This document shows, piece after piece, positions 1 to 32,837 of a stretch of 32,837 nucleotides of DNA. This DNA is from an uncultured Oscillospiraceae bacterium. Lineage in GTDB: Bacteria > Bacillota > Clostridia > Oscillospirales > Oscillospiraceae. Position 1 is the first letter of the stretch. Every line of letters starts with the position of its first letter. The DNA lies in assembly GCA_947589745.1 (NCBI GenBank), contig CANQCS010000027.1:1-32837 (forward strand), in the 5' to 3' direction. The notes beneath the pieces are model-generated. The model did no database searches. It was given only the letters and a program-made list of their open reading frames with translations, and was not told the origin of the DNA. Position numbers and translations under genes: made by a program.

Positions 1-119
1 GCCCAGGAGCAAAGATGCTTTGAGGTGGGAAACACGGACATATCCACTCCGATTTCAGAGATGATGCCGATTGCGGCAAAGGATTGGATCCCCGGATTAG
101 TATAAGAAGCTCGTTTTCC

Positions 120-148
120 TTGACCATGCCCCGGAAGAGCGATATAAT
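120..148 (+). promoter_or_regulatory. Sigma-A-type promoter of the SF1 helicase gene
   Basis: A -35 box TTGACC (120-125) and a perfect -10 box TATAAT (143-148) are separated by 17 bases. Transcription would start near 155, which leaves a leader of about 33 bases before the ATG at 188. This supports the helicase being its own transcription unit and argues against a longer N-terminus. Confidence 0.75.
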
Positions 149-187
149 CTGTCCAAAGCGATACATTTTGGCAGGGGAGTGAGATCC

Positions 188-3139
188 ATGACAGATTTTA
201 AAATGCAGGCCCTGTGGGATTACTATACGGCCGCGGCGGCCGCTCTGGGCGTGAAAAAACAGGACGGCGTCGACCGGGAACAGCCGTATTCCCTGTACTG
301 GTATTTCGACGGGCACAGCCCGGAGCGGAACGTGCTGACCCGGGCCTTTCTGGGTGACGCGGAGGCCATGGCCCTGGTGCGGCGGGGCATCGTGGATCCG
401 GAGGCGGCGGAGGTGCAGCAGGCCCTCTACGGCGGCCAGGGCAGCGCGGTCTGCCGCGAGGAGGATTTTCTGGAGGCCGATTCCCACAATCCACCGCCGG
501 ACGAGGCCCAGGTGGAGGCCATCAAGGCTGCCCTGTCCACGCCCATCAGTTTCATCAAGGGCCCGCCGGGGAGCGGCAAGACCTCTGGCATCCTGCACCT
601 GCTGTCCTGTATCCTGCGGCAGGGCAAGACCGCGGCCATGGTTTCCTCCAACAACACTGCCATCGCCAGCGTGGAGGCGAAGCTGGCCGGGTTCACCGAC
701 CGGTCGCTGTCCAAGCAGCAGGCTCTGAAGCGGAGCTTTGCCCGGCTGGGGAACAGCGGGTGCCGGAAGGCCTTTGAGCAGGCCCATGGGGAGTTGTTCA
801 AAGGGGCGTACCGCACCTGCTCCGAGACGCCGTCGGAGGTCTTTCTGGCCTCTTTCCCCATCGTGGCCAGCACCATCAACTCCCTCCCCAAGTGCTTCAG
901 CGACTGGCGCGGCGGCGCGGACGGGGAGCGCCGGGAGCCGGTCTACGACTATGTCATTGTGGATGAATCCAGCCAGGTGAACACCCTTTTGGGCCTGGTC
1001 GCCATGGGGGCCGCACGGCACCTGGTGCTGGTGGGGGACGACGACCAGCTGCCGCCTGTGACCAACGAAAAGCTGATAGAGAAGGGCACCAAAGACCAGG
1101 CCGGCGCCGCGGGGAAACTGCTGGGCGGGGGCTTTGACCGGGTCTACGCCTTGTCAGAGGACCGCAGTTTCCTGTCCGCCTGCCGGACAGTGTTCTTGGG
1201 CGGCGATCCCGCCCTGTCCACCCGGTGCGACCGGATGCTGTACTTCCACTACCGCTGCCATCCGGGCATCATCGGCTTCTGCCGGGACGCGGTGTACACC
1301 GGCGAGCGGAGCGATTGGACCATGCAGGTCTGCACCCGGCAGTATGACAGGACCCACCCTATGCCTATCCGGGTGCTGTGGTTTGAGGGAAACTACTGCG
1401 AGGACTGCGGCCTGCCAAACAAGGAGCCGGACGACACTGGGGCGGAGCGGAAGACTAAGCGCAACCGCCGCCAGGCGGAGCTCTTTATGGGGGAGGAGTG
1501 GCCTGAACTTCTGGACCGGCTGTGCGCCGACCCCGGGACCGTGCTGGATCTGGAGGACCCGAAGCCGCTGAAATTCTGCGTCCTCTCCCCTTTCCGGGGC
1601 CAGCTGTGGACGCTTCAGAAGCTGCTCAACGAATGGCTGGCGGACGAGGACAACCGGCGGGCCGTCCGGGAGAAGGCCGCCGCCCGACGGGAGGACTTTC
1701 TTCGCATCCTGGAGGAGCTGGGCATGGACGCCTACCTGTCCCAGGGAAGCGGCCGGAAGGAGCTGCGCCGGGCGCTGGACGGGCTGCCGGATCAGAGCGA
1801 GGCTGCCCGGGTCGGATGGACTGTGGATCGCCTCATTGAGACGCTGCCCGACCGGCTACGGCCTTTCCTTCCCGGGGAGGGCCGCCGGGCCGACCCCATG
1901 GAGATCCAGTTGCCCGAGCTCACCATCCACAAGGTCCAGGGGCAGGAGTACGACATCGTCTACTTCCTCCCGGTGGAGGACAAACACTGGGAGTGGCCCT
2001 GGTCCCAGAAGAAGCGCCTCATCAACGTGGCGGTGTCCCGGGCAAAAAAGGAGCTGCGGATCATCGCCTCCGCCGCCCTCATGGACGAGGATATCCAGCG
2101 GGAGCTGACCGGCGGGCGGTGCGCGAGGCCCAAGGGCCGCCCCTCCGGCGGAGCGGATGGGGAGAAGGACAATGCTTTCCTCAGAAAGCTCATCCGCTAC
2201 GTCTGGGAGAAAGGACCCCGCCCCGGCCTCTGGACCGACGGCCCCTTCGGGTTCCACAGGGCCCCGGCCAGCTCTCTGTTCGATCAGGCCGTCTACCTGG
2301 TCCGGGGGCGGGAGCGGGATGACCCGGACAGCGGGGAGAAGTTCTTCCCCTCCGGCCCGGAGGTCTGCTTCCAGGACTGGCTGAGGGCGCTCCCCCTGGC
2401 GGTGGAAAACAGGCTCAGCGTCTACACCGACGCCCCTATCTCCGCCATCGTCCCGCCTCCCGCCGGCATCGACAACGAACAGGGGAACTACATCAAGAAC
2501 GGCGCCCACTTCGACTTCGTGGTCTGCCGGGGAGAGCGCATCCTGCTGGCCGTGGAGGTGGACGGAGCCTATCACCGAACCGAGCCGGAAGGCCGGGGGA
2601 ACGACAAAAAGAGCGATGGGGAGAACGGGAAAAACACCATCGCCGAGAACGACCAGAGGAAAAACGCCATCGCCGGCACCGGCTTCCGCGCCGCCGCGTA
2701 CCGTGCCGCGGGGGGCGGTCTCCAGCCCATGGAGGGCAGCGCGCCCCCGGCGGAGAGCAGCTTCGACTTCCTGCGCCTGCCCACCGACGGCAGCGCCTGG
2801 AATGAAGGGGCACTGATCGAGGGCCTCCTGCGGGAGCGGCTGTCCCTGGAGAGCGGACCGGTCTATGAGCTGCCTGTCCGATCCCTGGACGGTCTGCCGG
2901 ACGACCGGCGGCGGTATGTATTTTGGAAGCTCTCGCGGCCCCAGAACTGGCTCACCGGCAGGCCGGCGGAAAGGGAGGAGCCAAGAGAGAACGTGCGCTG
3001 GGTCCCCACAAAGGACGGCACCAGGGAGGGTCTTATGATGGCCTATCTCCCCGGCAGCGGGGACCGGCTGTACCCCAGCCTTGTGTGCCAGAGGGACGCC
3101 TGGGAGCAGCTGTGCCGCGAGGAAAATGACGATCTGTAA
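188..3139 (+). CDS. Superfamily 1 DNA/RNA helicase with C-terminal PD-(D/E)XK/DUF2726-like nuclease domain
   Basis: A protein of 983 aa, likely an ATP-driven nucleic-acid unwinding enzyme of the DNA2/NAM7/UPF1-like SF1 group. Visible motifs are Walker A GPPGSGKT (about residues 125-132), Walker B VDESSQ (about 258-263), GDDDQLPP (motif III), HKVQGQEYD (motif V, about 581) and NVAVSRAKKEL (motif VI). After the helicase core, a C-terminal module has HFDFVV and VEVDGAYH (Glu near 790), then a basic stretch NDQRKNAIAG and FLRLP. This order resembles the Vsr/DUF2726-type PD-(D/E)XK fold, so DNA cleavage is plausible but inferred. The ATG at 188 is chosen over the in-frame GTG at 179 because AGGGGAG (173-179) sits at a suitable distance from it and the promoter lies just upstream. 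The gene stands alone, convergent with the dNTPase gene. A repair or defence role is possible; no physiological substrate can be read from the sequence. Confidence 0.85.
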   Translation: MTDFKMQALWDYYTAAAAALGVKKQDGVDREQPYSLYWYFDGHSPERNVLTRAFLGDAEAMALVRRGIVDPEAAEVQQALYGGQGSAVCREEDFLEADSHNPPPDEAQVEAIKAALSTPISFIKGPPGSGKTSGILHLLSCILRQGKTAAMVSSNNTAIASVEAKLAGFTDRSLSKQQALKRSFARLGNSGCRKAFEQAHGELFKGAYRTCSETPSEVFLASFPIVASTINSLPKCFSDWRGGADGERREPVYDYVIVDESSQVNTLLGLVAMGAARHLVLVGDDDQLPPVTNEKLIEKGTKDQAGAAGKLLGGGFDRVYALSEDRSFLSACRTVFLGGDPALSTRCDRMLYFHYRCHPGIIGFCRDAVYTGERSDWTMQVCTRQYDRTHPMPIRVLWFEGNYCEDCGLPNKEPDDTGAERKTKRNRRQAELFMGEEWPELLDRLCADPGTVLDLEDPKPLKFCVLSPFRGQLWTLQKLLNEWLADEDNRRAVREKAAARREDFLRILEELGMDAYLSQGSGRKELRRALDGLPDQSEAARVGWTVDRLIETLPDRLRPFLPGEGRRADPMEIQLPELTIHKVQGQEYDIVYFLPVEDKHWEWPWSQKKRLINVAVSRAKKELRIIASAALMDEDIQRELTGGRCARPKGRPSGGADGEKDNAFLRKLIRYVWEKGPRPGLWTDGPFGFHRAPASSLFDQAVYLVRGRERDDPDSGEKFFPSGPEVCFQDWLRALPLAVENRLSVYTDAPISAIVPPPAGIDNEQGNYIKNGAHFDFVVCRGERILLAVEVDGAYHRTEPEGRGNDKKSDGENGKNTIAENDQRKNAIAGTGFRAAAYRAAGGGLQPMEGSAPPAESSFDFLRLPTDGSAWNEGALIEGLLRERLSLESGPVYELPVRSLDGLPDDRRRYVFWKLSRPQNWLTGRPAEREEPRENVRWVPTKDGTREGLMMAYLPGSGDRLYPSLVCQRDAWEQLCREENDDL

Positions 3140-3173
3140 AAAAAGGCCTGCCGCGGCGCGGCAGGCCTTTTTT
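3138..3173. terminator. Bidirectional rho-independent terminator
   Basis: A perfect 10-bp stem (GGCCTGCCGC at 3145-3154 with GCGGCAGGCC at 3158-3167) closes a 3-base loop. It is flanked by an A-run on the left and a T-run on the right. It lies between the convergent helicase (+) and dNTPase (-) genes and can stop transcription from both sides. Confidence 0.92.
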
Positions 3174-3182
3174 CGGAAATGC

Positions 3183-4646
3183 TTATTCCACGCCCCGGAG
3201 GTGGCGGAACAGGTCCCGGGCGTAGGCGTCGGTCATGCTGCTGATGTGGTCGGTGACCATCAGCAGGCGCAGATAGAGGTCGTATCCCTCGTCGGTGCCC
3301 TTCCGGGCCAGCTCATAGTCGTCCTTGTAGGCGGAAGGCAGCAGGCTCAGGTATTTTCTGCCCATTTGGTTGGGCTTATAGGCTCCGTCTTCGCCGTAAT
3401 GCTCCTCGTCCCAGTACAGCGCCGCCCGCACGAAGCCGTCCAGCAGGAACGAGAGGATGGCATGACCGGAGAGCTCCGTGGGGACCAGGTCCTCCCCGTC
3501 GTAGACGAACTCCGCCATGGCGCTCTTCAGGATCTTCAGCGTGTACTCGAGATACGTACCGGCAAACAGCTCGTTGCAGTATGTGCCCGCCATGATCTCA
3601 TCGTACTTGTCGAAGAACTTCCAGACGACCACATACATGAGCCAGCGCCGGACATAGTACAGCCAACGGCTGAATGCGGCGGCGTCACGGGATCTGTCGC
3701 CGTCCCGCTCGGCCTCCAGCCAATCCAGGATATCCTTAGCCCTCTTGGACTGAGGGTCCCCCTCAGGGCGTTTGCCCAGTTCTCTTGCATAGTACCGGGT
3801 AAACCCGTCAAGGGAGAAGAGCTTCTTCTTATAGGCGTCCTCCAAATCCGATGTGGCGTAGGCGATATCGTCAGACGCTTCCATGAGATAGGTCAGAGGA
3901 TGGCGGCAGTATGTCCCGTCTTCCAGTACGGTTCCTACGTTCTCTGCCACCTTGCGGAAGGTTTCCTCCTCCGCCGCATAGATGCCCGGCTTGTGCAGCT
4001 TGATATCGGCGCTGCTCTTGTCAAAGCGGAGAGAGGTGGTGGGATATTTGACCAGAGAGCTGATGACAGCGTAGGAGACGTTGATATCCCCGGCATACCG
4101 GGCTTTGCACAGCAGCCGCAGGGCCTGGGCGTTGCCTTCAAAGTGCTCCAGGTCGGCGGCCATCTGGGGAGACAGCCATTCCCGGAGGGGCTTTTTCTTA
4201 TATTCTACCCTGTCCAGATTTTCCCGGAACCAGCTCCCGATGGCCTCCTCGCCGAAGTGGCCGAAGGGGGGATTGCCCAGGTCGTGGATCAGCCCGGCGC
4301 ACCGGAGAACGGAGGGGATGTCCGGGTACTGCTTCAGCTCCTTCCGCGCCCGCTCGGTCTTTCTGTCCTCCTTGACGTTTTCGGTGAGCATCTGGCCCAG
4401 CTGATAGGCGATGGTGGACACCTCGATGGAGTGGGTCAGCCGGGTGCGGACGAAGTCGCTCTTGGCCAGAGGAAAGACCTGGGTCTTGTCCTGAAGGCGG
4501 CGGAACGCCGCGCTGGTGACGATCCTGTTGTAGTCCAGTTCAAAGGGATTGATGGGAAATTTTGAAAAATACTTCTCATCATCCGAATCCGTCTGTTCGG
4601 TCTGGAGCTTGGTCTCGGACAGCAGATCCTTCCACGTCATAGTCAT
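3183..4646 (-). CDS. dgt: Deoxyguanosinetriphosphate triphosphohydrolase-like HD-domain protein
   Basis: A protein of 487 aa from the dNTP triphosphohydrolase family, which hydrolyses dNTPs to the deoxynucleoside plus triphosphate using a metal held by an H...HD...D set. The residues are visible: THSIEVS (His72), LIHDLGNPPFGH (His121-Asp122) and EASDDIAYA (Asp259/260). The N-terminal pattern YNRIVTSAAFRRLQDKTQVF is typical of the family. The reading frame stays open to about 4961, but the start is set at 4646 because AAAGGAGAG lies 6 bases before it and a promoter lies at 4683-4711; the upstream extension has no family character. The length is normal for the family. Cellular dNTP control is the expected role. 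Related enzymes also deplete dNTPs during phage infection, which fits the helicase and Wadjet genes nearby, but nothing in the sequence separates the two roles. Confidence 0.92.
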   Translation of the reverse strand: MTMTWKDLLSETKLQTEQTDSDDEKYFSKFPINPFELDYNRIVTSAAFRRLQDKTQVFPLAKSDFVRTRLTHSIEVSTIAYQLGQMLTENVKEDRKTERARKELKQYPDIPSVLRCAGLIHDLGNPPFGHFGEEAIGSWFRENLDRVEYKKKPLREWLSPQMAADLEHFEGNAQALRLLCKARYAGDINVSYAVISSLVKYPTTSLRFDKSSADIKLHKPGIYAAEEETFRKVAENVGTVLEDGTYCRHPLTYLMEASDDIAYATSDLEDAYKKKLFSLDGFTRYYARELGKRPEGDPQSKRAKDILDWLEAERDGDRSRDAAAFSRWLYYVRRWLMYVVVWKFFDKYDEIMAGTYCNELFAGTYLEYTLKILKSAMAEFVYDGEDLVPTELSGHAILSFLLDGFVRAALYWDEEHYGEDGAYKPNQMGRKYLSLLPSAYKDDYELARKGTDEGYDLYLRLLMVTDHISSMTDAYARDLFRHLRGVE

Positions 4647-4662
4647 ACCTGTCTCTCCTTTC

Positions 4663-4696
4663 AAGTGTGCCTGATCGGTGCTAGTATAGCACACTT
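4663..4696. promoter_or_regulatory. Nested inverted repeats over the dgt promoter (operator candidate)
   Basis: AAGTGTGC (4663-4670) is repeated in inverted form as GCACACTT (4689-4696). A second palindrome, GTGCTA-GTA-TAGCAC (4678-4692), lies inside and contains the -10 box. A protein bound here would cover the -10 box and start site of dgt. The repeats are seen directly; regulation is inferred. Confidence 0.5.
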
Positions 4697-4711
4697 TTCT
4701 ATAGGAAACAA
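4683..4711 (-). promoter_or_regulatory. Promoter of dgt
   Basis: Read on the minus strand, TTGTTT (4711-4706) and TATACT (4688-4683) are 17 bases apart. The -10 box is good and the -35 box is weak. The predicted start falls about 30 bases before the dgt ATG. Confidence 0.6.
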
Positions 4712-4802
4712 GCCCAAAGTCCCGGCCCGTTTGTCCCAGGGAGGCCACCGCTTTGACCCGCACGGCGCTTCGGACGCACCGAATCTCCGGCGGTGCGCAA
4801 TC

Positions 4803-4850
4803 AAAAAAGGGCCGGGAGCGCCCTGACACCCAGGGCGGGCTCCCGGCCGG
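4803..4850 (-). terminator. Terminator of the ClpX-like ATPase unit
   Basis: A long GC-rich hairpin (arms at about 4809-4818 and 4840-4849, with an inner GCCCT/AGGGC stem) is followed on the minus strand by six T residues (4808-4803). It starts just after the ATPase stop codon and separates this unit from dgt. Confidence 0.88.
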
Positions 4851-4855
4851 TCCGG

Positions 4856-6182
4856 TCATATTTTGTCCGCAGTTCTCGGGATGCTGACCGAGTAGCCGCC
4901 GCAGGACGGATCGTCGAACATCAGGTCGTCCAGGGCGTTCTGCACCTGGGAGCGCATCCATCTGACGCCCAGGCCGGTGGAGGCGGCCTGCCCCGCCAGG
5001 TAGTCCACGGAGGCGTCGTCAATTGCGATCTCGCCCTTGATGGCGGCCTGCATATCCTTCAGCACCGAGCCGGTTAGGATCGCTCTATAATCCGCGGCCC
5101 CCAGAGGGCGCAGCGGAACGATGCGGTTGATCCGGCCCGCGATCTCCCGGCGCATACCGGCGTCGATCAGGTCGCCGTAGGTGATCTCCGTGTTGGTGTA
5201 ATCGCACTCCACGCAGGGCGCCGCGCCGAAGCCGATCCCGCCGCCGCGTTTCCCGCTCTTGCCCCGTAGCAGAGTCTCGAACGCGCCCAACAGCACGAAG
5301 GACACCTTTGAGCAGTCGACGGAAAACGCCTTTTTCCCGTCTTCCTTGCCGAACTCGACCACGTCCCCGTCCAGCAGCTTCAACAGGCTGTTCTGGGTCA
5401 GGGCGTTGTAATTCGTCCCGCCGGAGCCCACCGCCGTTTCGCAGCAGATCTTGTCGGCCTCGTCCAGCACCACGATGATCCCGTCCTGCAGATCTTCCGG
5501 GGAGGCGCCTTCAAAGATGTCCCGCACGTGCACACTGCCCCGCCAGCCGTCGGCGGTCAGGCGGCTGGCGTCGATCATGCGGATGAAGGAGAACGTCTTC
5601 GCCATGCACCGCCAGATCTCGGACTTGCCGCAGCCGGACGGCCCGCAGAAGATCGTGTTGGAGCGGCGGCCCTCCACATGGTTGTAGACGATCATGGCGG
5701 CGGCCTTTTTCGCCCGCTCCTGTCCGTGTACTCTTTCGAGGAGATCATAGATCTCACGGGGTGTCCAGAACTCGCCGGTCCAGTCACAGTCAAAGGCATC
5801 GCCGTCCAAGGCGCGTTCGCGCTGCGCCGCGTGGATCTTGTCCAGATCGCTTTCGCGTCCCGCCGGGCGGTAGTCGGAGTATATGGAGCTCTCCGCGAGC
5901 AATTCCACGATGTTCGCCATCCGGCTGCCGTAGATCTTGGTGCGGCTCAGGGCGTCGAGCAATATGTCGCCGGCGGCGCGGCTGCCCATCCCACAGCGGC
6001 TGGATCTGCTCCACGCCGGCAAGAAGCTTTCCGTATTCCTCATCCGACAGATGATCGTACTCGCCGGCTCTTGCCCGCACGGTAAAATCGCTGGCCGGAT
6101 TCTCAACGGACATGGACGCGTCGCCGCCGCACACCAGGCGGAGGTAGCGCTGCCAGAAGTCCCGGGCATAGTCCTTTGTCAT
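4856..6182 (-). CDS. ClpX-like AAA+ ATPase with an apparent one-base frameshift near its N-terminus
   Basis: The body is a ClpX/HslU-type AAA+ module: VHGQERAKKAAAMIVYNHVEG before Walker A GPSGCGKS, DASRLTADGW, Walker B VVLDEADKI, QNSLLKLLDGD, LLGAFETLL, RREIAGRINRIVPL, and a sensor-2-like GLGVRWMRSQ. This follows the ClpX order, but no zinc-binding domain is present and I see no IGF-type ClpP-docking loop, so a partner other than ClpP is likely (inference). The best start is the ATG at 6182 (AAGGAGATATGCC before it), giving MTKDYARDFW. That frame reads sensibly to about 5985 (IQPLWDG), then turns arginine-rich, while the ATPase frame becomes sensible from about 5975 (AAGDILLDALSRTKIYG). The whole span is one base longer than a multiple of three, so a one-base insertion in the gene or the assembly explains it. 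If the shift is real, a shorter protein could begin at MANIVELLAE. The gene follows the 208-aa gene by 22 bases. Confidence 0.75.
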
Positions 6183-6204
6183 GGCATATCTCCTTTCTTA
6201 CCGC

Positions 6205-6831
6205 TTAAGTAGTGACGGAATATTTGGCGTCCTTCAGACTGCCGCTGTTCCGCAGGGTCAGCCCGCCGCAGACCCCCTTCCTTCCGTCCGGCCCCACCTC
6301 CTCGAAGAGAAAGCTGTAGGGGTCCCAGTCCGGGAAAAATCGGATCGTCCGGGAGCCGGACCACCGGAAGCCGTCGCGGAGGGCGCAGATCAGCTTGCGC
6401 TTCAGGCCCGGCACAGCCAGGACACGGCGCAGCGTCTCCTGCGCCCCCGGATCGGAGAAGTCCAATACGGGCAGGAAGTCCGTCTCCAGGGACAGCAGGG
6501 AGGCCGTTTCTACCCGGTAATACCCGCTGTCCAGGACAAAGGTGTGGAACTTCTCCCAGTCCAGGATCACAGTCTCCGCGCTGCCGGAAAGGGAGCCGTC
6601 CGGCGCCTCGGACAGCCAGGACAGGCGGAGCTCAAGGGTCTTCAGATCTTCACGATAGTAAAGCGTTGCATAGGAATCAAGGTCCCTCACCGTGATATAG
6701 CGGCTGGATTCCAGCCTCTCCAGATCGTCTCGCGGGATGAAGAACCGGGCGGGAGATTTTTTCGTCCGGCTGACCGTCCGAAGGTAAATGCAGCTTTCGG
6801 TACTTCCCAAGATCACCAAAGTACGTTCCAT
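6205..6831 (-). CDS. Uncharacterised 208-aa protein, partner gene of the ClpX-like ATPase
   Basis: No family is recognised. The protein is soluble, with no signal peptide or membrane segment. It starts MERTLVILGSTES, has a mixed alpha/beta look, and is rich in aromatic residues in its second half (WEKFHTFVLDSGYYRVE, RFFPDWDPYSFLFEEVG). The start at 6831 is supported by AAAAGGAGCG about 8 bases upstream. The stop codon lies 22 bases before the ATPase start and the two share one terminator, so they are almost certainly co-transcribed. A role as an adaptor, substrate or target-recognition subunit for the AAA+ protein is an inference from the gene pair only. Confidence 0.8.
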   Translation of the reverse strand: MERTLVILGSTESCIYLRTVSRTKKSPARFFIPRDDLERLESSRYITVRDLDSYATLYYREDLKTLELRLSWLSEAPDGSLSGSAETVILDWEKFHTFVLDSGYYRVETASLLSLETDFLPVLDFSDPGAQETLRRVLAVPGLKRKLICALRDGFRWSGSRTIRFFPDWDPYSFLFEEVGPDGRKGVCGGLTLRNSGSLKDAKYSVTT

Positions 6832-6858
6832 GGCGTATCGCTCCTTTTCTGCGCGGAC

Positions 6859-6873
6859 ACCGGCCTGGCCGGT
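6859..6873. repeat. Perfect palindromic hairpin in the leader of the 208-aa gene
   Basis: ACCGGCC-T-GGCCGGT is a perfect 15-base inverted repeat about 10 bases upstream of the ribosome binding site of the 6831 gene. It could be an operator or an RNA hairpin; nothing more can be said. Confidence 0.4.
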
Positions 6874-6917
6874 ACCGCACCAAAGTCGTGTTCTTTTTCA
6901 TTCCAAATTTACACCCG

Positions 6918-6938
6918 AAACCGCGCCAGCGGTTTTTT
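6918..6938 (+). terminator. Small plus-strand hairpin with T-run
   Basis: AAACCGC-GCCA-GCGGTTT followed by further T residues has the shape of a rho-independent terminator on the plus strand, but no plus-strand gene lies upstream. It may shield the region from antisense transcription or be incidental. Confidence 0.35.
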
Positions 6939-6961
6939 CGCCCTTCGTCCCTAACAACAAT

Positions 6962-6994
6962 TTGGCCCGCCGCTGACAGGCAGCGGCAGGCCAA
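6962..6994 (-). terminator. Hairpin downstream of recQ-like gene
   Basis: TTGGCC plus CGCCGCTG pairs with CAGCGGCA plus GGCCAA around a 5-base loop, with one mismatch. On the minus strand it is followed by an AAATTGTTGTT stretch. It is the most likely end of the recQ-like transcript, although the T-run is interrupted. Confidence 0.55.
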
Positions 6995-7077
6995 TAAACA
7001 ACAAACATATTGCGCTTTTGTTTTCACAAAAATGATGTAATTTCAAGGAATGCGCAGTACCAGGAGCGCAAAAACTC

Positions 7078-9309
7078 TTATGAACTTTCCTGCGCTTCTT
7101 GCGGGGCAATCTCCACGAGCACGTCTCCTTTCTCCCTGTGCACGGTAAAGCCCCGGATATATCCCAGCGCACGGAGATGCTCCAGGACCCGCTGCTCCTT
7201 CTCGATCAGCGCCGCCAGTTTTCGCTTCCTCTCATAGACCCCCTCCGGCAGACGGATGCCCAGCGTTTTCAGCAGGGTATCCATGCGGATGGACCGGCTG
7301 GTGGCCGCTCTGAACCTCCGGCTCCGCGGTCCGCGCCCCATGGAGCCGATGCGAAGCAGCAGATACCACACCACAGCCAGGTTTTCCCCGCTGGCGGGCA
7401 GGCCCGGGATGTGGAGCCGCTGGGTGGGCAGCACATAGAACTGGCCGTTGAGGATCTCGGCGTATTCATAGAGGGGCGGCAGCGTCTGCGGGTCATATCC
7501 GAAACCGGAGCTCTTTTCTTCAATCGGCAGGAACGGCCCGGAGAGGACCGTGCGATCTCCCTGCCCGCTGTATACGAAGCCGTAGCGGGCGGAGTTCCGC
7601 CGGTCGATCTCGATCCGGCAGTCCATCATCTTCCGCAGGCTCTCCTCCACCGCCGCCTTGCGTTCCGGCCGCAGGGTCAGCTTCGGATTCCCGGAGAGAA
7701 GCTCCATGATCCCCTTCGCGGTGATGGTTTTGACGCGGTTTTTCATCAGCGTATAGACCGCGTCCGCGATCATCATGTCAAAATAGGTGAGCGCGGGGCC
7801 ATCCAGGCGATAAGATACCGTCGGTACCGCTCCCTCCGAACGTGACCTTCCCACGGGAACATCCCGGCCGGACCTATGTCCCTTTCGCAGTTCTCCTGCC
7901 ACTTTCGTGCGGTTGGCGTACACCGCGTCGATCTCCCTGACACGCTCCTCCATCGCCCGGCGTATGGCCTGGGCCTCCACCTCAGCCTCTGCGGGAACGG
8001 GACCCTCGAAATACCGCCTGATATATCCGCCCAGGGCCTCGCCGCCGCCATCCAACGCGCTGTATTCCAGCATGGCGTGGAGCTTGTCCTCCGCAACGCG
8101 CCGCCGCGCCGCCTTTGCCTCTGCCCCCAGCGCGCTCCCCTGGAGAGACCGCTCGATGAGACCGCGGCAGATCTGGTCGTCTCCCGGCAGACAGCAGAGA
8201 ACGCACTCCCCGCCCTTCCCGTCGCGCCCGGCGCGGCCGGCCTCCTGGAAATAGTCCTCCAGGGAGAGAGGCAGCTCATAGTGGATCACGAACCGCAGAT
8301 CGCTCTTGTCGATCCCCATGCCCAGCGCGGTGGTGGAGACCATCACCTGTGCCTCACCCCGCTGGAACCGATCCAGGTTCGCTTTTTTATTTTCATCTGG
8401 CTCCAAGGGGATGTTCCCGCCGCCCTCATCCAGCTTCGCGTAGTAGCGCAGCGCATCCACGCCGGAGGTTTTCAGATGCCCATAGACCTCATCCACGCTA
8501 GCGGCGGTAGTGCAGTAGACGATGCCGCTTTGTCCGGGATGCTTCCGGACAAAGCGGGTGAGGAAGGAGAGCCTTCCGGCCCTGGACGAAAACCGGCGGA
8601 CGGAAAAGGACAGGTCACTCCTGGCGGCGGGATAGATGTATTCCCTGGGCGCACGCATGGCGAGAAAACACTTGATGTCCTCGCGGACCGGCTTTGTGGC
8701 GGTGGCGGTAAAGGCGGCCACCGTGGGATGGCAGCCCATCCGCCGCATGAGCCGGCTGATCTCAAGATACCGGGGCCGGAACTCATAGCCCCAAAGGGAG
8801 ATACAGTGGGCCTCGTCCACGGCGATCAGCGAGATCTCCGCGTTCTGGGCGAAACGAATGAACGCCCCGGTCCGCAGACGCTCCGGCGTCACATAGAGGA
8901 GCTTGTATCCGCCCTCTGCGGCGTCGGAGTAGATCCTGTCCCGGCGGGAGCGGAACCTCGCGTCCTCGCCGGAACAGAGATGGGGGCCGTCCCGATCCAG
9001 CAGAAATTCCCCCACGAGGCAGGCCACGGGGACGCCGTTCCTGTACAGCGTCTCCCCCTGGTCCTGGATCAGGGCGACGAGGGGGGACACCACCAGCGTG
9101 ACCCCGGGCAGACAGAGGGCGGGGACCTGATAGCAGACGGATTTGCCGCCGCCGGTGGGCATCACGGCCAGCACGTCCCTCCCGGCCACGATGTCCCGGA
9201 CAATGGCGCGCTGGTCCGGGTCAGCGCGAAAGGCAGCCTCCGCCTCCGAAACGCCCAACACCCTGGCCAGTGCGGCGCGCAGCTCTTCCTCAGATACCTT
9301 CCTTTTCAT
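7078..9309 (-). CDS. RecQ-family ATP-dependent DNA helicase, variant without zinc-binding cysteines
   Basis: A 743-aa 3'-5' superfamily 2 DNA helicase of the RecQ family. Walker A is MPTGGGKS (about residues 50-57), the DEAH box is DEAHCIS (165-171), TATATKPVR is motif III, STTALGMGIDKSD is motif V, and QEAGRAGRDG is motif VI with the arginine finger. The RecQ-specific motif reads SLWGYEFRP, with Leu where RecQ proteins usually have Gln. The region that should carry the four zinc cysteines (about 405-445, EDKLHAMLEYS...GGYIRRYFEG) keeps the surrounding pattern but has none of them. The C-terminal 230 residues are not a usual RQC-HRDC tail. They contain TYFDMMIADAVYTLMKNR and look like winged-helix DNA-binding segments, vaguely like plasmid replication initiators (low confidence). 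The frame runs to 9426, but the ATG at 9309 has AAGGGGGG upstream and starts the conserved part. It stands alone, 118 bases after the kinase gene. Confidence 0.85.
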   Translation of the reverse strand: MKRKVSEEELRAALARVLGVSEAEAAFRADPDQRAIVRDIVAGRDVLAVMPTGGGKSVCYQVPALCLPGVTLVVSPLVALIQDQGETLYRNGVPVACLVGEFLLDRDGPHLCSGEDARFRSRRDRIYSDAAEGGYKLLYVTPERLRTGAFIRFAQNAEISLIAVDEAHCISLWGYEFRPRYLEISRLMRRMGCHPTVAAFTATATKPVREDIKCFLAMRAPREYIYPAARSDLSFSVRRFSSRAGRLSFLTRFVRKHPGQSGIVYCTTAASVDEVYGHLKTSGVDALRYYAKLDEGGGNIPLEPDENKKANLDRFQRGEAQVMVSTTALGMGIDKSDLRFVIHYELPLSLEDYFQEAGRAGRDGKGGECVLCCLPGDDQICRGLIERSLQGSALGAEAKAARRRVAEDKLHAMLEYSALDGGGEALGGYIRRYFEGPVPAEAEVEAQAIRRAMEERVREIDAVYANRTKVAGELRKGHRSGRDVPVGRSRSEGAVPTVSYRLDGPALTYFDMMIADAVYTLMKNRVKTITAKGIMELLSGNPKLTLRPERKAAVEESLRKMMDCRIEIDRRNSARYGFVYSGQGDRTVLSGPFLPIEEKSSGFGYDPQTLPPLYEYAEILNGQFYVLPTQRLHIPGLPASGENLAVVWYLLLRIGSMGRGPRSRRFRAATSRSIRMDTLLKTLGIRLPEGVYERKRKLAALIEKEQRVLEHLRALGYIRGFTVHREKGDVLVEIAPQEAQESS

Positions 9310-9366
9310 ATGGCGCGCCCCCCTTGAAAGCGATGGGAAAGTTCTTCTTAATACTTTTTCTTTCAG

Positions 9367-9416
9367 GAAAAAGCATGAATCGCCGGGGCAGCATGTTGTG
9401 ACCTGCCGCCCCGGCG
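9367..9416 (-). terminator. Terminator of the lipoprotein-histidine kinase operon
   Basis: CGCCGGGG (9381-9388) pairs with CCCCGGCG (9409-9416), and the stem extends inward. On the minus strand it is followed by ATTCATGCTTTTTCC. It starts about 10 bases past the kinase stop codon. Confidence 0.8.
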
Positions 9417-9426
9417 TTCTTCTCAC

Positions 9427-11643
9427 TTAATGATCGTTCTTCTGCCGGGTCAGGATCTCGCTCAGCGTGGCGTACACGGTGGCGATTTCCAGAGGTTTGG
9501 AGATGTGGGCGTCCATGCCGGCCTGGCGGCACTTTTCCGCGTCCTCGGCAAAGGCGTTGGCGGTCATGGCCAGGATAGGGATGGTCCCGGCGTCCGGCCG
9601 GTCCAGGGCCCGGATGGCCCTGGTGGCGGCGTAGCCGTCCATACGGGGCATCTGGATATCCATGAGGATCAGGTCGAAATGGCCCGGCGCGGACTGCCGG
9701 AAGAGCTCCACCGCCTGCTGGCCGTCCTCCGCCTCCACGATCTCCGCGCCTGTCTCCTCCCCCAGCAGCTCCACGGCGATCTCCCGGTTGAGCTCGTTGT
9801 CCTCCGCCAGGAGGATACGCTTCCCATGAAAATCGTACTCCATCCTGGGAGCGGCCCGGTGGGAGGCCGCCTGGTTTCCTTCCCAGGCGATGGCCCGGGC
9901 TCCCTCCACGGTGGAGAAGGGAATACGGACGGAGAAGGTGCTCCCCTCCCCGAATACGCTCTCCACCTTCACGCTGCCGCCCATCATCTCGGTGAACCGC
10001 TTCACGATGGACAGGCCCAGGCCGGTGCCGCCGAACTTGTGGGCCACGCCGGAGTCCTCCTGCTCAAAGGCCTCGAAAATCTTGTCGAAATTCTCCTCCT
10101 TGATGCCCACGCCGGTGTCCGACACCTGGAACAGCAGCCAGAGGCGGCCCTCCTCCCGCTCCGCCTCGGTGACGCGGAAGGCGACCTTTCCGCCGCCGGA
10201 GGTGAACTTGATGGCGTTGGACAGGAGGTTGGACAGGATCTGGTTCAGCCGCAGGGAATCCCCCACCACCGTCTCGTCCACCCGCCCGGTGAGGACGGCA
10301 TCGAAGCGGAGGCCCTTGGATTCCGCCTGGGTGCGGTACACGCTGACCAGGCTCTCCAGGAAGAGGCGCAGATCGAAGGGCTCGTATTTCATCTCCAGCT
10401 TGCCGCTCTCGATCTTGGACATATCCAGCACGTCGTTGATGAGGGCCAGCAGGTGCTGGGAGGACAGGGACACCTTTTTCAGGCAGTCGTCCACCTTGGC
10501 CGGGTCGTCCAGGTTCTGCCGGGCGATGGTGCTCATACCGATGATGCCGTTCATGGGGGTGCGGATCTCGTGGCTCATGCGGCTGAGGAACTCGCTCTTG
10601 GCTTGGTTAGCGCTCTCCGCCCGCTCCTGGGCGGCCACGGCGGCCTCGTTGGCCTGGACCAGGGCGCGGGTGTGCTGCTGCAAATTGAAATAGTAGGCCA
10701 GAAACAGGATGGTGATGGCTGCGAGGATGACCGCCAGCACCACCAGCGCGTTCCTGTTCAGCTGGTTGGTCTGGGCAGCCACCATCTGGTCGATCACCTC
10801 ATAGGGGATCTCCAGCAGCATCATCCAGCCGGTCTCCTCGATGGGGGCGTAGTACATACACTGCAGGTGGCTGCCGGCGTGGAAGATGGTCATGCCCGGG
10901 GACCGGGAGGCAAAGTCGGTGCGCACCTGCTCCAGGGAATAGCCCTCGTGGAAGGAGGCGTAGGCCTCCAGCTTGGAGAGGATATTGGTGCCCGCCGGGA
11001 GGTCATCATTGAAGGTGTTGTGGATGATAAAACTGCCGTCCTGGGTGACGATGCTGGCATAGGTCTGGGCCTCCGGGTTCTGGAGGGCCAGGCCGGAGCT
11101 GAAGGCCTCGCTGGTCAGGCCGGCCAGCATCGCCACAAAGGTCCTGTCCCCGAAGGCGATGGGGTCGATGGTGACGCCCATGATGATCATATTCTCATTG
11201 ATCAGCGCCTCGCTGTAGGAGATCTGATCGCTCTCCCCCAGGAGCAGGTCGCCCAGGAAGCTGAGCCGGGAGGCGGCGGGCCGGACGCCCTCCTCGCTGT
11301 AATAGAACCCGTTGTCGTCCAGGAAGGCCAGGAACTGAAAGTCGTTGTACGTCTCCGCCTCCGTGAGGAAGGCGGTCAGGGTGTCCTGGCTTTGCAGGTC
11401 CTCGCCGTTCACGCTGCCGGCGATGGTGTGCAGGGCGGAGAACCGGGCGCTGAGGCCGGTGTCGAAGTGGCTGCCGATCTGGGCGGTCATCTCCCGCAGA
11501 TACATCCGGTTCAGCTCCGCCCCGGAGGTCAGGGTGATCTGGCCGGAGGACTGGATCAGCCAGCGAAAGCACCCGGCGCAGATGGCGAAGATAAGGGCGG
11601 TCAGCAGCAGATAGGGCAGGCGGGACCTCTTATGCTCAGTCAT
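9427..11643 (-). CDS. Membrane hybrid sensor histidine kinase with C-terminal receiver domain
   Basis: A 738-aa sensor kinase in the cytoplasmic membrane. There is a membrane segment at about 10-29, an extracellular Cache-like sensor region at about 30-297 (including [12 protein letters not shown]), and a second membrane segment at about 299-319. A short coiled coil links to the HisKA domain, where [11 protein letters not shown] carries the phospho-accepting His358. The ATPase domain has [11 protein letters not shown] (Asn475 region), SDTGVGI and [10 protein letters not shown] receiver domain at about 608-733 has AEDN, the phospho-acceptor Asp662 in [11 protein letters not shown], and the conserved Lys716 in HISKP. 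All catalytic residues are present. No separate response regulator or output domain lies nearby, so the phosphate must pass to a protein encoded elsewhere. The ATG overlaps the end of the lipoprotein gene by 8 bases, which indicates translational coupling. The neighbouring extracellular binding protein is the likely ligand-presenting partner (inference). Confidence 0.95.
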
Positions 11644-13609
11644 CTCCGGTCACCACCTTGATCCGCCCCTCCGGTTCGGCAAAAATGGCCTCGCCGTTGT
11701 GGGTCTGGAAGTAGATCTGGAGGGCGTCCCCGAAGGTCTTGTCCGTCTCCCGCACCAGCTTGACGTCCTCCGCCAGGGGGGCGGTGTCGCTGTACACGTT
11801 GAGCATGGTGTACCCGTCGCCGTTATTGTCCAGATAGCCGTCCGCCCCGCACATGTAGGAGGTGACGGCGATGGTGTAGGTCCGGGACTCGTCGAAGGGC
11901 GAGCCGTCCGGCATGGTGATGTCCAGCAGCTCCGCCGGAGTGTCCTCCGTGGGGGCGCGGTAGGAGTAGCACAGGCCGGACACGTTCAGGAACCGGCCGC
12001 CGGGGATACCGCTCTCCTGGATGAGGCGGGTCAGGCCGTTGGCCAGCATCTCCCGGACCACGGAGCCCTTCGCCTCCAGCACCACCATAGGGTTACCGTA
12101 GGGGCACACCACGTCCAGGTCGCTGCCGAAGACGTTGCCCTCGTAGAGGCTGCCCCGAATGGCGCCGCCGTTGACGAAAGCCAGGTCCACCTGAGCCATC
12201 TCCCGGAGGGCGTCGGCCACCAGGTTGCCGATGCCCGTCTCCTCCCGGCGGACGTTGTAGTCCTCATAGATCATATCCCCCGCCACGACGCCGATGAGGG
12301 TCTGGTCGTACTCAATGTCCGCGTCGCCCTCCAGGAAGTAGCGGTCCACGCCGGCCAAGGCCTCCTCCATGGTGGTCTCCCCGTTGAGGGCGGACACCAT
12401 ACTGCGGCCGAAGTACAGGAGCAGCTTGGCGGGGAACCGCACGTCATATACATAGCCCTCCGAGATGCAGTCCGCCAGGCCCGGGGGGATCTCGCCGGGG
12501 GCGGGGACCTCCTCCGCCAGATAGGACTGGGACGCGCCCAGGTCCCGGATGAACGCGGCCTGCCCCTCCGGGGTGGACAGCAGGGCCAGGACCCGCTGGG
12601 CGGCGTCCAGGACGTCCTCCTTTCCCGGATCGGCCAGAGTGGCGTTCAGGCCCAGGAACGACGACGGCGTGGCGATGGTCCAGGGGTGGTTGTCCCCCTC
12701 GCTGAGGAAGGGGACCATGGCAAATTCATACTGGCCGCCGTGGGCGTTCAGCGTGTCCAGGAACTGGACCGTGCCGTAGGTGAGCAGCATGGTGCCGTCC
12801 AGCATCCGGTCCTGGACAGGGGTCTCGTTGCCCCGGTTGCCGCTCAGGCGGACGGGGTTCAGATAGCCCTTCTCCGCCATGGCGGCGGACAGGTCCAGGC
12901 AGCGGGCCATGCCGCCCAAGAAAGTGTCCTCCCGCTTGGTGAGGCGCTCCCGCCAGACGACCCCCTCGGACTGGCCCAGAAAGTCGGGGATCTGGGTGCC
13001 GACGAAATAGGTGGATACGTTGGTCATGTCGTTGGACTCAAGGGCGAACATGACGCCGTCGCTGCCCTGGCCCAGCCCCTGGGCCGCCGCCGTGTCCAGC
13101 ATGTCCATCAGATCGCCGGTGGTTGCGGGGGGCTCGGTCACCCCGGCCTGGGCGGCCAGGGTGGCGTTGTAGATGTAGCCGGAATACTGCCCGGGCAGGG
13201 GCAGGAACAGGGTCTTGCCACCGATGAGCAGGTTTTGGGAGATGCCGGCCTGGTAGGCGGAGGCAAACTCCTGGGCGCTCAGATCCATGGCGTAGCTCCG
13301 CACGTCCCCGGTGGGCATGGTGGTGGTGATGATGTCGGCGCCGTGGCCGGTGCGCAGGCGGCGCTCACTCTCGCCGTCGATAGTGGCCTTGGCGTTGAGT
13401 TCGATCTGGAGGTCGATATCCGGATATGTAGCCTCCACCAGCGCCTCAAAGTTGCTCAGTTCGATGGAATACAGCATGGTCACCGGGACCTGCGCCGGGG
13501 CGGGACCCTCCCCGCTCTCCACCGGACCGGGCTCCGCCGCCGGGCCGCAGCCCACCAACTGGAGGGCCAGCAGACAGGTCAAGATCAGACTGACGAACCG
13601 TTTCTTCAT
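11636..13609 (-). CDS. Lipoprotein fusing an ABC-type solute-binding domain to a 5'-nucleotidase C-terminal domain
   Basis: A 657-aa exported lipoprotein. The signal peptide is [10 protein letters not shown]...ALQLVGCG, with lipobox LVGC and Cys21 as the lipid anchor, followed by a Pro/Glu/Gly linker. Residues of about 40-400 look like an extracellular solute-binding protein of the sugar type ([38 protein letters not shown]). Residues of about 435-650 match the 5'-nucleotidase C-terminal domain: [60 protein letters not shown]. The catalytic metallophosphoesterase half of a 5'-nucleotidase (DxH, GNHE) is absent, so no hydrolysis is expected. In true 5'-nucleotidases this C-terminal domain provides substrate binding, so recognition of a nucleoside or nucleotide is a reasonable guess. 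The start has TAGGAGGT 7 bases upstream and a perfect promoter. No permease genes are nearby. The gene overlaps the hybrid kinase gene, pointing to sensing rather than transport. Confidence 0.9.
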
Positions 13610-13652
13610 GTTCCATACCTCCTATCCCAAGGCAACACATTAACACATTTTA

Positions 13653-13681
13653 ATTATACAAATTGGCTCCAGGATTGTCAA
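13653..13681 (-). promoter_or_regulatory. Perfect consensus sigma-A promoter of the lipoprotein-kinase operon
   Basis: On the minus strand TTGACA (13681-13676) and TATAAT (13658-13653) match the consensus exactly with a 17-base spacer. The start codon lies about 40 bases downstream. Such a promoter implies strong basal expression unless repressed. Confidence 0.9.
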
Positions 13682-13690
13682 GGACCGCGC

Positions 13691-13716
13691 AAAAAAGCCG
13701 CCCTGGCCGGGGTGGC
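13691..13716 (-). terminator. Second terminator candidate upstream of the lipoprotein promoter
   Basis: On the minus strand GCCACCC...GGGCGGC forms a stem with one mismatch, followed by six T residues. It sits between the terminator of the 403-aa gene and the lipoprotein promoter and would insulate the latter. Confidence 0.5.
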
Positions 13717-13775
13717 AAAAAAATCCATAGTCTTTCCTGCATAGGGATACCGCCGCCAAGTAATGTCCTCGCACG

Positions 13776-13804
13776 AAAATGGGACGCGGCCTTGGCCGCG
13801 CCCC
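13776..13804 (-). terminator. Terminator of the 403-aa protein gene
   Basis: On the minus strand GGGGCGCGGCC-AA-GGCCGCGTCCC forms a long stem followed by ATTTT. A further inverted repeat, TGACCCTGT (13822-13830) with ACAGGGTCA (13844-13852), overlaps the stop codon. Confidence 0.75.
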
Positions 13805-13849
13805 GTTCTTTGAAAGAAAACTGACCCTGTCCGTATTTTTCCCACAGGG

Positions 13850-15061
13850 TCATCCCTTTCTCAGTTTATTCAATCGCTCCAGCAGCTTATCGGGAATCGC
13901 GCCAGTCTTCCCCAAACCACACAGCATATCGACCATTTCCGGAGGCATCTGAGCGAGTTCTCCATCGGGCATCAGCATCAGCATCTCAGCCAGCGCTTGC
14001 AGCTGCTCAAAGTCCGGCACTCCACCATCCTCCTCCCCCATGTCCTCCAGCACACTATCCATAGTCTCATACAGGACTTCCAAATCGTCCGTTCTCTCCA
14101 GCCGGATACCGCATTTTGAACAGAGGTCCTTCAAAATGGCAAAACCGCGGTCGTCCCCACAGAGGATCGTCTGCGGCACACTGCCGCCATTCTGTAGAAG
14201 CTCTGCCAATCCGTTCATGGTTTCCGCAGCATCGTCTCCATGAGTGACGACCGGCTGCTGGATCACCCCCGCGCTTCTCTCCACACAGATAAGGGCCAGC
14301 GGAATATACGGAGCCTCATTCTCCCGTCCGCTGTCCTGAACAGGGGTTGGGAGCCGCATCGTTCCGCACTCCCAAATACCCGCTCTCTTTTTCCTCTTGA
14401 TCCTCGCGGCCATTAAATCATCGGTGAAAGCCGGCTCCTGATAGGAAATCTCAGCGGTGGGGAGCGGTATGCCGCTGACGGTCCAGCATCCCTTCTCACG
14501 GGACAGCAAGGGGACCTTCCGGACACCGCTCCGCAGCGGATACAGGCCGATCTCTTCCTTACTGTGATGCTGGAGCAGTTCCTTCATCCCGATCCCTGCG
14601 GAAAGGGCTTCAGAGATCCGCTGCTCATCAAGAGCGGAATCATAGTGCCATGGATACCGTCCGGGCCGGTATTTGGTGAATTGGGGAAAGGCTTTTCTTC
14701 CTCTGAGCGGGATTTGATGCGTTCTGGCATATTGCCGCACCTCATCCACTTCCGCATCCGAAAGCATATCCTTATTTTCAAAAGAACACTGGAGACAGTC
14801 TTGCGATGTCAGGACCTCGCCCATTGTAATACTATCTACATCCGCAAATCCCACATCCAGCAATATGCGGTAGCTCTGGTAGCCCTCGTCCCCTACGTAC
14901 AGTCCAAGCGCGAGGTGCTGCCCTATCATTCCCATTACACTGCAATAGCCGGTCTCACCGTCCGGCAGCTTGACGGCAAAGACCTCGTCGTCGTACAGCA
15001 GCTTCCACAGCTTTGCCGCTTTGTACTGAAAGGCCAAATCGTACATTTTCTCTGTTGCCAT
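13850..15061 (-). CDS. Uncharacterised 403-aa protein (DUF7309/DUF6930-like)
   Basis: A soluble protein of unknown function. The N-terminal third (LWKLLYDDEVFAVKL, GYCSVMGMIGQHLALGLYVG, GYQSYRILLD) resembles a domain found in uncharacterised Firmicutes proteins, recalled here as DUF7309 with DUF6930 following; that match comes from memory and was not searched. A central stretch, KYRPGRYPWHYD, and a later alpha/beta part, PQTILCGDDRGFAILKDLCSKCGI, are visible. The C-terminus is Met- and Leu-rich and helical (LQALAEMLMLMPDGELAQMPPEM). There is no signal peptide and no catalytic motif that I recognise. The start has GAGGGGGG upstream and a good promoter at 15149-15177. It has its own terminator and no operon partner. 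Confidence 0.8.
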   Translation of the reverse strand: MATEKMYDLAFQYKAAKLWKLLYDDEVFAVKLPDGETGYCSVMGMIGQHLALGLYVGDEGYQSYRILLDVGFADVDSITMGEVLTSQDCLQCSFENKDMLSDAEVDEVRQYARTHQIPLRGRKAFPQFTKYRPGRYPWHYDSALDEQRISEALSAGIGMKELLQHHSKEEIGLYPLRSGVRKVPLLSREKGCWTVSGIPLPTAEISYQEPAFTDDLMAARIKRKKRAGIWECGTMRLPTPVQDSGRENEAPYIPLALICVERSAGVIQQPVVTHGDDAAETMNGLAELLQNGGSVPQTILCGDDRGFAILKDLCSKCGIRLERTDDLEVLYETMDSVLEDMGEEDGGVPDFEQLQALAEMLMLMPDGELAQMPPEMVDMLCGLGKTGAIPDKLLERLNKLRKG

Positions 15062-15148
15062 CGTTTTCCCCCCTCTTGCTCAGTTTTGATGATCCTATCG
15101 CGCTATACCCATCCGCTTTTGCGCAGCACATACCGCATATTTAATTTT

Positions 15149-15177
15149 ATTATACCATGCAAATGGTTCATTGTACA
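15149..15177 (-). promoter_or_regulatory. Promoter of the 403-aa protein gene
   Basis: On the minus strand TGTACA (15177-15172) and a perfect TATAAT (15154-15149) are 17 bases apart. The predicted transcript has a leader of about 80 bases before the ATG at 15061. Confidence 0.7.
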
Positions 15178-15341
15178 GTCCCCAGCATGCCTAAATCACG
15201 GCGGCAGCATTTACTTTGCAGCGAATCGCACCAGCTGAAGGACCTCGCTATCCACAGCAGCACAGGACATTTTCGGGGGGCAGATGCCCAGAGGATATCC
15301 TCCGGGAAATGGTCCTTACCAGTGTATCCTTGAAACGGTAT
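15178..15341. other. Gap without a recognisable gene
   Basis: Together with its flanks this is a 369-base stretch between two minus-strand genes. Beyond the promoter and terminator listed on either side, I see no credible reading frame with a ribosome binding site and no RNA gene. Confidence 0.5.
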
Positions 15342-15383
15342 ATAAGAACCGCCCGGTACTGCTCACCGAGAGTACCGGGCGGC
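15342..15383 (-). terminator. Terminator of the SDR / PanB-like operon
   Basis: CCGCCCGGTACT (15349-15360) pairs perfectly with AGTACCGGGCGG (15371-15382) around a 10-base loop, and a T-rich TTCTTATAT follows on the minus strand. Confidence 0.8.
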
Positions 15384-15430
15384 TTCCAATATGTGAGAGG
15401 GAAAGAATACGATAGGGCCTAAGTAAGAAA

Positions 15431-16312
15431 TCAGTATTTCTGCTCCAGCAGATTCATGAACTTATCCAGCTCTTTTTCGTCCATGCTCCAGCCATTATCA
15501 GCGGGAGGATAGACACCGTTCTTGACATCCTGGTTGAAGGCGGCAGCGCCCTGGATGCAGCTACCGAGCAAATTGGCATAGCTCTTGGCGTGCTGGGACA
15601 TGGCCTGGGGCGGAATGAAACCAAAGAGGTCGAAGATGACCATTTCGGAGCCGTCCGCGGCACTGCCGGCGGCCACGGCCACAACGGGGATGCGCAGGTG
15701 CTTGGCCACCGCGTCGGTCAGCTCCCGGCTGGTCATCTCGATGGTCATACCGATCATGCCGTTCTCCTGATACTCGTAGGCCTTGCGGAATACCTTCATG
15801 GCGTCCTCCGCGGTGACGCCGGTACGGCGATAGCCGCCCACGTTGTTGGTCTGCCAGCCGGAGAGGCAGCCCACATGGCCAAACACGGCGATGTTGTTGT
15901 CCGCCATGGCTTTCAGCACCTCGTTGGTGACGCCCATGGGCATGACGCAGTCCGCGCCGTCCGCCAGCAGACGGGCCGCCTCCTGGACAGCGATGGTCTT
16001 GTCGGCGTACTGCTGGGTCTGCATGACGGCGTTCAGGCAGACATTGGGGGCCATCTTCTTCTGCATCCGGGTCCACCAGTGGATGTTCTGGGCGCGCATC
16101 TCGCTGTTCTCGCCGGGGGCGGTGTAGCGGACCAGGTCCACGCCGGCCTTCTCGCACATCATCGTGAACACGGGGTCCAGATAGGCGGTGCCCACCATGG
16201 TGATCTTCTTGCCCTCATCCTTCATCTTCTGGAGATGCCAGACGGTGGTGTGGCCCTTCTTGACCGGGGACATAGGGATGTCGCTTTTCTTCACGTCTAC
16301 TTCTACTGCCAT
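15431..16312 (-). CDS. Divergent ketopantoate hydroxymethyltransferase (PanB)-like protein
   Basis: A 293-aa protein with the PanB-type (PEP mutase-like) TIM-barrel pattern. GHVGCLSGW and NNVGGYRRTG match the PanB GHLGLTPQ...GGY region, and IPVVAVAAGSAADGSEMV matches IPVIGIGAG...DGQ. PanB adds a hydroxymethyl group from methylenetetrahydrofolate to 2-oxoisovalerate for pantothenate synthesis. Here the usual metal and substrate positions differ: VGDS is replaced by RYTAPG, ADLPF by LNAVMQ, and KIEGG by MPMGV, while the catalytic Glu region (LECVP) is kept as IEMTS. A standard PanB reaction is therefore doubtful. The start at 16312 has AAAGGAGAAGCATT upstream; the longer frame to 16387 has no support. 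It is the second gene after an SDR oxidoreductase, 49 bases apart, and no panC or panD lies nearby. Confidence 0.75.
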   Translation of the reverse strand: MAVEVDVKKSDIPMSPVKKGHTTVWHLQKMKDEGKKITMVGTAYLDPVFTMMCEKAGVDLVRYTAPGENSEMRAQNIHWWTRMQKKMAPNVCLNAVMQTQQYADKTIAVQEAARLLADGADCVMPMGVTNEVLKAMADNNIAVFGHVGCLSGWQTNNVGGYRRTGVTAEDAMKVFRKAYEYQENGMIGMTIEMTSRELTDAVAKHLRIPVVAVAAGSAADGSEMVIFDLFGFIPPQAMSQHAKSYANLLGSCIQGAAAFNQDVKNGVYPPADNGWSMDEKELDKFMNLLEQKY

Positions 16313-16361
16313 AATGCTTCTCCTTTTATCATTAAATAATATCTTTTGTTGTTGGCTGTAC

Positions 16362-17309
16362 TTAATCCTTCTTGGGACCGGGGACACACCCCTCCACCGT
16401 GAAGCTGAAGGGACGCTCCTGGGTGATCATCAGGGTGCCGCCATTGACGTCCACAGTCTCGCCCTGCATGAAGTTTGCCATAGGGGTACACATTGCGAAC
16501 ACCACCAGCGCCACCTCGTCCGGGTTCATCGCCAGAGGCGTGGGGTCGGGAGCGCCCGCTCCGTGGGCGTCGCGGACCGCCTTGTACTCGGGGCCATACA
16601 GCGTAAACGCCTCCGCGCCCTCCGTGAACACACCGGCGCTGAGCATCCCGCCGGGCGCCACGCAGTTCACATTGATGCCGTACTGGCGGAGCTCCCCGGA
16701 TACCGTCTTGGTCATTGCCACCACGCCGGCCTTCGCCGCCGCGTAGTAGCTGTTCATGCCGATCCCCCTGGGACCCTCGCCCAGATGCGCCGCCGATGAG
16801 ATAAACACGATTTTGCCCTTGACCTTATTTGCCACCATGTAGCGGGCGGCGGCCTGACCCAGGAAATAGCTGCCTTTCAGGTCCGTATCCATCACACGGT
16901 CGTATACCTCCTCCGGCAGGTCCAGATAGGAGTAACTGGACCACCCTGCCGCGCAGGTCACCAGCACGTCCAGCCCGCCGTAAGTGGCGGTCGCGTAGTC
17001 CACTGCCGCATAACAAGAGGCAACTTTGGATACGTCAGTCTGTACCCAGCTGACCTCATAGCCCTTGCTGTGGAAATCCTCCAGCGCCCGCTGGGCCCGC
17101 GCCTCGCCCCGGGAGGCGATGACCACCTTTGCGCCTGCCTCACACAGCCGGTTCACGACCATGTAACCAAGACCCGACGCGCCGCCGCTGACCAGGGCCA
17201 CCTTTCCCCGCATACAGTTTACGAAAATGTCCTGTAACGGCGATACCTTTGCCAGGTTCATGCGGGACAGGGATTCCGGATCGATCCGTCTCTGCTGCGC
17301 TTCTGCCAT
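16362..17309 (-). CDS. SDR-family NAD(P)-dependent oxidoreductase
   Basis: A 315-aa classical short-chain dehydrogenase/reductase. The nucleotide-binding motif is SGGASGLG (near residue 45), the catalytic Ser lies in FISSAAH, and the Tyr-Lys pair is in SYYAAAKAG. QTDVSK, VTCAAG and NVNCVAPGG are typical of the fold. It has about 35 extra N-terminal residues (MAEAQQRRIDPESLSRMNLAKV) compared with the shortest family members. It presumably oxidises an alcohol or reduces a ketone; the substrate cannot be read. The start at 17309 has AAGGAGGAGCACT upstream and is preferred over an ATG 18 bases further out. It is the first gene of a two-gene operon with the PanB-like enzyme, divergent from the LuxR-type regulator, so it may act on the product of that enzyme (inference). 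Confidence 0.88.
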   Translation of the reverse strand: MAEAQQRRIDPESLSRMNLAKVSPLQDIFVNCMRGKVALVSGGASGLGYMVVNRLCEAGAKVVIASRGEARAQRALEDFHSKGYEVSWVQTDVSKVASCYAAVDYATATYGGLDVLVTCAAGWSSYSYLDLPEEVYDRVMDTDLKGSYFLGQAAARYMVANKVKGKIVFISSAAHLGEGPRGIGMNSYYAAAKAGVVAMTKTVSGELRQYGINVNCVAPGGMLSAGVFTEGAEAFTLYGPEYKAVRDAHGAGAPDPTPLAMNPDEVALVVFAMCTPMANFMQGETVDVNGGTLMITQERPFSFTVEGCVPGPKKD

Positions 17310-17364
17310 AGTGCTCCTCCTTGTCAATATGTATGGATTTGAGATGCTTTTCTTGTGGTTTCTA

Positions 17365-17393
17365 TTTACATTTTAACAAAGAGGCGCTATAAT
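17365..17393 (+). promoter_or_regulatory. Promoter of the LuxR-type regulator gene
   Basis: TTTACA (17365-17370) and a perfect TATAAT (17388-17393) are separated by 17 bases. Transcription would start near 17400, so the two palindromes that follow lie at about +1 and +35. Confidence 0.75.
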
Positions 17394-17396
17394 TGA

Positions 17397-17414
17397 ATAC
17401 ATAAAATTATGCAA
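17397..17414. promoter_or_regulatory. Imperfect copy of the palindromic operator (site 1)
   Basis: ATACATAAAATTATGCAA matches the perfect palindrome at 17431-17448 in most positions. The two are 34 bases apart, about three helical turns, so they could bind the same dimeric regulator on one DNA face. Confidence 0.5.
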
Positions 17415-17430
17415 ACAGCCCTGATCTGCC

Positions 17431-17448
17431 ATACATAAATTTATGTAT
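17431..17448. promoter_or_regulatory. Perfect 18-bp palindrome (site 2), operator candidate
   Basis: ATACATAAATTTATGTAT equals its own reverse complement. It lies in the leader between the LuxR promoter and the LuxR start codon, within the divergent control region of the SDR operon. Binding by the LuxR-type protein is inferred. Confidence 0.6.
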
Positions 17449-17501
17449 TTTCTTTTGGAGCTTTCAAAACGTCTGATGTGGAAAGGCAAAGGGGAACATG
17501 T

Positions 17502-18287
17502 ATGGATACTGTCATATCAGAGAAAAAAGCGGAACGGATCTATCAGCTCCTGCTCCGATGCGGCGCTGAGCGCACGCAGTCCGGTTTCTGCGGAAAACTG
17601 GTCAAAGAGATCGAAGACCTTGTTTTCTACGACCAGTCCCGCGTACTGTTTCTGGACAGGACAGGGAAGATCTGCGACTACCGGCTGTTCGGCGTCAATG
17701 AGCGGCAATGGAATGATTTCATGTACTACTACGAGAACGACCTGGTATTCAGCAAGTACCCCATGAAGGAACCCTTGCATTTATCGCAGAAAGAAAAAGT
17801 TTTAGCACACAACTATTGGTACGATTTTGATGAGAAGACTGTGGACAGCAGTATCTTTGTGGATGACTATGTACGATCCCTTCGGCTGTATCACAGCCTG
17901 GGGATCGGCCTGAGCGACCAGGATAACTGCATCCGCAGCATTATTGTGCTGGACCGGACACAGGATATCCCCTTCACCTATCACGAGATCGAATTGGTCC
18001 GAAAAATACATCCGTTGCTGGAAAACTATCACATCGACTTGCTCCTGGACTCCGGCCCGGCATCCTCCCCGCTCCAAACTTTCAAGCAGTCTTATTTTCT
18101 CACCAAAAGGGAGACGGAGATCGTAGGGCTGCTGATGGATGGGCTCACGCCTTCGCTTATCGGACAGCGGCTCAATGTCAGCGTCGCCACGGTATACCGG
18201 CATATCGCCAATATCTATCAGAAGTGCCATATCTCGAACCGTCAGGAGCTGCACAGGCTATTTTCAGGACTGAAGCCACGCGATTAG
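17502..18287 (+). CDS. LuxR-family transcriptional regulator
   Basis: A 261-aa DNA-binding regulator. The C-terminal helix-turn-helix (about 200-256) has the LuxR/NarL pattern: LTKRETEIVGLLMDGLTPSLIGQRLNVS, then VATVYRHIANIYQKCHISNR. The N-terminal 190 residues are an uncharacterised sensory region, possibly GAF-like (SIIVLDRTQDIPFTYHEIELV). No receiver-domain residues are seen, so control is likely by a small ligand. The ATG at 17502 is chosen because AAAGGGGAA lies at a good distance; a GTG at 17478 is in frame but less well placed. It is divergent from the SDR/PanB-like operon and is its likely regulator. Two palindromes in its own leader suggest autoregulation. Confidence 0.88.
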   Translation: MDTVISEKKAERIYQLLLRCGAERTQSGFCGKLVKEIEDLVFYDQSRVLFLDRTGKICDYRLFGVNERQWNDFMYYYENDLVFSKYPMKEPLHLSQKEKVLAHNYWYDFDEKTVDSSIFVDDYVRSLRLYHSLGIGLSDQDNCIRSIIVLDRTQDIPFTYHEIELVRKIHPLLENYHIDLLLDSGPASSPLQTFKQSYFLTKRETEIVGLLMDGLTPSLIGQRLNVSVATVYRHIANIYQKCHISNRQELHRLFSGLKPRD

Positions 18288-18303
18288 GAATGGTGGGAAA
18301 AGT

Positions 18304-18567
18304 ATGGGAGAAGAATGGACAATAAAATTCGTGGCATCCTTCAGCGGCGGCAAGGACAGCGTCCTTGCGCTCCACGAAATGGCAGCGGCAGGGCATGAGC
18401 CTGTGGCGCTGCCGGTCATGTACCGGCCAAAGGCCAGACTAAACTGGGTCCACGGCGTCGGGCCGCAGCTGTTGACCGCCATAGGGGACGTACTGGAGAT
18501 CCCTTTGCTCTGCCGTACTCCTCCTTCCTCAGATGTCCCGCGTATGCCTCCACCTAGGCTCCTGTGA
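18304..18567 (+). pseudogene. Truncated Dph6/MJ0570-like PP-loop ATP pyrophosphatase
   Basis: The first 65 residues have the N-terminus of the diphthine-ammonia ligase-like ATP pyrophosphatases: FVASFSGGKDSVLALHEM with the PP-loop SGGKDS, then WVHGVGPQLLTAIGDVLEIPLL. The family usually runs to more than 200 residues, but here the similarity breaks off after EIPLL and the frame ends in a proline-rich tail. The remainder is not found in the following sequence, so this is a deletion remnant. It starts 17 bases after the LuxR gene, with only a weak ribosome binding site. Confidence 0.7.
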
Positions 18568-18690
18568 TCCGATCACTCATGGCCGCTCCTCCTTCTCATC
18601 GTAGTCCCTTCATTCTACCAGCATTTTGCATTTTCTGACAGAAATATATTTCATTACCATCGGTCTATTCCATCTCTTTCCTATAGAAAA

Positions 18691-18696
18691 TATAAT
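18691..18696 (+). promoter_or_regulatory. -10 box of the XRE regulator gene
   Basis: A perfect TATAAT lies 26 bases before the ATG at 18722 in an AT-rich stretch. No good -35 box is seen 16-18 bases upstream, which would fit an activated or repressible promoter. A GAAATATATTTC palindrome lies about 50 bases further upstream. Confidence 0.45.
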
Positions 18697-18721
18697 CATT
18701 CTATCGGAAGAGAGGTGCGCC

Positions 18722-19060
18722 ATGAAACACGTGGAACTCATGCAGATCGTCGGAAACAACCTCCGCGCCTACCGGAACGCCCGCGGGATGACTCAGGAGG
18801 AACTGGCAGAAAGGGCCGGCATCAGCACGTCCTTCTGCGCCAACATCGAGCGCGGGAAGAAGGGCGTCAGCATGTTCATCCTGCAGGACCTGGCGGATGC
18901 GCTGGGGATCACTGTGAACCACCTGATCTATGAGGACAACAGCGGCCTGCGCCTGACCAACATTGAGACGCTTCTCCGGGACAAGCCGGAGCCGTTCCTT
19001 GAGTGGATCGAGAAGGTGATCCAGCTCAGCAGCGAAGAGTACTACAGCAGAAGTAAATAA
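18722..19060 (+). CDS. XRE-family helix-turn-helix transcriptional regulator
   Basis: A 112-aa regulator. The HTH_3 domain covers about residues 8-65: VGNNLRAYRNARGMTQEELAERAGIS, FCANIERGKKG, LQDLADALGITVNHL. A short acidic helical tail follows. The ATG at 18722 has AGAGAGGTG upstream; the longer frame from 18626 is not supported. Small XRE proteins of this kind often regulate themselves or a neighbouring element. Its target is not evident, and it ends with its own terminator. Confidence 0.9.
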   Translation: MKHVELMQIVGNNLRAYRNARGMTQEELAERAGISTSFCANIERGKKGVSMFILQDLADALGITVNHLIYEDNSGLRLTNIETLLRDKPEPFLEWIEKVIQLSSEEYYSRSK

Positions 19061-19141
19061 CTGGCTTACATACACGACTGATGCTGCCTTCCTTTGTTGA
19101 AGCGGCTGCCGCTCCGTATTCCGTAAAGCCCCGGATAACAG

Positions 19142-19171
19142 ATACCCCCGTCGAACTGACGGGGGTATTTT
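19142..19171 (+). terminator. Terminator of the XRE regulator gene
   Basis: ATACCCCCGTC (19142-19152) pairs perfectly with GACGGGGGTAT (19158-19168) around GAACT and runs into TTTT. Confidence 0.88.
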
Positions 19172-19245
19172 GCGTCATTTCAGGTCTTTCTCATCGCAGG
19201 AGCGCCATCTCTTCCGTTACTCTGGCCGGACGGGGAGGTGAGCGT

Positions 19246-19332
19246 ATGAAAACGGCCAAACGTTACTATGTACCTCTGGTGCAGGTCCCATCAGGGCCCC
19301 GAAGCACGAGGCCGCCACCGATGTGCGTCTGA
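19246..19332 (+). CDS. Tiny 28-aa ORF with a strong ribosome binding site
   Basis: An ATG with GGAGGTGAGCGT directly upstream opens a 28-codon frame starting MKTAKRYYVPLVQV and ending in a proline-rich tail. No family is recognised. The start region looks like a genuine gene beginning, so this may be the stump of a longer deleted gene, or a leader or small peptide ahead of the Spo0A-C gene 57 bases downstream. Confidence 0.35.
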   Translation: MKTAKRYYVPLVQVPSGPRSTRPPPMCV

Positions 19333-19389
19333 CCTATTCGGCAACACATCTTATATAAATCAAGCACATCATCAACGAGGTGACAGGAT

Positions 19390-19746
19390 ATGTTCTTTCT
19401 GGAGGAGGATCGCATTTTTACGGAGATCTACGATCTCCTGTACTGGTTGGGCATCACCGGAAACTATACGGGATTTTTCTACTGCTCCTACGCCGTGTAC
19501 CTGGCATGCCAGCAGCCGGACCGGCTGCTGCTGGTCACCAAGTGGCTGTACCCGGACGTGGCGAAGTATTACGGGACCCAGTGGAAAAACGTAGAGCGGA
19601 ATATCCGTACCATCACGGATGAGATCTGGAGGACAAACCGGGAACGGCTGGAGGATCTGGCTGGCCAGCCCCTCTCTGAAAAGCCGGCTCCCTCGCGGCT
19701 GATCTCCATTCTGACCTCGCACATCTCGTCCCGTTGGGCTGCCTGA
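19390..19746 (+). CDS. Stand-alone Spo0A C-terminal-domain protein
   Basis: A 118-aa protein that matches only the DNA-binding effector domain of the sporulation regulator Spo0A: IYDLLYWLGITGNYTGF, YLACQQPDRLLLVTKWLYPDVAKYYGT, and the recognition-helix region NVERNIRTITDEIW. The receiver domain that normally senses phosphorylation is absent. It could bind DNA constitutively at Spo0A-box-like sites or be a plasmid- or element-borne relative with a different role. The start has GAGGTGACAGGAT upstream. The C-terminal tail (SRLISILTSHISSRW) agrees with the end of the Spo0A fold, so the domain is complete. The surrounding stretch is full of gene remnants, which suggests acquisition by transfer. 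Confidence 0.85.
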   Translation: MFFLEEDRIFTEIYDLLYWLGITGNYTGFFYCSYAVYLACQQPDRLLLVTKWLYPDVAKYYGTQWKNVERNIRTITDEIWRTNRERLEDLAGQPLSEKPAPSRLISILTSHISSRWAA

Positions 19747-19756
19747 CAGATCGAAG

Positions 19757-19781
19757 GGCCCCCTGAGCTTTTCAGGGGGCC
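19757..19781. terminator. Hairpin after the Spo0A-C gene
   Basis: GGCCCCCTGA (19757-19766) pairs perfectly with TCAGGGGGCC (19772-19781). There is no proper T-run on either strand, so it may be an imperfect terminator for the plus-strand gene or for a minus-strand transcript from 19876-19904. Confidence 0.5.
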
Positions 19782-19875
19782 TGGATCTGAATGGGTGGCA
19801 TATCCAGTAACCATCCTATAAAAACATGGAGCGTCCTCCCTGTTGGTTCGTTTTTCTTCTGTCCGTATCGTCCAT

Positions 19876-19904
19876 AGTATACCGCAGATAGGAGGATCAG
19901 ACAA
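19876..19904 (-). promoter_or_regulatory. Minus-strand promoter without an obvious gene
   Basis: TTGTCT (19904-19899) and TATACT (19881-19876) lie 17 bases apart on the minus strand. Downstream there is only a ribosome-binding-site-like GGGAGGACG followed by a three-codon frame, and then the hairpin at 19757-19781. A short RNA or a relic of a deleted gene would explain it. Confidence 0.45.
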
Positions 19905-19972
19905 GGAAGATGTTATTCGGTGGCGGCTATAGTCAAAATTTGTCCGCTCAGGCCCGCCAGCCCTCCTGTGGT

Positions 19973-20368
19973 TCATATCTTGTCCAGCTCCCGCTGGTAT
20001 TCCACGTCGCTCAGTTGCCCCTCCTCCGTCCGTGCCTTCAGCCCCTGCGCCGCGGCCACATGCCGGTTCCACTCATCCGTGGAGATGCTCCCTCGGTGCT
20101 TCCGCCCCTTCAGCCGGTTGTAAGTCCTCTGGTACTCCCGCCGGATAAACTCATCGCCGTTCCGCTGTTTCTCCTTCCGGTGCGGCCCCACCTGACGGCA
20201 GGTCTTCTTCGCCTCCCCTGGCGCCACTCTGGTGCAGTATCTTGTGTCGTATGCTCCTATAGCCAGGAACCAGTGCCCGCAGCGATTGCAACGCTGCGGT
20301 AGATTCCCTGCCATCATCCCCCGGTACAGGTCGCAGTACAGGAAACTGGCCAGCTCACCAAATTCCAT
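19973..20368 (-). pseudogene. C-terminal part of a DUF6076-type protein, N-terminus missing
   Basis: 131 residues match, from memory, the C-terminal part of DUF6076 proteins. There is a zinc-ribbon-like pattern, QRCNRCGHWFL...TRYCTRVAPGEAKKTC, followed by a basic helical tail (REYQRTYNRLKGRKHRG, ISTDEWNRHVAAAQGLK). Full-length relatives carry a long N-terminal region that is absent here. The frame begins with an ATG directly after an in-frame stop codon and has no ribosome binding site, so it is most likely a truncated remnant. It lies 85 bases after the TOTE gene in the same orientation. The family has no known function. Confidence 0.6.
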
Positions 20369-20453
20369 CTACGAGGCCTACGCCGGCCCATGCCTCCGTC
20401 TCAAAGCCAAAGGCTACTCAGATATTTACACTTTTCCACCAGAAAACCGATGC

Positions 20454-23363
20454 CTAACTACCGTTTTTATCCCCTCTGTACCCATCCAGCATCCTCAGCA
20501 GCTCGCCCGCCAGTTCCGGGCTGCATAGCCGCATGGAACCATTGCCGCCGCGCTCGAAGCCGAGGAAGTTGATCCCTCCGTACCACAGCGTCTGCCGGTC
20601 GATCACAGCGAACCGCTGGTGCTGTCTGGGGATGCGGCGGACCTGTATGCCGCGCTCCTCCAGCAGGGTGATCGCCGCTTGGACCTTTCGCTCTGTCTCC
20701 GGCTTGAAGCAGCTCTCATCCCCTGTGATGACCTTTGCCGCTACGCCTTGGGGCAGCCAGGTGAGAAAACGCTTCACCTGTCCCATCTGCAAGTAGGGGC
20801 TGACCACCACGATACTTTTCTCCGCCTGCCGCACGTCCTCCGCAAAGGCGGGCAGATAGTCCTCCTGGCTGAAGATCCGGTTGCCCTCCACCGGCCTGTC
20901 CGCGTCCCCACGGACACTGTAGCCGATGGCGGCGTATCCTGTGAGCCGCCTCTGATACATCCGCTCCAGCATGGGGACCCGCAGGTCCACATAGTCATAA
21001 ATCAGCACCTCCCGCTTTCCGGCATACTCCCGGTGGAGCCGACCGGCATACTGGGCCAGAGTGCCCTTCCAGGAGATGGGCATGGCCAGCATCAGCGTAT
21101 CCAGCCGGGGCAGGTCAAAGCCCTCGCCCACATACCGCCCGGTGGCCACCAGGACCAGCGGCTCCTCCGGCGGGATCTGTGCCAGCTCTGCCAGCAGTTC
21201 CCGCTTCTCCCTGGCGGTGCCGTGTCCTGACAGCAGCACTACCCGTCCGTGCCGCTCCGCCAGCTGCGCGTAAAGCAGCTTCGCGTGGTCGTACCGCTCC
21301 GTCAGCACCAACGGCGTTCTTCCGGCGGATACAGCCTCTGTCACATCCGCGATGATCTGCGCGTTCCGCGCCTGATCCGTCTGCATCGCCCGGTAGGCGT
21401 CGGTGATGGTCCACGGCTTATCTTCTGTCAGGGGCCGGGCAAATGCGGTGAATCGTGGGATCACCGCATGGGAAAAGCTCCGCTTCTCCGCCTGGGCCTT
21501 GGCGTCCACCTGATATCGAATCGGTCCGCACTGGAGATAGATGATGGGGTGGTGTCCATCCTTCCTGGTGGGTGTGGCCGTCAGGCCATAGACATACCGG
21601 GCGTTCACCTCTTTCAGGATGCGCTCAAAGCTCACCGCGGACACATGGTGGCATTCGTCCACGATGACCATGCCGTAGTCCTTGACCAACTCCCGCACCT
21701 CACCGCCTGAAATCAGGGACTGCATGATGGCCACGTCCACAAAACCCTCCAGACTGTTTTTCGTCCCGCCCAACTGTCCGATAAAGGACCGCTGCCGCTT
21801 CCTTCCGCGTCTTTTAGGCAGCTCGGGCAGCACCTCGTCAATGGCGAGAAACTGTGTCAGCGCCCGCTTCCACTGGTCCAGCAGGGACTGGGTATGGACC
21901 AGGATCAGCGTGTTGACCTGTCGCTGTGCAATCAGATAGGCGGCCACCACGGTCTTGCCAAACGCAGTGGTGGCGGAGAGCACGCCAATGTTGTGTTCCA
22001 GCAGCGCATCCGCCGCCGGCTGCTGTTCCTCCCGCAGTTCCCCCAGGAAGCGGGCGTGCAGGGTTTTCCCGGAAAAGGTCCTGTCTGTGATCTCGTAGGG
22101 AACACCGGTCCCGTCCAGCAGCTCCCGCAGCTTGGGTTCACAGCCGCGCGGCAGTGCCAGGTAGCCGTCCCGTTCCTCTGCCGTGCTCACGATCCGGGGC
22201 TTGTTGTAAACTGGCAGGCGCATGGCCTGCGCCCGGTAGAACTCCGGGTTCTGGAACGCGGCCAGCCGCACGAGACGGTTCCGGGCCCGTGGAGAAAACC
22301 CCTGCAGCGGGAGAAACAGCATATTCGCCCGCGTGATCTGCTGGATGCCATAGAAATCTATGGCGGTCAGCGGCCTTCTCTTTCGTTTTTCCCAGGGTTT
22401 TTGTTCCTGCCCATCCTCATACAGCTCACCCAGTACGCCGCCTTTGCCGTGGACCCGGAACAGATCATCCAGCGCGTGGGCCGTCAGCTTTTCCATTGCC
22501 GCCAGATACGCCCACTGATCAGGATAAGGATGCAGCATTTCATCCACAAACACGCTGTTTCCCCTTTTTCGCGCCAGCCCTTGGAGCGGCAGAGCGATCA
22601 AATTGCCAAAACCTCCCTTGGGCAGGGTGTCCTGGCAGGGGAACATCCGGTCGTATGCTTCCAGTTTCAGCTTCCCATCCCGCTCCATGGCCGCCGTCAG
22701 CAACAGGGCTCCCAGCTTCCGGACCGCCGCGCATGAGACCGGCTCCGCGAAGAATATCCAGAGATGGGCCCCCTCTCCGCTCCGCGAGCGCTCCACGCAG
22801 CAAGGCACGGACCACTCTTGGCAAACGCTCCTTAGAGACGACACATTCTCTCGCCAGCCCTCGTCATCCAGGTCAATGGCCAGGAACCAGCAGGTATCAT
22901 CCTCCAGAATAGGATAGAGGCCCACCACATCTCTGCCATATCCGTCCCTTCCTATGAGGTGGTCATAGATCGCCTGATCAGCGAGAGGCACCAGGGTCCG
23001 TTGATCGCACTGTGGGCAGGTGACCTTTGGCTTGGGGCATATGCCCTCCTTCCACTCGTTGGCACATACAGGAGAATACCCGCTCTTCCCGCTTCTGACA
23101 CTGTACCACCGCCTGGCGTAAACGTCCTCGCGCCCCCGAAAGAGGGATCGAAACAGACGGATCTTATCATCCGGCCCGCTGTGCCTGTCAACTTTTGGGG
23201 TGGTAGAGGGCAAAGCGCTGTCCGCTGCCACTGGTACTGCAGGCCCTGCGGCAACCGGATGTTCCCTACGCTCAAGCCCCAGCTTTTCTCTGAGCTCCCG
23301 GTTCTCTTTCTCCAGTTCCAAGACGCGCTGCTGCAGTTCCCTGCATCGGGATTCCCAGTCCAC
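20454..23363 (-). CDS. TOTE-type primase-helicase: AEP primase, SF2 helicase and PLD-like domain in one protein
   Basis: A 969-aa multidomain protein. Domains in order: an N-terminal coiled coil (about 1-32); a four-Cys zinc-binding motif (Cys100, Cys109, Cys116, Cys119); an archaeo-eukaryotic primase domain with the metal-binding LAIDLDDE (Asp164, Asp166) and SGEGAHLW (His200); an SF2 helicase with TTAFGKT (Lys near 468), VIVDECHHV, GLTATPTRKDG, VATGRYVGEGFD and QYAGRLHR; and a C-terminal phospholipase-D-like nuclease domain ending in HQRFAVID...WYGGINFLGF. This is the architecture of the TOTE conflict-system primase-helicases, thought to act against invading nucleic acid. In the PLD motif the usual HxK reads HQR, so cleavage activity is uncertain. 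The start is a GTG at 23363 with AAGGGGGGAG 5-6 bases upstream, better placed than the TTG at 23384. No partner gene is in the same operon, but the Wadjet operon is next door. Confidence 0.9.
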   Translation of the reverse strand: MDWESRCRELQQRVLELEKENRELREKLGLERREHPVAAGPAVPVAADSALPSTTPKVDRHSGPDDKIRLFRSLFRGREDVYARRWYSVRSGKSGYSPVCANEWKEGICPKPKVTCPQCDQRTLVPLADQAIYDHLIGRDGYGRDVVGLYPILEDDTCWFLAIDLDDEGWRENVSSLRSVCQEWSVPCCVERSRSGEGAHLWIFFAEPVSCAAVRKLGALLLTAAMERDGKLKLEAYDRMFPCQDTLPKGGFGNLIALPLQGLARKRGNSVFVDEMLHPYPDQWAYLAAMEKLTAHALDDLFRVHGKGGVLGELYEDGQEQKPWEKRKRRPLTAIDFYGIQQITRANMLFLPLQGFSPRARNRLVRLAAFQNPEFYRAQAMRLPVYNKPRIVSTAEERDGYLALPRGCEPKLRELLDGTGVPYEITDRTFSGKTLHARFLGELREEQQPAADALLEHNIGVLSATTAFGKTVVAAYLIAQRQVNTLILVHTQSLLDQWKRALTQFLAIDEVLPELPKRRGRKRQRSFIGQLGGTKNSLEGFVDVAIMQSLISGGEVRELVKDYGMVIVDECHHVSAVSFERILKEVNARYVYGLTATPTRKDGHHPIIYLQCGPIRYQVDAKAQAEKRSFSHAVIPRFTAFARPLTEDKPWTITDAYRAMQTDQARNAQIIADVTEAVSAGRTPLVLTERYDHAKLLYAQLAERHGRVVLLSGHGTAREKRELLAELAQIPPEEPLVLVATGRYVGEGFDLPRLDTLMLAMPISWKGTLAQYAGRLHREYAGKREVLIYDYVDLRVPMLERMYQRRLTGYAAIGYSVRGDADRPVEGNRIFSQEDYLPAFAEDVRQAEKSIVVVSPYLQMGQVKRFLTWLPQGVAAKVITGDESCFKPETERKVQAAITLLEERGIQVRRIPRQHQRFAVIDRQTLWYGGINFLGFERGGNGSMRLCSPELAGELLRMLDGYRGDKNGS

Positions 23364-23580
23364 CGCTTCTCCCCCCTTGGTCAAGTTTCAGTCTTTGTAT
23401 CATGCGATCACAGCTTTATGGAGGATTTTTTATTCATTGTAACACAGCGCAGTTCAGAAGAAAATAGCCATATTGGGTTTAACCCCACAAAAAGGATCAT
23501 ACTGATAATATGCTGCAAGTATGTATTTCGATTTGTCGCATATGATTTTGACAAGTCCACATATAACAGGAGGGGGTATT

Positions 23581-23880
23581 ATGCGGGTATGGATCTATGG
23601 TGATTCGCCTGAACAAGCCCGGGCACTAGCGGACAGCATCGTTCGCTGCGGCAGCGTTGTAGCCGGCTGTTCGATTCGCAAAACAGGCAGCTGCACCTTT
23701 CCGCACAGTGGCCTGACGCCGGCTGTCTCCGCCGCCGCCTTAAGGGAATTCGATGTTCTTATCGTTCCGACACAGGAAATACTGGGCGGCCAGGCGGACG
23801 CGGACCGAATCTCCGGGATATTCAAAAGCTATGGCGTTTCAATCAGGTCAGCCTCTAACTCCGAAATCAGCAGCTCCTGA
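23581..23880 (+). CDS. Small protein resembling a degenerate resolvase catalytic domain
   Basis: A 99-aa protein with an excellent start (AGGAGGGGG before the ATG). Its beginning MRVWIYGDSPEQ, its middle AALREFDVLIVPTQEILGG and its end DRISGIFKSYGVSIRSA follow the order of the N-terminal catalytic domain of serine recombinases (RVWIYARVS..., ...DALLV..LSRLGR..., ...GV.I.S). The conserved arginines and the DNA-binding part are missing, so recombinase activity is unlikely. Its last 52 bases overlap the end of jetD on the other strand. The family call is a low-confidence pattern match; the ribosome binding site makes the gene itself credible. Confidence 0.5.
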   Translation: MRVWIYGDSPEQARALADSIVRCGSVVAGCSIRKTGSCTFPHSGLTPAVSAAALREFDVLIVPTQEILGGQADADRISGIFKSYGVSIRSASNSEISSS

Positions 23881-25112
23881 TATCCGACACGGCCGCATTG
23901 CCCCACCGCAGCAGCAGCGGCGGCCAAAGCCGGTTCCGCGCACCCCTGAAGCAGCGCCAGGCTGGCATCGCTCAGCGGCATGTCAGAGCGGCAAACGTCG
24001 TAATCCTCGGGCGCCATATGCCATGGCCGCAGCAGATGCGGATAGCGGCCGCACAGCTGTGCCGCGATGGACAGGCCCTTCCCGTCAAAATCTCCGGAAT
24101 AGAACAGCTCCGTTCCCTCCGCGGCCAGCAGGTCCAGCAGCCGGAGAGCCGCCACAGAGGGCTGGCCTGACGTACAGATCAGCGGAGAATGGAAGAGGGC
24201 CGCCTTGTCGCAGAGCTGCGTGAACACCATCTCGTTTTCCACAAGATAGGCGCGCCCCGACTGGCTTCGCACGCCGGTCAGGCTGGACAAGCTGGCCAGA
24301 GAAAGGGTACATATCTCATGCCGCTCACGAAACAGCCGGTAGGCGGGGTGCTCTCCCTCCGCCGTTTCCAGGATAAGCCCCGTCTGGGTGACAAGACTGG
24401 AAATGCTGTCGCACAGGATGCCGCTCTCATAGTACAGACTGTCCCGCCGCTCGGCGCTGGCCGGGAAATCCACCCCGGCTTGAAGAGCCAACAAGTGGAG
24501 AAACAGCTTGCCTCCCAGCATCCCACTGTCCAAGGCGTGGGGATCAGAGGTGGCCTGCGCGCTGAGCACCGCCAGGCGGAGAGCCGCTCCGGCCCGCTGC
24601 TGCAGATATTCCATTCCTTGGCAGGCCTGGAGCAGACAACGCTCCGTGTGCACGGCGTCCCTTTCCGCCTCCCGGCGGAGCAGAAGATATCCTCTGCCGC
24701 CCGGCTGCGTGAGCGCGCCCAGGAGCGCCCGGCAGGGCGCACTCTGTACGGCCTCCCGTACATGGGAGAGCATTGCGGAGAAGCGGCTGTCCCGGTCTTC
24801 CCGCACCTCCCGGCCGGTCTGGATTCTGGCGTCGAAGTACAGCTCCAGCACTTCCTTCAATGAGACCCCCTGAAAACGGGTCTGCTGGAGCGCCGCCTCA
24901 AATTCGGCGGATCTGAACCGGAGCGGCGGGGAAAAGGGCCGGCCGAAAACGGACCGGGCAGCGGCGCACTCCTCTCTGGATGCGTCGGACAGGCAGACCG
25001 TCCCGGCCGGACGGCCATAGCTCCGGTATTTTTTCAGCAGTTCGGTCAGGATGCGGTGGAAACCGGGATTGCTCTTAAAATAGGCCGCACAGGCCTGTGC
25101 CTGTTCCCTCAT
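23829..25112 (-). CDS. jetD: Wadjet type II subunit JetD (TOPRIM nuclease, TIGR02679/DUF2399)
   Basis: A 427-aa protein, the nuclease of the Wadjet plasmid-defence complex. The C-terminal TOPRIM-like DUF2399 domain shows LVENEMVFTQL (Glu near 292), LICTSGQPSVAALRLLDLL and ELFYSGDFDGKGLSIA, with the metal-binding Asp pair near 340. The N-terminal half is an arm of the TIGR02679 type. JetD is known to bind the loop-extruding JetABC complex and cut small circular DNA. The start codon overlaps the jetC stop by 4 bases (ATGA), so translation is coupled. It is the last gene of the operon, and its end overlaps the small plus-strand ORF by 52 bases. All expected catalytic residues are present. Confidence 0.93.
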   Translation of the reverse strand: MREQAQACAAYFKSNPGFHRILTELLKKYRSYGRPAGTVCLSDASREECAAARSVFGRPFSPPLRFRSAEFEAALQQTRFQGVSLKEVLELYFDARIQTGREVREDRDSRFSAMLSHVREAVQSAPCRALLGALTQPGGRGYLLLRREAERDAVHTERCLLQACQGMEYLQQRAGAALRLAVLSAQATSDPHALDSGMLGGKLFLHLLALQAGVDFPASAERRDSLYYESGILCDSISSLVTQTGLILETAEGEHPAYRLFRERHEICTLSLASLSSLTGVRSQSGRAYLVENEMVFTQLCDKAALFHSPLICTSGQPSVAALRLLDLLAAEGTELFYSGDFDGKGLSIAAQLCGRYPHLLRPWHMAPEDYDVCRSDMPLSDASLALLQGCAEPALAAAAAAVGQCGRVGYQELLISELEADLIETP

Positions 25113-28100
25113 GGGCTATCATCCTCCAAAGTTTTTCGCTTCCCGTTCCAGTGGTAGCGAAGAATGGTCACCACCGGGGCGTTGGCCGGGTGGTACATCT
25201 CGGCGATGTCCAGATCGGCTACGCTGGCATAGCATCCCCACAGGACCTGAGAGTTGATGATGTAGTCGAACTCCAGGGCGCCCATCAGCTCGAACATGGC
25301 GCTGATGTTCTGGTCGTCCACGCCGGCAAAGGCCTCGTCCAGGGCCAGCAGCCGTGGGCAGGAGGCCGCGCCCTTCAGATACTGGGCAGAGACAGCGGCG
25401 AACAGCGGCACATACATGGCCATCGCTTTTTCGCCCCCGCTGAACCGGTTGAACGCCCGGTCCGAGAGTTCCCGTTTCGAGTCTTCTCCCCGCCGGTAGA
25501 ACAGACGGAACTCATACCAGTTTCGATAATCCAAAACCCCACGGATCAGATCCGCGTAGTTGACGGAATCCCCCTGCAGATGGGCCTCCTCCCGAGCCCG
25601 TTTGACCCGGCTGCGGAAGTGGCTGGAAACCTTTTGGCTGTCCTCTTGGGTGAGCAGCGCCCGGTCCTTGTTCAGCAGCGTGACCAGATGGGCAGTGTCC
25701 AGTTCCCCGTCTCCCTCCGCCTTTTTCTCCTTCCAGTCCAGACTGAATGTCAGGCCCATGGAGGTGGTCAGCGTGGCCATCAGGGCCGTCATGTCCCGGG
25801 TCCACCGGCCGCTCTCCTCGATGCGGGCGCGCAGCTTGTAGCTGACGGTCTCCGTCAGGATATCCTCAAACAGCTCCCGGTCCCGCTCCTCCAAAATGGC
25901 CCCGGTGGATTCGATGTCGGCCTGCAGGGACCGGATGAAATCGTAGAGCGACAGCTCCTTTCCCCCTTTTTTCAGGATAACGCACAGGCGCTGGCGGAGG
26001 TGGGCGGGCTGGCCGGGCGCGTCGAACAGCAGGCGGATCTCCGGGTGATAGTTCAGCAGGCTGCTGTTCAGCCGCTGAAGGTTGCTCCGAAGGGCGTCGC
26101 CCATGTGCTCCGGCGTGCGCTCCCGGTCATTGGGCGGGATCTTACTGGCCGCCTGCTGGGCGCGTTCCTCAAGCCCCAGAGCGCTGTCCAGGCCGGAGAA
26201 GCCCAGCTCCAGATCCTCTGAAAAGTAGCGCTCCAGGTCCTGCTCCTCCAGGACGGCGTCCAGGTGGCGCTGCTTCCGCTCCCGGAGCTGATCGTCGGAG
26301 TTTTTGAGCTGCTCCTCAAGGCGCGTACACTGCTTCTCCGCATCCCGGTTTTCTCCGTCCTGGCGGGAGATCTCCTCCTCCAGCTCTGCCAGAAGGCGGG
26401 CGCGGGTACGGTTCTCCGGCCGGTCCAGAAAGGCCTGCAGCGCGTCGGCGGACGCCTGACCGGTGAGCATCGCTTCACGGGTCTTCGCGTTGTCCCGTCT
26501 GCGGTCGGTGAGCTGATCGCGCTGTTCGCTGATGGTCTCCTCCTGGTCCTCCATAGAGCGAACCGAGAAAAGGAGCCTCTGGCGGCTGCTCTCCAGCTCC
26601 TGCAGGGTCTCCCGGTACAGAGCAGCCGCATCCCCCGCCTCCTCATAGGACGGGATATCCCTCTCATAGGGCAGCCCGGCGCTGCGGGTGCGGCACGTCT
26701 CCTCCCGGGCAGACAGCTCTCTTTTTGCCGCCCGCTCATCGTTCAGCCTGCGTTCCCGCTCCTCTTTTGCAAGCCGGAGGTCCCTGGCGGTCTGCTCCAG
26801 CATTTCCAGGGCCTGGTCCAGGTCCTCCGCGGCGGGCATCCGGGTGCGCTCCTCCTCCAGCTGGGACAGCGACCGGCCGAGGCGCTCAGCTTCGGCCCGG
26901 GCGTTCCGCACCTTTTCGGAGAGCTGCTCCAGCTGCTGCTCCAATTCCTCGATCTGCCGCTGCCGGTTGGCGGCCCGGGCGGCGGCGCCGACAAAACCAG
27001 CGGGACCCCCGGCATGGCTGCGGCCCCGGATCATCCCGCAGCGGAACCGGCCGTCCGGAAGCAGAGCGGTTTCGGCATTGAGGTCGGAGCGGGAGATGGC
27101 CCGCAGGCACGCCTGCGCCTCCTTCGGAAACCGGCCGGCGTGATCAAGGACGATATCCTCCAGAGGCTGGGCGGCGGCGGGCCCGGGGAGCAGGAAGCGG
27201 TCCGGATACTCGGCCAGCAGCTCCCGGACTGCGGGCAGATGCTCCTCAGGCACCACCAGGGCGTCCAGAAGGCCGGCGTCCAGCAACTGAGCCTCCAGCA
27301 GGTCCCGGGACGCCTGGGGCAGGCCGGGGGCGAAGTCGATCAGCTCGTAAAACGGTGCACAGGGAATCCCCTGCATTGCGAGTTGAAGACGGGTAGCCTG
27401 GATCTGGTCCCGGCGGGGCGGGACCGGTTCCGGCTGGTCTTTGATCTGCCTGAGCCGGCGTTCCAGCTCCCGCTGATCTGCCGCCAGTGTGCTCAAAGCT
27501 TCCTCCGCCTTGAGCTGATCCCTCCGCAGCATGGACTCCTGCTTCCTGGTACACTCGTCGATTTGATTTCGGATCAGGCTCCAGTCCGCCGGGGAGCGGT
27601 AGCCGGTGAGGGCGCGCTGGAGCTCCAGCCAGGTGTCCTGCGGGATACCCAGCTGAACATTCCGGTCTCTCCAGCGGGTAAACTCCTCCAGCAGCTTGTC
27701 CCGCTCCTCCCGCTCCTGGGTCTGCGCGTTCCGGGTGAGGATCTCCTGCTCCCGCACGGCGCTCTCCGCCATGTCCAGCGCCTGGCAGGCACTGTCGTAT
27801 ACGCTTTTTGCCGCTTCCACCTGCCGCAGGCAGTTCAGCACTTCCCCGATCTGTCTGCTCCGCTGCCGGAGCGCGGCAAGGACCGGCCCCTGGTCCGCAT
27901 CCGGCCTCTCCGCCTGGAGTGCGCGGACATACTGGCTGTGTTCTGGCTCCAGGAGAAGAAGCGTATTCTGATCGTCCAGCTCCCGCAGGGACCGCCGCAC
28001 CTCGCTACGGATACTGTCGCACTCCGTTTTCAGGTCCCGCAGCTTGCCCTCCCGCTGGTTGATCCCGTCTTCCAGCCGTTGGAGCTGGGTCTCCCCCTGC

Positions 28101-29155
28101 TTCAGCCGCTCTGCCAGGGCGGTACAGTTCTCCCGCTCCCGGCGCAGCTGTTCCCGCTTGGCGGACAGGGTATCCTCCCCCAGGGCGTCCCTCCGGGCCC
28201 TGGCCTGGTCCAGACGCTCCCCCGACTGCCGCTGCCGCTCCTCTTGCAGGTCCAGCTGCTGTTGCAGAGAGGCACACTGGGCTTGTGCGTCCTGGACCCG
28301 GAGGTTCAGGCTCCGCGTCCGGTTCAGCGCCTTTAGGTATGCGTCTCCTTTTTTGCCTAAGATATACTGGTTATACCGATTATACTCATTTCGCACCATC
28401 CGGGCGGCCTGAATGGCCGCCTGATAGCTCTGCATGGTATCCTCCAGCGCGTCCATCTGCTCCATCGTGCTGACCATGGCGGACAGGTCGTCGTCCGTCA
28501 GCACCTGGAGGGACTGGTTCAGAATCTCCTTGACCCGGGTAGGGCGGAAATCTTTCGACAGCTTGGGCGCCCGCACCTTGATCAGCAGTTCGATCAGTTG
28601 GTCGTACTGCCGGATATCCTCATAGCCGAAGATATGGCGGTTGACCATTTCCTTGTACTTGACCTGGCTCTCTGCCCAGCAGTCGAGGCTCCCGATGAGC
28701 CCGCGCAGCTTCTGCTTGCTCAGGGGGAGATTCTGCCTGCCCATCTTCTCATAGAGCAGCAGCCCGCCGGGGCCGATCCTCCGGCCGTCGCACAGGCAGA
28801 AGCCCCAGAAATCGATCCCCTTCCCCTTTTGCGCCCGCATCCCCACGCCGATGGTGCGGTATTCCTCCATGCCCGGCTTTCGGAACTCCAGGTAGAGATA
28901 GCCGGTGGATTCCTCCCGCTCGTTGTCGCCCAGCAGGTAGAACTCCATCTTCCGCTCCCTGGAGCCGAACGGGTCCAGACGCTGGGGGCTCTTGTCCCCG
29001 TCGAGAAGGAAAGGGATAAAGCTCTGGGTGGTGATGGATTTTCCGGCGGCATTGCTGCCCCGCAGCAGGATGTGCCCGTCGTGCAGGGAAAACTCCTCCT
29101 GATCGTAAAGCCAGAAGTTGAGGAACCCCAGCTTATTCATCTTCCAGCGGTTCAT
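25109..29155 (-). CDS. jetC: Wadjet type II subunit JetC (SMC/MukB-like ATPase, TIGR02680)
   Basis: A 1348-aa SMC-like motor. The N-terminal Walker A is GSNAAGKS (residues 33-40), preceded by the typical WLYDQEEFSLHDGHILLRG. Long coiled-coil arms at about 240-560 and 780-1070 are rich in Gln, Glu, Arg and Leu, and a hinge-like region lies between (APFYELIDFAPGLPQASRDLLEA). The C-terminal ABC part has the signature NRFSGGEKAMAM (near 1240) and Walker B LLALDEAFAGVD (near 1272). JetC dimers are thought to extrude DNA loops with JetA and JetB until small plasmids are recognised. The first ATG (29155) has GAGGTGAACGGGA upstream and overlaps jetB by 23 bases; a second ATG at 29140 is possible. The gene is full length and intact. 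Confidence 0.95.
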   Translation of the reverse strand: MNRWKMNKLGFLNFWLYDQEEFSLHDGHILLRGSNAAGKSITTQSFIPFLLDGDKSPQRLDPFGSRERKMEFYLLGDNEREESTGYLYLEFRKPGMEEYRTIGVGMRAQKGKGIDFWGFCLCDGRRIGPGGLLLYEKMGRQNLPLSKQKLRGLIGSLDCWAESQVKYKEMVNRHIFGYEDIRQYDQLIELLIKVRAPKLSKDFRPTRVKEILNQSLQVLTDDDLSAMVSTMEQMDALEDTMQSYQAAIQAARMVRNEYNRYNQYILGKKGDAYLKALNRTRSLNLRVQDAQAQCASLQQQLDLQEERQRQSGERLDQARARRDALGEDTLSAKREQLRRERENCTALAERLKQGETQLQRLEDGINQREGKLRDLKTECDSIRSEVRRSLRELDDQNTLLLLEPEHSQYVRALQAERPDADQGPVLAALRQRSRQIGEVLNCLRQVEAAKSVYDSACQALDMAESAVREQEILTRNAQTQEREERDKLLEEFTRWRDRNVQLGIPQDTWLELQRALTGYRSPADWSLIRNQIDECTRKQESMLRRDQLKAEEALSTLAADQRELERRLRQIKDQPEPVPPRRDQIQATRLQLAMQGIPCAPFYELIDFAPGLPQASRDLLEAQLLDAGLLDALVVPEEHLPAVRELLAEYPDRFLLPGPAAAQPLEDIVLDHAGRFPKEAQACLRAISRSDLNAETALLPDGRFRCGMIRGRSHAGGPAGFVGAAARAANRQRQIEELEQQLEQLSEKVRNARAEAERLGRSLSQLEEERTRMPAAEDLDQALEMLEQTARDLRLAKEERERRLNDERAAKRELSAREETCRTRSAGLPYERDIPSYEEAGDAAALYRETLQELESSRQRLLFSVRSMEDQEETISEQRDQLTDRRRDNAKTREAMLTGQASADALQAFLDRPENRTRARLLAELEEEISRQDGENRDAEKQCTRLEEQLKNSDDQLRERKQRHLDAVLEEQDLERYFSEDLELGFSGLDSALGLEERAQQAASKIPPNDRERTPEHMGDALRSNLQRLNSSLLNYHPEIRLLFDAPGQPAHLRQRLCVILKKGGKELSLYDFIRSLQADIESTGAILEERDRELFEDILTETVSYKLRARIEESGRWTRDMTALMATLTTSMGLTFSLDWKEKKAEGDGELDTAHLVTLLNKDRALLTQEDSQKVSSHFRSRVKRAREEAHLQGDSVNYADLIRGVLDYRNWYEFRLFYRRGEDSKRELSDRAFNRFSGGEKAMAMYVPLFAAVSAQYLKGAASCPRLLALDEAFAGVDDQNISAMFELMGALEFDYIINSQVLWGCYASVADLDIAEMYHPANAPVVTILRYHWNGKRKTLEDDSP

Positions 29156-30299
29156 TCCCGTTCACCTCACCCACTTCATTTTGCCAAGAGGGCGGATAGG
29201 CCCCGATGAACTTACCCACAGCGGGGTAGAGCAGGATATCCTCCTCCCGCTCCTCCAAAAGCATCCATCCGGCCATAAACGCCGTAAGCTCCTCAACGAT
29301 CCGGTCTGTGGACTGGGCGCGCAGTTGAGCGCCCCAGCCGTCTCCGCACCTGGTCCGGCATCGTTCGATCTCCCTGCGGAACTCCCTGCGGGTCAAAAGC
29401 ACCGTGTCATCCTCCCGCCGGACATAGACACCCGAAAGGATCTCCTCCCGCAGTTGGGCACACAGCAGCAGCGCCACGTCGGAGAGGGCGCGGGCGCTGG
29501 GATAGAGCAGCCCACAGCGGTCGCCGTCCTCCATGAGGAAAAAGGCCCCGTTTTTGTGGATGTGGAGCTCGCCGTTCAGTCCCTTGTCCAGGTTTGCACC
29601 AAGCGTCCGGCGCTGGTTTTTGATGTACTCATAGTCGCTCCGATCATCGTCCGACCAGTAGAGGCCGGGGGCCAGAGCAAGCTGACGGTAGACCCGCCGG
29701 CTGCGCTGAGGGCCCCGGTCCGCATCCTCTCCCTCCCAGGAGAAAGCCTCAAAGTCCTCGATAGACCGGCACCGCATGATGTCCCTCCCGAAGTGCACCG
29801 GAAAATGCCGGGAAAGGCCGGTGTTCTCATAGAGCACCTCCTGCTCCCGGTCGTTGCCGAAACCGGCGCTGTCTCCGTCGCATACCAGTACAAGTCCCAC
29901 CGTCTGGGCGTACTGAAGGACTCGAACCAGGGATTTCCGGTGTGGGAACCGGGTCCAGTCCACCGGCTGCACCTCTGACAGATAGGTCTCCACGGCCTGG
30001 GTCAGGGAGGAGAGCAGAAAGGGCGCACCGTCGTCCAGATCCGCCAGAAACAACAGCAGGGCACACAGCAGGCAGTAGTCCAGCGGCTCTTGGAACTCCT
30101 GGATCCCCATCCAGGGCATGGCCCGTGGCGGGACCTTTTCCAGCTTGATCACCGACTCGTTGACGATCAGATTCCAGCCCAGTTGCTCGTTGACGAGCCT
30201 GCGGTACTCCGGCTGGAGCCGCTTCAGGGTCAGATAGAGCTCCCTGTCGCCGGACCGGGTGACCCAGAAGCGATCCAACAGGGCGCGGAATTCATACAT
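29133..30299 (-). CDS. jetB: Wadjet type II subunit JetB (MukE-like, TIGR02678/DUF2398)
   Basis: A 388-aa protein with the DUF2398 pattern: FRALLDRFWVTRSGDRELYLTLKR at the start, then YCLLCALLLFLADLDDG, FPHRKSLVRVLQYAQTVGLVLVCDG, and the C-terminal FIGAYPP. It is the winged-helix accessory subunit that bridges kleisin and SMC heads in MukBEF-like complexes. The start is put at the ATG at 30299, because AGGAGG lies 6 bases upstream and the codon overlaps the jetA stop by 8 bases (ATGTATGA); the frame itself runs to 30326. It ends within the jetC start, so all subunits are translationally linked. Confidence 0.93.
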   Translation of the reverse strand: MYEFRALLDRFWVTRSGDRELYLTLKRLQPEYRRLVNEQLGWNLIVNESVIKLEKVPPRAMPWMGIQEFQEPLDYCLLCALLLFLADLDDGAPFLLSSLTQAVETYLSEVQPVDWTRFPHRKSLVRVLQYAQTVGLVLVCDGDSAGFGNDREQEVLYENTGLSRHFPVHFGRDIMRCRSIEDFEAFSWEGEDADRGPQRSRRVYRQLALAPGLYWSDDDRSDYEYIKNQRRTLGANLDKGLNGELHIHKNGAFFLMEDGDRCGLLYPSARALSDVALLLCAQLREEILSGVYVRREDDTVLLTRREFRREIERCRTRCGDGWGAQLRAQSTDRIVEELTAFMAGWMLLEEREEDILLYPAVGKFIGAYPPSWQNEVGEVNGNEPLEDE

Positions 30300-31779
30300 G
30301 TCCGTCCTCCTCAAAAACAAGCACACAGTCAGGCATGGTCAGGGTACCGTCTGTACAGAGCAGCCGGCAGGTCTGCTTATCTCTGATCTTCAGCGTATAG
30401 CGTTGCCCATACTGGGTCTGGCCGCGCCGGTCTGGGCTCAGATTTGCCATGCCCACCCAGGTCAGGAGTACTGATCGCACAGCGGGGGAAACAGGGTGGT
30501 CCAGCCGGCCCAGATCCAGCCTGCCGTCCCGGATACAGTCCATGACCTCCCGCTGGAGGGCGCGCTCCGTCTCCAGGATCTTCCGGCGCTGTTCCGCTTT
30601 TTCTGCGCTCCTGTCCGCAAAGCCGCTGCGGTCCAGCCTGGGCTTGTAGGAGCGCGTTCTGGGCTGGAGCGCAAATTCCATGGGCGGTTCCTCATAGGTG
30701 CTCTGGTCGATGCGCTCCGACTCTCGGACGGCGCTGAAGGAGAAGTGCCGGGCTTGTTGGGCGCCGAACACCAGCGCAGAGAGCCTGTGGGACTCCTCCA
30801 CGGTTTGGCAGCCGGCAAACAGGGTGAGCAGATGCCGCAGTTCCGCCTTATTGCTTACCCCAATGTTCTCCATCTGGACCAGCAGGGCGGCGTTCTGTAC
30901 CGTTCTGCGGATGACCTCGTTGGTGACGTCCAGCACCTGCCGGGCGGCCGCGCTGCTGCCGGTGAACCAATCCGTCAGTGATTGCCAGACGCCCCTGCAG
31001 CGGGTTTGGAATTCCTCCTTCCAACCGGCGGTCTGGGCCGACTGGGGGCGGGGGATCTCCGCTTCGCTGCGCTGGACCAGATCCAGCATCCGGTCCACCC
31101 ACGCGGGGGAAAACTTCTCCAGTTGGGCGCTGATCTGCGCGGCGCTGTGCTGAAGATCCCGGATAAACTCCTCCAGATAGCGAACCAGGTGCTGCTTATA
31201 GGCAACGAACTCCACCGGCTTCATCTGCATTTCCACCCCGGGGCCGTAGAATTCCCGGAGATAGTCCTGGTGGTTCTGGCTCAGCCGCTGGAAGTCCTCC
31301 TGGAGGTCCTGCCACCAGGCGTTGATCTCCCGGAGGGGCATTTCGTCCAGGTGTTCTGCCTGGAACAGATCCTGCCGGATGCGCCGGAACGGGCTGGCGG
31401 ACAATCCGGTCATTCGGGTAGATAGGTTCTCCAACGTAATGGTCATACGCTCGACTTCAATGGCAGACTGAGTCATCATGTATTGGAACTGCCGGTTTTT
31501 GAACTCGGCAATGGTCCGGGGTTTGCGGGGATCTTGGATCGGTGTCAGATTTCTCCACTTGACCAACTGCTGAAGGTCAAGTGTCAGTTGGTCCGGGGCA
31601 TAGTGGGCAAAGGGCGTCTGCTTCTGGAGCATGGACAGAATAGCATCCCGATCCAGCTGGTAGTGCATCTTCTGATGCTCCAGATAAAACAGCCGCATGA
31701 TGGTCCGGTAGACCATATAGTTGTCTGCCGAAAGATATTTCGCCTCGGATATCGTCTCCAAAAGTTCCGATTGCAACAT
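30292..31779 (-). CDS. jetA: Wadjet type II subunit JetA (MukF-like kleisin, TIGR02677/DUF2397)
   Basis: A 495-aa protein of the DUF2397 family. The N-terminus has a winged-helix region (YLSADNYMVYRTIMRLFYLEHQ, DQLTLDLQQLVKWRNL, KPRTIAEFKNRQFQYMMT). A long helical middle follows, and then a C-terminal part with ARHFSFSAVRESERIDQSTYEEPP and CTDGTLTMPDCVLVFEE. It is the kleisin that closes the ring of the SMC-like complex. It is the first gene of the operon. The ATG at 31779 has GGGGAGGG 6 bases upstream, and a good promoter lies about 45 bases before it. Confidence 0.93.
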   Translation of the reverse strand: MLQSELLETISEAKYLSADNYMVYRTIMRLFYLEHQKMHYQLDRDAILSMLQKQTPFAHYAPDQLTLDLQQLVKWRNLTPIQDPRKPRTIAEFKNRQFQYMMTQSAIEVERMTITLENLSTRMTGLSASPFRRIRQDLFQAEHLDEMPLREINAWWQDLQEDFQRLSQNHQDYLREFYGPGVEMQMKPVEFVAYKQHLVRYLEEFIRDLQHSAAQISAQLEKFSPAWVDRMLDLVQRSEAEIPRPQSAQTAGWKEEFQTRCRGVWQSLTDWFTGSSAAARQVLDVTNEVIRRTVQNAALLVQMENIGVSNKAELRHLLTLFAGCQTVEESHRLSALVFGAQQARHFSFSAVRESERIDQSTYEEPPMEFALQPRTRSYKPRLDRSGFADRSAEKAEQRRKILETERALQREVMDCIRDGRLDLGRLDHPVSPAVRSVLLTWVGMANLSPDRRGQTQYGQRYTLKIRDKQTCRLLCTDGTLTMPDCVLVFEEDGHV

Positions 31780-31820
31780 ACGCTTCCCTCCCCGGGCTCC
31801 GACGTACAGAGATTTCTTTA

Positions 31821-31849
31821 ATTATACAATGTTCTCGGGGAAATTGCAA
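31821..31849 (-). promoter_or_regulatory. Promoter of the Wadjet operon
   Basis: On the minus strand TTGCAA (31849-31844) and a perfect TATAAT (31826-31821) are 17 bases apart. The predicted leader is about 35 bases. The -35 box lies only 10 bases from the left flanking repeat of the MITE-like element, so the insertion replaced everything upstream of the core promoter. Confidence 0.75.
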
Positions 31850-31868
31850 TGCTCAGGCATTTTTCCAC

Positions 31869-31892
31869 CAGGGTCAATTAACGAGTTAACAA
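31869..31892 (+). repeat. Left terminal inverted repeat of the MITE-like element
   Basis: It starts CAGGGTCAATTAACG and ends AGTTAACAA. Its reverse complement matches 32042-32065 at 21 of 24 positions. Confidence 0.75.
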
Positions 31893-32041
31893 TGTATGAA
31901 CAAATACTCAAAAATCAGAGGGTAAATTCACACTGTAACCCATAGATTGATTCACATAAATGCCATGCACATGGTTCAATGGTCAATTCTGGGCCTTTGC
32001 ATGGACCTATTTGTCCAACATAGGGGTGTTTTGTTTACAGT

Positions 32042-32065
32042 TTGTTTACTCGTTAATCAACCCTG
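32042..32065 (-). repeat. Right terminal inverted repeat of the MITE-like element
   Basis: It reads TTGTTTACTCGTTAAT followed by CAACCCTG. The three mismatches to the left arm are at arm positions 6, 17 and 18. Confidence 0.75.
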
Positions 32066-32237
32066 ATTTTTCCACCCTCGTTGGTATTTGAGCGTCAAAG
32101 CAACGTTTAATGCAAATTATGGCCCGTAAACGGGGCCGCAAAATGTTGCTAAAAATAGTTGTAGCTTTGCAGCTCATATCCCGTTCTAAACTCACACAAA
32201 TCGTAGATTCATACACCTTGCTCTCCCGTTTATACAC

Positions 32238-32837
32238 TAGTGTTCTGTAAAAACTAAAACTTCACAACAGGGTAGAGATGCTTCAACTTGGACCTGGCGT
32301 CGTTGGTTGTGAAATGCCAGTCTACGCTCTTTTGTACTGAGTTTCTTGAAGAAGCCCACGGAGCAAGCAAACTGCGAAGTGTGGGCAGGTCTGGAATCCT
32401 GTTTTTTGCTATGCACTGACGCCCAAGAGCAGAAAGCTCAATTTCCGCAATGTCGAGCCAGCTTCCATGCTTCGGTGTGTAATGGATCTCCAGACGTTCA
32501 GCAAGCTGCCTTGCGCGCTGCGGAGGAAATGTGGCATATAGAGAAGCGATGTTATGGGTGTTGAGGTTATCCATCACCAGAACGACCTTTTTCGCCGTTG
32601 GATATTGCACAGTCAGCAGCCATTCGATCTGTCTGGCCCAATCCTGCTGTGTTCTGCGTTCCTGCGCATCCGCATGTCTCCATCCCGCTAAGGGCTCGGT
32701 GAAGAGAAAGATTGATGCTGTGCCATTTCGGATATACTGGTAATCTTCGTACACAACGCCATTCTTCTTGGAGCGAAACCCTGGGCGGAAGTCAGCGAAA
32801 AACTGTACCGGCTTTTCATCCATACAGACAACCGGAT
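32238..32837. mobile_element. Partial IS630-family insertion sequence (cut by window edge)
   Basis: A transposase gene of the IS630 family runs off the right edge. The element end is placed at the TA at 32238-32239, the target that IS630 elements duplicate, followed by GTGTTCTGTAAAAACTAAAA as the likely terminal repeat. The other end lies outside the window, so the exact boundary is a guess. Confidence 0.6.
32254..32837 (-). CDS. IS630-family transposase, C-terminal part (5' end outside the window)
   Basis: A DDE transposase. The three acidic residues are visible: VVCMDEKPVQ (first Asp), LVMDNLNTHN (second Asp) and TPKHGSWLDIAEIEL (Glu). The C-terminus LKHLYPVVKF is intact. The frame is still open at the right edge (PVVC precedes MDEKP), and the N-terminal helix-turn-helix region must lie outside. 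The visible part has no stop codon or frameshift, so the transposase may be functional. It reads toward the Wadjet operon, but the intervening gap and the Wadjet promoter make them separate units. Confidence 0.9.
   Translation of the reverse strand, partial: PVVCMDEKPVQFFADFRPGFRSKKNGVVYEDYQYIRNGTASIFLFTEPLAGWRHADAQERRTQQDWARQIEWLLTVQYPTAKKVVLVMDNLNTHNIASLYATFPPQRARQLAERLEIHYTPKHGSWLDIAEIELSALGRQCIAKNRIPDLPTLRSLLAPWASSRNSVQKSVDWHFTTNDARSKLKHLYPVVKF

Follow-up and report, generated by a model that had tools for sequence, protein, structure and literature searches.

A conserved gene pair in some Clostridia, a solute-binding/5'-nucleotidase C-domain lipoprotein and a hybrid histidine kinase, points to a possible nutrient sensor that may also respond to extracellular nucleosides or nucleotides

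The closest described counterparts of the gene pair analyzed here are systems in which a solute-binding protein (SBP) acts together with a membrane histidine kinase. In CuaD-CuaS-CuaR of Ruminiclostridium cellulolyticum, a family-1 lipoprotein SBP (CuaD) is encoded directly before the membrane histidine kinase CuaS and binds the extracytosolic part of this sensor, and the system controls a linked sugar transporter; CuaD is presented as a 410-residue mature SBP with no mention of a 5'-nucleotidase C-terminal (5NucC) domain, and CuaS as a class-I kinase of 627 residues whose own regulator gene comes next (available text of PMC10384115). In XylFII-LytS, two SBPs are complexed with two extracellular sensor-kinase domains (available parts of PMC9602780 and PMC10384115). 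The 5'-nucleotidases UshA and CD73 provide a second point of comparison. The C-terminal domain of UshA binds the base of the substrate and, in the open form, ATP (PMC8475336, available part), and the residues F417, F500, R395 and D506 of CD73 hold adenine, ribose and phosphate (PMC7508162, available part).

We analyzed a stretch of 32,837 nucleotides (the window) from an uncultured Oscillospiraceae bacterium, in which a lipoprotein gene and a kinase gene lie at the positions given by an initial annotation (Table 1). As in CuaDSR, which is also clostridial, a family-1 lipoprotein SBP is encoded directly before a membrane histidine kinase. In contrast to CuaDSR, the lipoprotein carries a 5NucC domain, the kinase is hybrid, and no linked sugar transporter is present at the window. 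XylFII-LytS differs from the window pair by another type of SBP, a non-hybrid kinase and the lack of a nucleotidase domain. The two genes overlap by exactly 8 nt (11636-11643), as annotated, and the promoter that had been called perfect does match a sigma-A-type promoter at all 12 positions (TTGACA-17-TATAAT, 13681-13653). Three promoter-like sites scoring at least 9/12 were observed in the region for 0.6 expected, and both hexamers are also found upstream of the lipoprotein gene in four of five orthologues, the exception being L034. No RNA leader was matched by Rfam within the window at gathering scores. The Pfam scan found no permease among the 17 other window ORFs covered, in agreement with the annotation, and among the window ORFs scanned there was neither a Metallophos domain nor a response regulator beside the pair. 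About 4 kb away, on the opposite strand, a LuxR-type (GerE) ORF (17478-18287) is the closest candidate for an output regulator. The annotated lack of an adjacent output regulator holds for the window, but not for some of its relatives, in which a regulator lies next door.

Table 1. Features of the lipoprotein-kinase locus, in window coordinates.
Feature	Position	Strand	Basis or remark
-35 hexamer TTGACA	13676..13681	-	12/12 jointly with -10; spacer 17
-10 hexamer TATAAT	13653..13658	-	sigma-A-type promoter match
AGGAGGT, Shine-Dalgarno-like	13617..13623	-	read in sequence; ATG 7 nt on
SBP-5NucC lipoprotein gene, 657 aa	11636..13609	-	ORF, Pfam, orthologues
Lipobox LVGC, residues 18-21	13547..13558	-	read from sequence; Cys21 acylation expected
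Family-1 solute-binding domain, residues 45-415	12365..13477	-	SBP_bac_8; family profile vs PDB 3quf
5'-nucleotidase C-terminal domain, residues 451-592	11834..12259	-	Pfam 5_nucleotid_C, E = 2.3e-28
Hybrid histidine kinase gene, 738 aa	9427..11643	-	Pfam; 8 nt overlap with lipoprotein gene
Extracytoplasmic sensor region, dCache-like (weak)	10753..11544	-	flanked by two hydrophobic segments read from sequence
HisKA, phospho-acceptor H358	10402..10602	-	Pfam; H358 conservation
HATPase_c	9913..10263	-	Pfam
Receiver domain, D662	9469..9816	-	Pfam; D662 conservation

By its sequence, the lipoprotein fits the family-1 solute-binding proteins (SBP_bac_1/SBP_bac_8) in a domain-wide profile comparison. 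Residues 96-358 match SBP_bac_8 (E = 2.1e-6; 28.2 bits for a cut-off of 27), and a family profile of 20 members matches the family-1 SBP 3quf of the PDB over nearly the full SBP length (E = 1.2e-24; profile positions 46-416), with homology of this half to sugar SBPs. The same profile matches the 5'-nucleotidase 2z1a (E = 5.7e-26), and the Pfam search recovered 5_nucleotid_C in the window protein and no match to Metallophos in its 657 residues. The protein thus has the C-terminal substrate-binding domain of the 5'-nucleotidases and lacks the metallophosphatase catalytic domain that defines enzymes such as UshA and CD73; unlike in these enzymes, a solute-binding domain takes the place of the catalytic half. 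The initial annotation had read precisely such a fusion, and the search for the combined architecture bears it out, including the 5'-nucleotidase C domain on which the reading depended. The lipid anchor outside the cell that it had proposed is likewise consistent with the lipobox, whose Cys21 is invariant in all 20 aligned members. An assembly artefact was ruled out, as the fusion and the same neighbor occur in separate assemblies (including the single-contig genome G078), and the relatives found in profile searches of other genomes rule out a one-off fusion.

These searches yielded 53 lipoprotein genes in 47 loci when SBP and NUC were required in one ORF and no kinase was asked for. One gene with a missing 5' end (L037) was counted and is absent from the tree; two of the eight loci from one search, a gene inside which the contig ends (L036) and an SBP-only stretch of 119 residues (L038; 30%; Bipolaricaulota record), were left out, as were two loci that do not have both domains in one ORF (L082 and L083). 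Matches to one half only (45 of 60, 6 of 22 and 12 of 23 matching genomes in three profile searches) were not counted, and the family counts are lower bounds because the searches scored at most three candidates per genome. A kinase is present in the same cluster for 48 of the 53 genes, two of the 48 showing only the sensor, cut by the contig end. Two more genes, both of G1102, share one kinase start (56 aa; 57% identity) that follows them and is also cut by the contig end, which brings the count to 50 of 53. For four of these 50 (G086, G344:C24 and the two of G1102), the contig ends within the kinase, so that just its beginning is seen; three genes have no kinase nearby (G056:C26, G492:C61 and G672). 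The neighbors in related genomes therefore do not show a fusion that mostly occurs without a kinase, the finding that would have spoken against the annotated pairing.

The kinase is downstream of the lipoprotein gene in 45 of the 48 cases: 19 pairs overlap by at most 20 nt (nine of them by exactly 8 nt, including the window), 19 pairs are 0-200 nt apart, three are the first genes of a tandem, and four overlaps of more than 20 nt reflect the chosen start. Some sister clades present two tandem lipoproteins per kinase. There are 43 distinct kinases, and all 41 with a visible core are hybrid, with one (n = 21) or two (n = 20) receivers. Measured against the SBP-dependent three-component type represented by CuaDSR and XylFII-LytS, the lipoprotein SBP beside a membrane histidine kinase is found at the window and for 50 of the 53 genes overall, and a dedicated response regulator is found in the operon of some relatives and not in that of the window; the window pair would therefore work like this type, and we do not file it as a member.

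The two-domain lipoprotein and its hybrid kinase were found in several families of the class Clostridia, with a patchy distribution in the genus of the window: eight of nine other same-genus genomes gave no match, and the ninth (G234) harbors pocket-less members only. Beyond the class, the search of 299 genomes of the phylum gave a full-length match in the window's own genome only and matches to one half in 10 others. Plasmid-borne spread was rejected, as none of 159 matching plasmid records contains at least 80% of the lipoprotein in one place; eight records among the matches listed align only from residue 384 onward. RecQ was uninformative as a test of the genus membership of the contig, since its best match in the rest of the genus has 50% identity.

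We further analyzed the C-domain of these lipoproteins. Like UshA and CD73, the window lipoprotein keeps the base-stacking aromatics, the GG-x-IR arginine, the asparagine and the aspartate of the homologous domain: R454, R485, Y504, N506 and Y585 align with UshA R379, R410, F429, N431 and F498, and D598, just past the end of the Pfam domain, aligns with UshA D504, a placement that depends on the alignment. The D504 equivalent was variable (GADGY) in a first alignment, and adding two Metallophos-bearing homologues placed it in NGDGY, which is preceded by a 7-residue insertion relative to UshA and CD73. We take F417, F500, R395 and D506 of CD73 to be equivalent to the UshA pocket residues. Across the family, the pocket is kept in 21 of the 53 lipoproteins, which form a single clade including the window (the keepers), and is gone in the other 32. 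Keepers retain six of the seven UshA positions checked, mostly with Tyr for Phe at the aromatics. The seventh, R375, has no equivalent in any of the 21, and it is also absent from two Metallophos-bearing 5'-nucleotidases of the same bacterial family (L041 and L042), so that its loss was dropped as an argument against nucleotide binding. Two of the six pocket columns, the equivalents of R410 and F429, had served to define the keepers; when the test was repeated with the other four (R379, N431, F498 as Tyr and D504), all were kept in 21 of 21. These four columns are all invariant, compared with 45 of 234 columns overall (P = 0.0012, ancestry not corrected), and the four are also invariant across 10 keeper representatives sharing less than 70% identity. 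Because keepers form one clade, shared ancestry explains part of this conservation. The comparison with four orthologues indicates purifying selection on the lipoprotein that is stronger on the C-domain, with dN/dS lower in the 5NucC half (0.11-0.24) than in the SBP half (0.16-0.38) in all four cases.

The strongest alternative is that the 5NucC domain binds no ligand and has only a structural or docking role, either keeping the SBP at the proper height or touching the kinase sensor or another lipoprotein. Sensing would then be left to the SBP cleft alone, whose ligand is presumably a carbohydrate. The 32 relatives without pocket residues retain the C-domain, nearly all with a kinase, which implies that this domain has some role needing no nucleotide, and their C-domains still match those of keepers in profile-profile comparisons (five members of each of two pocket-less clades against six keepers: prob 95.5, E = 1.5e-8 and prob 84.7, E = 6.7e-6). 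The sugar-type homology of the SBP half points in the same direction, as does a paralogous kinase-SBP pair in G338, which is oriented divergently from genes for a CBM26 starch-binding protein and an ABC transporter of sugar type. However, the invariance of four independent pocket columns and the slower evolution of the C-domain in the window's clade argue against a ligand-free module there, and we regard this alternative as a serious one with roughly one chance in three. The retention of the pocket in the window's clade makes nucleosides or nucleotides the most likely second (or main) signal, and we put the chance that this pocket binds a nucleos(t)ide as a signal at about even. Two possible ligands, as proposed by the initial annotation, are plausible within the clade of the window but not across the entire family.

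The kinase is a predicted hybrid histidine kinase with HisKA, HATPase_c and one receiver, whose phospho-acceptor H358 and D662 are invariant in 12 of 12 aligned kinases. Its sensor region (residues 34-297) resembles dCache_1 below the cut-off of 45 bits (E = 0.00046; 20.2 bits; 30.5 bits in the relative G078a) and matches PDB 3lib weakly (E = 0.019). A sensor profile searched in 20 positive genomes gave 34 matches, of which the top 17 are all lipoprotein-paired kinases (10 being rows of the profile itself). Of the 17 weaker matches, 10 were inspected; for five, one of them from the window's own genome, the next gene downstream encodes an ordinary SBP lipoprotein. At 1e-10, the profile failed to recover the paired kinase of G712:C3 and those of four genomes among the 20 (G071, G030, G234 and G727), so the sensors of pocket-less clades have far diverged. 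The window's genome also contains, on contig C40 (L174), a hybrid kinase 33% identical to that of the window over nearly the full length, sensor included. Unlike at the window, this kinase gene comes first, overlapping an SBP lipoprotein gene by 4 nt, and encodes two receivers instead of one; the SBP is single-domain and without significant blastp similarity to the window SBP (best E = 0.19).

The lipoprotein and kinase trees have their main split in common, with keepers on one side of a branch in both (20 of 52 rows, support 100/100, and 20 of 45 rows, support 100/99, respectively). Across 39 pairs, lipoprotein distances correlate with those of the sensor domain (r = 0.85) and of the kinase core (r = 0.77), and the correlation with the sensor persists given the core (partial r = 0.59). 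Lipoprotein and kinase are co-inherited. With the C domain found and the kinase in the cluster, this is consistent with the sensing pair of the initial annotation, and the lipoprotein is very probably the ligand-binding partner of the downstream kinase. Alternatively, the kinase could sense a small molecule directly by its Cache-like domain and the lipoprotein merely sharpen or tune the response, just as CuaSR perceives cellobiose even when CuaD is absent, though with lower efficiency (available text of PMC10384115). The covariation of sensor and lipoprotein beyond the kinase core, and the other SBPs that adjoin half of the inspected kinases with related sensors, make such direct sensing unlikely.

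We then considered the neighbors of the keepers with a Pfam scan of 105 of 128 candidate ORFs; the remainder were eight window ORFs, three others already scanned (including the REC-HD-GGDEF gene of G291) and 12 touching the locus end or very long. None of the 25 families listed, out of 114, is nucleoside-related, a binding-protein-dependent permease or Metallophos. ABC_tran was found in three of the 105 neighbors and GGDEF also in three. SBPs are able to serve unlinked permeases, so the lipoprotein might serve transport through a permease whose gene lies elsewhere, the kinase neighbor being incidental, a possibility to which the ABC_tran matches lend some weight; with the kinase in the cluster of 50 of 53 genes, matching trees and no such permease family among those listed, this already disfavored explanation is very improbable. 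A split enzyme, in which the lipoprotein binds the substrate and a separate metallophosphatase acts with it in trans, is hardly credible: one clade retains the pocket and the halves of UshA are distinct domains (PMC8475336, available part), but Metallophos is missing from the window ORFs scanned and the neighbor families listed, and most relatives have no pocket.

The two genes thus probably constitute an SBP-dependent sensing module, in which the SBP of the window's clade carries a putative nucleos(t)ide-binding module. We infer the lipoprotein-kinase contact, ligands, direction of signaling, relay partner and output as follows. The lipid-anchored lipoprotein would bind an extracellular ligand and dock on the hybrid kinase, the product of the next gene, at its extracytoplasmic sensor domain, thereby changing kinase autophosphorylation. 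Members of the window's clade would have a second binding site in the pocket that holds the base in ecto-5'-nucleotidases, here without the enzyme half. H358 would pass phosphate to D662 in the receiver of the same kinase, from which it would leave via a separate Hpt. A single Hpt, on contig C49, was detected in the window's genome; it lies beside a REC-HD-GGDEF regulator (L091:10108-12177), which makes c-di-GMP turnover the most likely output, a proposal that we put forward tentatively. The low count of GGDEF matches, three of 105 neighbors, and the frequent presence of such genes near hybrid kinases speak against it. In its favor, among the relatives, the REC-HD-GGDEF gene of G291, outside the 105 ORFs, overlaps the lipoprotein gene by 4 nt, and a GGDEF-REC-HD gene adjoins the kinase in G611b. 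In a broader and speculative scenario, keepers would have turned the base-binding domain of an ecto-5'-nucleotidase into a receptor which, with a sugar-type SBP, forms a detector with two inputs. It would respond to extracellular nucleotides, nucleosides or NDP-sugars that stem from the host or from dead cells and signal through the hybrid kinase and the single detected Hpt to c-di-GMP, and the sister clades would represent the same receptor, retuned once the nucleotide site had been lost.

The initial annotation knew of no described system with this layout. This stands in part: SBP-kinase systems have been described (CuaDSR and XylFII-LytS), but no description of an SBP-5NucC fusion was found in open-licence papers, among the matches listed. 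Our results suggest, from sequence comparisons, that this conserved two-gene module of some Clostridia is a nutrient sensor that may also detect extracellular nucleosides or nucleotides. If the nucleos(t)ide part is true, these anaerobic bacteria would have a sensor dedicated to extracellular nucleotides that derives from the substrate-recognition half of the CD73 enzyme family, and this sensor would link surrounding purines to bacterial second-messenger control; for the rabbit isolates these surroundings are probably the gut, judging from the isolate names. To our knowledge, most sensor kinases of these bacteria have no known signal. Even without a role for nucleotides, the two-domain lipoprotein and hybrid kinase module provides a set of testable ligand-receptor pairs.

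Pfam identified in the window's lipoprotein a family-1 solute-binding (SBP) domain (SBP_bac_8, 28.2 bits for a cut-off of 27) and the C-terminal base-binding domain of 5'-nucleotidases (5NucC; 5_nucleotid_C, 99.7 bits for a cut-off of 23.6). No Metallophos domain was found in its 657 residues, as expected from the initial annotation, which had described a fusion lacking the catalytic half. The annotated 8-nt overlap with a hybrid kinase gene directly downstream was recovered. This kinase presents HisKA, HATPase_c and one receiver domain, and its sensor region matches dCache_1 weakly. We also found the predicted perfect promoter (TTGACA-17-TATAAT), and both hexamers are present upstream of four of five orthologues (the exception being L034). 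The Pfam scan of 17 other ORFs of the window revealed no permease and no output regulator adjoining the pair, in agreement with the two absences claimed.

Coordinates of the lipoprotein-kinase pair and of related or neighboring features
Feature	Location	Strand	Details
SBP-5NucC lipoprotein	window 11636-13609	-	657 residues; ORF and Pfam
Hybrid histidine kinase	window 9427-11643	-	738 residues; ORF and Pfam
SF1 helicase with DUF2726	window 179-3139		
Divergent RecQ-family helicase	window 7078-9309		
TOTE-type primase, helicase and PLD-like domain	window 20454-23384		beside Wadjet genes
Wadjet type II-like defense cassette	window 23829-31779	-	
DDE_3 transposase	window 32254-32823		
Second SBP/hybrid-kinase pair of the window's genome	L174 (G000:C40) 3142-7109		kinase gene precedes that of an ordinary SBP lipoprotein; overlap 4 nt
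Signaling cluster of the window's genome	L091 (G000:C49) 3635-16385		three hybrid kinases (one with SBP_bac_3 domains), sole detected Hpt, REC-HD-GGDEF
Paralogous hybrid kinase-SBP pair	L179 (G338:C3) 3646-12339		with CBM26, SBP and two ABC permeases
GGDEF protein	L159 (G638) 3393-5267		sensor akin to that of the neighboring kinase
Truncated SBP lipoprotein-receiver ORF	L083 (G209:C90) 5534-6628		364 residues

The single-protein search of named genomes yielded eight loci. Seven are close orthologues from metagenome-derived genomes labeled as uncultured Oscillospiraceae or Lachnospiraceae (both class Clostridia), whose isolate name "Lapin" (rabbit) makes a gut origin probable. The kinase adjoins the lipoprotein gene in six of these seven, and at L036 the contig ends within the lipoprotein gene; the eighth locus (L038) is a short match to the SBP only. 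Profiles detected both halves together in one ORF in at least 15 of the 400 genomes from the window's family, 16 of 394 from its order and 11 of 391 from its class; these numbers are minimum values, as no more than three candidates per genome were scored, and the three sets share members. In the phylum sample (299 genomes), the only full-length match was in the window's own genome. The genomes are mostly multi-contig drafts, the named ones being MAGs, and the window comes from a draft assembly with 252 contigs.

The kinase belongs to the lipoprotein module. Loci were chosen by the lipoprotein alone, without asking for a kinase, and the survey of neighbors proposed in the initial annotation favors the pairing: a kinase lies in the same cluster and on the same strand for 48 of 53 lipoprotein genes (47 loci), downstream in 45 of the 48; its start is visible for two more, and three have none (G056:C26, G492:C61, where the lipoprotein ORF is without its start, and G672). 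In G1102, the contig stops 181 bases past the second lipoprotein gene, within a visible kinase N-terminus. There are 43 distinct kinases; those of G086 and G344:C24 are cut off after the sensor by the contig end, and all 41 with a visible core are hybrid (one receiver in 21, two in 20). The exact 8-nt overlap was seen in nine rows. The same 20 members retaining the nucleotide pocket split off with full support in the lipoprotein tree (52 rows) and in the kinase tree (45 rows, 40 of them distinct). Across 39 pairs, lipoprotein distance correlates with that of the kinase sensor (r = 0.85) and core (r = 0.77), raw values inflated by shared descent; the partial correlation with the sensor given the core is 0.59.

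Other arrangements occur. Two different lipoproteins stand in tandem upstream of one kinase in G030, G234, G727 and G1102, whereas the kinase precedes both lipoproteins in G790; in G1034, the second lipoprotein is located 293 nt past one kinase and ~600 nt before another. The tandem pairs of L044, L046, L150 and L167 combine one lipoprotein from each of two pocket-less clades with a single kinase, and possibly form a heteromeric receptor.

Pocket positions follow the UshA numbering and its correspondence to CD73 residues. In 21 of the 53 members, the window's included, residues aligned to UshA R379, R410, N431 and D504 are retained, position 429 is Phe or Tyr and position 498 is Tyr (in the window R454, R485, N506, D598, Y504 and Y585, respectively). 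R375 is not kept in the 21, and is missing too from two 5'-nucleotidases of this bacterial family that do have a metallophosphatase domain. These keepers were defined by the R410 and F429 equivalents, and the other four pocket columns are invariant in all 21, compared with 45 invariant columns among all 234 (P = 0.0012, without correction for ancestry); they collapse to 10 representatives at <70% identity. The keepers listed share a ~7-residue insertion before NGDGY, unlike UshA and the two metallophosphatase-bearing homologues. In all four orthologue comparisons, dN/dS was lower in the 5NucC half than in the SBP half. CD73 is described as holding adenine, ribose and phosphate with F417, F500, R395 and D506 (PMC7508162), and the UshA C-domain as binding the base, and also ATP in the open form (PMC8475336). 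These patterns suggest that the pocket itself is under selection in one clade.

The pocket was lost in the remaining 32 members, whose C-domain is still recognized by the family profile, which points to a pocket-independent role of 5NucC. Among them, L081, L084 and the second L044 lipoprotein reach the Pfam 5_nucleotid_C cut-off, L045 and L086 score beneath it, and L043, L046, L047 and the first L044 lipoprotein have no match; for these last, homology comes from profile-profile comparison (probability 95.5 and 84.7; five members from each of two clades).

The pair is accessory in the window's genus, since none of nine other same-genus genomes sampled has a pocket-keeping pair. The RecQ-family helicase, for which no close orthologue was found within the genus, the SF1 helicase and the DDE_3 transposase make the contig look like an accessory or defense region. 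All four Wadjet genes are present in its cassette (JetD, JetC, JetB and JetA; DUF2399, TIGR02680 SMC-like, DUF2398 and DUF2397).

No output regulator for the pair was found within the window. Among relatives, a REC-HD-GGDEF gene shares 4 nt with the lipoprotein gene (G291), a GGDEF-REC-HD gene lies ~110 nt past the kinase (G611b) and a GGDEF protein follows it in G638, where kinase and cyclase carry a similar input domain. The kinase-less G492:C61 has a REC-GGDEF-EAL gene ~6 kb away, G155 and G492:C23 an upstream HTH-REC gene, and G1034 a REC-Trans_reg_C gene ~4 kb upstream. GGDEF was found by Pfam in three of 105 neighbors of keepers, so this proximity is only suggestive. Searches of the window's genome gave 35 receiver matches and one Hpt match (E up to 0.001), the latter located on C49 between a hybrid kinase and the REC-HD-GGDEF gene. 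Given its lone receiver and the lack of an adjacent partner, the window kinase would most likely relay phosphate through this Hpt, as far as a draft assembly of 252 contigs indicates.

The sensor profile gave 34 matches in 20 genomes picked as positive. The best 17 are all lipoprotein-paired kinases, of which just seven are independent because 10 were profile rows; at E 1e-10 the profile missed the paired kinases of G071, G030, G234, G727 and G712:C3. Neighbors were inspected for 10 of the 17 weaker matches: five have an ordinary SBP_bac_1 lipoprotein directly downstream (C40 of the window's genome, G896, G1077, G338 and G078), three a REC-HD or REC-HD-GGDEF regulator just upstream, and two neither. 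The G338 pair is divergent from genes encoding a starch-binding protein (CBM26), another SBP and two BPD_transp_1 permeases; it is likely a sensor of starch or maltodextrin encoded next to its transporter, a layout resembling CuaDSR. The C40 kinase shares 33% identity with the window kinase along almost the entire protein, including the sensor, whereas blastp found no significant similarity between their SBPs. Together with the SBP neighbors, this provides the strongest case that input through binding proteins would be what this sensor family does. In the L083 ORF, the first half of an SBP lipoprotein continues in frame into a receiver domain, as though such a lipoprotein had been fused to a hybrid-kinase end by an internal deletion.

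The claim that no such layout had been described holds for the fusion, as far as the open-licence matches listed show, and not for the pairing of SBP and kinase. The lipoprotein SBP of the clostridial CuaDSR system binds to the kinase on its extracytosolic part (PMC10384115), XylFII-LytS is a further such system (PMC9602780, PMC10384115), and an SBP-repertoire study describes the stimulation of transmembrane receptors by SBPs as general and widespread (PMC9602780). That study contains no occurrence of "nucleotidase", and no relevant description of an SBP-5NucC fusion appeared among the open-licence matches listed. We propose that the pair, with a composite binding protein not found described in the open-licence literature searched, would work like SBP-dependent sensing.
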